A DNA stretch of 64,000 nucleotides from positions 1 through 64,000 of the forward strand of contig JAOTYD010000019.1 in the NCBI GenBank assembly GCA_029862005.1, written 5' to 3'. The DNA is from Gammaproteobacteria bacterium (GTDB lineage Bacteria; Pseudomonadota; Gammaproteobacteria; GCA-001735895). Both the position numbers and the translations under genes were made by a program. Shown piece after piece: positions 1 to 64,000 of this stretch (positions are counted from its first letter, which is position 1; every line of letters begins with the position of its first letter). The notes beneath the pieces were generated by a model, which did not search any database, had not been told where the DNA came from, and saw nothing but the letters and a program-made list of their open reading frames with translations.

Positions 1-241
1 AGCGATCCCACATTTCGGACTTTTCTGTCGCCGTGTACCATCTTCGTTTTCTTCGTGACATTTACAACACCTCACCTTTGCTTCTAAAGATAAAGTGTTG
101 CGCCGATCAGTTGAGGTCACCGTCGTTAGCAGACTCTGGCGAATATATTTTGAGCGTCCGTTATTGGATTAATAACAGGTCAATTCACTATCCGTTTTCG
201 AGTGACGACCAGAGCCTTTTCCAGGTAAGGGTTTAAAGTTA

Positions 242-871
242 TTAGAACCCGAACGGATCATCAGACAGCAGAATGCCGACATAGGGTGCGTAGGTTAAAA
301 CAGCGCCTTGCCGAGGACCCATATCATCGAATTCCTTAGCCAATTGACCAAAACACAACTCATTTTCGGGCTCCGCTTTTAGCGCTTCCAGGGCAGTAAG
401 CAATGATTTGATCTCTTCGGCATCCAGGTGCTGCCCCAACATCTGGATTGCAATGTCGATATCCGCGACCCTAACCGGTTTTACTTTTGTTTCAATCCGA
501 ACCTGCTCCGACTCATCAAATTCCGGCGGCTCTTCAAAGACATTCGCAGCAAGTCCTTCAGGGAGAGAGCCGGCCTTGAGCCCGGCAAACGCGTTGTATT
601 CCTGTCGTGCTCGCTGTTTGAGTTCTTCGACAAAGGCGTTAAATTCTTGCGAATTAGGTTTATCGATCAACAGCGACAGCAACGGACCGCATTTAACGCG
701 GCTGTGAAACTCGAGGAACGGCTCGTTCACTGCGGGCTCGGGATTGAGTATTGACAGGTCTATGGACAATTTTTCTTCTTTGAGCGGGGTTTTAATTCGA
801 AAATTAACCACGTCATCTACAATTTCGAATTCTCTGGTGCCCTTTAACAGCTGCTTTTGAACGAGTTTCAT
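242..871 (-). CDS. Conserved hypothetical protein
   Basis: I do not recognise this protein of about 209 residues. It is acidic and soluble, has no signal peptide or membrane segment, and carries an Asp/Glu/Leu-rich middle part. I chose the ATG at 871; an in-frame GTG two codons upstream (877) is the alternative, and neither has a clear Shine-Dalgarno sequence. It lies alone on the minus strand, convergent with whatever precedes the window. The 240 bases before its stop codon contain no convincing gene. Length and codon use look like those of a genuine bacterial gene, but nothing in the sequence indicates a function. Confidence 0.6.
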   Translation of the reverse strand: MKLVQKQLLKGTREFEIVDDVVNFRIKTPLKEEKLSIDLSILNPEPAVNEPFLEFHSRVKCGPLLSLLIDKPNSQEFNAFVEELKQRARQEYNAFAGLKAGSLPEGLAANVFEEPPEFDESEQVRIETKVKPVRVADIDIAIQMLGQHLDAEEIKSLLTALEALKAEPENELCFGQLAKEFDDMGPRQGAVLTYAPYVGILLSDDPFGF

Positions 872-1123
872 GGTCACTACTGTATCTGATTGAAATTATT
901 ACTATTTCTGGGAATTATGACGGTTTGAAATATAATGTACAACTCGCATAACCCATACAAAACAGTGTTCAACGTATAAAAAGGAGTAATGGGCCTTCTT
1001 ACCCGTTATTGGTATAATTATCGTTCTCAAGTTTTATTGGCGCCGAATGGTTTGGAGCGACAAACTCCAGTATCGAGTGTCCCGGATGAATGTCAGCAGT
1101 TAGTTGATGAGTAAAGGTGATTT

Positions 1124-1285
1124 ATGAGCGAACAAAAGAAAACCCGACCCAAGGTTCCCGAGGGTAAAGCACGCTATGTCGTAACCCGCCAGATGGAAGC
1201 CAACGAAAAGGGCTTTGTCGGTTATGAAACCATCTGGGAACCCTTTCAAAAGGAAGTTAAATACGAGACGCCTAAACGTCCCTGA
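1124..1285 (+). CDS. Small basic protein of 53 residues, unknown function
   Basis: This is a short ORF starting MSEQKKTRPK and ending in TPKRP. The start ATG follows AAAGGTGA, a good ribosome binding site about 4 bases upstream, and a strong rho-independent terminator begins about 60 bases after the stop. This combination makes it a probable independent small gene. The protein is basic with central motifs GFVGYETIWEPF and no membrane segment. It stands in a gap between two minus-strand genes. I do not recognise the family. Whether it is translated is inferred from RBS and terminator only. Confidence 0.6.
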   Translation: MSEQKKTRPKVPEGKARYVVTRQMEANEKGFVGYETIWEPFQKEVKYETPKRP

Positions 1286-1347
1286 CCCAGTTCGGTCGCG
1301 CTAATCCGAAAGTTCGAGCGCGATCCGATTCAAATAAACTTAACGCG

Positions 1348-1383
1348 AAAACCGGCGAGGACTAGAATCCTCGCCGGTTTTTT
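1348..1383 (+). terminator. Rho-independent terminator of the 53-aa gene
   Basis: A perfect 14-bp stem (AAAACCGGCGAGGA with its complement, 6-base loop) is followed by a T run. It sits downstream of the small plus-strand gene ending at 1285 and also downstream of the minus-strand HIT gene, so it could act in both directions. Confidence 0.9.
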
Positions 1384-1446
1384 GTTCAAAATCTGCCACA
1401 GTGGGCATCTCGGCGTCCGCAGTAGAAGATCGGTGAGGTAAGCGGG

Positions 1447-1863
1447 TTAGTCCGGTTTGAATGTGTAGAGTTTATTGTGGGGAATGACACCGCGTACCCC
1501 GCCTTTCGGGTTTTCCACGTCCCCCTTGTAACGTGGGATAACATGGATATGCAGGTGTGGAATCGACTGCCCGGCCCAAAGGCCTATGTTAATGCCGATA
1601 TTGTAACCGTCCGGGTTAAACTGTTCGTCGGCTATTTTCTTTCCTTCTGCAACGAGCCGCCACAGTTCTTCGCGCTCCTCATCGTTGATATCGAAGTAAT
1701 CGGCAAAATGCCGATATGGGATGACGAGAAAATGCCCCTCGCTGGTCGGATGCCGGTCCCAGGCCGCATAACCGTATTTCCCCTCGATTATAATGCGACG
1801 TCCGGGTTTGGATAGACAGAAGCGACACTTTTCGTCTTCGGCGAGCGCGGTTTGTTCAATCAT
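1447..1863 (-). CDS. HIT family protein (histidine triad hydrolase)
   Basis: A 138-residue HIT-domain protein, the usual size for bacterial Hint/HIT nucleotide hydrolases, which cleave phosphoramidates or dinucleoside polyphosphates. The signature histidine triad HLHIHVI is visible near residues 100-106, preceded by GxNxG-like NIGINIG and GQSIPH. An N-terminal CRFC pair recalls the zinc site of the Hit branch that begins C-x2-C. The ATG at 1863 is the only sensible start. It is the last gene of a three-gene minus-strand set (unknown protein, SlyD-like isomerase, HIT), with 35 bases between it and the slyD-like stop. The natural substrate cannot be deduced. Confidence 0.9.
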   Translation of the reverse strand: MIEQTALAEDEKCRFCLSKPGRRIIIEGKYGYAAWDRHPTSEGHFLVIPYRHFADYFDINDEEREELWRLVAEGKKIADEQFNPDGYNIGINIGLWAGQSIPHLHIHVIPRYKGDVENPKGGVRGVIPHNKLYTFKPD

Positions 1864-1898
1864 GACTCTGTTGATATCGGATTGACTAATGGGATTGG

Positions 1899-2414
1899 TT
1901 AATTAATGGGCACCTGGGTGACGCCTTCGAGATCGGGGCTTTCTTCTACCTTGCCGCCATGCTCGATTTCTTCTTCGGTCGCATCACGAACCAGCAGTAT
2001 CTCCAGGCGGAAGATAACTTCACGCCCACACAGTGGGTTGTTGCCATCGATGGTCACCGACCTTCTGTCGACACGGGTAACCAGAAAAGTCTTGGTCTGT
2101 CCATGGTTGTTCTCCATCAGTATCGACATTCCGACTTCGCGGTATTCTTCGGGAACGTCTTGAATCCGTTCGGTAATCACCAGGGATTCGTCACGCGGTC
2201 CATACAGCTGGTTGCAGTCGATGGGGACCTCGATCACTTCACCGGTCTTTTTGCCCTCGAGCTCCGCCATGACCGCCGGTGCCAGTATCTCGTTGGTGCC
2301 GTGCACATATCCCAGCGGGTATTCCACCTGTGTCAGCACGCCGCCGGATTTCTGGTCGATGACCTTGTAGGTCAGTTCAACATACTTGCCATCTGCAATC
2401 GTTTCATCACTCAT
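1899..2414 (-). CDS. SlyD-like FKBP-type peptidyl-prolyl cis-trans isomerase
   Basis: A cytoplasmic prolyl isomerase/chaperone of the SlyD type, 171 residues from the chosen start. The C-terminal half shows the SlyD hallmark DGNNPLCGREVIF followed by VRDATEEEIEHGG. The long N-terminal part (YVELTYKVIDQKSGGVL) matches the FKBP strand that receives the IF insert. The histidine-rich metal tail of E. coli SlyD is absent, so a nickel role is not supported. I start it at ATG 2414 because AAGGTGA lies 6 bases upstream. A TTG at 2429 overlapping the preceding stop is possible. Transcribed with the 116-aa unknown protein upstream. Confidence 0.88.
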   Translation of the reverse strand: MSDETIADGKYVELTYKVIDQKSGGVLTQVEYPLGYVHGTNEILAPAVMAELEGKKTGEVIEVPIDCNQLYGPRDESLVITERIQDVPEEYREVGMSILMENNHGQTKTFLVTRVDRRSVTIDGNNPLCGREVIFRLEILLVRDATEEEIEHGGKVEESPDLEGVTQVPIN

Positions 2415-2425
2415 ATCCGTCACCT

Positions 2426-2776
2426 TCAAAAAATTGAAGCCGCAAAAATTTTAACTTCACCTCTCTCGAAACCGATGACCATGCGCCCCAGCCATTCACC
2501 TTCTTTTTTGTTACTGCGTACCCTGAACAGGCAAGTTACGTGCTCCCCGCGACGGATGAAACCAAGAAAATCGTATTCAGGCGAAAGGTTTCGGGTCAAT
2601 TCGCTTTTGGCAAATTGTTTACCGAGTTCGACCTCATTGAGACCAAGCAACAGGTCATAGGAAAAATTCCGGATGAATTTTCCGTACTGTCCTTTATTGG
2701 AATACAGGATCAGATCGTCCCAAAATGGAAAAGCGATTTCCTGAAGCTCTTCATCTGTTTTATCGATAATATTCAT
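2426..2776 (-). CDS. Hypothetical protein in the slyD-HIT operon
   Basis: A 116-residue soluble protein starting MNIIDKTDEE. The ATG at 2776 is preferred; a TTG six codons upstream (2794) would lengthen it. Visible features are an aromatic central section (YDLLLGLNEVELG) and a C-terminal beta-rich part (GEWLGRMVIGFERGEVKIF). I do not recognise a family. Its stop lies 11 bases before the SlyD-like start, which suggests co-translation with the isomerase. Confidence 0.6.
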   Translation of the reverse strand: MNIIDKTDEELQEIAFPFWDDLILYSNKGQYGKFIRNFSYDLLLGLNEVELGKQFAKSELTRNLSPEYDFLGFIRRGEHVTCLFRVRSNKKEGEWLGRMVIGFERGEVKIFAASIF

Positions 2777-2863
2777 ACAAACTCTCAACAACAATCAACC
2801 GTCAGTTGCCGATATCCCCGTCTTTCGGGGACAGGGATTTTATTAGACAGCAATGCTGCAAAT

Positions 2864-2897
2864 AAAAAAAGATCAACAGTCATGTTGATCTTTTTTT
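2864..2897 (-). terminator. Bidirectional terminator downstream of aprA
   Basis: The hairpin GATCAAC/GTTGATC with a 6-base loop is flanked by seven A on one side and seven T on the other, so it can terminate on both strands. On the minus strand it lies about 110 bases past the aprA stop and would end the aprMBA transcript before the slyD-HIT genes. Confidence 0.85.
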
Positions 2898-3006
2898 CGC
2901 TCGGGGAGGCGTCGATGACACCTCCCCGGGTGACTTAGCGCGAATATTGCTTGAGGCCCAGCCTGGCGTTCAGCCGCCACCGTCCTGGCGCCATCACTCG
3001 GGATGC

Positions 3007-4920
3007 TTATGCAACCTCCGCGCTGGAGGATTGCTCGTCCTCCGCGTTAGCGGGTTGCTCGTCATCGCCCACGATGTGGTAGCAAGGTGCCTTTTCCATG
3101 GTGTATTCACCAGTCTTTGGATCACGGCGCGAAACTGTCAGTACATGCCAGTTCTCATCATCCAGTTTCATCGCATCACCCCGGTAGTAGTATCCCGGCC
3201 AGCGGGTTTCCTTGCGAAACAGCGTGTGTTGTACGACGGACTCGGAAGCAAGCGTCCGATGCTTCAGTTCCCATGCGCGCAACAGTTCGTGGATGTTCTC
3301 GGCAGCAACCTTCTCAAGATCCTCTTCCAGCAGCTTCAGCTTCTTCAGACCGATACTCAAAAGCTTGTCGTTGGTCATGTAGTTAACTGTCGAACCTCCG
3401 GCGTACTCATCCATCAACTTCTGCAAGCGATCCAGACCCTGGCGTGGGTTGATGTAATTAGGATTAACGCTACCCGCAGTGATCTCGTTGCGGTAAACCT
3501 TGTAGTGCTCCATCGGCTTGAAGATCTCGGTCTTGCGACGATCGATTTGCTCCTCTGAAACGCGTATGCCCTCGGCTTTGCCGTCGTCAATGTATTTACA
3601 GGCGGCCTTGGCGGCCAGGCGACCTTCGGTAAACGAACCGGAAGAGAATGCATGCGGCGTACCGCCGACAGCGTCACCGGCGCCGAAAAGACCTTCGACG
3701 GTGGTCATACGGTTGTAGCCCCAGAAGTACTCGGGAGGAGACACGTCTTCAGGGCCGGAACACCAGGCACCACTGCCGGTCGCGTGTGAACCCATGACGT
3801 AGGGTTCTGAGGTTGTCAGCTCCGGGTTCTCGTACTTCGGATTGACATCGGTTGCCGCCCACAATACGGCCTGTCCAATGGTCATGCCCAGGAAATTGTG
3901 CCAGCCGATCTCTTCCAGATGCGGATCCTGGAAGGCTTCCATCGTAACCATGTGGATCGGACCGCGACCGGCATTCACCTCCGAGATAAGTGCGTGGTTA
4001 CGCAGGCAGGTCGGGATGGGGCGATGGGTGGCGTGCGATAATTCCGGATCCAGGTATTCCTTGCCCACCATTTTCTGCAGGTCAGGGAACCATTTTGACT
4101 CGTACTCTTCACCATTGCAGTTCTGGGTGTAAGTCTTCAGGTGCAGGAAGTAGGCACCGACCGGACCGTAACCGTCTTTGAATCGGGCCAGCACGATACG
4201 GTTTTCCATCTGGGTCATTTTCGCGCCGGCCTCGATCATCAAACCATAGGCCGAGCCCGATGACCACGGCGCATACCAGACACGACCCGCACCTTCACCA
4301 ACCGAGTTTGGCCTGAAGATGTTCGATGCCCCGCCGGCAGCAACGATAACGGCCTTGGATTTGAATACGTGGTAGTCACCGGTCCGTACGTTGAAACCGA
4401 CGGCACCGGCGACGCGGTTTTCCTTGGCATCGTCCATCAGCAGATGGGTGACACAGATACGGTTGAACACCTTGTCAGCCGACTTCTTTGCGGCTTCAGC
4501 CACGATCGGCTTGTAGGACTCACCGTGAATCATGATCTGCCAACGCCCCTCGCGCTGATAGGTACCGGTCTTGGGATCACGCATGATCGGTAAACCCCAT
4601 TCCTCGAACTGGTGTACCGTCGAATCGACGTGACGCGCCATGTCAAACAACAGGTCTTCGCGAACCATACCCATCAGGTCGATACGCGCGTAGCGGACGT
4701 GATCTTCAGGATTGTTTTCACCGAAACGGGTTCCCATGTAGCAGTTGATCGCGTACAGACCCTGTGCCACAGCGCCGGAACGGTCGATGTTGGCTTTTTC
4801 AGCGATCACGATCTTCTTGTCCTTACCCCAGTAGCGCGCTTCGAAAGCAGCACCGGTACCGCCGAGGCCAGCACCTGCGACCAGGATATCGATATTGTCT
4901 TCTAAGATAGTCTTAGGCAT
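3007..4920 (-). CDS. aprA: Adenylylsulfate (APS) reductase alpha subunit AprA
   Basis: FAD-containing catalytic subunit of dissimilatory APS reductase, interconverting sulfite plus AMP with APS. The 637-residue length is normal for AprA. The N-terminus carries the FAD-binding dinucleotide fold (LVAGAGLGGTGAAFEARYWG), followed by AprA-typical stretches such as RSGAVAQGLYAINCYMG, with further conserved segments around GSHATGSGAWCSGPED and FGAGDAVGGTPHAFSSGSF. The start ATG overlaps the aprB stop by one base (TGATG), indicating translational coupling. The companion AprM rather than only Qmo or Hdr components indicates the oxidative direction used by sulfur oxidisers. That direction is inference from family knowledge. 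Confidence 0.97.
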   Translation of the reverse strand: MPKTILEDNIDILVAGAGLGGTGAAFEARYWGKDKKIVIAEKANIDRSGAVAQGLYAINCYMGTRFGENNPEDHVRYARIDLMGMVREDLLFDMARHVDSTVHQFEEWGLPIMRDPKTGTYQREGRWQIMIHGESYKPIVAEAAKKSADKVFNRICVTHLLMDDAKENRVAGAVGFNVRTGDYHVFKSKAVIVAAGGASNIFRPNSVGEGAGRVWYAPWSSGSAYGLMIEAGAKMTQMENRIVLARFKDGYGPVGAYFLHLKTYTQNCNGEEYESKWFPDLQKMVGKEYLDPELSHATHRPIPTCLRNHALISEVNAGRGPIHMVTMEAFQDPHLEEIGWHNFLGMTIGQAVLWAATDVNPKYENPELTTSEPYVMGSHATGSGAWCSGPEDVSPPEYFWGYNRMTTVEGLFGAGDAVGGTPHAFSSGSFTEGRLAAKAACKYIDDGKAEGIRVSEEQIDRRKTEIFKPMEHYKVYRNEITAGSVNPNYINPRQGLDRLQKLMDEYAGGSTVNYMTNDKLLSIGLKKLKLLEEDLEKVAAENIHELLRAWELKHRTLASESVVQHTLFRKETRWPGYYYRGDAMKLDDENWHVLTVSRRDPKTGEYTMEKAPCYHIVGDDEQPANAEDEQSSSAEVA

Positions 4921-5402
4921 CAGTAGTAAACCCCAGCTTTCATCGTGAGCCCGTTAGACTCCAAAGTATGAATATCACCGTCATCCATGCGGATATACTT
5001 CGGCTCGCTATACAACAATTGACTGTCACGCATTTCCGGGGAGGGTTCAGGCACATCAGACAGTTGAGGGATGTGCTTGCCCCAGGGTTTGGTCGTGATC
5101 GGCGCCAGCAGATTCATGTCGGTTTCACCGTTGCGGGATTTGATCCGCCACGCAATGACACCCTTTTCCTCATCACGGATTACTCGTACCGAGTGGCCCA
5201 GCGGGGCGAAATCCGCGTAGCCGCGAACGTCAATCGCATTGTGCGGGCAGGCCTTGACGCAGGAGTAACACTCCCAGCACATGTTTGGCTCGATGTTGTA
5301 TGCGCGGCGCAGGGTCGGGTCGATGTGCATGATGTCCGAAGGGCAGATATCAACGCATTGTCCACAACCATCGCAGCGAGTCATATATACAAATGTAGGC
5401 AT
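4920..5402 (-). CDS. aprB: Adenylylsulfate reductase beta subunit AprB (ferredoxin-like)
   Basis: Iron-sulfur subunit of APS reductase, 160 residues, passing electrons between AprA and the membrane partner. Two [4Fe-4S] cysteine sets are visible: CDGCGQCVDICP near residues 9-20 and CWECYSCVKACP near 42-53. The C-terminal tail (KAGVYY) is of the kind that wraps around AprA. A good Shine-Dalgarno (GAGGAA) lies 6 bases before the ATG. The stop overlaps the aprA start. The gene is 38 bases downstream of aprM in one operon. Confidence 0.97.
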   Translation of the reverse strand: MPTFVYMTRCDGCGQCVDICPSDIMHIDPTLRRAYNIEPNMCWECYSCVKACPHNAIDVRGYADFAPLGHSVRVIRDEEKGVIAWRIKSRNGETDMNLLAPITTKPWGKHIPQLSDVPEPSPEMRDSQLLYSEPKYIRMDDGDIHTLESNGLTMKAGVYY

Positions 5403-5440
5403 AATATTCCTCTTCCTAAATCAATCAGTTAATCACGGTT

Positions 5441-6286
5441 TTAATAATGGTTTGGAGATTCACGCTTGATTCCAAGCCCCATGTAGGGTGGTTTTTCACC
5501 CATGTATGTCGGGATATCTGGATACCTGGTCTGTAAATCAGCATCCGTCAGTTCACCCAGTTCGGGCAGATTCTCTCGTGAACCATCTGCCATGATGATT
5601 TTTTTCTGGTAAGCGGCCGCCGGCTTGAAGAACATGTGGGCAAATTTTGACCACAGCACGGTGCAAAACAGCATCGTACTGGACAGGATGAACAGGCAGA
5701 AGAACAGCGTGCCCCAGAAGACATACGCCTGCCCGAATGACCACAGCAACGCGAAAGTAGTGGTCGCCAGCAGCGACAGGATAAACAGGTCGGCGGGCAC
5801 CAGTCGATACCAGGGATTGCCTTCCGAATTTAAATCGACACGGATGAAGAACCAGAACCAGTAACCACCGACACAGACCATCAGGGCGCCGATATGCCAC
5901 AGGACCACGAGCATCCCGGGAGCGGCTTCGGCAGGCGTCGGGTAAGCGAATATTAGCGTCGCCGTGGTGACAACGAAAATGATAAAACCGTACATCGTCA
6001 ACAGGTGCGACATGCGGCGATGCGGATTGCAAAACTCGGATGAAGTCAGTACCTCGTTGGTCAGGGTGGAAATAGCCAATGAGGCCTTTTCACCACCCGT
6101 AACGGTACGTGTCGCAGATTGCTGGGCTTTTTGAGCGTTTTCAAAGAAGTATTGGGCGCTCTTTTTGTGAATGACGTCGATGATGACACCGACAACCACC
6201 GCCAGGAACATGGCAACGACATAAATCTGCATGACGGCAGGTGTCAGGAAACCTAACAAATCGTAAAAAGGGCTGGTATCGAACAT
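5441..6286 (-). CDS. aprM: APS reductase membrane anchor AprM
   Basis: A 281-residue membrane protein with about five hydrophobic segments, starting near residue 15 (FLTPAVMQIYVVAMFLAVVV). The segments around residues 90-140 contain histidines of the b-type-cytochrome or quinone-site kind (NPHRRMSHLLTMYG, VLWHIGALM). AprM is known from sulfur-oxidising proteobacteria, where it precedes aprBA and is thought to link AprBA to the quinone pool in place of QmoABC. The strong SD CGGAG is placed 5 bases before the ATG. First gene of the aprM-aprB-aprA operon. The electron-transfer partner is inferred, not shown. Confidence 0.88.
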   Translation of the reverse strand: MFDTSPFYDLLGFLTPAVMQIYVVAMFLAVVVGVIIDVIHKKSAQYFFENAQKAQQSATRTVTGGEKASLAISTLTNEVLTSSEFCNPHRRMSHLLTMYGFIIFVVTTATLIFAYPTPAEAAPGMLVVLWHIGALMVCVGGYWFWFFIRVDLNSEGNPWYRLVPADLFILSLLATTTFALLWSFGQAYVFWGTLFFCLFILSSTMLFCTVLWSKFAHMFFKPAAAYQKKIIMADGSRENLPELGELTDADLQTRYPDIPTYMGEKPPYMGLGIKRESPNHY

Positions 6287-6322
6287 GGGAACTCCGGTAT
6301 CTATGACTTCAGCAGGTCTATG

Positions 6323-6339
6323 CTAATGATGCGCATTAG
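6323..6339. promoter_or_regulatory. Inverted repeat close to the aprM start
   Basis: CTAATG and CATTAG separated by 5 bases lie 37-53 bases upstream of the aprM start codon, where a repressor operator or leader structure would sit. The regulator is unknown. Confidence 0.35.
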
Positions 6340-6402
6340 AATAACAAATCAAGTTTCTTTGTTGGGTGATTAGTCAAATTAATCAATGCAAAAAATTGTT
6401 TA

Positions 6403-6416
6403 TTGATATTTATCAC
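6403..6416. promoter_or_regulatory. FNR/ANR-like box upstream of aprMBA
   Basis: TTGATATTTATCAC matches the FNR consensus TTGAT-N4-ATCAA at nine of ten fixed positions. It lies about 117 bases upstream of the aprM start codon in an AT-rich intergenic region. Oxygen-responsive control of APS reductase would make sense in a low-oxygen sulfur oxidiser, but no FNR gene is in the window. Confidence 0.45.
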
Positions 6417-6793
6417 TGAATCAATACCTGGGCAGGTAAAAATAATCGCCTAAATACCCGACAAATACCCCAGGAACTCGTAAAAGTTTACAAAATGGTA
6501 GGGTCCAAGTCGTTGATTTGTAACGATTGTGCAACTAACTGTAATCAATAGATCCGGGATTCGAGCGGACGCATGCCAGCTCCATTTTCATTTGTTCAAA
6601 TTAATAAAATGAAAATAAATCGGGGATCCAGTTCCAGGAGCATCAGTTCGATAAATCGTATCGCCCTGTTTTTTTACGATTCATCTGTTGAACACCAGCG
6701 GTATTGTTGAATCTATCGCCATCGTTTGGCGTGGGCATAAAGTCAGGTTAACCGCATGGCTTATCCAGCCAGGCAAGTGCAACACATAGCTTG

Positions 6794-7396
6794 TTACTGC
6801 AGCTGCCCACTCCCTGCGAGTTCGATCCCCAATGCGCGCAGCTGATTTTCGATCATCGGGTCGCGGGTGTTGAGCCAGCGTTGGTAAAGGGTCAGCACCT
6901 CCTCGGTGGTCAGGCGCTGCCCGCGGGAGCAGGCGTTGGCCACCATCTCCAGCATGCGGGTGAAGGTGTTGGCCAATTCGGCGAAGATGTGCCGGTTCTC
7001 CCTGGCATTGTCGGCCAGATAGTCGTAGGCGCTGCCACCCATGCCGATAAAGTAGTCCTGAAGAATACCATGGCGGGTAAAGCGTTCCGGAAACAAGGCG
7101 CCGAGAAATAGTGCCATGTCTCCCAGTTGCTGCAGCATCAGGCAGCGCTCGCGGGAGTTGTCAGCTTCGATGGCATCGCTGTAGAGCAGTGCCAGGGGTC
7201 GCAGCGTCATTTGCCCATCCTGGTAGGCAAACAATTGCTCACTTCGACCGAGGCGTTCCAGCAGGCTGCCCAGGTACCAGCAGGTATCCTCGTGGGGTGG
7301 CGGGCGAAAGCGCCTGGCATAGCGTGTCAGGCGCTTGCTGAAATAACTCGAAAGCGATGTTTCCGTGATGGGTATTTGCGTCGGATCATGGCGCAT
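6794..7396 (-). CDS. Conserved hypothetical protein, alpha-helical
   Basis: A soluble, helix-rich protein of 200 residues beginning MRHDPTQIP. ATG 7396 is chosen because CGGGAG precedes it by about 6 bases; an ATG six codons upstream is possible. Features include YFSKRLTRYARRFRPPPHEDT near the N-terminus, GDMALFLGALFPERF and YFIGMGGSAYDYLA. Proteins of this type occur in gammaproteobacteria without assigned function as far as I can recall, and no catalytic motif is obvious. It stands alone between the apr upstream region and terC. Confidence 0.6.
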   Translation of the reverse strand: MRHDPTQIPITETSLSSYFSKRLTRYARRFRPPPHEDTCWYLGSLLERLGRSEQLFAYQDGQMTLRPLALLYSDAIEADNSRERCLMLQQLGDMALFLGALFPERFTRHGILQDYFIGMGGSAYDYLADNARENRHIFAELANTFTRMLEMVANACSRGQRLTTEEVLTLYQRWLNTRDPMIENQLRALGIELAGSGQLQ

Positions 7397-7622
7397 GGTT
7401 ATCTCCCGGCTCATACCATTAGTCTAAATAATAGACCAAAGTCATTCCTGTCGCTTCTTTGAAAGGCGTTTAATCGGAGTGTTTTTTGAAAATTTCCCTT
7501 TTAAGTAATTGATTTATAAGAAATAGGCGTTTAACACATGATTCGCACTGGCGAACAGTACCTGGATTCAATTCGGGACGGGAGCATCGTCATTTTCCGG
7601 TTTGCTGCACCCCTGTGGCAAT

Positions 7623-8369
7623 TTATGATTCGTTATACTGCTTATGCAACTTCACCGGCACCGCGGTTTTCTTGCGCATGCGAATGTTGAGCATTTCCAC
7701 CCCGACCGAGAAGGCCATCGCGAAGTAGATATACCCCTTCGGTACATGTACATCAAAACCTTCGACGATCAGTGTGACACCAACCAGTATCAGGAATGAC
7801 AGCGCGAGTATCTTGATTGTGGGATGCCGGTCGACGAAATCACCGATGGGTTTGGCCGCCATCAACATAATGACCACGGCAATAATAATGGCGATCGCCA
7901 TGATAGATACATAGTCAACCAGTCCGACCGCGGTGATTACCGAGTCGAGTGAGAAAACGATGTCGAGGATGGCAATCTGAACCAGCACGCCGGCAAGTCC
8001 GGCCGCTATCGGCACACTGGTTTCTTCCTCGACACCCTCCATGCTCTGGTGAATTTCCTGGGTGGATTTATAGAGTAGAAACAAGCCACCGAGGATCAGT
8101 ATCGTATCCCTGCCGGATATCTCCTGTGCGAAGATCGTGAACCAGGGGTCCTTCAGGCCCATGACCCAGGCGATGGAAAATAACAGGGCCAGGCGGGTTA
8201 ACATGGCCAGCGCAAGACCAACCCGGCGACCGAATTCGCGCTGATGATCCGGCAGGCGTGACACCAGGATGGATATAAATATGATGTTGTCGATGCCGAG
8301 CACGATCTCCAGTGCTGTCAAGGTGGCCAGCGCGATCCATGCTTCAGGGCTGCTTATCCACTCGAACAT
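7623..8369 (-). CDS. TerC family integral membrane protein
   Basis: Seven-to-eight-segment membrane protein of 248 residues belonging to the TerC/YgaP-YoaE family, whose members are linked to tellurite resistance or manganese export (MeeF/MeeY in Bacillus). The conserved acidic motifs EIVLGIDNIIFISI near residues 21-34 and DIVFSLDSVITAVG near 135-148 are present; these Asp residues are thought to coordinate metal. A strong SD (AAGGAG) lies 6 bases before the ATG. It is a single gene with its own upstream region. Metal specificity cannot be read from the sequence. Confidence 0.9.
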   Translation of the reverse strand: MFEWISSPEAWIALATLTALEIVLGIDNIIFISILVSRLPDHQREFGRRVGLALAMLTRLALLFSIAWVMGLKDPWFTIFAQEISGRDTILILGGLFLLYKSTQEIHQSMEGVEEETSVPIAAGLAGVLVQIAILDIVFSLDSVITAVGLVDYVSIMAIAIIIAVVIMLMAAKPIGDFVDRHPTIKILALSFLILVGVTLIVEGFDVHVPKGYIYFAMAFSVGVEMLNIRMRKKTAVPVKLHKQYNES

Positions 8370-8595
8370 GCTGCTCTCCTTGTTTTAGTTGCGGCAAAGT
8401 ATACTGAATCCGAACTCGCGATGTATGAGAGTAAGAATGATTGGAATCTATGGGTGCCAGCTAAATAAAGCGAAGATTTTTAAGTTCGAATGATGACAGC
8501 TAATCCAGGCGGATCGTTCTGCAGGCTTTCTTTATGAGAGGGATAAGTATTTAAGAATGATATTCCCGGATTCGGTCAGTAGAAGACCTAACTTG

Positions 8596-8641
8596 AAAAA
8601 GCATGCATCGGCAGCCGATAAAGCTCTAATCGACTGCCGAT
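8596..8641 (-). terminator. Probable terminator of the GYD-domain gene
   Basis: Read on the minus strand, a 13-bp stem with one mismatch (ATCGGCAG/CTGCCGAT core, 9-base loop) is followed after six bases by five T. It begins 14 bases past the stop codon of the GYD gene. The spacing to the T run makes it imperfect. Confidence 0.5.
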
Positions 8642-8654
8642 ACAAATATGAATC

Positions 8655-8993
8655 CTAGCTGCTGGCACCTGCCGGCTTGAAGCTGGCACGGGCATTTTTG
8701 GCTTTTTCCATGGCGCCCTTCGCTTCCTGAGTGGTCAGTGCCTGGATAGTTTTGAGGTTGGTAACACCCCCGGTAGACCCTGCGATCATCATCCCGGCCA
8801 CCATATCCGCCAAGTTATCCCCTTCCGATATAACCAGGAAGTCGTATTCGCCGGTGGTCACATAGTAATCCACCAGTTTTGCTCCGACCGACTCCAAAAG
8901 GCCGGCTACCGCGGCTTTTCGATCCTCGGGATTGTCGACCATTCCCTTGATAGCGCTTTCGCTATAGTTGCCTTGTGTGATAAATATTGTCAT
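8655..8993 (-). CDS. GYD domain-containing protein
   Basis: A 112-residue protein of the GYD family, small alpha/beta ferredoxin-fold proteins of unknown role. Visible markers are MTIFITQGNYS at the start, GEYDFLVISEGD near residue 60 and a Gly/Thr stretch GSTGGVTNLKTIQALT. The ATG at 8993 is supported by AGGGGG about 7 bases upstream; the reading frame continues open upstream without a better start. The alanine/lysine-rich C-terminus is probably flexible. It is transcribed alone. The family has no established function. Confidence 0.82.
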   Translation of the reverse strand: MTIFITQGNYSESAIKGMVDNPEDRKAAVAGLLESVGAKLVDYYVTTGEYDFLVISEGDNLADMVAGMMIAGSTGGVTNLKTIQALTTQEAKGAMEKAKNARASFKPAGASS

Positions 8994-9161
8994 TTTATTG
9001 CCCCCTTTTTCACTAATCGTTATAAGAGACTTGCATACAACCGGAATTTGGGTCCCGGCAACCGGCAATATTAACACGAACGGCCCTGGATGGCCTGAAT
9101 GTTCAGCAGTGGGTTAGGGAGTTTCCGCGCCTGAGGCGACTCGACGACGACAGGTTTTACA

Positions 9162-9986
9162 ATGAAAAATATTTATACTTTTGGCCGAAAACCGGCACAG
9201 CGAAACTACACGATTGATGACCTGCGCGCCCTGAAAGGCTCGGGCAAACGGTTGACCATGTGCAATCCGGGCAACGAGGTTGAAATAAAGGCCTGCGTCG
9301 ATGCCGGAATCGATTTGCTGACCGTGTGGGACAACCAGATGGAGATTGCCCGGGAACTGGCGCCGACCCATTTCATGGGAACCGCGATGACCTGGGGACA
9401 GTATGCGAGACCCGACGAGATTCTGCGGGCAGCCATTCGCTGCATGGAGCAGGGTGCTGACATGTACTACACCCTGCGCAGTTTCGACATCGTGGAAATG
9501 CTGGCCAGGGAGGGAATTCCGGTGCAGGGCCACATGGGACTGGTTCCATCGGTCAGTATCTGGTCGGGAGGTCTGCGGGCATTCGGACGTACTGCTGATG
9601 AAGCTCTGGAGATATATAAAACCTTCAAGCGCTATGAAGATGCGGGTTGTTTCGCGGTTGAAATCGAGTGTGTTGCCGAAGAAACGCTACGGCACCTGAA
9701 TGAGAAAACATCGATCGTCACTTTTTCCCTGGGGTCGGGAAATGCAGGGGACGCTATTTTTCTGTTCATGTCCGATATTTGCGGTGAGTCCGAAGCGCCA
9801 CCCAAACATGCTTATGCATTTGGGAAACTCGCGCCGCTGCATCGACAAATGTACGAGCAACGGGTGGACGCATTGACAAAGTTTCACGAGGAATCCAGCG
9901 CGATGCGCTTTCCCTATGCCGAGCAATCGATTTCGATGCACGCGGGGGAAGAAGAAAAATTACTGGAAGCGCTGGACAAGCTTTAA
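9162..9986 (+). CDS. PanB-like ketopantoate hydroxymethyltransferase paralogue
   Basis: A 274-residue TIM-barrel protein related to PanB, which uses methylene-THF to hydroxymethylate ketoisovalerate. Family features retained are the GHMGLVPS motif near residue 125, DAGCFAVEIECVAEE with the putative catalytic glutamate near 165, and SLGSGNAGDA matching the PanB IGAG region. Differences are notable: the first metal motif reads TVWDNQ rather than the usual VGDS, and the substrate lysine motif KLEGG is replaced by YYTLRS. A different substrate is therefore likely. It lies about 100 bases upstream of ddaH in the same direction. The link with methylene-THF chemistry fits the C1 theme of the window but is inference. 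Confidence 0.72.
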   Translation: MKNIYTFGRKPAQRNYTIDDLRALKGSGKRLTMCNPGNEVEIKACVDAGIDLLTVWDNQMEIARELAPTHFMGTAMTWGQYARPDEILRAAIRCMEQGADMYYTLRSFDIVEMLAREGIPVQGHMGLVPSVSIWSGGLRAFGRTADEALEIYKTFKRYEDAGCFAVEIECVAEETLRHLNEKTSIVTFSLGSGNAGDAIFLFMSDICGESEAPPKHAYAFGKLAPLHRQMYEQRVDALTKFHEESSAMRFPYAEQSISMHAGEEEKLLEALDKL

Positions 9987-10085
9987 CCTGTTAAATGGTA
10001 ATTATTCGTTTCATGTTGATAATTTGTAACCGGCATTTTCCAGTCAAGCCTGAGGGATTAAATTAACCATGCTGGAGAATAAATC

Positions 10086-10868
10086 TTGACTGAACTTTCA
10101 TACGAGTTTACGCGCGCGATCACCCGCCTGCCGGCACCGAGTATTGTGCATGGACTGAGGGCAGAGGACCTGGGTAACCCGGATCATGATCAAATGCTGA
10201 AGGATCATGTGCATTATGTTTCAACGCTTAAGGAAACTGGGGCCAGTGTCACTGAACTTCCGGCGCTTGATGCTTACCCGGATTCGGTCTTTGTCGAAGA
10301 CATTGCGCTTTGCCTGCCCGAAGTCGCCATCCTGATGCGCCCGGGCGCACCGTCCCGACTTGGCGAAGTCAATGAAATGGCGCCTGTGTTGCGGGACGTT
10401 TATGACCAGGTGCTTGAAATCGAGGGACCTGGTTTTATCGAGGGAGGCGACATTTTAGTGACCGCAAAGGAAATTCTGGTAGGTCTCTCTTCCCGAACCG
10501 ATAAGGCAGGCGTCGCCGAACTTGCGGAGATTATCAGCCAATGGGGCTACAAGTTGCGCCAGGTTGTAACACCCCCGGGTGTTCTGCATTTCAAGACGGA
10601 CTGTTCGCTACTGGATGCGGAAACCATCCTCTCGACTAAACGACTGGATGCCACAGGGTGTTTTACAAAATATCGCGTAATCCATACCTATGATGGCGAA
10701 GAGGCAGCCGCAAACTCGATTCGTTTTAATCAGTTGGTATTGATGCCAGCCGGGTTTCCCCAAACTCGTGACTTGCTGTTGAACGAAGGTTACGAAGTGC
10801 GTGAAATTAACAATAGCGAATGCGCCAGGCTGGACGGTGGCATGTCCTGTCTTTCACTGAGATTCTAA
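10086..10868 (+). CDS. ddaH: Dimethylarginine dimethylaminohydrolase (DDAH)
   Basis: Hydrolyses asymmetric dimethylarginine or monomethylarginine to citrulline plus dimethylamine or methylamine. The 260 residues have the pentein fold pattern with PDSVFVEDIA near residue 65, GGDIL near 120, the catalytic histidine in GVLHFKTD (His168) and the catalytic cysteine in DGGMSC (Cys255), matching DDAH rather than arginine deiminase. Translation starts at TTG 10086, preceded by GGAG 9 bases upstream; there is no ATG in frame nearby. Its amine product is a substrate for the methylated-amine genes further along the window. That connection is inference from pathway knowledge. Confidence 0.88.
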   Translation: MTELSYEFTRAITRLPAPSIVHGLRAEDLGNPDHDQMLKDHVHYVSTLKETGASVTELPALDAYPDSVFVEDIALCLPEVAILMRPGAPSRLGEVNEMAPVLRDVYDQVLEIEGPGFIEGGDILVTAKEILVGLSSRTDKAGVAELAEIISQWGYKLRQVVTPPGVLHFKTDCSLLDAETILSTKRLDATGCFTKYRVIHTYDGEEAAANSIRFNQLVLMPAGFPQTRDLLLNEGYEVREINNSECARLDGGMSCLSLRF

Positions 10869-10894
10869 CGAGTTCGATAAGTACACGCCGTTTA

Positions 10895-10934
10895 TTGCTT
10901 AAGCCGATGAGTCTGACAGGCGCTTTTTAAGCAA
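10895..10934. terminator. Possible bidirectional terminator between ddaH and the Rieske gene
   Basis: TTGCTTAA and TTAAGCAA form an 8-bp stem with a 24-base loop that can close further by GCC/GGC. It lies between two convergent genes. The T run is short, so the call is weak. Confidence 0.3.
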
Positions 10935-10952
10935 CGGCTAAAGTCAACTCCT

Positions 10953-12134
10953 TTAAAATTCGGGAGCATCGATGGATTCGGTAATCAGTTTTGCAAAATG
11001 CTGCTGTACCGGATCCCAGTAAGGCGATAACACACCGCCGTCAAATCCTTCCGAGCAGCGACCGCTTTGCATACGCTCGATAATGCCGATGTCTTCCTGA
11101 TTGAGATCGTTCCAGTTGTTAACTACATGTTCACGAGCCGCACCGTATTTATCTGCGGTCGCACCGTCACCGATAAAATACAGCGTAATGGTTTCGCGGC
11201 ATTTTAATGCTCCCCGCGGCCAGGCTATGAATACGTCGACCTGGTCCGGAAATATCTCGAAGGCAAAGTTGGGGAAGAGTACAAACCAGTCACCACGATT
11301 TTGCTTCTCAATCGGCAGGTCAGGGAACCAGGGCAGTTCGCCGCCACGAGCCGGATCAGCCTGTTGAAATTCGTAGCCGCATAGCAAAACTTTTTTGTCA
11401 AAGCTTGGCGCCTCGCGTTCATCCATGCCGACGAAGTCATTTAACCATGGATGGCAGGAGAACACGTGATAGGGTTCGATGAAATTCTCGATCGGGAGTT
11501 TCCAGTTGGCGTTGATATCAAACTCGAGCGTTTCGCAAAACCGCATTGCGCTTAAGTCGTAACCGTCAAGTTTTTGAGTAATCGACTCGATAGTAGTGGC
11601 GAAATCCCCGGCGTCTCCGCTCAGGTTGACAAAGATCCAGTCGTGCCAAGTGACGCAACGAACTTCGACCAGGTCAGCGCGGTGGCAATTCGACGAGTTG
11701 ACGTCGTGCTGCTCGCCGCCAAGAAAATGCGGGCGCGCTATCAACTTGCCAGACAGGCTATAACTCCAGGCGTGATTCGGACAGACGAACTTTTTGCTGT
11801 TGCAGGGTTCAGTCACCAGCTTCGAACCGCGATGACGACAGACATTATGAAAGGCTCGAATACGCTTGTCCCCGGTCAGCACCAGCACCACTGGTTGCCC
11901 AGCGACCTCGGCCGGCAGCATGTCGCCGACCCGGGTAAGCTGATGTGTGAACCCGACAAATATCCAGTTATCACGAAACAGCGTCTGCTGCTCGAGCGCA
12001 TAAAAGTCGGGGCAGGTATAGGCCAGGTTGGGTAATCCCGAAGCTTCTGCAACCGGCTTGTCGAGGCGGCCATCCTGTACCTGCTGTAAAAATTCATGCC
12101 GAACCTGTTGCAGCGCTGAGCTCAATCTGGTCAT
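10953..12134 (-). CDS. Rieske non-heme iron oxygenase, betaine-demethylase type
   Basis: Alpha subunit of a Rieske oxygenase, 393 residues. The [2Fe-2S] ligands are CRHRG near residue 98 and CPNHAW near 118. The mononuclear iron site is EPYHVFSCHPW near 222-232 with an acidic partner in the NQEDIG region near 355. The length and the IENFIEPYHVFSCHP context resemble the glycine-betaine, stachydrine, choline and carnitine monooxygenase group rather than aromatic dioxygenases with a beta subunit, and no beta-subunit gene is adjacent. No reductase gene (GbcB type) is next to it. It is divergently transcribed from an OYE-FeS flavoprotein with 93 bases between them. Substrate is a quaternary or tertiary amine by inference. 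Confidence 0.8.
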   Translation of the reverse strand: MTRLSSALQQVRHEFLQQVQDGRLDKPVAEASGLPNLAYTCPDFYALEQQTLFRDNWIFVGFTHQLTRVGDMLPAEVAGQPVVLVLTGDKRIRAFHNVCRHRGSKLVTEPCNSKKFVCPNHAWSYSLSGKLIARPHFLGGEQHDVNSSNCHRADLVEVRCVTWHDWIFVNLSGDAGDFATTIESITQKLDGYDLSAMRFCETLEFDINANWKLPIENFIEPYHVFSCHPWLNDFVGMDEREAPSFDKKVLLCGYEFQQADPARGGELPWFPDLPIEKQNRGDWFVLFPNFAFEIFPDQVDVFIAWPRGALKCRETITLYFIGDGATADKYGAAREHVVNNWNDLNQEDIGIIERMQSGRCSEGFDGGVLSPYWDPVQQHFAKLITESIDAPEF

Positions 12135-12168
12135 TGGTGTGAAAATTCTGGATAGTTATTTTGCAATA

Positions 12169-12194
12169 ATGAAAATTTAATGCTAATTTTTCAT
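12169..12194. promoter_or_regulatory. Near-palindrome in the divergent Rieske/OYE promoter
   Basis: ATGAAAATTT and AATTTTTCAT form inverted half-sites (nine of ten bases paired) separated by 6 bases, centrally placed in the 93-bp region between divergent genes. The XRE-cupin gene at 14178 in the same cluster is a likely binder. Confidence 0.45.
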
Positions 12195-12227
12195 TTTATC
12201 AAGCGATTTCTATTCGAGCCGGTTTAA

Positions 12228-14177
12228 ATGTACGAGCAATTGCTACAACCGCTGGACCTGGGCCCGACCCGGGTGCGCAACCGGATATTCAACCCGCCCC
12301 ATGGAACTTCGTTGAGTCACCAGGGTGTCGTGACCGATGACCTGATTGCCTACCACACCAGTCGAGCGCGTGGCGGCGCCGGCTTGATCATTATGGAAGG
12401 GATGACGGTGCATCCCAGTTACGGCTTCGAAGCTTCGTTTCTGTATGCCGGCAGTGATCGAATCATTGAAGGACTGAGCCGGCTTGGCACCTGCTGCCGC
12501 GCGGAGGGTACACCCGTGTTCGGACAGCTATTTCACGCCGGGCGGGGCGTCCGGCTCAGCCACGATGGATCACGACCGCTGAGTTACTCGGCCTCCGACG
12601 TGCCGGACGAACGTTACCGAGTGGTGCCGGTGCCGATGCCGAACGAAATGGTGTGGGAATTTATCGAGAGTTATGCCGATGCTGCTGGGCGGCTTGCCGA
12701 GGCAGACCTGGATGGTGTCGAAATACTGGCCAGTATGGGTTACCTGATCCCCCAGTTTCTTAATCCGGAGACGAATCGTCGTAGTGATGAATTCGGTGGC
12801 GACGCCGAGGGACGCATGCGTTTCCTGCGCGAAGTTATATCTCGAAGTCGCGCGCGCATTGGTCCACACAAGACGCTGGGCGTGCGCGTAACCCTTGATG
12901 AGAAAATCGACAAGGGATTCCCGGCCCCGGATATGATTGACATTTGCCGGACCCTGGAAGCCGATGGATATATCGATTACTTCAGCGTGATCGCCGGATC
13001 ATCGTCTGCACCTGACGGGTGGATTCACGTGTTTCCGCCGATGTCCGTGGCAGCTGGTTTTGTCGCGGATGATGCCGCGCAGCTGAAACAGGCGGTGGCC
13101 AAACCGGTACTGGTGGCAGGCAGGATTAACCAGCCACAGCTGGCTGATGAAGTTCTGACCGCGGGCAAGGCAGACATGGTAGGTCTCGGGCGTGCGTTAA
13201 TCGCCGATCCTGAATTTGTCAACAAGATGGCCAGCGGCAGGACTGACGATATCCGTGCCTGCGTCGGCTGTAACCAGGCCTGTGTGGGGCATCGCCTGGC
13301 GCATTTTCCGGTGTCCTGTATCCAGAATCCGGTGAGTGGCCGCGAGCGCACCATGGGCGAATTCATACCGGCGAAAGTGCGCAAAAAGATTCTTGTTATC
13401 GGTGGCGGTCCGGCCGGCATGAAAGCAGCGGTAATTGCTGCCGAACGTGGACACCAGGTTGAATTGCACGAAATTGGCGCCCGTCTCGGTGGGCAGGTAA
13501 ACCTGGCTGAGGCCTTGCCGGGGCGTTCCGAGTTCGGTGGTGTCACCACCAACCTGGAGCAGGAGCTCAGGCAGACGGGTGTTCGTGTGATCTTGAATTC
13601 GCAGATCGAGGATTCCGCACTGCATGATATCGGCCCGGATCATGTCGTTATTGCGACCGGCGCCAATACCCGTTTACCTGAGGTCGAAGTGGAGAACGTC
13701 GAATTGGTCGACGCCTGGTCGGTCATTCGCGGTGATCTGCGACCCGGCAATAACGTGGTAATAGCGGATTGGTCCTGCGACTGGGCGGGACTCGGAGTGG
13801 CCGAAAAGCTCGCGCGAGAGGGGCATTACGTGCGCCTGTTATCGGGTGGCTGTGTTGCCGGCGAATCGATCCAGGCAATTGTGCGTGACCACTGGGTTGG
13901 TGTATTGCACCAGCTCGGCGTTGAGATGATCCCCTACGCGCGTTTCTGTGGCGCCATCGACGGCAGTGCTTTTTTTCAGCATATGACCGGTGGTGAAGCC
14001 ATGGTTTGCGAGGATGTCGACACGGTTGTCAGCTGCTACGCGCCACAGGCCAACCGTGACTGTGACTGGATTGCAGATATTGACGGATTGACGGTATCGC
14101 GCATTGGAGACGCAGTCTCGCCACGTACGGTCGAGGAAGCCGTACTCGAAGGACTGCAACTGGGTCGAAGTATATAA
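12228..14177 (+). CDS. OYE-type FMN/[4Fe-4S]/FAD N-demethylase-like oxidoreductase
   Basis: A 649-residue flavoprotein of the trimethylamine dehydrogenase / 2,4-dienoyl-CoA reductase / DgcA-StcD family. Residues 1-335 form the OYE TIM barrel with FMN. The iron-sulfur cysteines are CVGCNQAC near 344-351 plus a fourth in PVSC near 363. The C-terminal part has an FAD/NAD fold starting KKILVIGGGPAG near 386. The cysteine that covalently binds FMN in trimethylamine dehydrogenase is replaced (PPHGTS instead of a PHC motif), so it is not a classical TMADH. Together with the divergent Rieske oxygenase it resembles a stachydrine or betaine demethylation pair, where the StcD type removes an N-methyl group. 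It abuts the XRE-cupin gene with no gap. Confidence 0.8.
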   Translation: MYEQLLQPLDLGPTRVRNRIFNPPHGTSLSHQGVVTDDLIAYHTSRARGGAGLIIMEGMTVHPSYGFEASFLYAGSDRIIEGLSRLGTCCRAEGTPVFGQLFHAGRGVRLSHDGSRPLSYSASDVPDERYRVVPVPMPNEMVWEFIESYADAAGRLAEADLDGVEILASMGYLIPQFLNPETNRRSDEFGGDAEGRMRFLREVISRSRARIGPHKTLGVRVTLDEKIDKGFPAPDMIDICRTLEADGYIDYFSVIAGSSSAPDGWIHVFPPMSVAAGFVADDAAQLKQAVAKPVLVAGRINQPQLADEVLTAGKADMVGLGRALIADPEFVNKMASGRTDDIRACVGCNQACVGHRLAHFPVSCIQNPVSGRERTMGEFIPAKVRKKILVIGGGPAGMKAAVIAAERGHQVELHEIGARLGGQVNLAEALPGRSEFGGVTTNLEQELRQTGVRVILNSQIEDSALHDIGPDHVVIATGANTRLPEVEVENVELVDAWSVIRGDLRPGNNVVIADWSCDWAGLGVAEKLAREGHYVRLLSGGCVAGESIQAIVRDHWVGVLHQLGVEMIPYARFCGAIDGSAFFQHMTGGEAMVCEDVDTVVSCYAPQANRDCDWIADIDGLTVSRIGDAVSPRTVEEAVLEGLQLGRSI

Positions 14178-14798
14178 ATGGCTGCAAATACGGCACTTTC
14201 GTCGGATCACGCGTTAGCCGATCTCGGTAACGACATCAGGCAATTGCGCAAGGTACGCGGTATTACCCTGCAACAACTGGCCCTGGCGACCGGCAAGTCG
14301 GTAGGATTTCTGAGCCAGGTCGAGCGTAATCTGACCCGACCCTCGGTCGCGGCACTGCAGGATATTTCGGAGGCGTTGTCGGTACATATCGGCTGGTTCT
14401 TTCCTGAAGATTCGACGGGCACACCCGAGGAGCGCGAATTTATCGTGCGGCGGCAGAATCGGCGGCGTCTCACCTATACAGAACTCAGCGGTACCGAGTA
14501 CCTGGGCCTGCACGACTCGTTGCTGTCGGCTAATCTGAACGGAGAGCTTGCACTGGGTATATCCCGCTATGAACCCGGCGCTTCGACCGGTGATGACAGT
14601 TACGATCACGATGGCGAAGAAGCCGGGCTGGTGTTGTCGGGCACGCTCGAGCTAAGCATCGATGGGCGGCAGTTTGTGCTTGATGCCGGCGACAGTTTTT
14701 CCTTCAAGAGTCATTTGAGGCATCGCTATGTTAATCCTTCTCCCACCGAGGATACCGTGGTGGTCTGGGCGAATACGCCGATAACCCTGCGAAAATAA
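14178..14798 (+). CDS. XRE-family regulator with C-terminal cupin domain
   Basis: A 206-residue transcription regulator. An N-terminal helix-turn-helix (IRQLRKVRGITLQQLALATGKSVGFLSQVERN, residues about 18-50) is followed by a cupin sensor domain with DHDGEEAGLVLSGTLEL near 150 and DAGDSFSFKSHLRHRY near 175. This architecture controls catabolism of small amines and amino acids in many proteobacteria. Its ATG directly follows the stop of the OYE-type gene, so the two are in one operon. It probably acts on the near-palindrome at 12169-12194. Confidence 0.88.
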   Translation: MAANTALSSDHALADLGNDIRQLRKVRGITLQQLALATGKSVGFLSQVERNLTRPSVAALQDISEALSVHIGWFFPEDSTGTPEEREFIVRRQNRRRLTYTELSGTEYLGLHDSLLSANLNGELALGISRYEPGASTGDDSYDHDGEEAGLVLSGTLELSIDGRQFVLDAGDSFSFKSHLRHRYVNPSPTEDTVVVWANTPITLRK

Positions 14799-14865
14799 CC
14801 TGAGGATAAAAGATGGCTATTCGCAGCGACAACACGAGAATGGACTCACGCCGTTTTTTCGAAGT

Positions 14866-15801
14866 TTACAGCCACTCGAGGTATTCAATCATGCGCCGCC
14901 GGGTTGGCTCATCCGGCAGACGCCCGAATCCCGCAGCCATGTTATCTACCATGTGCTTGAGCTTTGATGTGGCGGGAATGATGCAGGTTACCGCGGGGTG
15001 AGCTGCAATAAATTTAAGGAAAAACTGTCCCCAACTGGCACAATCGAACTCGGATACCCAATCGGGTAAAGGCTCGCCGCGGACCTTGCGAAACAGCGCA
15101 CCGCGTTGGTAAGGACGGTTGATCAGCGTGGCGATTCCGCGTTCACTTGCTATAGGCAGCAGGCGCTGTTCTACTTCGCGGTCCAGTATGTTGTAGCTGA
15201 ACTGCACAAAATCGAGCGGTAGCTGTTGCAGTATCTGTTCGAGTTCATTGTGAGAGCGACCATGCGAGGTCGTGATGCCGATGTAGCGTATTTTTCCCAG
15301 GGCCTTCCACTCAACCAGGGTATCGATGTGGGTCTTCCAGTCGCGCAGGTTGTGAATCTGCATCAGGTCAATCTTGTCTACGCCCATGCGTTGCAGCGAA
15401 CGCTCCATTTGATTGATGCCTTCGCGTTTACCGTAGGTCCATACCTTAGTCGCCGTAAAAAGATTCTGTTTGTTATTGACCTGGCTCAGCAGGGCACCGG
15501 TTACCGCTTCGGCGCTGCCATACATCGGCGATGAATCGATCAGTTGCCCGCCGTTATCAAAAAATGCCTGCATCACGTCGAGCAACTGCGAATGCGCCGC
15601 GGTGGTGCTTTCAACATCGAAAGTTCGGGAAGTGCCAAGCCCGATGACGGACAAACGTTCACCCGTGGATGGGATGGTTTTCTTGATTACCGTGGATTTT
15701 GCTGCAGACAGGTAGCTCGGAGCAAGCGCGTACAGCAGCGAAGCGGCGCCAGTCGATTTTAAAAAGTGGCGGCGGGTAAAACTGGAATTTGGTTTATTCA
15801 T
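14866..15801 (-). CDS. Tat-exported aldo/keto reductase
   Basis: A 311-residue NAD(P)-linked aldo/keto reductase fold protein preceded by a twin-arginine signal (TRRHFLKSTGAASLLYALAP, residues 8-28), so it is probably periplasmic. AKR features include GLGTSRTFDV, IDSSPMYGSAE with the active-site tyrosine, and KIDLMQIHN near 140; the end of the barrel has CIIPATSK. The substrate is unknown. It overlaps the upstream transporter gene by 8 bases, indicating a two-gene operon. Periplasmic aldo/keto reductases of this type are common in marine gammaproteobacteria but uncharacterised to my knowledge. Confidence 0.87.
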   Translation of the reverse strand: MNKPNSSFTRRHFLKSTGAASLLYALAPSYLSAAKSTVIKKTIPSTGERLSVIGLGTSRTFDVESTTAAHSQLLDVMQAFFDNGGQLIDSSPMYGSAEAVTGALLSQVNNKQNLFTATKVWTYGKREGINQMERSLQRMGVDKIDLMQIHNLRDWKTHIDTLVEWKALGKIRYIGITTSHGRSHNELEQILQQLPLDFVQFSYNILDREVEQRLLPIASERGIATLINRPYQRGALFRKVRGEPLPDWVSEFDCASWGQFFLKFIAAHPAVTCIIPATSKLKHMVDNMAAGFGRLPDEPTRRRMIEYLEWL

Positions 15802-17110
15802 TTAATGTCTCCGCAAGCACAGTGCCAGGTGATTCTGCGCTGATGCTATTTTTGTCGAAACGGGTTCCGAGAAAGATCGCGACCAGGGTCCAGATCATCG
15901 CGAACAGGGCAGCAACCATTGCGATCGCGCCGAGGCCAAGCCCGATACCCTGCGCAAGCCCGGTATAGGTCCAGCCGGCGAGCACGTCACCGCCCCGATA
16001 GACCACGATATCAATCACCGGTTTGGTTTTGAAACGCGTTTCGCGGGGCACGCTGGTAAACAGCATTTCTCGCCCCGGTCGCGTAATTGCATAGTTTCCC
16101 GCGCGGCGGACGATCTGCAGTCCTATCAATAGCGCAAGCCCCGGTGCGATCGCAACTGCGATCCAGCCGAATACCAGCACCACCGGTACCAGTGCCAGGG
16201 TTACGGCCAGGCCGAATCTGGTTGCCAGGCGGCTGGTGGCGAACAGCGCGGTCAAGATGGCCAGCGTGTTTACGGCCAGGTCCATCATCCCCCAGTACTG
16301 CGAGCGGGTAGCGCGGTCGTATTCGACCATGACGTTCTTCAGCTCGAAGTAAACGAAGCTGCTCATTATCGTGTACAGTAATATGAACAGGCCGATGCCG
16401 AGCAAAAACCGATGACTGAGCAAGTCGACAAAACCATCAAAAAATTCCCCACCAATTGATTTTACGGTGACAGTGCCGGTTACCGGCTTGCTTTCGGTAA
16501 CAGTCCTGGCTTTATCGAGGAAAAAAATAATCGGTACAATCAGCAGCAGCGTCAGGGCCGCGATCAACAACAGATTATAAACTCCGAGAATTCCGCCCAG
16601 GAAAACCGGAATGGAGGGCCCTACAACCGCTCCAATACTTGCACCCGCGCCGAACAGGCCAAACAGGCGCCTTGATTGCGATCTGGAATAGATATCGGAC
16701 ATGAAACTCCAGAATACCGATACGTGGAACAGGGCAAAGAAACTGACCCAAACGTAGAATGCTTTATCGATGATTCGGGAGTCTTCAAACCAGCTTGCAC
16801 CGAAATAAAATAGCAGGAAGGAGCCCGCAAAAAAGATATAAACACCCGGTACCAACCGCTTCAGCTTGACTCGTGATACAACAAATCCATACATCAGTAC
16901 GGCGCCGGTGCTGATAAAAAAAGTCAGTGTCCACAGCCAGCTCAATTCGGCGTCGGTCCAGTCGCTCGACATCGCATCACGCACCGGTCTGAGCACGTAA
17001 TAAGCGGCCATCAGCAAAAAAACAAACAGGAATGACATCGATGCCGTCGACAGTTCCCGTGATTCCACCTTGAGCAGTTTGTTAATGAAAATTTGGAACG
17101 AGCCGGGCAT
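15794..17110 (-). CDS. MFS-type transporter related to NTP/NDP translocases
   Basis: A polytopic membrane protein of about 438 residues and about 12 segments. The N-terminal YYVLRPVRDAM motif and the late TKPVIDIVVYRGGD motif are typical of the bacterial proteins related to ATP/ADP translocases that are annotated as MFS transporters. I start it at ATG 17110, which gives the usual 25-residue lead-in; a GTG at 17167 with a weak AGG upstream is possible. It overlaps the Tat aldo/keto reductase by 8 bases. Substrate is not known, and true nucleotide exchange is unlikely in a free-living bacterium. Confidence 0.75.
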   Translation of the reverse strand: MPGSFQIFINKLLKVESRELSTASMSFLFVFLLMAAYYVLRPVRDAMSSDWTDAELSWLWTLTFFISTGAVLMYGFVVSRVKLKRLVPGVYIFFAGSFLLFYFGASWFEDSRIIDKAFYVWVSFFALFHVSVFWSFMSDIYSRSQSRRLFGLFGAGASIGAVVGPSIPVFLGGILGVYNLLLIAALTLLLIVPIIFFLDKARTVTESKPVTGTVTVKSIGGEFFDGFVDLLSHRFLLGIGLFILLYTIMSSFVYFELKNVMVEYDRATRSQYWGMMDLAVNTLAILTALFATSRLATRFGLAVTLALVPVVLVFGWIAVAIAPGLALLIGLQIVRRAGNYAITRPGREMLFTSVPRETRFKTKPVIDIVVYRGGDVLAGWTYTGLAQGIGLGLGAIAMVAALFAMIWTLVAIFLGTRFDKNSISAESPGTVLAETLNE

Positions 17111-17179
17111 GCGGAGGTGTAAGAATTTTGATATGCGACAGTATAACCTAAGCCGGCTGCAGGTCACTGCACCTGTTGG

Positions 17180-17695
17180 TTATCTTGAATCTGCTGCTAA
17201 CTCGTGTGGTGCTTGTTTGGCGAGGCCAGCGACGACTTCAGCCGAGGGCTGCTGGATCAGTACTCTCGGATCGACTTTCAACTTTGATTCGCGATTGCCA
17301 CCGCCGAGTACGACATAATCGCATTGCATGACGGCATCGTCGATCCATATGGGAAGGTTATCGGGCAGACATAACGGAGTGACGCCGCCAATTTCCATAG
17401 CGGTCATTTCGCGGGTTTCGTCAGCCGATGCAAACGATACCTTGCGTGCGCCGAGCTTCTTGCGCACGGTGTGGTTGGTATTCAAGCGATCGGTGGCAAG
17501 CAGTACGCAGACCACGAATTTCCGATCCCCGGTTTTGGAGCGCACCAGAATCGCGTTGGCTGAATTTTCGAGTGCCACTCCATAGTGTTCGCAGAACATA
17601 GCCGTGTCAGCAAGTTTAGGATCACAGGGCCAGACCTCGAACGGGTGGCCAGCTTGCTCGAGAAATGCTCGTATCTTGGGCAGAGTATCGCTCAA
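17180..17695 (-). CDS. YbaK/ProX-type aminoacyl-tRNA deacylase domain protein
   Basis: A 171-residue YbaK/EbsC-fold protein. This family hydrolyses misacylated tRNA (for example Cys- or Ala-tRNAPro) as free-standing editing factors. Family marks are the ANAILVRSKTG strand, FVVCVLLATDRLN, RKKLGARKVSFASADET and the GGVTPLCLP loop with the conserved GG. The gene reads away from an HAD phosphatase gene and into the transporter gene, with 70 bases between. The exact aminoacyl substrate is unknown. Confidence 0.85.
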   Translation of the reverse strand: MSDTLPKIRAFLEQAGHPFEVWPCDPKLADTAMFCEHYGVALENSANAILVRSKTGDRKFVVCVLLATDRLNTNHTVRKKLGARKVSFASADETREMTAMEIGGVTPLCLPDNLPIWIDDAVMQCDYVVLGGGNRESKLKVDPRVLIQQPSAEVVAGLAKQAPHELAADSR

Positions 17696-17789
17696 CGCTA
17701 TTATTCCTCATTTGTCTAGATGATCGCGTAGATATTATTTAACATAGTTATTGAACGCTGTGAATGCAGCTGGCAACAATGGAGTAGCC

Positions 17790-18512
17790 ATGAAGTTATC
17801 TGATTTCAAAATGCTGGCCTTTGACACCTACGGTACCCTGATCGACTGGGAAAGCGGGATTTACAATGCACTGGAGCCGCTGTTGGATAAACTGCCGCTC
17901 AAGTTGAGTCGAGATGAAGTGCTGGAATTATTCGCCGAGTTCGAAATGCAACACCAGGCTGATACGCCAACCCTGGTCTACAGCTCGTTATTGGCCGAGG
18001 TATGCCAATCGATCGCGAATAAATGGCAGATCAAGATCAGCGACGACGAGGCGCGAAGCTTCGGCCGCTCGGTCAAGCACTGGCCCGAGTTTGCTGACTC
18101 GGCCGAAAGCCTTAAATACTTGCGCCAGCATTACCTGATGGCAACCGTGACCAATTGCGACCGCATCAGCTACATGGGCAGTAATGCCCGGCTAGAAATC
18201 GAATGGGATGCCATATATACCGCGCAGGATGTCGGTTGTTACAAGCCCAATCTGCGTAATTTCGAGTACATGTTTGAACAGGCGAGACGTGATCTGGGCA
18301 TCTTGCCGCACGAAATTTTACACGTTGCCCAATCCCTGACGCACGATATGGTGCCGGCGACCAGCATGGGCATGACCAAAGTGTGGATCAACCGTCGCCA
18401 TGATGCCGAGGGCTACGGCGCCACTGCTCCGCCCGAAGGGAAATACACGATCGAGTGGGAATTCAACAGCATGGCCGACTTTGTAAAAGCCCATCAACAG
18501 GAAACCGAATAG
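17790..18512 (+). CDS. HAD-superfamily hydrolase, haloacid dehalogenase type II-like
   Basis: A 240-residue HAD phosphatase-like enzyme starting MKLSDFKMLAFDTYGTLIDW; the nucleophile motif is FDTYGT, motif II is VTNCD near residue 120, the lysine lies in CYKPN near 150, and motif IV is represented by VAQSLTHDMVPA. The ATG at 17790 follows GGAG by 5 bases and is preferred over the upstream ATG at 17751. Length fits type II haloacid dehalogenases. The substrate is not deducible; genuine dehalogenase activity is uncertain. It precedes a histidine phosphatase gene by 26 bases. Confidence 0.85.
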   Translation: MKLSDFKMLAFDTYGTLIDWESGIYNALEPLLDKLPLKLSRDEVLELFAEFEMQHQADTPTLVYSSLLAEVCQSIANKWQIKISDDEARSFGRSVKHWPEFADSAESLKYLRQHYLMATVTNCDRISYMGSNARLEIEWDAIYTAQDVGCYKPNLRNFEYMFEQARRDLGILPHEILHVAQSLTHDMVPATSMGMTKVWINRRHDAEGYGATAPPEGKYTIEWEFNSMADFVKAHQQETE

Positions 18513-18538
18513 GCCCTGCGTACCGAAAACCTGGAACG

Positions 18539-19192
18539 ATGGCCATCCGAACTTCTCGATACCTGCTGGTACTACTGCTCTGCATTTTGGTTGCAGCGCC
18601 GAATCCCGCGTTAGCCGCGACCCCGACCCTGTTGACCGGTGTTGCGCTGGTCAATGCCCTGCGCGCCGGGGGCTACAACCTGTATTTTCGACATGTTGCA
18701 ACCGACTGGTCGCAATCGGATGACTTGCGTCAGGCGGATGACTGGTTGAACTGTGACCCGGCGCAAATGCGCCAGCTGTCGGAGGCAGGGCGTGCAGATG
18801 CAGTGGCCATAGGCAACGCCATTCGCAAGCTCGATATTCCGGTAGGTGAAGTCCAGGCGAGCCCGTATTGCCGCACGATTGAGACCGCAGATTTGATGAA
18901 TATTGGAGCGGTCAAATCCTCGACCGCAGTGATGAATCTGCTTGCCGCCGACTATTTCGGCGGACGCACGGCTATTGTCGCCACTGCACGGGCGCTGCTG
19001 GCAACGCCACCCGCTCCCGGTACCAACCGCGTCATCGTTGCGCATGGTAACGTAGCGCAGGCGTCCACGCCGGTGTACCCCGCCGAAGGCGAGGGCGTAG
19101 TGTTCCAGCCAGACGGCAAGGGTGGTTTTCAGCTGGTCGGCCGAATCAGCCCGACGGACTGGCCCCGGCTTTTAAAACTTGCGTATCAATAG
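18539..19192 (+). CDS. Secreted histidine phosphatase family protein
   Basis: A 217-residue protein with a signal peptide (RYLLVLLLCILVAAPNPALA, cleavage after about residue 27) and a phosphoglycerate-mutase-like histidine phosphatase core. The expected RHG motif appears as YFRHVATD, with the catalytic His retained but Gly replaced. SPYCRTIETA near 110 supplies the second arginine and VAHGNV near 170 the second histidine. Probably periplasmic; substrate unknown. It is downstream of the HAD gene and its end overlaps the convergent adenylate cyclase gene by 7 bases. Confidence 0.8.
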   Translation: MAIRTSRYLLVLLLCILVAAPNPALAATPTLLTGVALVNALRAGGYNLYFRHVATDWSQSDDLRQADDWLNCDPAQMRQLSEAGRADAVAIGNAIRKLDIPVGEVQASPYCRTIETADLMNIGAVKSSTAVMNLLAADYFGGRTAIVATARALLATPPAPGTNRVIVAHGNVAQASTPVYPAEGEGVVFQPDGKGGFQLVGRISPTDWPRLLKLAYQ

Positions 19193-20976
19193 CTCGATTG
19201 ATGGTTGGTGATCGGAACCTCGACGGTATAAATGTTGATTGATCGTGTCTGGCCTCTTGCTGTAACTTCGCCGACCCGTGACAGCTCGACATCATTGACC
19301 GAGGCGGCGCTCGATTCCGAGATCATTAATCGGGTTCCGTACTCCTTGTTCAATGCCTCGAGACGGGCCGCGAGGTTTACCGCGTCGCCGTGAACCGTGT
19401 AGTTCAGGCGCCCCCTGGCGCCGATGGCCCCGGCAACCACCGGGCCGGTATTGATACCAATTCGAATGTTCAGCTTTTCGCCTTCGTACTTGTCGGAGGC
19501 AATCCGGTTCAACATTTCCAGTGCGGCGTGAACCGCGTTGTGGGCATGGTTGTCGTCGGCTATCGGGACGTTGAAAGTCGCGAGTATTGCATCGCCCTGG
19601 AACTGAGTAACCACGCCCCCATTTTGCTCGAGTATTTCCACCATGGCCGAAAAATAGGCATTGAGAACATCGACTATCTTAACCGGCCCCAGCGTTTCGG
19701 TGAGTTGGGTGAAGGATTCGATATCGCAAAACAGGATTGTGGCCTCGGTTTGCTGCACCGGAATCGCGCCGCCCCCGGCCAATAGTGAACTGGCCACCTT
19801 TTCCGGCACGAAACGTCCCAGCGTATCGCGAATTACCTTCCGCTCGCGTAACCCATGGACCATGTTGTTGAACGCCTTGCTGGCATCGTCGAGTTCGCGA
19901 ATATAGCTGCCGCCCATCGGCTCAACATCGTCCAGACCACCCGCATCGACCGTATTCGCAGCGCTTACGATTTCCTTGATCGGCCTGCTAACCTGGCGGC
20001 CGACAATGATCGAGGCGATGATCGCGAACACCAGAACTGCGAGGCCGGCAGCCAGTGACCTGAGTAAATTTTCGATCTGACCATGGGAGTGCAGGCTGGT
20101 GTTCAGGTAGACGCCGATGGTCCACGGCGCTGGGCCATAACGTTCGATATCGCGATAAAGATAAAGATAGAAATTATCGCCCCAGAATATGCCGCTGGCC
20201 TGAGTGTCCTCGAGTGCGGCCGAGATAAATGCTGCTTCCTCGTCGGGTGACCAGATGCGTTTTAATATCAGGTCGCCTAGTTCGTCGAGGTGAAGCAGCG
20301 GCTGTTGTTCGCTGCCGCTGATAATGGCTGGATGAGCAAGAACATATTCGCGGTTGTATAAAACGAATGGTGTTACGCCGGTGTCGGCATGATCCCGGGC
20401 GAGAAAAGCGGATAGTTCATGCACGGTTACGATCTGCGCAAAAATACCGATGAATTCGTCGTCGGCATTATGCAAGGGTATATCGTGCAGCAGGGTTGAC
20501 GAGTTTATTGTATCGGTGAAGATCGGTTCGCGCCACGCGGTCGACGCTGCTGCTTTAACCTGGTTTAGATAGTCCTGGAACCAGGGATTTTTCGACCAGT
20601 CTCCGGTTATCGCAACCCGCTCCTCACGATGCCAGCGCCGGCCGTTGCCATTAGCCGCGATTATTGCAACTCCGGCCACCTGTGGTGTCGCCGCGAGTGA
20701 ACCGTAAATATAGTCATCGAAGGAAGACAGGTCTGTCAGATCCTTGATATCACGGGCGACCCACCGCGCCTGGTCGGCAATTGGCTTAAGGCGTTCATCC
20801 AGGCTTAGCTCCATCGCGTCGATCAGCGTTTTGCCCTGGTCAGCCCACAGCTGGCGAGTGCTTTCCGCCGCCTGGTTGAAGCCGAGGTAGAGCACGATGC
20901 CCACGCTCAGCGCAAGCAGGCTGCTCGCGCCGAACACGGTAATCGCGGTGATCGGGATGCGATACCTGGCTGTCAT
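19186..20976 (-). CDS. Membrane-bound class III adenylate/guanylate cyclase
   Basis: A 596-residue signalling protein. An N-terminal transmembrane helix (residues about 8-32) leads to a periplasmic Cache-like sensor domain (about 35-310) with WYFxD-like segments such as NPWFQDY. A second helix (LAAGLAVLVFAIIASIIVG, near 315-340), a HAMP-like linker, and a C-terminal CHD cyclase domain follow. In the cyclase domain ILFCDIESFT and FQGDAILATF give the two metal-binding aspartates, and LNYTVHGDAVNLAARLE gives the transition-state Asn/Arg. Whether it makes cAMP or cGMP cannot be told with certainty; cAMP is the usual product of this group. Confidence 0.9.
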   Translation of the reverse strand: MTARYRIPITAITVFGASSLLALSVGIVLYLGFNQAAESTRQLWADQGKTLIDAMELSLDERLKPIADQARWVARDIKDLTDLSSFDDYIYGSLAATPQVAGVAIIAANGNGRRWHREERVAITGDWSKNPWFQDYLNQVKAAASTAWREPIFTDTINSSTLLHDIPLHNADDEFIGIFAQIVTVHELSAFLARDHADTGVTPFVLYNREYVLAHPAIISGSEQQPLLHLDELGDLILKRIWSPDEEAAFISAALEDTQASGIFWGDNFYLYLYRDIERYGPAPWTIGVYLNTSLHSHGQIENLLRSLAAGLAVLVFAIIASIIVGRQVSRPIKEIVSAANTVDAGGLDDVEPMGGSYIRELDDASKAFNNMVHGLRERKVIRDTLGRFVPEKVASSLLAGGGAIPVQQTEATILFCDIESFTQLTETLGPVKIVDVLNAYFSAMVEILEQNGGVVTQFQGDAILATFNVPIADDNHAHNAVHAALEMLNRIASDKYEGEKLNIRIGINTGPVVAGAIGARGRLNYTVHGDAVNLAARLEALNKEYGTRLMISESSAASVNDVELSRVGEVTARGQTRSINIYTVEVPITNHQSSY

Positions 20977-21040
20977 TTTCGTGCCCCGTTTCCTGCAGAA
21001 TCCGGCAAGGCCCTAACTTAGGGCTTCTGGCAGCAACAGG

Positions 21041-24000
21041 TCAAGGATTGAAAAGTTCGACCGCGAGATCCCTGCCGGAAAGTTTTCGCAATAAGAGATC
21101 ACGGCGCCGGTTGGTGTTTTCGATATTCGCCTGCTTCACATGCCCGAAACCACGCATATCGAGCGGCAAACTTGCGATTTCAACAGCGATCTCGTGGTTT
21201 TGCGGAATAATCTCGGCAAGAATTTGTTCGATATCGCGTTCGTAATCCGCTATCAGTGCGCGTTCCATTTTGCGTTCAGCGGTGTAGCCGAAGATATCAA
21301 GTGCGCTTCCGCGCAGCTTTTTAAAACGCGCGAGCAAACGGAACAAGGGCATTACCCAGCCTCCAAATTCACGCTTTAATAGTTTGCCAGAATGAGGGTC
21401 CCGTTTCGCCAGCAGCGGCGGAGCCAGGTGAAAACGCAACCGGTAATCGCCTTCGAACTGTGTCGCCAGTGCCTGCTCGAAGTCGCCGTTGCTGTAGAGT
21501 CTTGCAACTTCGTATTCGTCCTTGTAGGCAAGCAGGTTGAAGTAGCTGCGTGCCACCGCATCGGTCAGCAGCAGTTCGGCATTTTCGCCTGGCAGATGAA
21601 GTTCGCGTTCCGAGGTGTGCACGCGTTCCACCAGGCGCTGGTAGCGTTTGGCATAATCCTGGTCCTGGTAATCGGCGAGGTAAGCACTGCGATACGCGAT
21701 GACGTCGTCCAGGGTTGCTTCGGGTTCCGCGGGCTTGTACTCGTTGGCGAGGCCTGCCTCGTCAAGTACGGCAGTTGGGTCGATAACGTAGCGACGCCCC
21801 CACAGGAAAGCCTGCTGATTTTGCTCGATCGCGACACCATTCAGTGCGATGGCTTCATCGATAGCCTCAGCACTGATCGGTATCAAACCTTTTTGATAGG
21901 CGGCTCCCAGCAACAGGAAATTGGAGTAGATTGCATCACCCAGCAGGCGTGTTGAAAGCGCGGTCGCGCGGATGAAATGACTGTGCCCGGTTTCCAGTTC
22001 ACCCGCGATTGCCTGCTCCATATCCTCGATTGGAAATACGGCATCCGGGTCATGCGTAAACTCGGCGGTAGGAGACAGGTGACTGTTAATAACAGCATAC
22101 GAATGCTTTCGATTCAACTTGGCCAGCGCATCATCGGCTGCCGATACCACGAGATCGGCACCCAGTAACAGATGTGCCTCGCCGGCGGGGATTCGCACCG
22201 AGTAAATCTGATGCTGGTAATCGGCGACCCGCACATGCCCGGTCACCGCGCCGAACTTTTGCGCGAGCCCTGTTTGATTGAGCACCGATACACCCTTTTG
22301 CTCGATATGTGCGGCCATGCCCATAACCGATCCAACCGTCAGTATCCCGGTACCGCCGATGCCGGTAATGAGGATGTTGAATGGCCCATCGATCGAAATT
22401 CTTTGCGGTTCTTCGGGTGCAGGCCAGCCGGTTGTTTCAGCCATTGCCTGGCGTTTGCGAAGTTGCCCACCGTGCACGGTAACAAAACTCGGACAGAATC
22501 CCCTGACACAGGAATAATCCTTGTTACAGGCGCTTTGGTCGATGGCTCTTTTGCGACCCAGCAGTGTCGGCTTGGGGATGATGGAAAGGCAGTTGGATTG
22601 CACACCGCAGTCGCCGCAGCCCTCGCAAACCGCGTCATTGATGAAGACCCGCTTGGGCGGATCTTCGAGAATGCCCTTCTTACGCCGCCGCCGCTTTTCG
22701 GCGGCACAGGTTTGCGCGTATATCAGTGCGGTGCAGCCCTCGGTATCACGTAATTCGCGCTGTATCGAATCCAGCTGTCGTCGATGCGAGATCGAGATCC
22801 CGTCATAATTTGAAAACGGGCTGTTGCGGTATTCCTGCGGTTGATCGGATACCACGGCGATCCGCTTAACTCCTTCGGCGCGCAGTTGCTCGATTAATTG
22901 TGCAACTGAAAGCTTGCCATCCAGGGCTTGTCCACCGGTCATGGCGACTGCATCGTTGTAGAGAATCTTGTAGGTAATGTTGACGCCTGCGGCAACCGCG
23001 GCACGAATTGCGAGCAAGCCCGAATGAAAGTAAGTGCCATCGCCGAGGTTTTGAAACACGTGTCTGGTTTCGGTAAATGGTGCCTGGCCCAGCCAGGTCG
23101 CACCTTCACCGCCCATCTGGGTAAAGGTTTCGGTGCCGCGGTCCATCCAGGTTGCCATGTAGTGACAACCGATACCGCCGTAAGCCCTGCTACCTTCCGG
23201 TACCACGGTCGAGGTATTGTGCGGGCAACCTGAACAATACCAGGGTTTACGCTCTGCGAGCCTGCGCGGTTTGGCGAGGGCTGCCTCCTTGGTCTCGAGG
23301 AATTCGAGACGTTTCTGTATCGATTTACTGTCGAAAAACCGGGAGATACGTGCGGCGATCACGCGCGCAATCATCGCCGGCGTCAGCTCGCCGAGATTGG
23401 TGACCAGCAGGTTGCGATCTTCATCGTATTCACCGACCACGCTGGGACGTCGGCTAACCGGCCAGTTGTACAATTGACCCGTGAGCTGGTCTTCAATCAC
23501 GCTGCGCTTCTCTTCGACCACGAGGATTTCTTCAAGCCCGTCGGCGAACTGGTGAGTCACCACCGGTTCCAGCGGCCAGCTCATGCCGACCTTGTATAAC
23601 CGGATTCCGATTTTCGCCGCGAGTTTTTCGTCGATGCCGAGATCACTCAGCGCCTGCAGCGTATCGAGGTAGGATTTACCGGTCGTGATAATACCGAGCC
23701 GCGCGTTGTCGCTGTCGAGTTCGATGCGGTTCAGATTATTGGCGCGCGCGAAGGCCCTCGCCGCGTAGATCTTGTGGCGCTGCAGGCGTTCTTCCTGCGC
23801 CATCGGTGTATCCGGCCAGCGCGTATGAACGCCGTCTGCGGGCAGTTCGTAATCGTCGGGGATGACGACGTTGACCCGGCTGGGATCGATTTCAGCCGAG
23901 ATCGCAGCATCCATGTTTTCGGTGATTGCCTTCAATCCAACCCAGCACCCGCTGTAACGTGATAACTCCCAGCCGAAGATGCCCAGGTCGAGTACCTCCT

Positions 24001-24520
24001 GCACCCCGGTAGGATTTAACACCGGAGCGGTGGCACCGATAAACATATGGTCACTCTGATGCGGCAAGGTCGAAGACTTGCAGGCGTGGTCATCACCGAC
24101 GACGGCGAGCACGCCACCATGGGGTGACGTACCGAAGGCATTGGCATGTTTGAGCACATCCATGCTGCGATCGAGCCCGGGTCCCTTGCCGTACCACATC
24201 CCGAACACACCGTCGTACCTGGCGCCCGGAAACAGTCCGACCTGCTGGCTGCCCCACACCGAGGTCATTGCCAGGTCTTCGTTAATCCCGGGCAAAAAGT
24301 GAATGTTGTGTGCTTCGGTAAATTGTTCGGCTCTCCATAGCGCCTGGTCGAGGCCGCCGATGGGTGAACCGCGATAGCCTGAAATGAAGCAGGCTGTGTT
24401 GAGTCCCTGTTCCAGGTCACGCTGGTGCTGCAAGATCGGTAACCTGACCAGAGCCTCGATGCCGGTCATAAACGCCTTGCCCTTATCGAGAGAGTACTTG
24501 TCGTCGAGAGAGACTTTCAT
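21041..24520 (-). CDS. Indolepyruvate ferredoxin oxidoreductase, fused alpha-beta
   Basis: A 1159-residue single-chain 2-oxoacid:acceptor oxidoreductase of the indolepyruvate type, which oxidatively decarboxylates aryl (or branched) 2-oxoacids to acyl-CoA in amino acid breakdown. The N-terminal part has ACFISGYRGSPIGG; a CSGCPHNTS motif and the TPP-binding GGEGATW/GDGTYFHSG region lie near 440-490. A [4Fe-4S] motif CEGCGDCGVQSNC follows near 625, and the gamma-type domain begins ITGIGGTGILTVG near 715. Length and fusion match the large aerobic bacterial IOR family. It is divergent from an Lrp/AsnC gene, its probable regulator. Confidence 0.92.
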   Translation of the reverse strand: MKVSLDDKYSLDKGKAFMTGIEALVRLPILQHQRDLEQGLNTACFISGYRGSPIGGLDQALWRAEQFTEAHNIHFLPGINEDLAMTSVWGSQQVGLFPGARYDGVFGMWYGKGPGLDRSMDVLKHANAFGTSPHGGVLAVVGDDHACKSSTLPHQSDHMFIGATAPVLNPTGVQEVLDLGIFGWELSRYSGCWVGLKAITENMDAAISAEIDPSRVNVVIPDDYELPADGVHTRWPDTPMAQEERLQRHKIYAARAFARANNLNRIELDSDNARLGIITTGKSYLDTLQALSDLGIDEKLAAKIGIRLYKVGMSWPLEPVVTHQFADGLEEILVVEEKRSVIEDQLTGQLYNWPVSRRPSVVGEYDEDRNLLVTNLGELTPAMIARVIAARISRFFDSKSIQKRLEFLETKEAALAKPRRLAERKPWYCSGCPHNTSTVVPEGSRAYGGIGCHYMATWMDRGTETFTQMGGEGATWLGQAPFTETRHVFQNLGDGTYFHSGLLAIRAAVAAGVNITYKILYNDAVAMTGGQALDGKLSVAQLIEQLRAEGVKRIAVVSDQPQEYRNSPFSNYDGISISHRRQLDSIQRELRDTEGCTALIYAQTCAAEKRRRRKKGILEDPPKRVFINDAVCEGCGDCGVQSNCLSIIPKPTLLGRKRAIDQSACNKDYSCVRGFCPSFVTVHGGQLRKRQAMAETTGWPAPEEPQRISIDGPFNILITGIGGTGILTVGSVMGMAAHIEQKGVSVLNQTGLAQKFGAVTGHVRVADYQHQIYSVRIPAGEAHLLLGADLVVSAADDALAKLNRKHSYAVINSHLSPTAEFTHDPDAVFPIEDMEQAIAGELETGHSHFIRATALSTRLLGDAIYSNFLLLGAAYQKGLIPISAEAIDEAIALNGVAIEQNQQAFLWGRRYVIDPTAVLDEAGLANEYKPAEPEATLDDVIAYRSAYLADYQDQDYAKRYQRLVERVHTSERELHLPGENAELLLTDAVARSYFNLLAYKDEYEVARLYSNGDFEQALATQFEGDYRLRFHLAPPLLAKRDPHSGKLLKREFGGWVMPLFRLLARFKKLRGSALDIFGYTAERKMERALIADYERDIEQILAEIIPQNHEIAVEIASLPLDMRGFGHVKQANIENTNRRRDLLLRKLSGRDLAVELFNP

Positions 24521-24661
24521 GGCTTCACCAGATCAGCATGATAAACATTGTAATTTTAGTGCCCCAAACACGATGTTTTGTTGCATTTTTTCTACTTGAT
24601 TGCAATTAATAGATTTTTAATTCTATAATTATGCATTATTTTGGAATAAATTTTCAAATCA
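24521..24661. promoter_or_regulatory. AT-rich divergent promoter region between the IOR and Lrp genes
   Basis: This 141-bp gap is strongly AT-rich with TTGCA and TGCAA half-sites 15 bases apart (about 24581-24605) and several A/T tracts, the type of sequence bound by Lrp/AsnC proteins. It must contain both promoters. Confidence 0.45.
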
Positions 24662-25138
24662 ATGAGCCTTTCCGCAATCGATATCAAGATTCTCGGGCTG
24701 CTGCAGCAAGACGCTTCACTGACCGCGGCCGAGATCGCAGAGCGGGTGAATCTGTCAGTATCGCCCTGCTGGCGTCGTATCAGCCGCCTTGAAAAAGAGG
24801 GAATCATCGATAAAAAAGTGGCGCTGCTGAATCCCGAGAAACTCGGAATCGGGATGGTGATTTTTGCGCGTATCAGTCTTTCGCAAAATGATGAAGCCTC
24901 ATTACATGCCTTCGAGGAACAAGTGCGTCAGTACCCGGAAGTGGTGGAGTGTTACACGGTAACCGGTTCAGCGGACTATTTTCTGAAAATAATTACCCGC
25001 GACATCAAGCGCTACGATCAGTTTTTACGCCGCCATTTATTGCAGATACCACATGTCAGGGATGTTAATTCGAATGTTGCCGTGACCCAGGTCAAGTACA
25101 GCACGGGGTTACCGCTTGAAACCCAACTAAAGACCTGA
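24662..25138 (+). CDS. Lrp/AsnC family transcriptional regulator
   Basis: A 158-residue Lrp-type regulator with an N-terminal winged helix (LSAIDIKILGLLQQDASLTA, then VNLSVSPCWRRISRLEKEGII) and a C-terminal RAM ligand-binding domain containing ECYTVTGSADYFLKI. It is divergent from the indolepyruvate oxidoreductase gene and probably controls it in response to an amino acid or 2-oxoacid. Start ATG at 24662 fits the usual short lead before the first helix. Confidence 0.92.
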   Translation: MSLSAIDIKILGLLQQDASLTAAEIAERVNLSVSPCWRRISRLEKEGIIDKKVALLNPEKLGIGMVIFARISLSQNDEASLHAFEEQVRQYPEVVECYTVTGSADYFLKIITRDIKRYDQFLRRHLLQIPHVRDVNSNVAVTQVKYSTGLPLETQLKT

Positions 25139-25304
25139 CCCGGGTTCAGTTAGTCTCTCGACGAGCTTCGTATCAGATTTGCGCAGCCAGTGTTCTGATT
25201 CAATCAACCAGCCTGATGTTACAGACCTGTTACAAATGCTTGCGAAATGAATAGCTAAAAGGCTTAATACGCACTTTCCGGGGCTTAAGTGGTGCCTTTG
25301 ATAG

Positions 25305-25748
25305 ATGATCAAAAAGATTTTGGTTGCTACCGATGCGTCTGCAGCCTCAGGTCGCGCGGTCAGTTTCGCAGCACGGTTGTCGGTGCAGCACGAGGCCGAG
25401 TTGCTGATTTTGAACGTCATTCGGGATATGCAATTGCCGGAAGAACTGAAGGATGCGCCCGAATTCGAATCCTTCCTCAATGCTCGCGATGACCTGATGC
25501 GACATGCTGCGGAGCAGATCCTGAAGACTGCAAAGCAAAAGGCTAAAAAAGAAGGCGCCCGGAACATTCAAACCGCTATTGGTAGCGGTGACCCGGCCAG
25601 CAGCGTAGCCGGATTCGCGCGCCGCCGTAAAATCGACCTGATCGTTGTCGGTACCCGTGGTTTGAGCAAAATAAAGGCAGCCGCGATGGGCAGCGTTTCC
25701 CGGAAATTACTGGATCTCTCCGACGTCAACTGCCTCGTAATCCGCTAA
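25305..25748 (+). CDS. Universal stress protein UspA family
   Basis: A 147-residue single USP domain. The first strand KKILVATDASAASGRAV and the ATP-binding pattern G-x2-G-x9-G-S are present: VVGTRGLSKIKAAAMGSVSRKLL near residues 112-134. ATP-binding type of Usp is therefore likely. It stands alone, 166 bases after the Lrp gene, and is followed by an interspersed repeat pair. Confidence 0.92.
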   Translation: MIKKILVATDASAASGRAVSFAARLSVQHEAELLILNVIRDMQLPEELKDAPEFESFLNARDDLMRHAAEQILKTAKQKAKKEGARNIQTAIGSGDPASSVAGFARRRKIDLIVVGTRGLSKIKAAAMGSVSRKLLDLSDVNCLVIR

Positions 25749-25772
25749 ACCCCTGAAAGCCATCGGTCCACG

Positions 25773-25912
25773 CTGTCATCCCGCAGCTTGACCCGATGCG
25801 TCGGACCGGCGGGACCCAGTTAAATCATCACGCTCGCAGACCGTATTTTAGATGTTCGCGCTGCGCGCGATATTTTAGGACAGGATCCCGCAGTCAAGAC
25901 GCGGGATGACAG
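25773..25912. repeat. 140-bp element bounded by 12-bp inverted repeats
   Basis: CTGTCATCCCGC at 25773-25784 is repeated inverted at 25901-25912, and the right end has an internal GGATCCCGC/GCGGGATGAC hairpin. The same GTCATCCCG...CGGGATCC pattern recurs at 41034. It lies between convergent genes and has no coding potential. This is a REP- or MITE-like interspersed element, not a transposase gene. Confidence 0.7.
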
Positions 25913-25946
25913 TATGAAAGCCGCGAGATGGCAGGTAAAAAATCTT

Positions 25947-28313
25947 CTACTCGGGTGATGGGACGTCGCGCACTCTCGACTTGGTCGGATCGTAAAACGG
26001 AAATCCGACAACCTTTGCCGGCAGGCGCTTCTGCTTGCCGTCGAGTTTGCCGACTTCGACTTCGGTGCCGGGGACGGCGTGTTCTAACTGCATTCGGCAC
26101 AGTGCAACATTTTTACCTAGTATCGGGGAGCGCACTGCGCTGGTGATTTCACCGACCTGGTTACGGCCGATTTCAACGCCGTCCCCATTTGCGGCCAATT
26201 CATCACCGGTAAGCTCGAGACCAACCAGCACCCGCTGGGGATTTTCCTTGCGCTTGATCAGTGCTGCCTTACCAACGAAATCGTCCTGCTTGGTACTGAG
26301 CGGCACGGTAAACGGAATTCCGGCTTCGAACGGGTCGGTCTGATCGCTGAATTCATAACCGGCGAAGATCAGCCCGGCTTCGATGCGCAGCATGTCCAGG
26401 GCTTCAAGCCCGAGCGGTGTCAGGTCGTAGGCTTCACCCGCTTCCCAGATTGCGTCCCAAACCTCGGGCGCATCATTCGGATGGCAAAATACCTCGTAGC
26501 CGAGTTCACCGGTATAGCCGGTGCGCGAAACCACGAGCGGAATTCCCTGCTCGTCGCCAATGCGCGCGATCGAAAAGCGAAACCATTCAAGTTCTTCCAG
26601 CGTCGCCTGATCGGGTCGCGTCCAGATAATCTGTTTTAAAACATCGCGGCTTTTTGGACCCTGCACCTGCAGGTTATGCAACTGATCGGTCGAGTTGCGC
26701 ACCCAGGCCTGCAGTCCGAGTGCCTCGGCCTGTTCGCGTAACCAGATACCGCTTTCATCGCTGCCCCCGATCCAGCGGAAATTATTCTGACCGAGTCGAA
26801 ACACCGTGCCATCGTCAATCATGCCGCCGTTTTCATAACACATCGCCGTGTAAACCACCTGGCCGACCGCAAGGCGGCGGATATCACGCGTGACGCAGGT
26901 CTGTAATAGCAGCTCGGCATCGGGACCGGTAACTTCGTATTTACGCAACGGCGATAAATCGATCACCACCGCGCCTTCACGGCAGGCCCAGTATTCGTCG
27001 AGCGCACCGTGATTGGTATAACTGTTTGCCAGCCAGTAGCCCGCGTACTCGGTAAAATTGCGTGTGTGTTCCGAGGTACGGCTGTGAAAACCGGTCTCCT
27101 GGGTCAATTCTTTGTCTGCATCTGCTGTCATTCTGAATGCCGTCGCTTTGTTAAATGAATTCGTGCCTGCATAAATTCGCATGTGAATATCGGTCGGATT
27201 CCAGCCGTTTGCCGGATCGACATCACATGGGCAGGCGGAAGATACGCATACCATGTCCTTGAGTGCCCGCATCAGCACATAGTCACCGGGACGTGACCAG
27301 GGCTCGTCGAAGTACATCTGGTTGCTGTTATCAATTGAGGTGTTGAAAAACAGGTTGATTGCCATCCAGCCCTTGCGTGCCTCTACCCCGTAGGGTTGCA
27401 GTGCCTGACTGAAATTGTCGGAGCAATTGACGTGCCCGGGATAACCCATTTCTTCGTAGTACTTTGCGGTACATGCGGTGCCAAAGCTGTCGTGTCGACC
27501 GCAGGTATCCTGCACCACCTCAATCATTGGCTCAAAATTCTGATCGTAGAACTTGGCATACAACCCGGGCGCCGGATAGGCGGCCCCGACCACGTGGCGG
27601 GTCGCGGTAGCATCGAGGCTGCGCTCGACACCTCGCTCCAGCATCGAGGAGTCGAAGCACTGAAAGTCGGAACATTCACGCCCCTCGACGTCGATGATCT
27701 GAATGAAATCGCCAGCCTTAACCTCGTAGGCAAACGCGGTGCGCGCCTCGATGCGCACATCTTCAAGCGGATCCGCTAATGGATCGGGCAGCCGGATTTC
27801 TGTTTCAGTCACTCCGATCGGATGTCGATGAACAAATGCCACCAGGTCGGTTACCGTGTCCTGCTGGTCGGCACGCATGTCACTACCCGGCGCGGCGACG
27901 AGACAGGTGGCGGGTTGAGCGGCGATAAATCGAACCGAATCGCCAGCAGGAGAGTAATTGCTGAATACGACGCAGCTGCGGGCTTCCTCGATTGAAATAC
28001 CAAGCCTGTTCAGCGCCTCCTTTAATTCGATGGCGCTGGGCTCGGAACTGTCCAGGATCTGTTTAAGCGTCTCGGCGCTTCCATTATTACGAGCGCCGAT
28101 AAGTGCCGAATCGCTGCGACCACCGGCATCGAACACGGTGATTTCACCCGGTTGCAATCCTTCCGGGCTGACCAGCTGGAGTTCGTCGCCGGCCTGTAAG
28201 TTCAACGCTACACTGCCGCCACCGCGTACCCGGTAGCGTTCGGTATTCGGCGGAAGCGCGTTAATTCCCGGCTCGCGTACCCTGACTGGTGAGATAAACA
28301 GGGGTGCATTCAT
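25947..28313 (-). CDS. tdm: Trimethylamine N-oxide demethylase (Tdm), DUF1989-GcvT
   Basis: Converts TMAO to dimethylamine plus formaldehyde, with the C1 unit captured by THF. The 788-residue architecture is that described for Tdm of Methylocella and roseobacters: an N-terminal metal-binding DUF1989 region (clearest at residues about 190-400, with FGTACTAKYYEEMGYPGH and the cysteine cluster SSACPCDVDP) followed by a THF-binding GcvT domain from about 410 (EYWACREGAVVIDLSP, QVQGPKSRDVL, VSRTGYTGELGYEVF, GLEALDMLRIEAG). It is 3 bases downstream of the gntR stop, so the two are coupled. tmm, which makes TMAO, is 14 kb away. A different GcvT-type demethylase substrate remains possible. Confidence 0.82.
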   Translation of the reverse strand: MNAPLFISPVRVREPGINALPPNTERYRVRGGGSVALNLQAGDELQLVSPEGLQPGEITVFDAGGRSDSALIGARNNGSAETLKQILDSSEPSAIELKEALNRLGISIEEARSCVVFSNYSPAGDSVRFIAAQPATCLVAAPGSDMRADQQDTVTDLVAFVHRHPIGVTETEIRLPDPLADPLEDVRIEARTAFAYEVKAGDFIQIIDVEGRECSDFQCFDSSMLERGVERSLDATATRHVVGAAYPAPGLYAKFYDQNFEPMIEVVQDTCGRHDSFGTACTAKYYEEMGYPGHVNCSDNFSQALQPYGVEARKGWMAINLFFNTSIDNSNQMYFDEPWSRPGDYVLMRALKDMVCVSSACPCDVDPANGWNPTDIHMRIYAGTNSFNKATAFRMTADADKELTQETGFHSRTSEHTRNFTEYAGYWLANSYTNHGALDEYWACREGAVVIDLSPLRKYEVTGPDAELLLQTCVTRDIRRLAVGQVVYTAMCYENGGMIDDGTVFRLGQNNFRWIGGSDESGIWLREQAEALGLQAWVRNSTDQLHNLQVQGPKSRDVLKQIIWTRPDQATLEELEWFRFSIARIGDEQGIPLVVSRTGYTGELGYEVFCHPNDAPEVWDAIWEAGEAYDLTPLGLEALDMLRIEAGLIFAGYEFSDQTDPFEAGIPFTVPLSTKQDDFVGKAALIKRKENPQRVLVGLELTGDELAANGDGVEIGRNQVGEITSAVRSPILGKNVALCRMQLEHAVPGTEVEVGKLDGKQKRLPAKVVGFPFYDPTKSRVRDVPSPE

Positions 28314-28316
28314 CGT

Positions 28317-29060
28317 TTAGTCGGTCTCGAGCAAATCATCATGCACCCCGTAGAGATGATCCTTGATCAGTCGAACAGCACTGGCCGTATCGCGCGCGGC
28401 AATGGCCTCGTATAGAGCGTGATGCTGGTTGTTGTAGTAGTCAATGCGATCGGAGGTTAGCAGTTTGGCTTTCATCGTGCGCCACTGTGAATGTCGGCGC
28501 ACCTCGCTGATGCGCTCGTACAGCCAGTACATCAGCTTGTTGCGTGAACAATGCGCCAATGCCAGGTGAAAAGCGGCATCCCCGCGCGCAAATTTTTCCG
28601 GGTCCCCACCGCAATCTTCACACTGGCGTAGTGCGTCGCGCAACTCATCGAGATCACGTGAGCTCGCGTTGGCTATCGCCAGGCGCACCATTTGCGGTTC
28701 GATTGCAATACGCACCTCGTTCATTTCCAGCGGGCTGGTTACGCTCGATATTTCCTGCTGGTTGGTAATTTCCCGGTGCGTTACATAGGTGCCGCTGCCG
28801 ATTTGTCGCGTAACCAGGTGCTGTTGCTCCAGAATTTCGAGTACCGAGCGGATCGTGCCTCGTGAAACGCCGAACTCTTCGGCCAGGTTCCGTTCTGCCG
28901 GGAGGCGTTCCTCGTAAGCATATTTGCCCTCGAGGATACGGCGGCGCAATTGCGCAGCGACATTACTGGTGGTGACACCAACGCGAGTGCCGGGCCTTTT
29001 GTGCACCGGTTTAAGGTCTCCATCTGCAGCTAACAGAGCGCTGCTATTTAGTGCTTTCAC
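28317..29060 (-). CDS. GntR/FadR-family regulator of the methylated-amine genes
   Basis: A 247-residue FadR-type GntR regulator: the winged helix at residues about 30-95 contains LRRRILEGKYAYEERLPAERNLAEEFGVSRGTIRSVLEILEQ in outline, and the C-terminal FCD domain has EVRIAIEPQMVRLA, FHLALAHCSRN and HHALYEAIAARD with the three conserved histidines that bind metal. Translation begins at GTG 29060 with GAGGA about 10 bases upstream. It precedes tdm in an operon and is divergent from the glutamine-synthetase/mgsABC operon. A set of AAATTGGYAC repeats in the gap is its likely operator. Confidence 0.9.
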   Translation of the reverse strand: MKALNSSALLAADGDLKPVHKRPGTRVGVTTSNVAAQLRRRILEGKYAYEERLPAERNLAEEFGVSRGTIRSVLEILEQQHLVTRQIGSGTYVTHREITNQQEISSVTSPLEMNEVRIAIEPQMVRLAIANASSRDLDELRDALRQCEDCGGDPEKFARGDAAFHLALAHCSRNKLMYWLYERISEVRRHSQWRTMKAKLLTSDRIDYYNNQHHALYEAIAARDTASAVRLIKDHLYGVHDDLLETD

Positions 29061-29605
29061 GCCGCTAGATTCCTCTAATTGCTGTCTAAATATGGTCCAG
29101 TAAATTGGTACAATAATGCGCCAATTTTTGCGCTAAATCAAGCCTTTCTAAGCTTAAATATCGTTGAAATTGGCACTATGATCGTTAAATTGGCACCGAG
29201 TCGGTGCAGCTCCTGTCATGTTCGAAAAATACGCAGAGAAATGAAAACGGATTATGAAACTAACATTAAGCTATTGAAATAATTGGACTATGAAGAATTA
29301 TTTATGTTGCTCCAGGATTACTCATGGATTCGACCAGATCTGGATAATGATAAATTTCAATCACTGCTCGAGAAATTGGTCTATTAAACCTAGCACTTTA
29401 AGCAAGAATTGTCCAAAAAAAGCTATAAGAGGTCTTGTTTTGTGCCACCCGATAGGTATAACATTGCGGTCTGTCGAGTTCACCCGAAGCATCTCCTGGG
29501 CAGCGAAAAAAACAGGTTTCCGGTTGTAAAAAGTGTTTAATCGGCGGCTTTTTCGCAGAACCGAAGAGCAAAAAATATAAGTCCTTAACCGTTTGGAGGG
29601 TAATT
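29061..29605. other. 545-bp intergenic region between gntR-tdm and the GS-mgsABC operon
   Basis: No gene is supported; a 79-codon frame at 29290-29529 lacks an RBS and looks non-coding. The gntR-proximal third contains four AAATTGGYAC-type sites and a GCACCGA/TCGGTGC palindrome. The distal end carries the SD TTGGAGGG before the plus-strand start. The middle (29210-29560) shows nothing further that I can assign. Confidence 0.6.
29102..29207. promoter_or_regulatory. Operator array of AAATTGGYAC repeats, probable GntR sites
   Basis: AAATTGGTAC lies at 29102-29111 and AAATTGGCAC at 29167-29176 and 29187-29196, the latter two exactly 20 bases apart. An inverted copy GCGCCAATTT is at 29118-29127. 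The last repeat runs into a perfect palindrome GCACCGA-G-TCGGTGC (29193-29207). The array is 42-147 bases upstream of gntR, where autoregulation and divergent control would occur. Confidence 0.65.
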
Positions 29606-31075
29606 ATGACCGATTTACAAGCACATGTTGAAGCGCCGGGACGCGCTGAACTGGTAAAGCAGGTAAGCGAAAAAATTAAGGAAACTGGGGTCGACTACAT
29701 TTACTACCAGTTTATTTCCGTTACTGGGCGTATTGTCGGTAAGGGTATTCCTGCCATGCACTGGGAGCGTCTGGCCGAGAAAGGCTTTCAGTTGGTATAC
29801 GGTTCTACGGCTAACCTGTTCGTCGATCGCCATGGTGACTACATCGGTTACGGTCCCGAATCATCGGAACTGGTCGGCATTCCCGATCCTGAGACCTTCT
29901 GTCAATTGCCCTGGGACAAGCGCATCGGTCGGGTATTCTGTACCTTGTTCCGTAACCGCGAAGAACGCGAGAATCCGGGTGGCGCATTGACTTCAGATTG
30001 TCGGGGTAATTTGCGTCGTATCCACAATGAATTTCAGGACAAGCATGGCCTCGACATGCGCTGTGGCACCGAGCCCGAAATGATGTGGTTAAAGCGTGGT
30101 GAAGACGGCAAGATGAGCGGTGGTGTTACCAAGCCGAACTGCTACCACATCGACCAGTTCGAAGAACTGCGTCCGTCCTTTATGAAAGTTATCGAATACT
30201 CGATTCAAATGGGGCTCGACATCATCCAGGGCGACCACGAAGACGCGCCGGGCCAGCTCGAACTGAATACCCAGTTCGACGATGTGTTGCGTAATGCCGA
30301 TCGCCTGACTACCTACCGGCAAATATGTGCCCAGGTAGCGCGAGAAGACAATTTGATTGCCTGTTTCATGTCCAAGCCGTTCATGGGTGTCTCGGCTTCC
30401 GGTTGCCACCACAACATGTCGCTATGGCGCGGTGGCGAAGATGTGGTTAATAAACTTGGCATGGAATCTCTTCCGGGTATGGAGGGCGCTTTCAGTTACC
30501 GGGTTGGCGGTGAAAACACCTTCATGCCTGATCCTTCAATTGACGAGCGAGCGCCAGGCACGATCGGATTGCAATCGATAGGTGGTGTTATCCAGCACCT
30601 GGGCGCGCTGACCTCGATTGGGTCTTCAACCGTTAACTCATACCGTCGTCTGTGGGATACCGGTTTCTGGGCGCCGATCTTTGCTGACTGGGGATACCAG
30701 AACCGCACCTGTGCGTTACGGGTATCCGCTCCGGGTCGTTTCGAATACCGTTCGGTAGACTCGATGGTGAATCCTTACTTGATGGGGGCTGCACTGTTGA
30801 AAGCTTTCGATGATGGTATCGACAACAATCTCGATCCAGGTGAAGCGGAAGAACGCAACATCTATGAAGCGATCGATGCAGGTAAAGACGTCAAGAAATT
30901 ACCGATGTCACTTGGCGAAGCACTCGATGAATTGCGTGCCGATGAAGTCATCAAATCAGCCATGCCGGGCGAAATGTTCAAGGTTTTCGAGCATTACAAA
31001 CGTGACGAGTGGGAGCGTTTTAATCATACGGTTACCGATTGGGATGTCGAAACTTATCTCGACTGTCTGCCGTAG
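29606..31075 (+). CDS. Glutamine synthetase-family ligase, GMAS-like, 489 aa
   Basis: ATP-dependent ligase of the glutamine synthetase superfamily. Active-site signatures are present: GTEPEMM near residue 156 (metal-binding Glu), GDHEDAPGQLELN near 210, SGCHHNMSLW near 265 (the ATP-site His), SSTVNSYRRL near 335 and FEYRSVDSMVNPY near 375. At 489 residues it is longer than GlnT/GMAS and not a housekeeping GlnA. The downstream mgsA, mgsB and mgsC genes suggest it makes a gamma-glutamyl amide, perhaps gamma-glutamylmethylamide from methylamine, as the substrate for N-methylglutamate formation. That is inference; ethylamine, dimethylamine or ammonia are alternatives. The SD TTGGAGGG is ideal. 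Confidence 0.75.
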   Translation: MTDLQAHVEAPGRAELVKQVSEKIKETGVDYIYYQFISVTGRIVGKGIPAMHWERLAEKGFQLVYGSTANLFVDRHGDYIGYGPESSELVGIPDPETFCQLPWDKRIGRVFCTLFRNREERENPGGALTSDCRGNLRRIHNEFQDKHGLDMRCGTEPEMMWLKRGEDGKMSGGVTKPNCYHIDQFEELRPSFMKVIEYSIQMGLDIIQGDHEDAPGQLELNTQFDDVLRNADRLTTYRQICAQVAREDNLIACFMSKPFMGVSASGCHHNMSLWRGGEDVVNKLGMESLPGMEGAFSYRVGGENTFMPDPSIDERAPGTIGLQSIGGVIQHLGALTSIGSSTVNSYRRLWDTGFWAPIFADWGYQNRTCALRVSAPGRFEYRSVDSMVNPYLMGAALLKAFDDGIDNNLDPGEAEERNIYEAIDAGKDVKKLPMSLGEALDELRADEVIKSAMPGEMFKVFEHYKRDEWERFNHTVTDWDVETYLDCLP

Positions 31076-31174
31076 GCTTGTTTCAAATTATTCCGGTGCG
31101 GGCTTGCTCTGCACCGGGATTTAGATTTAAGGCAGCCCCGGCAGCCTAATCTTTAACTCTAAGAGGATAATCTT

Positions 31175-32113
31175 ATGTGTGGTATTGCTGGACTTATCTG
31201 GAAAGGTGGCGTGACCAGTGATATCGGTAGCGAGATGACCCAGATGCTTCAGGCGTTGAAGCACCGCGGACCCGACTCTACCGGTTTTGCGCTCTATGGT
31301 AAGGGCGAGGAAGGCGTGTACGTGCTGCGCTTCAAGGTGGCCGAGCAGGAAGACATGAAGACCGGTTTCGATATTCATCGGCTGGTTATCGAGCGCAAGG
31401 CCGCGGTTGATACACGCATGGCAGAACTGGGTGCCGAAGTCATCGAAAGAGAAGATGCCACCGAGTACGCGTTTCGCTATCACTTCAAATTTGACGGTGA
31501 TTTGAAACGTTTAATCGATTTCATCGAAGACCTCGATGGTGTTGAAATCCTGTCGGTCGGTAAAGCGCTTGAATTGATCAAGGACTTAGGCGATGCAACC
31601 GTGGTTTCCGAGCAGTATGGATTGAAAGGCTTCGTCGGCACCCACGCGATCGGCCATACACGTATGGCGACCGAGTCGGACGTCGATATTCGTTCGGCGC
31701 ATCCCTACTGGGCTTACCCGTTCAATGATGTTTCGGTGGTTCACAATGGCCAGTTGACCAACTACTGGACCATGCGTCGCGACCTCGAGCGCCGTGGTCA
31801 TCGCTTCATGTCGAACTGTGACTCCGAACTGATTGCGGTTTACATTGCCGATCGAATCGACCGGGGTGACGAGCTTGAAGGTGCAATGCGCAGAACCATC
31901 GATGTTATCGACGGTGTGTTCACCTACCTGGTTGCAACCGGCAATCAGCTGGGCATGGCAAAAGACGTCATGGGTGCCAAACCCATGGTGCTCTACGAGA
32001 GCGATGAGTTTGTCGGCCTGGCTTCGGAAGAAGTTGCCATTCGCAGTATTTTCCCACGTGAAATCGACACCTGGGATCCTTATCAAGGGGAGGTAAAAGT
32101 ATGGGCAGCGTAA
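31175..32113 (+). CDS. mgsA: Glutamine amidotransferase-like subunit MgsA/GlxB
   Basis: A 312-residue class II (Ntn) glutamine amidotransferase-like protein beginning MCGIAGLIW, so Cys2 is the expected N-terminal nucleophile after Met removal. GPDSTGFALY, GHTRMATES and VVHNGQLTNYW mark the Gln-binding region. In the N-methylglutamate synthase of methylotrophs this is subunit MgsA, which works on gamma-glutamylmethylamide; the same family is called GlxB in rhizobia. Its end overlaps mgsB by 13 bases, with the SD AGGGGAGG inside its coding sequence. It is 99 bases downstream of the GS-like gene. Confidence 0.82.
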   Translation: MCGIAGLIWKGGVTSDIGSEMTQMLQALKHRGPDSTGFALYGKGEEGVYVLRFKVAEQEDMKTGFDIHRLVIERKAAVDTRMAELGAEVIEREDATEYAFRYHFKFDGDLKRLIDFIEDLDGVEILSVGKALELIKDLGDATVVSEQYGLKGFVGTHAIGHTRMATESDVDIRSAHPYWAYPFNDVSVVHNGQLTNYWTMRRDLERRGHRFMSNCDSELIAVYIADRIDRGDELEGAMRRTIDVIDGVFTYLVATGNQLGMAKDVMGAKPMVLYESDEFVGLASEEVAIRSIFPREIDTWDPYQGEVKVWAA

Positions 32114-32937
32114 CAACATCCCATGACATGGGGCTGCACGAGGAGCAGCTCGCGGGTCGTACTCAGCAGCGGTTTTTCTCGGCCACAGAGGAAGAGAATT
32201 TTACCTATCCATGGGCTTACGAAGTTGATTTCGAGAAAGTAGCCGAATTTGACGCCGCGGAAATGGAAATTTCGGAGATCAACATCAAGATTCGTGATTT
32301 GATGAAGTCCGGGGTTGGTACGATTACGGTGAAAAATCCGCGCGCCAAGCACTCGCTCGGTGTCGGAATCCTGAATCGTCTGAATCTGAACTTCGAAGGT
32401 AGCCTCGGCTACTTTGGTTGTGGATTGATCGATGGCCCCAATATCCGTATTAGTGGTCGTGTGGGCTGGTCATGCGCAGAAAACATGATGGCGGGTAAGG
32501 TGGTCATCGAAAAGAATGCGGGTTCTTTGTTCGGCGCCGCGATTCGCGGTGGTGACCTTGTCTGTAGGGGACAGGCAGGCGCGCGCGTCGGCATAGATCA
32601 AAAGGGCGGAACCATTATCGTCGGTGACAGTGTCGGTGCCTTTACCGGTTTCATGATGCAGCGCGGCCGCATGATTATCCTCGGCGATGCCGGCGATAAC
32701 CTCGGTGATTCGATGTACGACGGCACGATTTACGTTGGTGGCAAGATCGCGAGCCTTGGCGTCGACTGTGTCGAAACCGAATTGACCGATCTCGACAAGC
32801 GTTATCTCGAAGGCAAGTTATCGCAATACGACATGTCGGCTCCCAACGGTGTCGACAGCATGATCAAGCTGACATCCGGCAAGCAATTGTGGAATTACGA
32901 CAACCTCGAACCAACGGAAAAGAAACTGGTGCTTTAG
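32101..32937 (+). CDS. mgsB: GltB C-terminal-domain subunit MgsB/GlxC
   Basis: A 278-residue protein of the glutamate synthase C-terminal right-handed beta-helix type, with repeated G-x2-G-x3-G turns (GYFGCGLIDG, GSLFGAAIRGGDLVCRGQAGARVG, GAFTGFMMQRGRMIILGDAG). A roughly 60-residue N-terminal extension that begins MGSVTTSHDMG precedes the domain. It is the structural subunit MgsB of N-methylglutamate synthase, or GlxC by rhizobial naming. The start overlaps mgsA, and mgsC follows after 28 bases, so the three are translationally linked. Confidence 0.82.
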   Translation: MGSVTTSHDMGLHEEQLAGRTQQRFFSATEEENFTYPWAYEVDFEKVAEFDAAEMEISEINIKIRDLMKSGVGTITVKNPRAKHSLGVGILNRLNLNFEGSLGYFGCGLIDGPNIRISGRVGWSCAENMMAGKVVIEKNAGSLFGAAIRGGDLVCRGQAGARVGIDQKGGTIIVGDSVGAFTGFMMQRGRMIILGDAGDNLGDSMYDGTIYVGGKIASLGVDCVETELTDLDKRYLEGKLSQYDMSAPNGVDSMIKLTSGKQLWNYDNLEPTEKKLVL

Positions 32938-32965
32938 GCACGGGTTTTGATCCTGGAGAATAAAG

Positions 32966-34306
32966 ATGTCTGATAAAAAAATAGATCCCTATCACCTTGG
33001 AAACAGTTTTATTTTTCCGCCCGAAGTGATGAACGATATTCACATCAAGGCCGAGCTCGGTCGGTACCGCATGCGTGGCTTTTCGCTGTTCAAGAAAATT
33101 CCAACCTGGGACGACCTGACATTCATGCCGGGTACGCTGACGCGTTTTGTAATCGAGGGTTATCGCGAAAAATGTTTAACCAAGACCATCATTGGTCCCA
33201 ATGCCAAGATTCCGTTAGAACTCGATATCCCGGTTTATATCACCGGTATGTCTTTCGGCGCCTTAAGTTATGAGGCCAAGACCGCGTTGGCACGTGGTGC
33301 CACCATGGCAGGTACCGCGACCTGTTCCGGTGAGGGTGGCATGATTCCGGACGAGCGTCGCTACTCGTCAAAATGGTTTTACCAGTGTATCCAGTCGCGC
33401 TATGGCTTCAATCCGAATCACCTGCGTCTTGCCGATGCAGTCGAGTTCTTTATCGGCCAGGGCTGCAAGGTTGGTCTCGGTGGTCACCTGATGGGGCAGA
33501 AGGTCACCGACCAGGTGGCTGAAATGCGTTCATTACCCGCCGGTATCGATCAGCGTTCACCGGCGCGTCATCCCGACTGGATGGGACCGGACGACCTGGC
33601 GCTCAAGATCCAGGAAGTGCGTGAAGCCACCGATGGGCAGATTCCGATTCAGTTGAAACTGGGTGCGGCGCGGGTATACGACGACGTGCGAATGGCCGCC
33701 AAGACCGGCCCTGATTCGATTTATATCGACGGTATGGAAGGTGGTACCGGAGCTGGTCCGCATCTTGCGACCGAGGATACCGGTGTTCCCGGTATTGCCG
33801 CGATTCGCCAGGCCAGACAGGCGCTCGATGATGTCGGTATGTCAGGTGAAATAACCCTGGTTTATGCGGGTGGTATCCGTAACGGTGCCGACCTTGCGAA
33901 AGCGATTGCGCTCGGTGCTGACGCGGTTGCAATTGGCCACTCGGCCTTGATCGCGCTGAACTGTAACAAGGATATTCCGGAAGCCGATTTCCCAAATGAA
34001 ATGGGTGTTGAACCAGGCTACTGCTATCACTGTCACACTGGGCGTTGCCCGGTAGGTGTCGCGACCCAGGATCCGATCCTGCGCAAACGTCTCGATCCTG
34101 ATTCGGCGGCGGAGCGGGTTTACAACTTTCTGCATACACTCACCATCGAAGCGCAGTTGTTCGCGCGGGCTTGCGGCAAGACCAACATCCATTCGCTGGA
34201 GCCGGAAGACCTGGCTGCATTGACGATGGAAGCGTCTGCCTGTGCGCAGGTGCCAATGGCGGGTACGCAACACACTGTCGGTCGTCCCGACATGACACGT
34301 TATTAA
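32966..34306 (+). CDS. mgsC: FMN/FeS glutamate synthase-type subunit MgsC/GlxD
   Basis: The 446-residue FMN-binding barrel of a glutamate synthase-like enzyme. FMN- and 2-oxoglutarate-site motifs are present: SFGALSYEAK near 95, SGEGGM near 115, KLGAARVYDD near 230, DGMEGGTGAGP near 255 and YAGGIRNGADLAKA near 297. The [3Fe-4S] cysteine motif CYHCHTGRCPVG lies near 353. As MgsC it would carry out the reductive step giving N-methylglutamate from the amidotransferase product and 2-oxoglutarate. It keeps all the catalytic motifs, unlike the degenerate copy at the end of the protein encoded at 47658. Next gene is 13 bases downstream. Confidence 0.83.
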   Translation: MSDKKIDPYHLGNSFIFPPEVMNDIHIKAELGRYRMRGFSLFKKIPTWDDLTFMPGTLTRFVIEGYREKCLTKTIIGPNAKIPLELDIPVYITGMSFGALSYEAKTALARGATMAGTATCSGEGGMIPDERRYSSKWFYQCIQSRYGFNPNHLRLADAVEFFIGQGCKVGLGGHLMGQKVTDQVAEMRSLPAGIDQRSPARHPDWMGPDDLALKIQEVREATDGQIPIQLKLGAARVYDDVRMAAKTGPDSIYIDGMEGGTGAGPHLATEDTGVPGIAAIRQARQALDDVGMSGEITLVYAGGIRNGADLAKAIALGADAVAIGHSALIALNCNKDIPEADFPNEMGVEPGYCYHCHTGRCPVGVATQDPILRKRLDPDSAAERVYNFLHTLTIEAQLFARACGKTNIHSLEPEDLAALTMEASACAQVPMAGTQHTVGRPDMTRY

Positions 34307-34319
34307 GGGGGGCGCGAAA

Positions 34320-34709
34320 ATGACCGAACTAAGTATTAATCATTTCCTCGAAGGCGATGGCGTTGACACCGAGCGTGAAAAAATCATTGGTCAACACATC
34401 GGTTATCGTTATGACGTAAACCTGGTGCCCGACATGGAGCGTTGTACACCTTTTTTACAAAAATACATGGAAATTATGGGCTGGAGCGACCTGAACTGGC
34501 TTGAAGACGTGCACATGGGTTACGAGGAAGGCAACCCGGCGGTGTTCGATCGCAATATCAATGGCTGGGTGACCATTCCCGAAAATATTAAATTACCGGA
34601 TAACCAGCAGGATCGGGACATGATCGCACGTGAATTGTTGATCAAGTTTCAGATGGCGAAAGGACATCCGATGGTCGATCTGCGCAAGGCATACGAAAAG
34701 TTTACCTGA
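34320..34709 (+). CDS. Small acidic protein co-transcribed with mgsABC
   Basis: A 129-residue soluble protein starting MTELSINHFLEGDG. I do not recognise it. It is acidic, has no cysteine cluster beyond a single Cys, and contains MERCTPFLQKYMEIMGW and WVTIPENIKLP. Its start lies 13 bases after the mgsC stop with the SD AAGGGGGGC, and a rho-independent terminator follows 23 bases after its stop. It is thus the last gene of the GS-mgsA-mgsB-mgsC operon. A role as an accessory or regulatory subunit of the synthase is a reasonable inference. Confidence 0.75.
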   Translation: MTELSINHFLEGDGVDTEREKIIGQHIGYRYDVNLVPDMERCTPFLQKYMEIMGWSDLNWLEDVHMGYEEGNPAVFDRNINGWVTIPENIKLPDNQQDRDMIARELLIKFQMAKGHPMVDLRKAYEKFT

Positions 34710-34732
34710 GATAAGGTACGTAAAACGAAGCC

Positions 34733-34767
34733 AAAAGGATTATTTTAAGATACCGGTAATCCTTTTT
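34733..34767 (+). terminator. Rho-independent terminator of the GS-mgsABC operon
   Basis: A perfect 10-bp stem AAAAGGATTA/TAATCCTTTT with a 14-base loop ends in a T run. It separates the synthase operon from the first amt gene, which therefore needs its own promoter in 34768-34956. Confidence 0.8.
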
Positions 34768-34956
34768 GCCATTTTGATCATGAAGTCTTTATATGTTATT
34801 TATACGGATCTTTAGTAAAAATATTAATGGTGAGGATTTTCATACGGGTAGTTAATTTTTCCTTTGAATTTACAGGCTGTTTGAAAGTCATTGCGTGATA
34901 TGCCGGCAGGATGCCTGTCTAAATTTTACAATTCTCATAACTAAAAGGGGGAGAAA

Positions 34957-36363
34957 ATGGATAACGAGCTAACCGCGCTCGGGATAATATTTACCGAGTT
35001 TTATTATTGGGTCACCGTCGTGTTTATGTTCCTGATTCACGTCGGTTTCTGTGTTTATGAGGTGGGCGCCTCACGCTACAAAAACCACACGCACACCCTG
35101 ATGAAGAACACCATGGTTATCCCGCTGGTAACCGTCACCTTCTTCTTCTTCGGCTGGTGGATTTATTTTGCGTTTGTCAATGGTCCCTGGATCATCGGTC
35201 CCCTGGTCGATGCACCCTTTGCCACGCCGTGGAGCGAACTGATGGGCACGCATATGGGTGGTGCACCGCAAGAAGGTGGTGTCCTGACTGCCGACGATAC
35301 CGCCTTCTGGGCGCGTATTAACGGCGTGTTCTGGGCCGCATTCCTGCTGTTCTCGTGGACTGCCGCTTCCATCGTCTCCGGCGCCGTAATCGAGCGTATC
35401 CGTCCCAGCGCTTTCTGGGTACTGGCCGTGGTCATCGGTTCATTTACCTGGATCATCGATGCTTCCTGGGGCTGGTCCTGGAACGGCTGGATGGTACAAA
35501 AACTGGGCTATCACGATGCCTACGCGTCGGGTGTAATCCACGCGATAGCCGGCGGTTTCGCCCTGGGTGTACTACTGGTGCTGGGTCCACGCATCGGCAA
35601 ATTCGCCGCTGACGGTACGCCAAGGAATATTAATCCGCATAATCCCTGGCTGGTAACCATAGGACTGTTCCTCATCTATACCGGTTTTTGGGGCTTCTAC
35701 GTGGCCTGTAATATCCCGATTATCGATGTCTATGGTCCCGCGATGCTGGATGTGCCTGACAAGACCTTCTTCAGTGCCACCAATATCTACCTGCAGCCAA
35801 CCACTTTGTCTGCAATTACCTTTAACTTCCTGATGTCGCTGTCGGGCGGTTTGATGGCGGCCTACCTGATTTCGGATGGTGACGCGTTCTGGACCTACTC
35901 CGGTGGTCTGGCGGGTATCATCGGCGCCTCGTCGGGTAACGACCTGTACCACCCCATCCAGGCCATGCTGATTGGCGCTGGCGGTGCAATCCTGGCTTAC
36001 AAGATGCATTTCTGGGTAGAGCGCAAGTTCAAGATCGACGACGCCGTCGGTGCGGTTGCGGTGCATGGTTATGCTGGTTTTTACGGTATCGTCGTGGCCG
36101 GTTTCATGCTGTGGGGTTATCCTTCCTCACCGTTTGAGGGATATGCGCCCATTACACCCTGGGGTAACTTCCTGGGGGCCTTGATCATGTTCTTCGTACT
36201 GGGTTTCTTTCCGGCACTGATTGTGTCGAAGATCCTGCACGCCATGGGCAAGCTGCGCATCCCGCGTGAAATTGAATTAGTAGGTCTTGATATCAACTAC
36301 GAAACGCAGAGAGCGGTGGATGCCGCAGAAGTAGCGCGAGCGATTCGTGAAGAAGCCGGGTAG
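34957..36363 (+). CDS. Amt-family ammonium/methylammonium transporter (first copy)
   Basis: An inner-membrane channel of 468 residues with about 11 segments. The pore twin histidines are visible in SGVIHAIAGG near residue 190 and AVHGYAGFYG near 368. The usual PGLALFYGG motif of Amt/AmtB near the N-terminus is replaced by HVGFCVYEVGASRYKN, shared with the second copy in this window; this marks a divergent Amt branch. Uptake of ammonium or methylammonium would feed the synthase operon upstream. The C-terminus (VDAAEVARAIREEAG) lacks an obvious GlnK-docking signature. SD AAGGGGGAG is strong; a small membrane protein gene follows. Confidence 0.88.
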   Translation: MDNELTALGIIFTEFYYWVTVVFMFLIHVGFCVYEVGASRYKNHTHTLMKNTMVIPLVTVTFFFFGWWIYFAFVNGPWIIGPLVDAPFATPWSELMGTHMGGAPQEGGVLTADDTAFWARINGVFWAAFLLFSWTAASIVSGAVIERIRPSAFWVLAVVIGSFTWIIDASWGWSWNGWMVQKLGYHDAYASGVIHAIAGGFALGVLLVLGPRIGKFAADGTPRNINPHNPWLVTIGLFLIYTGFWGFYVACNIPIIDVYGPAMLDVPDKTFFSATNIYLQPTTLSAITFNFLMSLSGGLMAAYLISDGDAFWTYSGGLAGIIGASSGNDLYHPIQAMLIGAGGAILAYKMHFWVERKFKIDDAVGAVAVHGYAGFYGIVVAGFMLWGYPSSPFEGYAPITPWGNFLGALIMFFVLGFFPALIVSKILHAMGKLRIPREIELVGLDINYETQRAVDAAEVARAIREEAG

Positions 36364-36414
36364 AGGCTCCTGATTTCATATGTCGATAACTGAATTACAT
36401 TTGGAGAAAATACT

Positions 36415-36663
36415 ATGTCTACAGGTCTAGTTGATAACTGGCTCAATCTTGATACATTCGGTGCGATCTATCCTTTCGTTGGATCGGAAGGATTTCTGAC
36501 CATACTGGGATTGATTTTCTGGTTTGGCTGGCACGTCTGGCAACACCAAAAGGAATCCACCGAATTCAAGGGTGATATCGAAAACATCACTAAGCAGGGA
36601 GGTCCCGGAAAGGTCCTCGATGATGAAGGCAGCAGGGAAGCGAAGGATTCTATCGGGAGCTAA
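36415..36663 (+). CDS. Small single-pass membrane protein paired with Amt
   Basis: An 82-residue protein with one hydrophobic helix (GFLTILGLIFWFGWHVW, residues about 26-44) and a charged, probably cytoplasmic tail. It starts with SD TTTGGAGAA, 51 bases after the amt stop, and is followed by a terminator. A similar small membrane protein follows the second amt gene (40700). I do not recognise the family; a role as an Amt accessory subunit is inferred from the repeated pairing. Confidence 0.72.
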   Translation: MSTGLVDNWLNLDTFGAIYPFVGSEGFLTILGLIFWFGWHVWQHQKESTEFKGDIENITKQGGPGKVLDDEGSREAKDSIGS

Positions 36664-36698
36664 TTGCCGGTAGTATCCTTTGCGGTATGTTGCGGAAG

Positions 36699-36728
36699 CC
36701 CCTTCGATTCCTGATCGAAGGGGTTTTT
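36699..36728 (+). terminator. Rho-independent terminator after the first amt unit
   Basis: A 10-bp stem CCCCTTCGAT/ATCGAAGGGG with a 5-base loop is followed by five T, 35 bases after the small membrane protein gene. Confidence 0.92.
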
Positions 36729-36780
36729 CATTGCTACCGCCAAATGCGCGTATTGCGACGATTTCCGACAGGAGTTTGCG

Positions 36781-37281
36781 ATGATTAAAAATGCACTCTC
36801 GGTTATGCCGACACGGCCGATCGTGTATATCGTGCCCGCGATCGTGATACTGGTGATGTCGTTTTATTACGGGGATATATATGCCAAGTGCAGGGGCAAT
36901 AAGCAGTTTCGTGCCTCGCTAAACGAGTTGCTGGTTGCAACGGATGTTTCTGGGCAATTCCGGTTGGCGGATGCTACGGATTTTGGCTGGGACAGGGTCA
37001 GGGTCGTCACCAATTTCAAACCCGAAGCGAGCGGCAGCGAATGTCCCTTCGACTGGAACTGGCCTCGCGGTGAACGCGACTCGCTGATCGCTTCCGGACT
37101 ACTGACGGTACTGATATTTGTCCGCAGGGGAGCAATAGTCAATTACCAGGAATTGCGTGATGACGAAGTCGCATTTCACGGTGCTGATGCCAGTTTGTCC
37201 CCGCAGGCTGCAGTGTTTAGTATCGGGGCGAATCCCGACCATAGCGGTGGCGTAAAGCTGACTTTGAACAATCCGGAATAG
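36781..37281 (+). CDS. Hypothetical membrane-anchored protein
   Basis: A 166-residue protein with an uncleaved N-terminal signal-anchor (IVYIVPAIVILVMSFYYG, residues about 14-31) and a probably periplasmic domain containing two cysteines (KCRGN and SECPFDW) that could form a disulfide. The SD AGGAG precedes the ATG by about 7 bases. Not recognised. It follows a terminator and precedes folD by 208 bases, so it is likely a separate transcript. Confidence 0.62.
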   Translation: MIKNALSVMPTRPIVYIVPAIVILVMSFYYGDIYAKCRGNKQFRASLNELLVATDVSGQFRLADATDFGWDRVRVVTNFKPEASGSECPFDWNWPRGERDSLIASGLLTVLIFVRRGAIVNYQELRDDEVAFHGADASLSPQAAVFSIGANPDHSGGVKLTLNNPE

Positions 37282-37291
37282 TCGAGTATGG

Positions 37292-37315
37292 GGATGCGGT
37301 AAACCAACCGCATCC
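37292..37315 (+). other. Hairpin between the hypothetical gene and folD
   Basis: A perfect 9-bp stem GGATGCGGT/ACCGCATCC with a 6-base loop starts 10 bases after a stop codon but has no T run. It may be an mRNA-stabilising or attenuator structure; a folD-associated ZTP/THF riboswitch was considered, but the conserved cores are not evident. Confidence 0.35.
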
Positions 37316-37489
37316 GCAACGAGAGTCCACCCGGGACTTGCGGCTAGTTCTAGCGAGTGGGTAAATGGGTGTAGTATTACTGATATATCGCAGTCCGGTT
37401 ATTTGTAAAATGAGTTTTTTCGAACAGGCCTGCCCGAACTCCGGGGGAAAGCGGGTGGCCTGGTTATCTAATTGTTGGGAGTATTAAGA

Positions 37490-38368
37490 ATGGCCACGAT
37501 TATTGACGGTAAGGCATTTTCGGCAAACCTGCGCGGCGAAATAGCGCGCCAGGTCGCGGTTTTAAAAGAGACGCACTCGATAACGCCTGGTTTGGCCGTG
37601 GTGCTGGTGGGAGAGGACCCTGCCAGCCAGGTATACGTGCGTAGCAAGGGCAAGCAAACCCAGGAAGCGGGCATGAATTCCTACGAGCATAAACTCGACG
37701 CGAGTACCAGTCAGGATGACTTGCTGGCGTTGATCGACCAATTAAATAATGATCCCGATGTTCACGGTATCCTGGTGCAGCTGCCGTTACCTGATCACAT
37801 CGACGAAGAAGCGGTGATTAACTCGATTTCGGTCGATAAGGACGTCGATGGTTTTCATTTGTCCAATGTCGGCCGTCTCTCGATCGGTGCCGAAGGTATC
37901 GTGCCCTGCACGCCGCTGGGTTCACTGATGATGCTCAAGGATCATCTTGGCGATCTTTCCGGCATGAAGGCGATCGTCGTTGGCCGTTCCAATATCGTCG
38001 GCAAGCCAATGGCTGCATTGCTATTGAAAGAGAGCTGCACTGTCACTATCGCGCATTCGCGCACCCGCGATCTGCCGGGTGAATGCCGCCAGGCGGATAT
38101 CGTGGTCGCAGCGGTAGGACGCCCCGAAATGGTCAAGGGCGACTGGATCAAGCCGGGCGCTACCGTCATCGATGTCGGTATTAACCGCATCGAGAAAGAA
38201 GATGGCACCACGCGGCTGGTGGGTGATGTTGAATTTAGTAGCGCTGCCGACGTGGCCGGTGCAATCACACCGGTGCCGGGAGGGGTAGGGCCAATGACAA
38301 TCGCTTGCCTGTTGCACAACACTTTGCAGCAAGCCTGTCGCCTGAACCATGTCGAGATACCGGAATAA
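37490..38368 (+). CDS. folD: Methylene-THF dehydrogenase/methenyl-THF cyclohydrolase FolD
   Basis: Bifunctional cytoplasmic enzyme interconverting methylene-, methenyl- and 10-formyl-THF with NADP. 292 residues from ATG 37490, which has GGGAG about 9 bases upstream. Motifs include [13 protein letters not shown] (catalytic lysine in the SK-x3 segment), [18 protein letters not shown], the NADP site [13 protein letters not shown] and [11 protein letters not shown] position inside the methylated-amine island and the companion fhs gene at 52666 suggest a catabolic use, oxidising C1 units released by demethylases, besides its housekeeping role. Confidence 0.97.
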
Positions 38369-38450
38369 AGCGAGATTACATTCGTTCGAGTTTGTTTGAG
38401 GTGGCGAACGTGATAATTTCGCCGCCTGTCTGACTCGAGCCAGGCTGATT

Positions 38451-38921
38451 ATGCCCTTGATTCTGCGACGTAGCCTGATATTTATCACCCTGTTGGCGGC
38501 CGGGCTGTTAATCTATGCGCTATGGTTCGGCATGAGGGCGGATCGTTACGATGATACCGCCGTACCCTATCTGGAATCGACCCTGCCGATCGTGACCAGC
38601 TGGCAATTTGAGCAGCTCAGGCCATTGTTATCGCCCACAGCGCGGCTTGAATTTGAAAACGAAAAGGTCCAGCAGGCTTATCAATCTCTCAGCCGACTCG
38701 GGCAGTTGAAATCGACGGGTAAACCAAAATATCTGTGGGATCGTTCCGCCACCAGCAAGTCGTTGGGAGATATCGAGATTATCGGCTACCAGGTACCGTT
38801 GGAATTCGATTCTGGTCCCGCAACTATCAAGATAAATCTCGTCGTCGACGGAAAATCATACTATATCCAGCATTTCGGTATTCACTCCGAAGTTTTCGCC
38901 GACCAGCAGACAGCCAATTAA
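38451..38921 (+). CDS. Hypothetical protein with N-terminal membrane anchor
   Basis: A 156-residue protein with a signal-anchor at residues about 6-26 (RRSLIFITLLAAGLLIYALW) and a periplasmic alpha/beta domain (VPYLESTLPIVTSWQFEQLRPLLSP), reminiscent of DUF3887/DUF4019-like NTF2-fold proteins. That resemblance is weak. It follows folD by 82 bases in the same direction. Function unknown. Confidence 0.6.
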   Translation: MPLILRRSLIFITLLAAGLLIYALWFGMRADRYDDTAVPYLESTLPIVTSWQFEQLRPLLSPTARLEFENEKVQQAYQSLSRLGQLKSTGKPKYLWDRSATSKSLGDIEIIGYQVPLEFDSGPATIKINLVVDGKSYYIQHFGIHSEVFADQQTAN

Positions 38922-39383
38922 AGCCGTCCAAAACCGATCAAATCAGGGCTAACCAGCTTCCGCCGCAGCCACTAATTGGTGGGCGTAATTGAGAGACATC
39001 GATCAACTGATGGCGAGTAGCATTATGTTGATTTATTTAGCATTTACCACGCAAACCATGCTTATAAAGCCACCGGCTAACTTCAATTTAATGGCCCGAT
39101 AACCACGGCAAGTCGCTGAGGCAAAATTCAAAAAGCACTAAGTTGGTGCAGAAGTTTCTTATAAAACAGGAGCATAGCTATCGTTTTAGAGATTGGTTAT
39201 GATTGGGCATGATTTCATCCACAAGTAGATGAAACCAGATAAAAATGCGACCCAGGGACTAACTGCAGCTCCCGGATGTTCGGGGATAATAATTAAGGAA
39301 ACGAGTCATAACCACAGGACGTAGTTTGAAATACTGTTGGAGAAACAGGGGTTTTCTAACTAACTCTAAGGGGGAGATCAACA
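38922..39383 (+). other. 462-bp upstream region of the second amt operon
   Basis: No gene is visible. It carries an NtrC-like palindrome at 39135-39149 and, about 45 bases further, a GG-N10-GC pair (39195-39208) that could be a weak sigma-54 promoter. The SD AAGGGGGAG ends the region. The remainder (38922-39130 and 39215-39365) shows nothing assignable. Confidence 0.55.
39134..39150. promoter_or_regulatory. NtrC-like binding site upstream of the second amt
   Basis: GCACTAAGTTGGTGC agrees fully with the NtrC half-site consensus GCACYA-N3-TGGTGC and lies about 235 bases upstream of the amt start, a normal position for an NtrC enhancer. The possible -24/-12 element with GG at 39195-39196 and GC at 39207-39208 matches only those invariant bases. 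Confidence 0.6.
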
Positions 39384-40688
39384 ATGACACCTGCAGAACT
39401 AGAGGCCGCGTTAACGTGGGCCAACACGATAAACCTGGAGGTTTATTATTACTGGTGTACGGCCATCATGATCCTGATTCACGCGGGCTTCATGATGTAC
39501 GAGATGGGAGCGTCTCGAGTCAAGCATACGTTGGCAGCCGGAACTAAAAATGTCCTTGCTTTTGCCTACATGATTCCGACCTTCTGGATGTTCGGATGGT
39601 GGATCTACCTGGCTATGTACAACGGATTCACGCCCGACTGGGAAGCGGGTGCCGGTGGCGTACCCTGGGGCGAAAGCATGGGACCGAACCTGCAGGATAA
39701 TGCCTCCGGCGTTTTCTATGGCGCGTTCACGCTGTTCGCCTGTACCACGGCATCGATCATGTCTGGAGCGGTAATCGAGCGCATCCGTATGACCGCGTTC
39801 ATCATCCTCGCGGTTATCCTCGGCTCGGTTGCGTGGATTCTCTCGGCAGCCTGGGGCTGGCACTATGCCGGCTGGATGGTGGTCGAATGGGGTTACCATG
39901 ATTTCGGTGCATCCGGCGTGGTCCATATCATTTCCGGTTTCTTCGCGCTCGGTGTATTAATCCATCTCGGCCCGCGTATTGGCAAGTTCAACGCCGATGG
40001 TTCGGCCAACGTGATTCGCGGGCACAGCCTGCCGATGACGATGGTTGGATTGATGCTGATCGTGACCGGCTTCTTCGGTTTTCTTGGTGGCTGCCTGTTC
40101 TATGGCGGTGGTGGCCCGGCCGGTATCGGCCAGTGGACCAACATCTACGGTATGCCGACAACCCTGTCGACGATCTGTTTTAACACCCTGATGGGTGTTG
40201 CCGGTGGCATGATCGGCGCCTATACCAAGACCCGTGATCCATTCTGGATGATGTCGGGCGCACTCTGTGGTGTCATCTCGGTTGCGGCAGGCATGGATCT
40301 CTACTATCCGGGCCTCACCTTTACGCTCGCATTTGTCGGTGGTGTTCTTGGGCCGATGGCGGCTCAGTTGATCGAAAAGATGGGCATCGACGATGCCGTT
40401 GGCGCGGTCTCGGTACACGGTTTCTGCGGCATGCTCGGCCTGCTGTTTGCCGGTATCTTCCTGGGCGGCTACCCGCAGTTTGCCGATAACGTCCCGACCA
40501 TCACTTTCGGTGGTCAGTTCAAGGGCATGATCGTCATGATCCTGCTGGGTTTTGTTCCCGGTTTCGTATTCGCCTGGTTGTTCAAGGTGATGGGTATTCT
40601 GCGCGCCAGTGACGGGGTTCAGGAAGTGGGTATGGACGTCGAGATCGAAGCCATGGCCTATCCTGAAGACATCAAGACTATTAATTGA
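39384..40688 (+). CDS. Amt-family ammonium/methylammonium transporter (second copy)
   Basis: A 434-residue Amt channel with about 11 membrane segments. Twin pore histidines are in SGVVHIISGF near residue 177 and SVHGFCGMLG near 345. As in the first copy, the N-terminal motif reads HAGFMMYEMGASRVKH instead of the canonical Amt sequence. The C-terminal tail (VQEVGMDVEIEAMAYPEDI) resembles the tails that contact PII proteins, and the upstream NtrC-like site argues for nitrogen control. It is followed after 11 bases by its own small membrane protein gene. Confidence 0.9.
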   Translation: MTPAELEAALTWANTINLEVYYYWCTAIMILIHAGFMMYEMGASRVKHTLAAGTKNVLAFAYMIPTFWMFGWWIYLAMYNGFTPDWEAGAGGVPWGESMGPNLQDNASGVFYGAFTLFACTTASIMSGAVIERIRMTAFIILAVILGSVAWILSAAWGWHYAGWMVVEWGYHDFGASGVVHIISGFFALGVLIHLGPRIGKFNADGSANVIRGHSLPMTMVGLMLIVTGFFGFLGGCLFYGGGGPAGIGQWTNIYGMPTTLSTICFNTLMGVAGGMIGAYTKTRDPFWMMSGALCGVISVAAGMDLYYPGLTFTLAFVGGVLGPMAAQLIEKMGIDDAVGAVSVHGFCGMLGLLFAGIFLGGYPQFADNVPTITFGGQFKGMIVMILLGFVPGFVFAWLFKVMGILRASDGVQEVGMDVEIEAMAYPEDIKTIN

Positions 40689-40699
40689 GGAGTATCAAA

Positions 40700-40909
40700 A
40701 TGTTTAATTCAAGTCCAATTGAAAGCTGGGATGGCGCAGGCGTTTTCTACTCTTTCGCTCAAACTGGAATGACTGATTTCTGGTTCTGGATTGCGGTGCT
40801 ATTGTGCATTGTTCCGTTGTTCGTAACCCTGAAGACTGAAAACCATCACGAAAATATACACAAGTTCAGGAGTGATGATACCGACAGCACCCACGGCGTA
40901 CAAAGATAG
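40700..40909 (+). CDS. Small single-pass membrane protein paired with the second Amt
   Basis: A 69-residue protein beginning MFNSSPIESW with one helix (FWFWIAVLLCIVPLFVTL, residues about 27-45) and a charged tail. The ATG at 40700 follows GAGGAG by about 8 bases. Sequence similarity to the 36415 product is limited to layout: short polar N-terminus, aromatic-rich helix, charged tail. Repeated location behind an amt gene suggests an accessory function. A terminator follows. Confidence 0.72.
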   Translation: MFNSSPIESWDGAGVFYSFAQTGMTDFWFWIAVLLCIVPLFVTLKTENHHENIHKFRSDDTDSTHGVQR

Positions 40910-40930
40910 CGCAAGCGGGGGTAACTCTAT

Positions 40931-40964
40931 AAGGCTCCGTCTGGCGACAGGTGGAGCCTTTTTT
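40931..40964 (+). terminator. Rho-independent terminator of the second amt operon
   Basis: AAGGCTCC/GGAGCCTT form an 8-bp stem, with an inner CTG/CAG extension, followed by a run of six T including the last two stem bases. It lies 22 bases after the small gene. Confidence 0.9.
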
Positions 40965-41033
40965 ATTCTGTAGGCAGCGAATTTGTGTCTTGCCAGAGGA
41001 GCCAATGTGTTTCTTCGTGCCGGGTGCAATTCC

Positions 41034-41072
41034 GTCATCCCGACCTTCGAGCCGGGATCCAGGAATGGTGAC
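41034..41072. repeat. Interspersed GTCATCCCG...CGGGATCC repeat
   Basis: GTCATCCCG and CCGGGATCC flank a short CTTCGAG loop segment and are followed by AGGAATGGTGAC. It is the same kind of element as the two ends of the 25773-25912 repeat, and again lies in a gap between convergent transcription units. Confidence 0.6.
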
Positions 41073-41079
41073 TCTAGGC

Positions 41080-41451
41080 TTAGAGCTCGTCGTCGTTTAG
41101 GGATCGGTTGTTGCCCCGCAACATCACCAGCAGGACACAGCCATCTGGTGTGTGTGAACCGTGCTTCGAACCCGGCAACAGGCGCACGAAATCGCCACTG
41201 CGGTAAGTGGTACCATCGCAGTCGATCAATTCTCCCTCCATGATCAGGAATTCTTCAAAGCCCATGTGTTCGTGTGGCCTGGATTGTGCGCCGGCCTCCA
41301 TGCGCAACATGAAGCACTCGAATTCGCCGTTTAGCAGTTCTCCGCTCAGGGTAATCCATGACATGCCCGGGATCGGTTCGCCATAACGGTTGTAGGGCTT
41401 GAACGCGTCGGCGTCGGTGCTGATTATCTCTCGCAGCCTGGTATCTAACAT
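41080..41451 (-). CDS. Single-domain cupin protein (ChrR-like)
   Basis: A 123-residue cupin. The metal-site motifs are SRPHEHMGFEEFLIMEGEL near residues 58-76 and PGSKHGSHTPDG near 97. The start at ATG 41451 gives a normal cupin length; GAGG lies about 11 bases upstream. Small ChrR-type cupins act as sensors or dioxygenase-like enzymes; which applies is not deducible. It stands alone on the minus strand between the amt operon and a secreted protein gene. Confidence 0.82.
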   Translation of the reverse strand: MLDTRLREIISTDADAFKPYNRYGEPIPGMSWITLSGELLNGEFECFMLRMEAGAQSRPHEHMGFEEFLIMEGELIDCDGTTYRSGDFVRLLPGSKHGSHTPDGCVLLVMLRGNNRSLNDDEL

Positions 41452-41556
41452 AAATATTTGACCTCGCTCGGTGAACTGACACACTTTTATTTGTAATTTG
41501 CGAGGCGCACAATAACACATTCGCTCCTGCATATTCAGGCATAAGGGAGGCGGGAA

Positions 41557-42453
41557 ATGAACAGAAAACTGGCGAGGTTGGGTTACCTGTTACTGGTCTT
41601 GCTGTCCGTCGAATCCGCTATAGCGGATGCCTATACCGGAACTTTCAGTGGCTGGCTGGAGGGTGAGGAATACCAGCTTTCAATCTCGCAGAACGAAACT
41701 GGTCAATATCAGGGCGAACTGCAGGTTGCCGGTGTTGTGCTGTTACTCAATGCCCGACGTTTCGGTGATCGAATTGCTGGTCAGATCGGAGGAGCAGATG
41801 AGAGTTTCGGCTTCGTCGCGAATTTGCAGGGTAGTGCGTTGATTTTCGAGGATGAAGAAGGTGTATCGATTACATTTCAACGTGATATCGATAGTGGCAA
41901 TGACGCTGGATCCGATCGGGCCGCTAGCGACGCCCAGGCAAAGCGGCTGGTTTACGTCAATCGCGTGCAGCTGGATTTGTTCTCACTGCAGGAACTCGAA
42001 GCACACAACGACCTGCCGATTGCCGATGGTCGTTACTGGTATGACATCGACACGGGTGCCTGGGGTGTAGAGGGTGGGCCAACCGCCGGGCTGATTTATC
42101 CGGGTCTGCCGTTACCAACACCGATGCCGCCTGATATCTCCGGAGGCGGCACCGGGATCTTCATCAATGGACGAGAAATACATCCACTCGATCAGCAGGC
42201 ACTGTATCAACTATTCGGGGTCACGTACCAGGGTGATTTCTGGATGGATTCACAGGGCAATTTGGGTTATGTCGGTGGCCCGGCGATCGTCAATATCCTG
42301 CAAGCTTCGCAGGCAGCGCAATCGGACGGGATTGGCGGCTCGGTGACACATGGCTATGATTCGACCTACGGTGCCCGCGGTACGGCTGCCGGCGGAATGT
42401 ACTCGGGTCGCAGTGCAACCGGCAAGTCGGTGTTCTGGTATCCCGGGATGTAA
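41557..42453 (+). CDS. Secreted protein of unknown function with glycine-rich C-terminus
   Basis: A 298-residue exported protein: signal peptide LARLGYLLLVLLSVESAIADA (cleavage near residue 23). A beta-rich N-terminal domain (YTGTFSGWLEGEEYQLSIS) is followed by two related motifs, GRYWYDIDTGAWGVEGGP near 158 and GDFWMDSQGNLGYVGGP near 225. Each has the pattern aromatic-W-x-D-x-x-G-x-x-G-x-x-GGP. The C-terminus is Gly/Ser/Tyr-rich. Similar motif pairs occur in uncharacterised secreted proteins. The SD AAGGGAGG is strong and a terminator follows immediately. Confidence 0.75.
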   Translation: MNRKLARLGYLLLVLLSVESAIADAYTGTFSGWLEGEEYQLSISQNETGQYQGELQVAGVVLLLNARRFGDRIAGQIGGADESFGFVANLQGSALIFEDEEGVSITFQRDIDSGNDAGSDRAASDAQAKRLVYVNRVQLDLFSLQELEAHNDLPIADGRYWYDIDTGAWGVEGGPTAGLIYPGLPLPTPMPPDISGGGTGIFINGREIHPLDQQALYQLFGVTYQGDFWMDSQGNLGYVGGPAIVNILQASQAAQSDGIGGSVTHGYDSTYGARGTAAGGMYSGRSATGKSVFWYPGM

Positions 42454-42454
42454 T

Positions 42455-42484
42455 AAAAAGCGCGACCCCTGGGCCGCGCTTTTT
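42455..42484. terminator. Bidirectional terminator between the secreted protein gene and tmm
   Basis: AAAAAGCGCG/CGCGCTTTTT form a perfect 10-bp stem around a 10-base loop containing CCC/GGG, with A and T tracts on both sides. It serves the plus-strand gene ending at 42453 and the minus-strand tmm gene ending at 42509. Confidence 0.88.
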
Positions 42485-42508
42485 ATTAGTTGATCCTGAC
42501 AGCGTTCG

Positions 42509-43849
42509 TCAGGTTTGCAGGTAACTCTCCAGCGAATCGTCGAGCGCGTCTTTCCATGGCGTGTGATGTGCCGGCGCCATGGTGCCGGTCAGGGCTGACT
42601 TATAGCCGTTATCACGGAAGGTCATGATGTTTTCCTTCTTGTGTTTTTTCCACTGGAAGAAGGCTTCATTCGCACCGGCACAATCAAACTCGGGGTAATC
42701 GGTCAGCGCCATCAGGTCCATGGTGTACTTGCCCTGGAACTCAATGCAGGCGTAATCGTCGGGCAGGTTATCTTCGGTCTCGCGCCACTTGTCGATATCC
42801 GCGTGCATCTCAGCCTGCGAAGGAACATCGAGCCGTCCAAGGATCACGTCGCGTGCATACCAGGCCTGGGCGTCGAACATATTGAAGGTATACCACTGGT
42901 CCTGCATCCCGAGGTACATCAGTTTGGGGTTGTATTCCCAGACCACGCCATTATAGAGATTGACGGGATAGAGTCGATTGTTGGTCTTGAGCTTCAGATT
43001 CTCTGCCATGAACGGGAAGTGATGCAGGTAGCCGGTGCATAGAATAATCGCGTCGACCTCGGCGGTGCTGCCGTCCTTAAAGGTGGCGGTATTCTTTTCG
43101 ACCTTTTCCAGTAGAGGCACTTCCTGCCAGTTATCGGGCCACTTGTACCCCATCGGCGCGGTACGATGCGACACTGTGACCGATTTGCAGCCGTACTTCC
43201 AGCACTGCGATCCGATGTCTTCGGCCGAATAGGAAGTGCCGATAATCAGGATATCCTTATTCTTGAATTCCATGGCATCACGGAAGTCATGCGCATGCAG
43301 TACACGCCCGTTAAAGCTGTCGAACCCGGGAAACTCGGGCACGTTCGGAGTCGAGAAGTGACCGCTTGCAACGATGACATGATCGAATTCCTCGGTGTAC
43401 TCGACGTCCTTTTTTTCGTCCTGGACAGTAACGTGAAACATGCCTTCATGCTCGTCGTAGGCCACATGACGCACCGGCGAGTTAAATCGTATCCAGTCTC
43501 GTACCCCAGCTTTCTTCACGCGCCCCTCGATATAATCGTACAGCACCGCACGGGGTGGGTAAGAGGCGATCGGACGACCGAAGTGTTCTTCGAACGAATA
43601 ATCGGCAAATTCCAGGCCTTCCTTCGGTCCGTTAGACCAGAGGTACCGATACATGCTGCCGTGAACCGGTTCGCCGTATTGATCGAGGCCGGTGCGCCAA
43701 GTGTAATTCCACAAGCCGCCCCAGTTGTCCTGCTTCTCGAAACAGACGATATCGGGAATATCAGCTCCCTTTTCCTTCGCCGACTGGAAGGCTCTTAACT
43801 GAGCCAGGCCGCTGGGACCGGCTCCTATCACTGCAACGCGCTTGCTCAT
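42509..43849 (-). CDS. tmm: Trimethylamine monooxygenase Tmm
   Basis: Flavin-containing monooxygenase oxidising TMA to TMAO with NADPH and oxygen. The 446 residues match bacterial Tmm closely as I know it: the opening [18 protein letters not shown] is the FAD-binding GxGxSG/PSG site, [20 protein letters not shown] and [16 protein letters not shown] are Tmm-characteristic, [12 protein letters not shown] near 180 is the FMO identifying motif, and GTSYSAED near 205 is the NADPH site. It is convergent with the secreted protein gene and divergent from an XRE-cupin regulator. Its product TMAO is the substrate of the Tdm encoded at 25947. Other FMO substrates such as methylated sulfides can also be oxidised by this family. 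Confidence 0.93.
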
Positions 43850-44060
43850 CTAATCCTCCAACTAATTGATTTTGATAAATATTATTATTCGAAAACGGTT
43901 GTAATTGCTAGCCGTCAAGGTTAGGGAATAACGGTGCGATGGTCAACCAAATGACAGGTATTCAATATCAATTTTAACCGGACATGCACTAAAGCCGATT
44001 TGCATTCGGATGCCCGGTGAGGTTTGATATGTCTCCCGCCATGGACCGTAACGAAAGTCG

Positions 44061-44693
44061 ATGCCTGATCAGGATAACCAGCAATCTAAGTACGATTTGA
44101 TGCAGCAGCAACACAGTGTTGACGCGCTGGAAGTTGCGATTGGCAAACAGGTGCGCACGTCGCGCAAGCGACTTAACCTGACCGTGGCCGCGCTCGCCAA
44201 GCAGGCGCAACTATCGACCGGGATGCTGTCAAAGATTGAAAACGGTCAGACATCGCCGTCGCTGGCGACGCTGACTTCACTCGCCAATGCGCTGCAGGTG
44301 CCAGTGACTTCGTTCTTTCGTGGTTACGAGGAACAACGCGACGTAACCTACATCAAGGCCGGCGAAGGTTTGTCGATCGAGCGTCGTGGTTCGGGTGCCG
44401 GGCACCAGTACCAGCTGCTCGGGCACACTATTGGCAAGCCCTATAATATTGAACCCTACCTGATTACGATCGACGATGAGTCGGAAGTGTTTCCTGTGTT
44501 TCAACACGCCGGAACCGAGCTGATTTACATGCTGGAAGGCCGGGTTACTTACCGCCACGCCAACAAAACCTACACACTCGAGCCGGGTGACACCCTTTTC
44601 TTCGATGCCGAGGCCTCGCATGGTCCGGATGAGATACAAAAATTACCCTGTCGCTACCTTTCGATTATCGTTTCGGAGGCAACAAGCATCTAA
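44061..44693 (+). CDS. XRE-cupin regulator of the second mgs-type operon
   Basis: A 210-residue regulator with an N-terminal HTH (IGKQVRTSRKRLNLTVAALA, then STGMLSKIENGQTSPSLATL, residues about 30-75) and a C-terminal cupin (HAGTELIYMLEGRVTYRH near 150, EPGDTLFFDAEASHGPDE near 175). It is divergent from tmm and 101 bases upstream of the mgsA-like gene. A perfect palindrome directly after its stop codon is its likely operator. It is a paralogue of the regulator encoded at 14178. Confidence 0.9.
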   Translation: MPDQDNQQSKYDLMQQQHSVDALEVAIGKQVRTSRKRLNLTVAALAKQAQLSTGMLSKIENGQTSPSLATLTSLANALQVPVTSFFRGYEEQRDVTYIKAGEGLSIERRGSGAGHQYQLLGHTIGKPYNIEPYLITIDDESEVFPVFQHAGTELIYMLEGRVTYRHANKTYTLEPGDTLFFDAEASHGPDEIQKLPCRYLSIIVSEATSI

Positions 44694-44694
44694 A

Positions 44695-44715
44695 TTGTTT
44701 CCTGGTAGGAAACAA
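44695..44715. promoter_or_regulatory. Perfect operator palindrome before the second mgs operon
   Basis: TTGTTTCCT and AGGAAACAA form nine-base perfect arms around GGT. It sits immediately upstream of a TTGACA box, between an XRE-cupin gene and the operon it presumably controls. Confidence 0.75.
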
Positions 44716-44728
44716 AATTTCATTTCAG

Positions 44729-44757
44729 TTGACAGCTTAAGCCCGCTTCAGTAAGCT
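44729..44757 (+). promoter_or_regulatory. Probable promoter of the second mgs operon
   Basis: A consensus -35 box TTGACA (44729-44734) is followed after 17 bases by a weak -10 candidate TAAGCT (44752-44757), 37 bases upstream of the mgsA-like start codon. The palindrome lies directly upstream of the -35 box. Confidence 0.5.
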
Positions 44758-44794
44758 CAATCGGTTGATAAATCCTGGTCCAGGAGTGTATGAC

Positions 44795-45703
44795 ATGTGC
44801 GGTATAGCGGGTATTTTATACAAGCAGGCGGGCACCCATGAAATTGGCAAAACGCTGCTCGACATGCTCGACGGTTGCCAGCATCGCGGCCCGGACAGCA
44901 CGGGTTTCGCATTGTATGGTGAAGAGAAGGACCAACTTCAACTGCGTTTTATCGTTCCGACTGAGACGGCAGCGCGACAGAAGGCGATCGATAATATTGC
45001 TTCGTTGCTGGCACGTTACGATGCGACCATAGAATCTGAACAATCGGTTGGCTGCTCTTATCAGATCGCGGTCAATTTCGAAGGTGATTTGCTTGATTTC
45101 ACCAAGCATATAGAGGAACACGCCAAGCTGGTTTCGGTGGGCCACACGCTCGATATCATCAAGGATGACGGCACCGCGCACGAACTCGACGAGATTTACC
45201 AGGTTGGCGATGTCAGGGGTACCCACGGCATCGGTCACGTGCGCCTCGCCACCGAGTCGGCGGTGCGGCCCGAGGCTGCACACCCGTTCTGGGCGACCGG
45301 TTTCGAGGATATCGCGATCGTACACAATGGCCAGATTACCAATTACTGGAAGATGCGCCGTCGCCTGGAACGCCGGGGTTTCACCTTTCATACCGACAAC
45401 GATAGCGAGCTGGTCGCGGTTTATCTCGCCGACAAGCTTGAACAGGGCGAGACCCTGGACAGCGTGCTTAAAACCGCGATCGATGATCTCGACGGCACCT
45501 TTTCATTCCTGGTATCGACTCCGAATGAAATCGGTTATGCCAAGGACAATCTGGCGGCAAAACCGATGGTGTTGTACGAAACCGATGACATGATCGCAAT
45601 CGCCTCCGAGGAAGTCAGCCTGAACCGGCTGTTTCCCGGCCAATCCATCAATTCCACCGAACCGGCGCCGGGGACCCACCAGACATGGTCACGATCGATT
45701 TAA
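44795..45703 (+). CDS. MgsA/GlxB-like glutamine amidotransferase subunit (second copy)
   Basis: A 302-residue class II amidotransferase-like protein. I begin it at ATG 44795 (MCGIAGILYK) so that Cys2 becomes the N-terminal nucleophile; AGGAG lies about 8 bases upstream. GPDSTGFALYG, GHVRLATES and IVHNGQITNYW are conserved as in the copy at 31175, and the overall layout is the same. It opens a compact operon with the fusion protein at 45685, overlapping it by 19 bases. Presumed substrate is a gamma-glutamylalkylamide, by analogy with N-methylglutamate synthase; glutamine itself is possible. Confidence 0.8.
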   Translation: MCGIAGILYKQAGTHEIGKTLLDMLDGCQHRGPDSTGFALYGEEKDQLQLRFIVPTETAARQKAIDNIASLLARYDATIESEQSVGCSYQIAVNFEGDLLDFTKHIEEHAKLVSVGHTLDIIKDDGTAHELDEIYQVGDVRGTHGIGHVRLATESAVRPEAAHPFWATGFEDIAIVHNGQITNYWKMRRRLERRGFTFHTDNDSELVAVYLADKLEQGETLDSVLKTAIDDLDGTFSFLVSTPNEIGYAKDNLAAKPMVLYETDDMIAIASEEVSLNRLFPGQSINSTEPAPGTHQTWSRSI

Positions 45704-47661
45704 GCCAGGTCAGCATCACCGAGGCAAACGAGCAGATCTGCGCCTACGGGCGCGATCGCCTCGATGTTGAAATCATAAATCCCGATGCGCGCCACAATAT
45801 CGGCGTTGGCCTGGTCGAACCGATCACGGTGCACGTTAAGGGCTCCGCCGGCTATTTTTGTGGTGGCCTGTCTGACGGCGCGCATTACGAGATCGAGCAC
45901 AATGTGGGCTGGGCCGTGGGCGACAATATTTACTCCGGCTCGGTCGTAGTCGGTGGTAACGCCGGCGCGATCCCCGGGGTCGCGATCCGCGGCGCAGAAA
46001 TTGTCGTGCGCGGCAACATGGGCAGCCGTGCCGGGCAGGTCATGAAGGCCGGCACGTTGTGCTGTGGTGGTAACGCTGCCTTCATGTCGGGTTACATGAT
46101 GTATGGAGGGCGCATCATCATTCTCGGTGACGCCGCTGCCAAGGTGGGACAGGACATGAGCGCGGGTGAAATTTTCGTCGGTGGCAAGATCGAAAGCCTC
46201 GGCAACGACACCATGATCGTCGACATGGAATCCCACGAACGCGATGACCTCATGGAATTCCTCGAGCGCTACAAGCTTAAATTTAACGGTGACTTCACCA
46301 AGGTAGTCAATGCCGGCAAGAAACTGCGTTATGCCAATGTCGAACCGCGCTCCCGGCCGCAACCTTTCTTCGTCTCGTCGAAGTCCAGCAACTATTGGAA
46401 TTCTAAAGTGCAGGAAGATATCTGGATCAAGGGCGAGGTCGGGCGCTACCGCATTCGCGGTTACGGCGCATCCAAGCCGGTACCGCATCTGAATGACATC
46501 GCTTTTACCAGGGACATTTCCACGGTTGCGCCGAATCCCGATGAATTAACCGACATCAACCTCAAAACAACGGTCGGCGGGCGCTTCGGCGCCAGGCCGC
46601 TGAGCCTGTCGATGCCGGTCATGATTGCGCCGATGAGTTTCGGTGCACTGAGCCGCAAGGTCAAGATCGCACTCGCACGCGCCTCGCGCTTGTCCGGCAT
46701 TTCGGAAAATACCGGCGAGGGCGGTATGCTCGACGAGCAACGCGCCGAGGCCGACCAGTTGATCTTCCAGTGCCTGTCAGGCCGGCTCGGCTGGAACGTC
46801 AAGGACATGCAGCGCGCCGATGCAATCGAGATTTATATTTCGCAGGGTGCCAAGCCGGGTCTCGGCGGCCAGTTGATGGCGAAGAAGGTTACCCCGGAAC
46901 TGGCGGCGATTCGCGGTATCCCGGTGGGTATCGACCTGCGTTCACCGTCGCGCCACCCGGACGTGCTCGGTGCCGATGACCTCGTCATCAAGCTGCAGGA
47001 ATTTCGCGAAGCGACTTTTCACAAGGTGCCGATCGGCATCAAGATGGGTGCGGGCCGCGTCAACGACGATATCAAGATCGCCTACAAGGATGGTTTCGAC
47101 TTCGTTGAACTCGATGGCCTGCAGGGGTCCACCGGCGCCGCCAGCACCGAGGTGCTCGAAAACGTTGGCATCCCGACCCTGTCTGCGGTGCAGGAAGCGG
47201 TCGACGGCCTCAATGAAATTAATGCCGGCGACGACATGAACCTGGTCATGATGGGTGGTATCAAGGATGGCGTCGACGTGATCAAGATGCTGGCGCTGGG
47301 CGCCGATTGTACCTCAGTCGGCACCGCGGCGATTATCGCTGGCGGCTGTATCGCCTGCATGCAGTGCCACGTGGGTACCTGCCCGGTTGGCATTGCCACC
47401 CAGGATCCGGTGCACGAGGCACGCTACGACCTCGATCGCCAGGCGATGAATATCCACCGTTACCTCGAATCGCTACGCTGGCAAATTGCCGCGATCACGA
47501 AGGCGCTCGGTTACGATGACGTGCACCGGGTAAACCGCGGCGACCTGGTCGCACTGACACCGGAGGCAGCTGATATCACCAGCCTGCCGTATGCGCCCGA
47601 ACACAAGGAAACCCGGCGACCGCTGACCGGTCTCGAACTACTGGACCGGAAAGCCGGATGA
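45685..47661 (+). CDS. Fused MgsB-MgsC-like subunit (GltB helix + FMN/FeS barrel)
   Basis: A 658-residue natural fusion of two subunits that are separate at 32101-34306. Residues about 1-225 are the GltB C-terminal beta-helix domain (GYFCGGLSDGAHYEIE, GNAGAIPGVAIRGAEIVVRGNMGSRAG). Residues about 240-658 are the FMN-binding glutamate synthase barrel with PMSFGALSRKVK, GEGGMLDEQ, KMGAGRVNDD, DGLQGSTGAA and the cysteine motif CMQCHVGTCPVG near 558-569. The domain order is reversed relative to GltB itself, where the barrel precedes the helix. All catalytic motifs are intact. The stop overlaps the next start by four bases (ATGA). Confidence 0.82.
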   Translation: MVTIDLSQVSITEANEQICAYGRDRLDVEIINPDARHNIGVGLVEPITVHVKGSAGYFCGGLSDGAHYEIEHNVGWAVGDNIYSGSVVVGGNAGAIPGVAIRGAEIVVRGNMGSRAGQVMKAGTLCCGGNAAFMSGYMMYGGRIIILGDAAAKVGQDMSAGEIFVGGKIESLGNDTMIVDMESHERDDLMEFLERYKLKFNGDFTKVVNAGKKLRYANVEPRSRPQPFFVSSKSSNYWNSKVQEDIWIKGEVGRYRIRGYGASKPVPHLNDIAFTRDISTVAPNPDELTDINLKTTVGGRFGARPLSLSMPVMIAPMSFGALSRKVKIALARASRLSGISENTGEGGMLDEQRAEADQLIFQCLSGRLGWNVKDMQRADAIEIYISQGAKPGLGGQLMAKKVTPELAAIRGIPVGIDLRSPSRHPDVLGADDLVIKLQEFREATFHKVPIGIKMGAGRVNDDIKIAYKDGFDFVELDGLQGSTGAASTEVLENVGIPTLSAVQEAVDGLNEINAGDDMNLVMMGGIKDGVDVIKMLALGADCTSVGTAAIIAGGCIACMQCHVGTCPVGIATQDPVHEARYDLDRQAMNIHRYLESLRWQIAAITKALGYDDVHRVNRGDLVALTPEAADITSLPYAPEHKETRRPLTGLELLDRKAG

Positions 47662-50174
47662 AACTGAACGACGCTGACTACCAGTTCTCGATCACCGCGA
47701 CACCGGATCTCGATGACGATACCAACGATATCCATTTCGTGCCGGCACCGTGCCAGGTGGCCTGCCCGATCGGCACCGATGCGCCGTCCTACATTGCCTA
47801 CATCTGGGAAGGCAAGAACGAGGAAGCGCTGGAAGCCATTACCGCGACCAACCCGTTCAGCGCGATCTGCGGCCGTGTATGCGATGCGCCCTGTGAGCCT
47901 GCCTGCCGCCGTGCCGATAGCGACGGTGCAATCGCGATCCGCAACCTCAAGCGTTACGTGCTCGAAGCTCTCGGTCCCGGATTTGCGCTGCCACCGGTCG
48001 AGGTTACCCAGGACAAGTCCGTTGCCATCGTCGGCGCCGGCCCGGCCGGACTGACCGCCGCGCATGACATTGCCGAAGCCGGCTACGAGGTGCACGTTTA
48101 CGAGGCCACCGACAAGCTCGGCGGCATGATGTACTGGGGTATTCCGCGCTTTCGCCTACCTGAGTCGGCCATGCAGCAGGATATCGATCGCATGCTGGCG
48201 CATTGCCCCGGCATCAAGATTCATCTCAACAGCGCGCTCGGCGAACAGGTATCGCTCGATGAACTGAAGCAAAAGCATGACGCGGTGCTGTTATCGATCG
48301 GCGCTTTCGTCGGCAAGCCGATGGGTATTCCCGGTGAAAAAGCACCCTTCGTCGAAGACGGCGTCAGCTTTTTATACCGCGTGAATGACGGTGAGCGCCC
48401 GACCTTGCCGGAAACCGTGCTCGTCATTGGTGGTGGTGATGTCGCGATGGATGCCTGCCGCGTAGCCAAACGCCTGCCGGGTGTCAAGCAGGTCAAGGTT
48501 ATCTACCGTCGCGACTTCGAAGCCATGCCGGCGCGGCGCGAGGAACTGCACGGCGCAATCGACGAAGGCATCGAGGTGGTATACAACACGCAGCCAGTCG
48601 AGGTCATCGACGGCAAGGCGCTGCGTTGCGTGCGCACCGAGCTGGGCGAGCCCGATGAGGACGGTCGTCGCCGACCGATTAATATCGCGGGTTCCGAGCA
48701 CGATATCGAGTGCGGACTGGTGATCGCCGCGGTCGGACAGAAGGCCGAAAACGACGAACTCGACGCCCTCGGAATGATGGACTGGGATCGCGTCAGAACC
48801 GAGCTCGAGGGCATGCAAACCACGGATGCAAAGGTGTTTGCGGCCGGTGACGGCGCTTTTGGCGGCTCGACCATCGTCGAGGCCATGTACCAGGGCCATC
48901 GCGCCGCCTATTACATCAAAGCCCATCTCGAGGGTAACGACAAGCCACTGCCATACCGCACCCCGTACCGCACGCGGCGGGTGCCGATTTGCAACGATCC
49001 GGCCTGGGAACTGAATCCCCGGGTCGACCAGAAATTTCATGGACTCGGTCAGATTCCGATCGAGTTTCCCGAGATCGAATCAACCTATACCGCCGACGAG
49101 GCGAAGTTCGAAGCCGCGCGCTGTTTCCGCTGCGATGCCGAAACCGGGTCAGCGGATTACACCGTGACCAGCCGCGAGTCGATTTTCGCGATGTCGCGCG
49201 TCACACCAAAAGACGTCGAGCTAGAAGCCAGTATCCTGCAGGGGCGCCTGGAAAACCGCGACAATCCGTTTGGCGAAGATCACGAGGCCACGCTCGATGA
49301 CCTGGTATTTCTGCCGGCGAACCTGTCGCGCCTGGTGATCGATCCCTACCGCGAGGACTGTAAAACCGCGACCGACCTGGGTGCAATCAACAGCCTGCAG
49401 CTCGATATTCCATTTGCGGTCACTGGTCTCGATCATGCCCCGGATGAAATCCGCGATGCCTATGCCAGCGCCATAGCGCAACATGGCGCCGCCTATATTG
49501 GAGTTGCACCGCTCGGCGGGGATGCCCGGTGGATACAGATTGCCGACGGCGACGCCGATGCCGCGGCCGACGCGGTCGTGTTCAGGGCTGACCCGGCGCT
49601 GAAGGCAGGCAAGGTAACCAGGGCAGTGGAAGCTCAACCGACCGGCCTGCTGGTCGACAGCCACAACCTCGCACAGGCGCTGCCGTTTGCGCTGTTGCAG
49701 GAACTCGATTTTCTGGTGCTCGATGCGGGTGACGGCCTGCCGGAAATTGCTTCCGAACTGACCAGCGCACCCGATATTTCGATTTTAAACCACGCGGTCA
49801 GCCAGCTGCGGGCGATGAACCGGGAAGAAGATATCGACCTGGTTTATTTCGGCGGTCTGCGCACCGGCACCGATAGCGCCAAGATGCTTGCGTTGGGCGC
49901 CAATACCGTGGTCATCGGTGCGGCTGCGGCGATCGCACTCGGCGCCGATATTGCCGCCGGTGAGCCGCTCTTCAATGCCGACCTGAAGCGGGATGATCGC
50001 GAGGAGCGCAGTTACAACCTGCTGCAGGCATTCAATGCGGAAGCCGCGATGATGGCGCGCTGCACCGGCAAAACCAACGTACACAACCTCGAGCCCGAGG
50101 ATCTGCGCGCGATCACGATCGCGGTATCGCAAGCGGCGGGCGTGCCCATGGCGGGAAGTTTGAATCAGCATTGA
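47658..50174 (+). CDS. GltD-like oxidoreductase fused to a degenerate FMN barrel
   Basis: An 838-residue protein. Residues 1-480 are a glutamate synthase small-subunit type reductase: cysteines CQVACP near 32 and CGRVCDAPCEPACRR near 71-85 for FeS clusters, the FAD site VAIVGAGPAGLTAA near 122, the NADPH site VIGGGDVAMDA near 256 and AAGDGAFGGSTIVEAM near 395. Residues about 540-838 align with MgsC (LDDLVFLPANLSRLVIDPYRED, VYFGGLRTGTDSAKMLALGA, CTGKTNVHNLEPEDL). They lack the [3Fe-4S] cysteine motif and the GEGGM and GGTGAG segments, so this half is probably catalytically dead and structural. It likely supplies NAD(P)H electrons to the fusion subunit encoded just upstream (4-base overlap). 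Confidence 0.8.
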   Translation: MKLNDADYQFSITATPDLDDDTNDIHFVPAPCQVACPIGTDAPSYIAYIWEGKNEEALEAITATNPFSAICGRVCDAPCEPACRRADSDGAIAIRNLKRYVLEALGPGFALPPVEVTQDKSVAIVGAGPAGLTAAHDIAEAGYEVHVYEATDKLGGMMYWGIPRFRLPESAMQQDIDRMLAHCPGIKIHLNSALGEQVSLDELKQKHDAVLLSIGAFVGKPMGIPGEKAPFVEDGVSFLYRVNDGERPTLPETVLVIGGGDVAMDACRVAKRLPGVKQVKVIYRRDFEAMPARREELHGAIDEGIEVVYNTQPVEVIDGKALRCVRTELGEPDEDGRRRPINIAGSEHDIECGLVIAAVGQKAENDELDALGMMDWDRVRTELEGMQTTDAKVFAAGDGAFGGSTIVEAMYQGHRAAYYIKAHLEGNDKPLPYRTPYRTRRVPICNDPAWELNPRVDQKFHGLGQIPIEFPEIESTYTADEAKFEAARCFRCDAETGSADYTVTSRESIFAMSRVTPKDVELEASILQGRLENRDNPFGEDHEATLDDLVFLPANLSRLVIDPYREDCKTATDLGAINSLQLDIPFAVTGLDHAPDEIRDAYASAIAQHGAAYIGVAPLGGDARWIQIADGDADAAADAVVFRADPALKAGKVTRAVEAQPTGLLVDSHNLAQALPFALLQELDFLVLDAGDGLPEIASELTSAPDISILNHAVSQLRAMNREEDIDLVYFGGLRTGTDSAKMLALGANTVVIGAAAAIALGADIAAGEPLFNADLKRDDREERSYNLLQAFNAEAAMMARCTGKTNVHNLEPEDLRAITIAVSQAAGVPMAGSLNQH

Positions 50175-50231
50175 TCTGTCATTAGAATTACCGGCCAAGA
50201 CATAACCATAATATCCGAAGGGGGCTAAAAA

Positions 50232-51548
50232 GTGGCTAAAGATCTAGAAGCGATTGCGAAATCCAAAAAAATAAAATATTTCCTGGTGAGCTGGGTTGAC
50301 CTGTTTGGTGTGTTGCGCGCCAAGTTGGTACCGGCACGCGCCATCAAGGGCATGCAGAAGGACGGCGCCGGGTTTGCCGGATTTGCCGCATGGCTCGATA
50401 TGACGCCGGCACATCCGGACATGTTTGCGGTTCCCGATCCTGACAGCCTGATCCAGTTGCCCTGGAAGCCTGAAATTGGCTGGGTTGCAGGGGATCTGTG
50501 GATGGACGGCAAGGAAGTAGAGGCTTCGCCGCGCGTCGCGCTCAAGCGTCAGCTGGCCAAGGCTAGCCGCAAGGGATACCGTATGAAAACCGGGGTTGAA
50601 TGCGAGTATCACTTGATCACGCCCGATGGCGAAAACATTGCCGACAGCCATGACACCCAGCCCAAACCCTGTTACGACCAGCTCGCATTGATGCGTCAGT
50701 ACCCGGTGGTTGGCCATATCTGCGACTGTATGCTCAAACTCGGCTGGAATCCGTATCAGAATGATCACGAGGACGCCAATGGCCAGTTCGAAATGAACTG
50801 GGATTACGACGATGCCCTGAAAACTGCCGACAAGCACGTGTTCTTCAAGTTCATGGTCAAATCGATTGCCGAAGAGCACGGCATGCGCGCGACCTTCATG
50901 CCCAAGCCGTTCAAGCACCTGACCGGTAACGGCTGTCATGCGCACGTGTCGTTGTGGGATCGCGCCGGCAAGAAAAACCTGTTCGAGACCAATCGCAAGG
51001 ACCCGCGCGGGCTGGGCTTGTCGCCACTGGCCTACAAGGCGCTCGGCGGTATCATGCATTCTGCCTCTGACCTGGCCGCGATTTTCAACCCGACCGTAAA
51101 CAGCTACAAACGTATCAATGCACCGCGCACCATGTCCGGCGCGACCTGGTCGCCGAACGCCGTCACCTATGCCGGCAACAACCGTACCCACATGATCCGC
51201 GTACCTGAGGACGGACGTTTCGAGCTGCGCCTGATGGATGGTGCGGCAAATCCTTACCTGTTGCAGGCGGGCGTGCTGATGGCGGTACTCGATGGTATCG
51301 ACAACAAGCGCGATCCGGGAGAGCCGACGCATCTCAATATGTACGAAGAAGGCCATCGCGCCAAGAGTCCGCGCATGCTGCCGCTGAACCTGCTCGATGC
51401 GATCAGGCAATTCGATAAAAACAAGGTCGTCCGCGAAGGTCTTGGCGATGAGCTGGTCGATGCCTACGTCAAACTCAAGATGCAGGCCTGGGATAGCTAT
51501 GCAACGCACCTGAGTAGCTGGGAACGCGAAAACACGCTCGATTGCTAA
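50232..51548 (+). CDS. glnT: Type III glutamine synthetase GlnT / gamma-glutamylmethylamide synthetase
   Basis: A 438-residue glutamine synthetase of the GlnT class; characterised gamma-glutamylmethylamide synthetases (GMAS) of methylotrophs and roseobacters belong here. Motifs are GVECEYHLI near 118, NDHEDANGQFEMNW near 177, GNGCHAHVSLWD near 237, NPTVNSYKRI near 295 and FELRLMDGAANPYL near 336. N-terminal FLVSWVDLFGVLRAKLVPA and LDMTPAHPDMFAVPDP are class-typical. Translation begins at GTG 50232 after SD AAGGGGG. Place in an operon with mgs-type subunits and 6 kb from tmm supports methylamine ligation to glutamate; plain glutamine synthesis cannot be excluded. Known in methylotrophs as gmaS. 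Confidence 0.85.
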   Translation: MAKDLEAIAKSKKIKYFLVSWVDLFGVLRAKLVPARAIKGMQKDGAGFAGFAAWLDMTPAHPDMFAVPDPDSLIQLPWKPEIGWVAGDLWMDGKEVEASPRVALKRQLAKASRKGYRMKTGVECEYHLITPDGENIADSHDTQPKPCYDQLALMRQYPVVGHICDCMLKLGWNPYQNDHEDANGQFEMNWDYDDALKTADKHVFFKFMVKSIAEEHGMRATFMPKPFKHLTGNGCHAHVSLWDRAGKKNLFETNRKDPRGLGLSPLAYKALGGIMHSASDLAAIFNPTVNSYKRINAPRTMSGATWSPNAVTYAGNNRTHMIRVPEDGRFELRLMDGAANPYLLQAGVLMAVLDGIDNKRDPGEPTHLNMYEEGHRAKSPRMLPLNLLDAIRQFDKNKVVREGLGDELVDAYVKLKMQAWDSYATHLSSWERENTLDC

Positions 51549-51583
51549 GCGCATTATTCTAGACACTCGTTTTCAAAAGCCTG

Positions 51584-52492
51584 ATGTTTACCAGTCTGAG
51601 CCTGAAAGCACGGGCCAGCCTGGCCTGTGCCTATAGCGGCGTCGCCTGGGGTCTTTTCTGGATTCCGCTACGGGGCATGGACAACGCCGGGGTGACCGAT
51701 GCCTGGGCCACGGTGCTGTTCTACGGTATACCGTTGCTATTGTTTTCTCCGTGGATATTCAGGAACTGGCGACGCATTACCAGCTGTGGCTGGCAGCTGC
51801 ATTTCATCGGTATCACAACCGGGGTTGCGCTTGCGTTTTACTCCAACGCGCTACTCTATACCGAGGTCATTCGGGGGTTGGTGCTGTATTACACGACCCC
51901 GGTCTGGTCGTTGTTACTGGCCCGTATCGTACTTGGGGAAACGATAACCGCACCGCGGGTTCTGGCCATTGCATTTGGTTTGGCCGGCATGCTGGTAATG
52001 TTCGGGATTGATGTCGGTTTTCCGTGGCCGAGAAACACAGGTGACTGGATGGCGTTGATTGGCGCCGTCGGTTGGGCGGTAGCGGCGGTATTGCTGCGCA
52101 AGGATGATGGCAGTCGCAGCATGGAAATATGTTCGGTCTATTTTTTCTACGGCGTCATCGCCGCGATTGTAATGGCGATATCACCGATGGCCGGTGAAAT
52201 CGAGATGCCAGACTGGTCTGTCGTTGTCGATGTCCTGCCCTGGGCATTGCCAATCGCAGTTATCGTAATTCCCGGTGCTTACGCGGCTTTCTGGGGTGCG
52301 CCGCACTTGAACCCCGGAGTAGTTGGTTTACTGTTCATGACGGAACTCAGCGTGGGTGGGATTACCGCTGCGATATGGGCCAACGAACCGCTCGGCGTGC
52401 GCGAACTGACTGGAATCGGGTTAATCACGCTTGCGGGCTTGAGTGAATTTATCTATACGCCGATGCGCCGGGCGTTATGGCGCGATAGCTAG
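51584..52492 (+). CDS. EamA/DMT-family transporter
   Basis: A 302-residue drug/metabolite transporter with about 10 membrane segments and two EamA repeats, the first ending near VLGETITAPRVLAIAFGLAGMLV and the second near ANEPLGVRELTGIGLITLAGL. It follows glnT by 35 bases and is probably the last gene of the operon. Export of an amine, amino acid or a pathway intermediate is possible; the substrate is unknown. Confidence 0.85.
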   Translation: MFTSLSLKARASLACAYSGVAWGLFWIPLRGMDNAGVTDAWATVLFYGIPLLLFSPWIFRNWRRITSCGWQLHFIGITTGVALAFYSNALLYTEVIRGLVLYYTTPVWSLLLARIVLGETITAPRVLAIAFGLAGMLVMFGIDVGFPWPRNTGDWMALIGAVGWAVAAVLLRKDDGSRSMEICSVYFFYGVIAAIVMAISPMAGEIEMPDWSVVVDVLPWALPIAVIVIPGAYAAFWGAPHLNPGVVGLLFMTELSVGGITAAIWANEPLGVRELTGIGLITLAGLSEFIYTPMRRALWRDS

Positions 52493-52665
52493 CTAATCGG
52501 CACGCGATTTGCCTCTGATATGTCGCTTTCGAGATACTTTCGCATCTTGCCAGCCCCTATGATATTGCGTCCTGAAATCCAGTGAGCCATCAGCTTTCTG
52601 GGATTGAGGCATGTCGGTGCACAGTGCTGCATCGACCCGTTTGTTTCCATGATTTGGAGAAAATA

Positions 52666-54339
52666 ATGGCAAAAAGCGATATCGAAATTGCACGTGAAGC
52701 AACCCTGAAACCGATTACCGAAATTGCGCAAAAGCTCGATATTCCACCCGAAGCTTGCAAGCCCTTCGGACACGACAAGGCGAAATTGACTTCAGAATTT
52801 ATTAATTCATTGCAGGGAAAAAAGGACGGCAAGTTGATTCTGGTTACCGCGATTTCTCCGACTCCGGCAGGCGAGGGCAAAACCACGACCACGGTCGGAC
52901 TGGGTGACGGGCTTAACAGCATCGGCAAGAAAGCCGTGATGTGTCTGCGCGAACCGAGCCTGGGCCCCTGCTTCGGAATGAAAGGTGGCGCCGCGGGCGG
53001 AGGATATGCCCAGGTCGTGCCGATGGAAGATATCAACCTGCATTTCACCGGGGATTTTCATGCCATCGGCGCGGCGCATAACCTGCTGTCGGCGCTGGTT
53101 GATAACCATGTCCAGTGGGATAATAAATCGGGGATTGATCCACGCCGTATCACCTGGAAGCGCGTCATGGATATGAACGACCGTACGTTGCGTGACATCA
53201 CCATTGGCCTCGGTGGTCCCGGCAACGGTACCCCGCGCGAGAGTGGTTTCGATATCACGGTTGCCTCCGAAATCATGGCTATTTTCTGTCTCGCCACCGA
53301 TCTCGACGATCTCGGACGCCGCATCGGCAATATTGTTGTCGGCTACACGCGTGATCAGAAACCGGTACATGCACGTGACGTCAATGCCCCGGGCGCGATG
53401 ACCGTGTTGCTCAAGGATGCATTCATGCCGAACCTGGTGCAGACGCTCGAAAATAATCCAGCCTTCATCCACGGCGGCCCGTTTGCCAATATCGCGCACG
53501 GTTGTAACTCGGTAATTGCTACTAAAACCGCGCTCAAGCTGGCCGATTACGTCGTTACCGAGGCCGGGTTTGGTGCCGATCTGGGTGCTGAAAAGTTCTT
53601 CGACATCAAGTGTCGCAAGGCAGGTTTGAGTCCGGATGCGGTGGTGCTGGTTGCGACTGCGCGAGCGCTCAAAATGCACGGTGGTGTCCCCAAGGACCAG
53701 CTTGCAGGTGAAAATGTCGAGGCCATCGTCAAGGGTTGCGATAATCTGGGTCGCCATATCCGCAACCTGAAACAGTTCGGCGTACCGGTAACGGTCGCGA
53801 TCAATCGTTTTTCCGCCGACACCGAGGGTGAACTAAAAGCAATCCGCGAGTTTTGCGACGAGTTCGGTGTCAAGGCCTTTGACTGTAACCACTGGGGCGA
53901 GGGCAGCAAGGGTACCCAGGAACTTTCCAAACATGTGGCCGAGGTTGCCGATTCCGGCCAGGCGCAGTTCCATACGTTGTACGATGACAAGATGCCGTTA
54001 TGGGACAAGGCACGTCACATCGCACGCTCGCTATACGGCGCGGACGATATTATCGCCGACAAAAAAGTCCGCGATCAGTTTGCCAAATTTGAAGCCGATG
54101 GTTATGGTCACTTCCCGGTTTGCATGGCCAAGACCCAGTACAGCTTTTCCACCGACCCTGCGCTGATGGGGGCGCCTAGCGGGCACGAAGTACCGATCCG
54201 CGAAGTTCGCCTGTCGGCGGGGGCCGAGTTCATCGTCGTGGTCTGTGGCGACATCATGACCATGCCAGGATTGCCACGGGTGCCGTCGGCGGACAATATT
54301 CATCTGAATGCGGATGGCCAGGTCGAGGGATTGTTCTAG
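52666..54339 (+). CDS. fhs: Formate-tetrahydrofolate ligase
   Basis: ATP-dependent formyl-THF synthetase, 557 residues from ATG 52666 (SD TTTGGAGA, about 6 bases). The P-loop is [22 protein letters not shown] near 65, followed by [23 protein letters not shown] and [16 protein letters not shown], all FTHFS signatures; [17 protein letters not shown] and [10 protein letters not shown] are further along. In methylated-amine catabolism by heterotrophs this enzyme runs toward formate and ATP, taking 10-formyl-THF made by FolD. Position at the end of the island fits that use. Confidence 0.97.
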
Positions 54340-54378
54340 TTAGACGAAACTGTCCCCGAAGTTGGAACGTATTCATTT

Positions 54379-54906
54379 ATGGACGCCAACGAACAGTATC
54401 AAAATTTTATCGCCTGGCAATGCCGGCTGCGGAAGCTCGCCATGCGCGAACGGGATGGTCGCCCCAGTGCGGGCATGAGCGCCGGCATCCATGCGGTCGT
54501 GGGTGGTGACGAGCAGGCGCGGATCAACTTCCTGATCAATCGCGCAGATTCTGCCGATCGCACCAGCGAGTTCCGCCATATCATTCGTAAAACACACGAT
54601 TCGAGCCAGTGGGTCAAGAATGGCCTGCGTATACTCGCCGAACTGCACTACCACGAAACCGATCAGTTCGTGAATGAATTGACCGCCGTGTTCAGTCACG
54701 ATTCTTCAATCGCTTACGCGCTGCTCAAGGCGGGTCGATGCCAACTGCGGTTTGCGGAGGCCAGTATCGAGCATGCCTTCGATTTTGATGTCAGGTCGCT
54801 GGACCGGAACGACGAACTGTTCCAGGCGACCTACTGGCATAATCACCTGTTCAACCCGACGCTGCCGGGCAAGGTGCGGGTGCTCGCTTTCTCGCCGCGT
54901 TTATAA
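54379..54906 (+). CDS. Hypothetical protein downstream of fhs
   Basis: A 175-residue soluble protein beginning MDANEQYQNFIAWQCRLRKLAMRE and rich in His and Arg. Notable stretches are FRHIIRKTHDS, LRILAELHYHETDQFVNELTA and a C-terminal FQATYWHNHLFNPTLPG. I do not recognise the family. It starts 39 bases after fhs and its end overlaps the convergent amidotransferase gene by 6 bases. Co-transcription with fhs suggests a link to C1 or amine metabolism, which is inference only. Confidence 0.7.
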   Translation: MDANEQYQNFIAWQCRLRKLAMRERDGRPSAGMSAGIHAVVGGDEQARINFLINRADSADRTSEFRHIIRKTHDSSQWVKNGLRILAELHYHETDQFVNELTAVFSHDSSIAYALLKAGRCQLRFAEASIEHAFDFDVRSLDRNDELFQATYWHNHLFNPTLPGKVRVLAFSPRL

Positions 54907-55623
54907 GATCTGCTTGAAGTTTTCGTAGAGTAGTTTCGCCAGCCGGTTCATCTCCGGCATCTCGGCACGGGCCGTCTGGTCGAATGCTTCGAGGGCGTCG
55001 GCGCCGAGGCTGTCTTCCAGCGCAGCCCTGTACTCCGGGATACAGCCCCACTGCATTACCGTGTCGGCGCGCACTTCGACGTGAAACTGTACCGCGTAGG
55101 CGTGGTTGCGATACTTGAATATCTGGTACCGGGTACTGGCCGATGAACCGAGCACGGTCACCCCGGTGTTGGATTCGAGATCGCGCACTTCGTAGGAATG
55201 CCACTGTACCGCCTTGATGGATTCGGGGTAGCCACCGAACAGCAGGTCCTGCCGTGCCGCCGGGGTCATGTCGATATCCAGTACACCGATTTCGGATGGT
55301 TCGGACTTGACCACCTTGCCACCCAGGACTTCTCCGAGTAACTGACAGCCGAGACAAAACCCGAGGAAGGGTTTACCCATATCGACGACCCATTCATGGA
55401 TGCGTTTTTTCTCTTCGATGAGCCACGGGTGTTCGTCTTCCATCCAGGTGTCCATCGGACCGCCCATGCACAGCATCGCGTCGAACCCGGACAGGTCGGC
55501 CGGTATGGTTTCGCCTTCGTCTAGTTCTATCTGGGTCAGTTGCCAGCCATCAGCTTCCATCAAGTCCTTGATGTAGCCCGGATCCTCGACTGCGATATGT
55601 TGCAACACCAGTATATTTTTCAT
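54901..55623 (-). CDS. Class I glutamine amidotransferase-like protein
   Basis: A 240-residue free-standing class I amidotransferase/gamma-glutamyl hydrolase-like protein. The nucleophile is in GFCLGCQLLGE near residue 92, and the His/Glu pair lies in VQFHVE near 178; FDAMLCMGGPMD near 50 is the oxyanion strand. Relatives include GuaA-N-like proteins and PuuD-type gamma-glutamyl hydrolases. It is the last of three minus-strand genes, overlapping the GGCT-like gene by four bases (ATGA), with SD GGAG. The pairing with a gamma-glutamyl cyclotransferase suggests gamma-glutamyl compound breakdown; this is inference. Confidence 0.87.
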   Translation of the reverse strand: MKNILVLQHIAVEDPGYIKDLMEADGWQLTQIELDEGETIPADLSGFDAMLCMGGPMDTWMEDEHPWLIEEKKRIHEWVVDMGKPFLGFCLGCQLLGEVLGGKVVKSEPSEIGVLDIDMTPAARQDLLFGGYPESIKAVQWHSYEVRDLESNTGVTVLGSSASTRYQIFKYRNHAYAVQFHVEVRADTVMQWGCIPEYRAALEDSLGADALEAFDQTARAEMPEMNRLAKLLYENFKQIL

Positions 55624-56126
55624 GGGTTCTCCGGATAGATTGCAAGCTCGCGATGGTGACGTTCCGCATCGTGATCATCGATCGACGGCGTCACGCGAAT
55701 ATGTTCGACGTAGTGTAGCGGCAAGTCGTGTTCCAGCGCACCGCGCAGTACGTGTTCCTTGTACCAGTGATATGGCTGTCGCCGTTGATCGATTTCGATT
55801 CCATAGTAGGTAAAGACTTCGATGACTTCGCCATGTAGCGCGGTAACCTGGATTTCTCTGCGTTCGTAGCCGATCCCGGCGCCTTCGTAGGCATCGAGCT
55901 CCAGCTTTTCGTCGTGCGTCACCAGGTAAACCACACCGTAGACGGCATCTTCCGGGTTGCCGGTAAAGGCAATGTCGCACTTGCCCGATAGATCCTGGCC
56001 TTTCTTGTGCCAGCAAAGCCGATGCTGCTGTAAAATGGCGACGCAATGCTTGGTGGCCTCGGGAATTCGCTCCAGCAGGCGCGTACTCGACAGATTGGAG
56101 CCGAAGGCGAAATAGTTAATCTTCAT
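55620..56126 (-). CDS. Gamma-glutamylcyclotransferase family protein
   Basis: A 168-residue GGCT-fold protein. The substrate-binding loop YFAFGSNLSSTRL at residues 5-17 and the catalytic glutamate in LDAYEGAGIGY near 80 are both present, so it may release 5-oxoproline from gamma-glutamyl compounds. The C-terminal part HWYKEHVLRGALEHDLP matches the usual continuation of the family. Overlaps the amidotransferase by four bases and the membrane protein gene upstream by 11 bases, forming a tight operon. Confidence 0.85.
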   Translation of the reverse strand: MKINYFAFGSNLSSTRLLERIPEATKHCVAILQQHRLCWHKKGQDLSGKCDIAFTGNPEDAVYGVVYLVTHDEKLELDAYEGAGIGYERREIQVTALHGEVIEVFTYYGIEIDQRRQPYHWYKEHVLRGALEHDLPLHYVEHIRVTPSIDDHDAERHHRELAIYPENP

Positions 56127-56658
56127 TGGTATCTGCCGCAGCCTGTTCCCGTCTGGAATAAAGCTGGTTGACGCTCGGCTGGATTAGCCAGATACCGAGC
56201 GGGAAGATGAATAGCAGGAAAAAGGTGCTGCTGAAGATCATGAAATCGGCGTCCTCGTTTTCCTGCAGCGATTTGAGTTGGCGCGCGGTGTACCAGAGAC
56301 CGTAAAAGATGCCCACCATTGAAACCATGTGCATCGGCAGCAGCCATATCGGTGGCCTTGATGGCGCGCCGTGCTGGAGTTGCGGGATATAGAGGAAGAT
56401 GTACATCAACAGGTAGACGATCGGAAGCGCGAAACCGGCCGCGCAGGGTAACGGGCTGCGTTGACGCGCCTCGGGTAGCTGCCGGTTCGACCAGGCGCCA
56501 ACACTGAACATCCAGCCAAACAGGACCAGCATCATGAACAAACCGATAGTGGCCACTACCAGGGGCTCCATCGGGATATCGAACATCAGGCTCATGATGG
56601 TCGGCAGCGCCAGCATCAGGAACAGTTCCCAGTGGCGCAGTTTGAGAAAAAATGTCAT
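56116..56658 (-). CDS. Hypothetical membrane protein with five predicted segments
   Basis: An inner-membrane protein of about 180 residues with hydrophobic stretches near residues 10-28, 35-55, 75-95, 105-125 and 140-160. It has no recognised domain. ATG 56658 is my choice; a GTG ten codons upstream (56688) is preceded by TATAAT and could be used. Heads the operon with the GGCT-like and amidotransferase genes. Confidence 0.65.
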   Translation of the reverse strand: MTFFLKLRHWELFLMLALPTIMSLMFDIPMEPLVVATIGLFMMLVLFGWMFSVGAWSNRQLPEARQRSPLPCAAGFALPIVYLLMYIFLYIPQLQHGAPSRPPIWLLPMHMVSMVGIFYGLWYTARQLKSLQENEDADFMIFSSTFFLLFIFPLGIWLIQPSVNQLYSRREQAAADTNED

Positions 56659-56737
56659 GCGCGGAGTTTCAGTCTTTTGATACCGCACAATTATAAAGGG
56701 GCATGCTTTTCAACAAAAGCACACTAACTCAGGGGAT

Positions 56738-58585
56738 TCAGGCGGCGCTACTGCGTGAAGCGCGCTTGCGCTCGTGCTCGAGCAGCAGTTTTTTACGAAT
56801 GCGAATGCTCTTCGGCGTTACTTCGACCAGCTCATCGTCGTCGATGAATTCCAGTGCCTGCTCGAGCGTCATTTTCACCGGCCTTGTCAGGACCAGGTTT
56901 TCGTCGGTGCCGGCAGCCCGGATGTTGGTGAGTTGCTTGGCCTTGAGCGGGTTTACCACGAGGTCATTGGCGCGGCTGTGAATACCGACGACCATGCCTT
57001 CGTAAACCGGCTCCGCATGCCCGATCATCAGGCGGCCGCGTTCCTGCAGGTTGAACAACGCGTACGCAAGCGCCTTACCGGTTGCGGTTGAAATGAGGAC
57101 ACCATTCTGCCGTTGGCCGATGGCGCCCTCGATGCGAGGACCATAATGATCGTAAATATGATAGATAAGCCCGGTTCCCGAGCTCAGCGTCATGAACTCG
57201 GCCTGGAATCCGATCAATCCGCGCGAAGGTATCACGTAGTCCAGGCGAACCCGCCCGCGACCATCTGGCAGTATATCCTTGAGGTCAGCCTTGCGCTTGC
57301 CGAGCGCCTCCATGACTGCTCCCTGGTAGGGTTCCTCGACGTCGACCGTCAGCTGTTCGTAGGGCTCGCAATCGACGCCTTCGATTTCCCGTATGATGAC
57401 CTCGGGACGCGAGACGGATAACTCGTAACCCTCGCGCCGCATATTTTCAATAAGGATGCCGAGGTGCAGTTCACCGCGTCCACTGACGCGAAACCGGTCG
57501 GCATCTTCGAGTTGCTCGACGCGAAGCGCGACATTGTGCAGGCATTCGCGGCACAATCTTTCCTCTATCTGCCGGGAAGTCAGGAATTTTCCATCCTTAC
57601 CGGAAAATGGTGAGTTGTTTACGCTGAAGGTCATGCTGACAGTCGGTTCGTCCACCGTCAGTTGTGGCAAGGCCTCGACCTGGTTGCGATCGCACAGGGT
57701 ATCGGAAATGTAGAGCTCCTCGATTCCTGAGAAAACGATAATGTCACCCGCCTCGGCAGTTTCGGTTTCCACCCGCTGCAGACCATCGAAGCCGAACAAT
57801 TGCATCATACGTCCATCACGCTGTTTGCCATCGGCGCCGACAATCTTGATCGCGGTATTCCGCGACACGCGGCCGCGGGTAATGCGACCGATGCCGAGGA
57901 CGCCCTTGTAGCTGTCGTAATCAAGACTCGAGACCTGTAATTGAAAGGGTCCATCGAGTTCGACCTCTGGCGGCACTACATGATCGATAATTGCCTCGAA
58001 TAGAGGCTTCATGTCACCGTTACGGTCTTTGTCGTTGTTGCTCGCATAACCTTCGAGTGCCGATGCGTAGATCACCGGAAAGTCGAGCTGCTGATCGGTT
58101 GCGCCGAGTCGGTCGAACAGGTTGAAGACCTGGTCGATCACCCAGTCCGGGCGCGCACCTTCCCGGTCGATCTTGTTGATAACGACAATGGGCGTAAATC
58201 CCATCGCGAAAGCTTTCTGGGTAACGAAGCGGGTTTGCGGCATTGGCCCTTCGACCGCATCCACCAGCAATAACACCGAATCAACCATTGACAGGATACG
58301 CTCGACCTCACCACCGAAATCGGCATGACCCGGAGTATCGACGATATTGATGTGGTAATCACGGTTGTGCTGCTCGTCACGCCAGTTGATTGCAGTATTC
58401 TTGGAAAGGATGGTAATCCCGCGCTCTTTTTCGAGATCGTTCGTATCCATCATGCGATCGCTGATCTCGGCACGGGCGTCCAGGGTGCCTGACTGGCGCA
58501 GCAACTGGTCGACCAGCGTGGTTTTGCCGTGATCGACATGCGCGATGATTGCGATATTTCGCAGGTTTTCTCGGTGCGTATTCAT
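56738..58585 (-). CDS. typA: Ribosome-binding GTPase TypA/BipA
   Basis: Translational GTPase of 615 residues involved in ribosome assembly and stress adaptation. G-domain motifs are [15 protein letters not shown] (G1) near 15, ERGITI (G2) near 55, [11 protein letters not shown] (G3) near 85 and NKID (G4) near 138. The EF-G-like domains III-V follow and the BipA-specific C-terminal domain contains [15 protein letters not shown] and [24 protein letters not shown]. Full length with no anomalies. It is a single minus-strand gene. Confidence 0.97.
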
Positions 58586-58755
58586 AGGGATAAGCAGGGC
58601 GGGTTGAGGCGCGCGATTATAATGATGTGGCGCGATACCACAAGTGAGGAATTCACACTAAAGTACCAGCAGCCTGTTGGTTTTCGTGAGGATGCTGGAG
58701 ACCGACTGGCGGATTTGAGACGGATGTATCCGGCTTGCGGCTGGAGTTCGCAGAT

Positions 58756-59085
58756 TTACCGGCCGTAATAGGTTTTTATAACCCGGTAGGTTTGTGGATC
58801 GATCGTGAATATTAACCGGTTTTCGGTAGCGCCCATCTCTTTGGTCTGCAAGCTCACGAATAACTTTGATTCTTCCGTCTGAACACAAACAAACTCACCA
58901 TTTTCATCGTTAATCTTGCTGAGCGCTTCCTGGGTTACGAGATTCCCGGATTGCTTGTCCATTTCTGCAATAACGGCATCAACCGCGAGGCCGCATCGAA
59001 ACGAAACCACTTCTTCGACCAATTCCTCCGAATACAGCATCGGGGAAGCTATTACCAGTATAATTGCCAGGAAAGATTTCTGCAT
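58756..59085 (-). CDS. Small periplasmic protein of unknown function
   Basis: A 109-residue protein from ATG 59085 with a signal peptide (SFLAIILVIASPMLYS, cleavage after about residue 19). Two cysteines (SFRCGLAVD and FVCVQTE) could pair. The mature part is a small alpha/beta domain. Not recognised. It lies downstream of apbE in the same direction, 112 bases away, so it may belong to the ApbE cluster. Confidence 0.6.
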   Translation of the reverse strand: MQKSFLAIILVIASPMLYSEELVEEVVSFRCGLAVDAVIAEMDKQSGNLVTQEALSKINDENGEFVCVQTEESKLFVSLQTKEMGATENRLIFTIDPQTYRVIKTYYGR

Positions 59086-59197
59086 GTTCTCAAGTACCTG
59101 ATGAAGTCTTAACCAGTGGCGGCTAATGTTAGCACGGGTGTTGTCGAGAATCGGCTTCTGCAAGCAGTGGATTATCTAGTTACCCGAACGATCAAGC

Positions 59198-60109
59198 TTA
59201 CGCATCTGCTCGGTAGCACCAGTACTTGATATCTTGTTGATCGAGGAACTGTTCAGCGTCTTTTCCCTGCATCATCGCCAGCGTTGACAGAATTCCGGCC
59301 TCGGTACAGGTTGCCGCCGCAACGGTTACCGACAGCGGCGACCCGGGATTAGGCCATCCGGTTTTTGGATTCAGGATATGACCGTATCGGATTCCTTCGT
59401 GTTCAATAAACTTGAACACGTCACCACTGGTTGCGAGGGCACCATTTTTCAATTGAATCACCGCGGTGGCGTCACCCGGTCGATTCGGGTCCTCGATTCC
59501 GGTCAACCACGACGATCCGTCAGCCATCGGGCCGCTGGCACTGCAGTCACCACCGAAGTTAACCATGAAACTGTTATCGGCTTTGCTTTTAAGCAGGGTC
59601 AGAGTCGAGTCGACCGCGTATTCCTTGCCAATGCCGCCTAAATCGATTTCCATGCCCTTTGGCAGCGTCAGGTTGGGGCTGTCCCAGTTCACTTTATCCC
59701 AGCCGATGTCAGGTAGCAGATCTTCGACCTCTTGTTGCGTTGGAATGCTGCCGTGCCGGCTAAAGTCCCAGGCTCGTCGCAAGATCCCCGAGGTGACATC
59801 AAACCAGCCCTCGCTCAGGCTATAGCAGTGTTGAGCAAAATCCAGCAGGCGCGCGGTCTCCGGATCCACCGCGACGGTTCCGCCACCCTGGTTGATCTGG
59901 TAGATGATGTTGTCGTCGCGATAGCGGCTGAATTTTTGCTCGATGCGGTTTGCTTCCTGCTGCGCCAGTGCAATTAGATCCTGTGCCCGCGCTTCCTGGT
60001 CACATTCGATCAGGACTTCGCAGGGGCTGGCCATACACCGAAACTGGCCGATCCACAGTTTACCGCGCCGCGATATCTTCAGGGGACTTGCAACCCATTC
60101 GTGATTCAT
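59198..60109 (-). CDS. apbE: FAD:protein FMN transferase ApbE
   Basis: An ApbE-family flavin transferase of about 303 residues, attaching FMN to threonine of target proteins in the periplasm. Motifs are FSRYRDDNIIYQIN near 70, GWFDVTSG near 110, EIDLGGIGKEYAVD near 165, MVNFGGDCSASG near 192 and ATSGD near 235. No export signal or lipobox is obvious, so location is uncertain. I use ATG 60109; GTG 60139 is possible. It is in the TlpA-DUF4266-DUF3570-ApbE cluster. Confidence 0.92.
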   Translation of the reverse strand: MNHEWVASPLKISRRGKLWIGQFRCMASPCEVLIECDQEARAQDLIALAQQEANRIEQKFSRYRDDNIIYQINQGGGTVAVDPETARLLDFAQHCYSLSEGWFDVTSGILRRAWDFSRHGSIPTQQEVEDLLPDIGWDKVNWDSPNLTLPKGMEIDLGGIGKEYAVDSTLTLLKSKADNSFMVNFGGDCSASGPMADGSSWLTGIEDPNRPGDATAVIQLKNGALATSGDVFKFIEHEGIRYGHILNPKTGWPNPGSPLSVTVAAATCTEAGILSTLAMMQGKDAEQFLDQQDIKYWCYRADA

Positions 60110-60240
60110 GTCTGCGTGTAAAAAATGCGCTTCCCGCACTGCGATATTTAACTATAGACTAGCTTTTGCACGATAGTTGCATCTTGACCTGGGGCATTGA
60201 GGCGCAACACAAGAAGGACCGAATACCGACCCCTGGCCTG

Positions 60241-61491
60241 TTACCATTCAAACGAGTAGGTAAACTGGACTATCGTTGCCTCGACATCAGGATAGAGGTC
60301 CTGCTGGGCCAGCTGTCCAAAGGCCTCGGACGGTGACGAATCTCCCGATTGCAGGTACTGTTCCAATCGTACCGACCAGTGGTGCTGGTCACTGATCTGC
60401 TTGCCGAATTTTACCCCGACCGTGGTGGCTTCCATCTCACCAAGACGGTAGTCGGCACTGGCCTCGGCCGGCACCGGTTCCCCGTCGCGCAGGAAGTAAT
60501 GATAAAAGTCGGCCTCTGTTTGCTGGTACCAGCGCAGATGCGGTTCGATAAAGTAACCTTCGTTTAGCCTGAAGCGGTAGGTAAAATCAAACGTGTTCGA
60601 GTCGACGCCCCAGTCGTCAGTCATAAACCGGTATGACGCGGTAAAAATATCCTTGTTGGCAAACATTTTCTTGTATTTACCGTAAATACTCTGGCGCGAG
60701 CGGCTGTCAGGTCGGTTCTCGAATAACTGGTTGCTTGGCTCACCGGTGGTATTGTCGACGACGCTGACAAACTTGTAGGGATCGGTCAGGTAACCATCGG
60801 ATTCACTCAGGGAAAGATTAACCTGGAACAGGCTGGTTCTGTCGATGACCTGGGTCACTCCGAATATCAGGTCAAGAATGTTGCGGGTGTCGGAGCTGTC
60901 TCCCTTGTCCTGATCCACCATCCTGGTGAGTGGATTAGGAACACCCCCAACCGGATCAAAGTCATCCAGCTCGATATTGATGCCATAGGAATAGGTCGTG
61001 TTCTTCTGGTTGGTGTCGTGCTGCCACATGGCGTTGCCGCTAATCGAAGTAAAGTCGTATTCCTTGGAAACGTTGAATCCGAGATTGCTGCGATTGTTGC
61101 GATCAATTGGTTTTTCCCAGTTCATGCTGAAGGCAACCCGGGTATCCTTGAAGGTGTCATCGAGTGGCGTTTCGTTTGCATCAACATCATAGGATCCCTT
61201 GCCCGAAGGACGGGTAAATGTCTGTACCGTCGTCGATGGCACTGCACCCGTTGCCGAGGCGCCGGTCAGGCTGTCAACGACCAGTTTCATCGACAGGCTC
61301 TCGTCATCGCCAAGATCCTTGGTGGCGCTGATAACAGGTTCGACAGCTTCAATCCGGTCGTTGTCTTCAGCGTAGAAAAGTATCGCACTGTCGATGTCCC
61401 AGCCGTTATCCGCCGCTTGCGTAGGACTACCGAGTAAAGTGCAGGTCGCCGCAGAAAGTATGCCTGCAATTTTCTTTTTCTTTAATTGCAT
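60241..61491 (-). CDS. DUF3570 beta-barrel outer membrane protein
   Basis: A 416-residue protein with a signal peptide (KKIAGILSAATCTLLGSPTQA, about residues 6-26) and a DUF3570 body of alternating aromatic strands ending in a C-terminal aromatic, VQFTYSFEW, the usual outer-membrane insertion signal. The region WDIDSAILFYAEDNDRIEAVEPVI is a DUF3570 hallmark. It overlaps the DUF4266 gene by 10 bases. The family's role is unknown, but it is widely co-localised with ApbE and a thioredoxin-like protein. Confidence 0.88.
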   Translation of the reverse strand: MQLKKKKIAGILSAATCTLLGSPTQAADNGWDIDSAILFYAEDNDRIEAVEPVISATKDLGDDESLSMKLVVDSLTGASATGAVPSTTVQTFTRPSGKGSYDVDANETPLDDTFKDTRVAFSMNWEKPIDRNNRSNLGFNVSKEYDFTSISGNAMWQHDTNQKNTTYSYGINIELDDFDPVGGVPNPLTRMVDQDKGDSSDTRNILDLIFGVTQVIDRTSLFQVNLSLSESDGYLTDPYKFVSVVDNTTGEPSNQLFENRPDSRSRQSIYGKYKKMFANKDIFTASYRFMTDDWGVDSNTFDFTYRFRLNEGYFIEPHLRWYQQTEADFYHYFLRDGEPVPAEASADYRLGEMEATTVGVKFGKQISDQHHWSVRLEQYLQSGDSSPSEAFGQLAQQDLYPDVEATIVQFTYSFEW

Positions 61492-61703
61492 CCGCAGCCA
61501 CCGCCGGCAAATCCCTGGCCACCGCTGGAGGCTTCTTTACTGAAGTAAATGTGTTCATCGAAGGCGAGGTCGAGCGCATCCGCGTCTATCAGCATGTCTT
61601 CGCGTGCCAGCAGGTTACGCTCCCAGGGCTTAACGCCGAGGGACGAACAACCACTCGCGCCGATCAGCGCGCACAGAATCAATGAGCAGAGCCTGGTTTT
61701 CAT
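61482..61703 (-). CDS. DUF4266 lipoprotein
   Basis: A 73-residue lipoprotein with lipobox IGASGC (lipidated Cys near residue 19), followed by the DUF4266 core VKPWERNLLAREDML and a C-terminal SSGGQGFAGGGCGCN with the characteristic GGGCGCN end. The family is small and almost always next to DUF3570. It overlaps the TlpA-like gene by four bases and the DUF3570 gene by ten. Confidence 0.9.
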   Translation of the reverse strand: MKTRLCSLILCALIGASGCSSLGVKPWERNLLAREDMLIDADALDLAFDEHIYFSKEASSGGQGFAGGGCGCN

Positions 61704-62137
61704 AGTAACTCCTCGATTTCGCGTTCGTATTTTTCGATATGCTTGGTATAGAAACCAATATGTTTCTTTACTACCTTGCCGCTGCTGTCGATCAGGTAGG
61801 AAGTAGGCATGCCTTCAATTTTGAACTGCTCGGCAATTTGCCCGCTGGGATCGTGATAGATATCGAAATTAGCCGGGACCTTGCTGAGAAACTGGTGCAT
61901 CGCTTCAGATTCGGCATCGAGGTTTATCGTGATAACAGTAAAATTTTCAGCCGGATACTTGCTCATCAGGTTGTTCATCCACGGGAAGGATCTCTGGCAG
62001 GGCTTGCACCAGGAAGCCCAGAAATCCAGGTAAACGACTTTACCCTGGTGGTTCTTCAGATCCAGCTGGCTGATGTTGTAGATCTCGGCCTGCACCGGGG
62101 AGGTAGCCAACAGTATCAATAGCAGTATCATTCTCAT
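61700..62137 (-). CDS. TlpA/ResA-like periplasmic thioredoxin
   Basis: A protein of about 145 residues with a signal peptide (MILLLILLATSPVQA) and a thioredoxin fold with the redox pair in FWASWCKPCQRSFP near 45-58, and cis-proline segment EGMPTSYLID near 115. It probably reduces or oxidises periplasmic cysteines in the cluster, such as those of the DUF4266 protein. I use ATG 62137; a TTG two codons upstream (62143) lies closer to GAGG and is possible. First gene of the cluster. Confidence 0.9.
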   Translation of the reverse strand: MRMILLLILLATSPVQAEIYNISQLDLKNHQGKVVYLDFWASWCKPCQRSFPWMNNLMSKYPAENFTVITINLDAESEAMHQFLSKVPANFDIYHDPSGQIAEQFKIEGMPTSYLIDSSGKVVKKHIGFYTKHIEKYEREIEELL

Positions 62138-62413
62138 ATCCAACGTCCTCGGGTTTTCCCTATTTGGTACCAGCTGAGAATAGTAACATTTGGTTCCTTA
62201 ACAAATTCTTAAGAAATGAAAATTATTCCGGGGATCGTCCGTCCTTCGAATTCGGTACCAGGCCGGGCTTTTACATGGTGAGCCGACATCCATATCGATG
62301 CTAATTCGCCGATTTCTCAGGCCTGCGAAACGGTTTCGCCCGAATCATCGATCATCGACGTTGAACTCGTCGACCGGGAGAGGGTCTTAGCTTCTATTTC
62401 GAGGTACTTAAAT

Positions 62414-63004
62414 ATGAAAAATCTGTTGCTCATGGCCTTCGTCGCAATCGTCAGCGCGACCGCGCATCCGGCTATTGCGGCCAGGGCCGTGCTTGCCGGT
62501 GGCTGTTTCTGGTGTATGGAGTCGGATTTTGAAAAGCTCAACGGTGTAACTGACGTGATATCCGGTTTTACCGGGGGTACGCATCCGGACCCAACCTATC
62601 GTGGTGCACATACCGGGCACTACGAGGCGGTCGAGATAACTTACGATCCCGAGATTATCGATTACCAGGGAATCCTGGATCATTTCTGGGTTAACCACGA
62701 TCCGTTTGACGCGCGTGGACAGTTTTGCGACAAGGGGCCGAGCTATCTCGCCGCAATCTTTGTGGCCAATGACGAAGAGCGCATGCTTGCGGAAAAGTCG
62801 AAACAAAAGGTTATCGAAATGTTTCCCGGCCAGGCCGTGGTAACCCCCATTTTACCGCAGGCAACCTTTTTCCCGATCAAGGGTGACGAGGAATATCACC
62901 AGGATTATTACAAGAAGTCCCCGATTCGTTACAAGTACTACCGTTTCGGCTGTGGACGCGATAAACGCCTGACCACCATCTGGGGCGACCAGGCCACCCA
63001 CTAG
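62414..63004 (+). CDS. msrA: Secreted peptide-methionine (S)-S-oxide reductase MsrA
   Basis: MsrA of 196 residues with an N-terminal signal peptide (LLLMAFVAIVSATAHPAIA, about residues 4-22), so it probably repairs oxidised methionine in the periplasm. The catalytic motif GGCFWCME lies near residues 29-36, followed by VISGFTGGTHPDPTY, HYEAVEITYDP and DEEYHQDYY; the C-terminal half contains Cys residues able to resolve. The ATG follows GAGG by about 10 bases. Followed by a large inverted repeat. Confidence 0.93.
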   Translation: MKNLLLMAFVAIVSATAHPAIAARAVLAGGCFWCMESDFEKLNGVTDVISGFTGGTHPDPTYRGAHTGHYEAVEITYDPEIIDYQGILDHFWVNHDPFDARGQFCDKGPSYLAAIFVANDEERMLAEKSKQKVIEMFPGQAVVTPILPQATFFPIKGDEEYHQDYYKKSPIRYKYYRFGCGRDKRLTTIWGDQATH

Positions 63005-63031
63005 TAATTCCTAGAAACTTTCTTTGACAAT

Positions 63032-63163
63032 GGCTGGCGTGGGGGAAACCCCGCAAAAGACGCTGCCAACCGGCGCATGCACCGGTTGGTCCATCCATGG
63101 AATCGCTTGGAGCGCGGCGTCCCTGCCGCGCTACACTTTTGCGGGGTTTCCCCCACGCCAGCC
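63032..63163. repeat. 132-bp element with perfect 28-bp terminal inverted repeats
   Basis: The arms at 63032-63059 and 63136-63163 (GGCTGGCGTGGGGGAAACCC... and its complement) are identical over 28 bases. Inside are two further hairpins: CCAACCGG/CCGGTTGG at 63066-63089 and AGCGCGGC/GCCGCGCT at 63111-63132. The whole would fold as a three-way or cruciform structure in DNA or RNA. There is no coding capacity and no clear target-site duplication. It may also end the msrA transcript. Resembles a BIME- or MITE-like unit. Confidence 0.8.
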
Positions 63164-63273
63164 TGGTGATCGATCAAACGCCGTCCCGGACCTGAACAAA
63201 CGAGTCAGGATTTACCTGTCCTGTATTTGCGGTGGTAGAATGACATCGTCTTAAACAGCAAGGATGTCCTGCC

Positions 63274-64000
63274 ATGGGCTGTCAATATTTCGCTCCCTGC
63301 GATCATGGCGCAGATACTTTCACGATCGCTATTCCGAAACTGACTTTCGGCCGCGGCTGCCTGCGCGAAGCGGGCGCGCGTGCCGCCGGGCTTGGCATGA
63401 CGCGGGTGGGATTGTTTACCGACCCATATTTGCGCGAAAGCGCTTACGTTGCGACAGTACTGGAATCGCTGGGACAGGCCGGGCTCGATGTCGCCGTATT
63501 CGACGAGATAACGATCGAGGCCGATGACGCCAGCGTCGAGCGCGGTGCGGCTTTTTTCGCCGAGGGCGGTTTCGACGGCGTGGTCTCGGTCGGCGGCGGC
63601 TCGGTGATGGATACCGCCAAGGCCTCCATGCTCTATGCGCTGGATCCGCCTGACGAATTTCTCGATTACTTCGCGCCGCCACTCGGTGCCGGCAGGCCGA
63701 TGCCGCGCAAGTTGCTGCCACACCTGGCCTGCGCCACGACTTCGGGGACCGGTTCCGAATGCACGTCGATATCGGTGCTGCGCATCAGCGATCTGGCGAC
63801 CAAGTTTGTGCTCGCCAACCGGGTGTTGCTGCCGCAGGAAGCGCTGGTCGATCCGGCCTGCAGCGATACGCTGCCGGCGATGGTTGTCGCGTCGACTGGC
63901 TTCGACCTGTTATGTCATGCGCTCGAGTGCTATACAGCGAAGGCCTATACCCGCTGGGACAGGATGGATGATCCGCTGAAACGGCCACCGATCCAGGGTG
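63274..64000 (+). CDS. Iron-containing alcohol dehydrogenase, HOT-like, partial
   Basis: A gene cut by the window end; 242 codons are visible from ATG 63274 (SD AGGA about 10 bases upstream). It is a group III Fe-ADH. GGFDGVVSVGGGSVMDTAKA is the NAD-binding GGGS motif, ATTSGTGSE follows, and STGFDLLCHALECYT contains the first metal histidine. FLDYFAPPLGAG and DPLKRPPIQG resemble the hydroxyacid-oxoacid transhydrogenase (ADHFE1) subgroup, which oxidises 4-hydroxybutyrate using 2-oxoglutarate. Other short-chain alcohols are possible. The rest lies beyond 64000. Confidence 0.85.
   Translation, partial: MGCQYFAPCDHGADTFTIAIPKLTFGRGCLREAGARAAGLGMTRVGLFTDPYLRESAYVATVLESLGQAGLDVAVFDEITIEADDASVERGAAFFAEGGFDGVVSVGGGSVMDTAKASMLYALDPPDEFLDYFAPPLGAGRPMPRKLLPHLACATTSGTGSECTSISVLRISDLATKFVLANRVLLPQEALVDPACSDTLPAMVVASTGFDLLCHALECYTAKAYTRWDRMDDPLKRPPIQG

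Follow-up and report, generated by a model that had tools for sequence, protein, structure and literature searches.

Three consecutive genes at positions 44795–50174 of the window, the whole 64-kb stretch of DNA analyzed here, most likely encode a variant of N-methylglutamate synthase (NMGS). Judging from the sequence, we assign a probability of about 0.65 to the reading that they form a three-subunit, glutamate-synthase-like NMGS driven by NAD(P)H, with a dead FMN barrel acting as a scaffold. The window is part of a gammaproteobacterial genome of 4.0 Mb in 105 contigs. Its central feature, an 838-aa protein (47658..50174, forward strand), consists of a GltD-type NAD(P)H reductase module (residues 1–500, 47658..49157) and an MgsC-like pseudo-barrel devoid of the flavin/substrate loops and of the FeS segment (residues 501–838, 49158..50174). 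The fusion architecture is real and conserved. The open literature yielded no account of GltD fused to a dead barrel, and as subscription papers lay mostly outside that coverage, an earlier description is possible.

The two partner genes lie immediately upstream on the same strand. The first (44795..45703) encodes a 302-aa class-II glutamine amidotransferase (GATase) of the MgsA/GlxB-like type with its catalytic Cys2 present, the start being ATG 44795 and not TTG 44765; the second (45685..47661) encodes a 658-aa protein combining a GXGXG domain with a live FMN barrel. The ATG of the 838-aa gene overlaps the stop of the 658-aa gene by four bases (ATGA), in agreement with the original prediction of a live catalytic barrel directly upstream. 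The ORF at 51584–52492, likewise of 302 aa, is not this partner; it encodes an EamA transporter.

Downstream on the forward strand follow gmaS (50232..51548), encoding a gamma-glutamylmethylamide synthetase (type III GS) near the solved RhGmaS 7cql, the 302-aa EamA transporter (51584..52492) and the formate-tetrahydrofolate ligase gene fhs (52666..54339), the latter two belonging to a conserved operon frame. On the other side, the set is preceded by an HTH-cupin regulator (44061..44693, forward strand) and by the trimethylamine monooxygenase gene tmm (42509..43849, reverse strand; NF058570 above cut-off). The genes around the set also include folD, and the same 64-kb window holds, in addition to tmm, the trimethylamine N-oxide demethylase gene tdm (25947..28313, reverse strand; NF053776 above cut-off). 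The neighborhood is thus one leading from trimethylamine via methylamine to one-carbon units. Sarcosine-oxidase-type genes found elsewhere in the genome are candidates for the N-methylglutamate dehydrogenase.

Residues 1–500 of the 838-aa protein are an intact GltD-type reductase. Pfam models Fer4_20 (residues 30–103) and Pyr_redox_2 (121–413) match far above their cut-offs, and the module has an FAD motif near residue 121 and an NAD(P) motif near 253, as well as the FeS cysteines of the small subunit of GOGAT. Eight cysteines, six of them near the N terminus (C32, C36, C71, C75, C79 and C83) and two in a CxxC motif (C489 and C492), are invariant in 15 of 15 sequences from three families and would suffice for two [4Fe-4S] clusters. 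None of the curated NCBIfam cut-offs for a named GltD family was reached, the best match being NF009410 with 407 bits against a cut-off of 516. GltD-like modules fused to other enzymes or serving them (NF009410/PRK12771 type; 9bov and 9n5u, NfnA) share the C-x3-CP and C-terminal RCxxC motifs, but the 838-aa protein differs from these in that its partner is a dead glutamate-synthase-type barrel. A search for an unfused orthologue of the module at E 1e-90 among 369 genomes of the class returned fusions only. The full-length structure model of the protein was unusable (pLDDT 40). An assembly or frame artefact was rejected, the fusion being present with an uninterrupted frame in three families.

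The C-terminal part is predicted to have the barrel fold of the glutamate synthase family and to share its ancestry. Pfam Glu_synthase (PF01645) matches above cut-off at residues 700–763 only (E 7e-7), and the model of the isolated domain shows a TIM-like core, with confidence confined to this core at about domain residues 84–320. The best structural matches of the model in a second-look alignment were glutamate synthases (1ofe, Z 17.2; 7mfm, Z 16.5), although the model was built from a shallow alignment including two intact paralogues, which may favor the fold. Over aligned columns, this part is approximately 34% identical to the MgsC-like barrel of a second cluster in the window (cluster A, 32966–34306), 29% to canonical MgsC and 22% to the 658-aa live barrel. 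Its best-conserved segments, residues 541–560 and 801–820, are common to MgsC and largely lost in the live barrel, in accordance with the MgsC-like outline originally recognized. In the barrel tree, the branch leading to the pseudo-barrel is very long, and a topology joining it to the 658-aa barrel could not be rejected (p-AU 0.12); the MgsC ancestry therefore rests on the identities and the shared segments.

To score the site residues, 16 intact barrels (canonical MgsC, cluster A, the 658-aa barrel, GltB and others) were compared with 11 C-terminal parts. Among 62 columns that are invariant or nearly so in the intact barrels, 30 were lost from all 11 parts and 16 persisted in 10 or more. The losses comprise MSxGALS, the GEGG loop, the long stretch GLGG...K...R...HPD and the lysine at MgsC position 231, such that residues 501–838 lack the loops MSxGALS, GEGG and QGxKxG..GG that mark a catalytic FMN barrel. 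The decay of the barrel through loss of a GEGG-type loop is thereby confirmed, residues of GEGG and MSxGALS being among the columns kept in 0 of 11, and so is the description of the protein as a GltD-type reductase fused to a decayed FMN barrel. One element of the original prediction did not hold: the missing [3Fe-4S] cysteines had been taken as decay from MgsC, but canonical MgsC is itself devoid of the triad (present in 0 of 30).

The loss of these 30 columns together with purifying selection makes the C-terminal barrel a maintained pseudo-barrel, which probably would not bind FMN at all. The dN/dS ratio is 0.14–0.19 in the barrel and 0.03–0.10 in GltD, indicating purifying selection on both and a weaker one on the barrel. 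That the barrel is a functionless tail decaying on the reductase would agree with its faster change, its identity across families being 44% in comparison with 66% for GltD; we nevertheless regard this as very improbable given the dN/dS values, the frame open in three families and two segments that are 78–81% identical across families. Another unlikely, though less remote, explanation makes the barrel a flavin donor or a regulatory sensor, through binding of a phosphorylated ligand (FMN or a regulator) at the phosphate-side motif that it retains. Residues G302, G303, D309, K312 and G317 (MgsC numbering, phosphate side) are indeed kept in all 11 pseudo-barrels, the other kept sites being scattered structural positions; the MSxGALS, GEGG and GLGG...K loops are gone, however, and the retained glycines may serve to maintain the fold and nothing else. 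Docking of the reductase appears the likeliest role of the pseudo-barrel because its gene occupies the position of MgsC, it is closer to MgsC-type barrels than to its live partner and it conserves the MgsC segments.

The 658-aa barrel retains the motifs NTGEGGM, QGAKPGLGGQL and GLQGSTGA, and the C-x5-C-x4-C triad for a 3Fe-4S cluster is kept in the live barrel at 17 of the 17 loci checked. The full triad is absent from canonical MgsC, both in a first set (8/8, with one genome, G023, keeping two of the three cysteines) and in 30 of 30 sequences sampled across Pseudomonadota. Within approximately 1.5 kb of these 30 genes, gmaS was found in 25 cases and a GltD-like gene in none. The absence of the triad holds in every canonical mgsABC locus examined (L113–L142, L089 and L076–L078), and the papers on canonical MgsC among those consulted in the open literature do not state it; as a mark of the MgsC type it is derived from the present analysis and not from the literature, and the 658-aa barrel departs from it. 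Since the live barrel keeps a triad that the canonical one lacks, the set is read as a variant working like NMGS and not as a member of the canonical MgsABC. With the triad in this barrel, the putative electron path from NAD(P)H would be complete.

The strongest evidence for the NMGS identity is the positional exchange with canonical mgsABC. One genome of the same genus (G029) has the frame tmm(-)/HTH-cupin/[slot]/gmaS/EamA/fhs at 91–97% identity to that of the window, but its slot, bounded on the left by the HTH-cupin regulator, holds canonical mgsABC with 33–50% identity to the window proteins. The gene order matches the canonical GATase–GXGXG–MgsC–gmaS, with the fused dead barrel in the position of MgsC, and as in known NMGS a GATase with N-terminal Cys, a GXGXG domain and an FMN barrel are encoded together. 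The genus is represented by 31 genomes. Those with gmaS number 25, and of these 19 carry the new set, 6 canonical MgsC and none both, when canonical MgsC is counted at 78% identity or more and one genome (G024) is counted for the set by a contig-end fragment; the 6 genomes without gmaS have neither. Both types of set usually share the slot between the HTH-cupin regulator and gmaS. On the gmaS tree we counted six changes of type, the maximum that six minority tips permit, and three sister or near-sister pairs are of opposite type: G015/G020 (support 100/99), G007/G008 (98/94) and G016/G029 (94/86). As MAGs are incomplete, the single absences are weak, but the pattern is not. We read the complementarity and the six type changes as a sign that functionally equivalent cassettes have been swapped repeatedly. 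The placement of the set in methylamine metabolism is supported. In one genome (G010; L102, L103), the HTH-cupin/gmaS slot is empty and the three-gene set stands on another contig as its own unit.

Within its own order, 18 of the 41 genomes carry the fusion, which also occurs in two further gammaproteobacterial families (f94 and f45), always accompanied by the GATase gene and the 658-aa GXGXG-barrel gene, and the three genes stay together wherever contigs allow. All 26 genomes with the fusion have gmaS. The recurrence in three families under purifying selection argues against chance. The own genome was the sole match among 398 sampled Pseudomonadota in a search outside Gammaproteobacteria, and no plasmid carried the fusion at 80% coverage; the named organisms with relatives of the 838-aa protein are gammaproteobacterial MAGs, including the Olavius algarvensis Gamma 3 symbiont. 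The set forms an operon with gmaS in the window, in most of the genus and in f94, but not in f45, and the two are apart in G010. In f94, two genomes have the set adjoining gmaS without canonical MgsC, and a wider search around this family met just two genomes of its order, each carrying the fusion. In f45, all five genomes with the set also carry gmaS and canonical MgsC elsewhere, in a locus mgsABC-gmaS-mgd apart from the set, and gmaS was absent from the four searched genomes that lack the set; the set is thus not a replacement there and may possibly have a second role. In one f45 genome (G785), the set follows urease genes, and DMFA2-type N,N-dimethylformamidase-like and ring-hydroxylase-like proteins are encoded near (L048 12942–16663).

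The f45 arrangement bears on whether the set instead serves nitrogen assimilation, as a glutamate synthase using NAD(P)H or as a synthase acting on some other amine or amide, with its place beside gmaS serving nitrogen re-assimilation. The set has every part of a GOGAT, namely GATase, FMN barrel with 3Fe-4S triad, GXGXG and GltD, and the G785 set after urease genes, with the DMFase-like protein near and canonical mgsABC elsewhere, would suit such a role. We consider this unlikely, although the most credible of the alternatives: the genome has true gltB and gltD genes, found separately on contig 23, so that the set need not be the glutamate synthase of the cell. Within the genus, the set and canonical mgsABC are strictly complementary, and gmaS accompanies the fusion in every genome, which also argues against it. 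In comparison with GltBD (2vdc, 6s6x, 7mfm), which likewise contains every functional module, among them GltD and a barrel bearing the 3Fe-4S triad, the set has the large subunit split over two genes, the order of barrel and GXGXG reversed and GltD fused to a pseudo-barrel.

With MgsABC (GlxBCD; Methyloversatilis, Methylobacterium extorquens, Paracoccus aminophilus), the set has in common a GATase, a GXGXG domain and an FMN barrel beside gmaS, the operon slot in relatives and presumably the product. Canonical MgsABC consists of three short subunits with no GltD and an MgsC without the triad, whereas the new set has GXGXG and barrel in one chain, the triad in the barrel and a GltD reductase bearing a dead barrel, and its identity to three canonical sets is merely 32–41%. 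RhGmaS (7cql, PMC7948447) is a close homologue of the gmaS product (E 2e-182), whose gene is a neighbor of the fusion gene.

The window contains a second GATase/GXGXG/FMN-barrel cluster (31175–34306), also present in most same-genus genomes. It is a possible alternative NMGS and as such counts against the NMGS reading of the three-gene set; in the f94 genome G133 it was not detected at the threshold used. The wider region (29606–36363) encodes a divergent glutamine-synthetase-like protein (489 aa), a GATase (312 aa), a GXGXG protein (278 aa), an FMN barrel with a cysteine motif (446 aa), an ammonium transporter and a 129-aa protein that matches no Pfam family. Identity of the barrel to MgsC is approximately 50%, and the cluster is kept in most of the genus. 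Elsewhere in the genome, a 590-aa ORF on contig 27 (about 23300–24430, L063) has an apparent Rieske-type domain before a glutamate-synthase FMN barrel, and similar barrels in frames of 520–650 aa occur in many relatives.

For the three-gene set, we propose that the product of gmaS makes gamma-glutamylmethylamide (GMA), from which the amidotransferase subunit would free methylamine into a channel. In the 658-aa live barrel, methylamine and 2-oxoglutarate would form an imine, to be reduced by FMNH2 to N-methylglutamate. Electrons may pass from NAD(P)H into the 838-aa subunit, with its FAD and putative pair of 4Fe-4S clusters, then to the 3Fe-4S cluster of the 658-aa subunit and on to FMN. The dead C-terminal barrel, retaining the MgsC-type segments 541–560 and 801–820, would tie the reductase to the complex as a scaffold. 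Such docking is probable from the conserved segments and gene position; the pseudo-symmetric heterodimer of dead and live barrel that had been envisaged is a guess.

A published account (PMC6237917) describes the redox cofactor of NMGS as unidentified, and older enzymology by Pollock and Hersh, as cited in the same paper, concerns a redox-neutral exchange of glutamate and methylamine. The canonical operons, with no reductase and a barrel without the triad, are in keeping with such an exchange. It is about an even bet that two interchangeable NMGS with opposite redox logic exist, the canonical one cluster-less, reductase-less and probably redox neutral, the other wired to NAD(P)H through a reductase held by a barrel pseudoenzyme, and that operons swap these cassettes repeatedly. 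The NMGS step is part of the turnover of methylamine in the sea, a process relevant to a climate-active gas (PMC7948447). The fusion clearly illustrates how a domain of an enzyme can become what appears to be a docking part within its own complex, and the cassettes replacing each other beside gmaS, one NAD(P)H-wired and one without triad or reductase, would make the question of the NMGS reductant directly testable.
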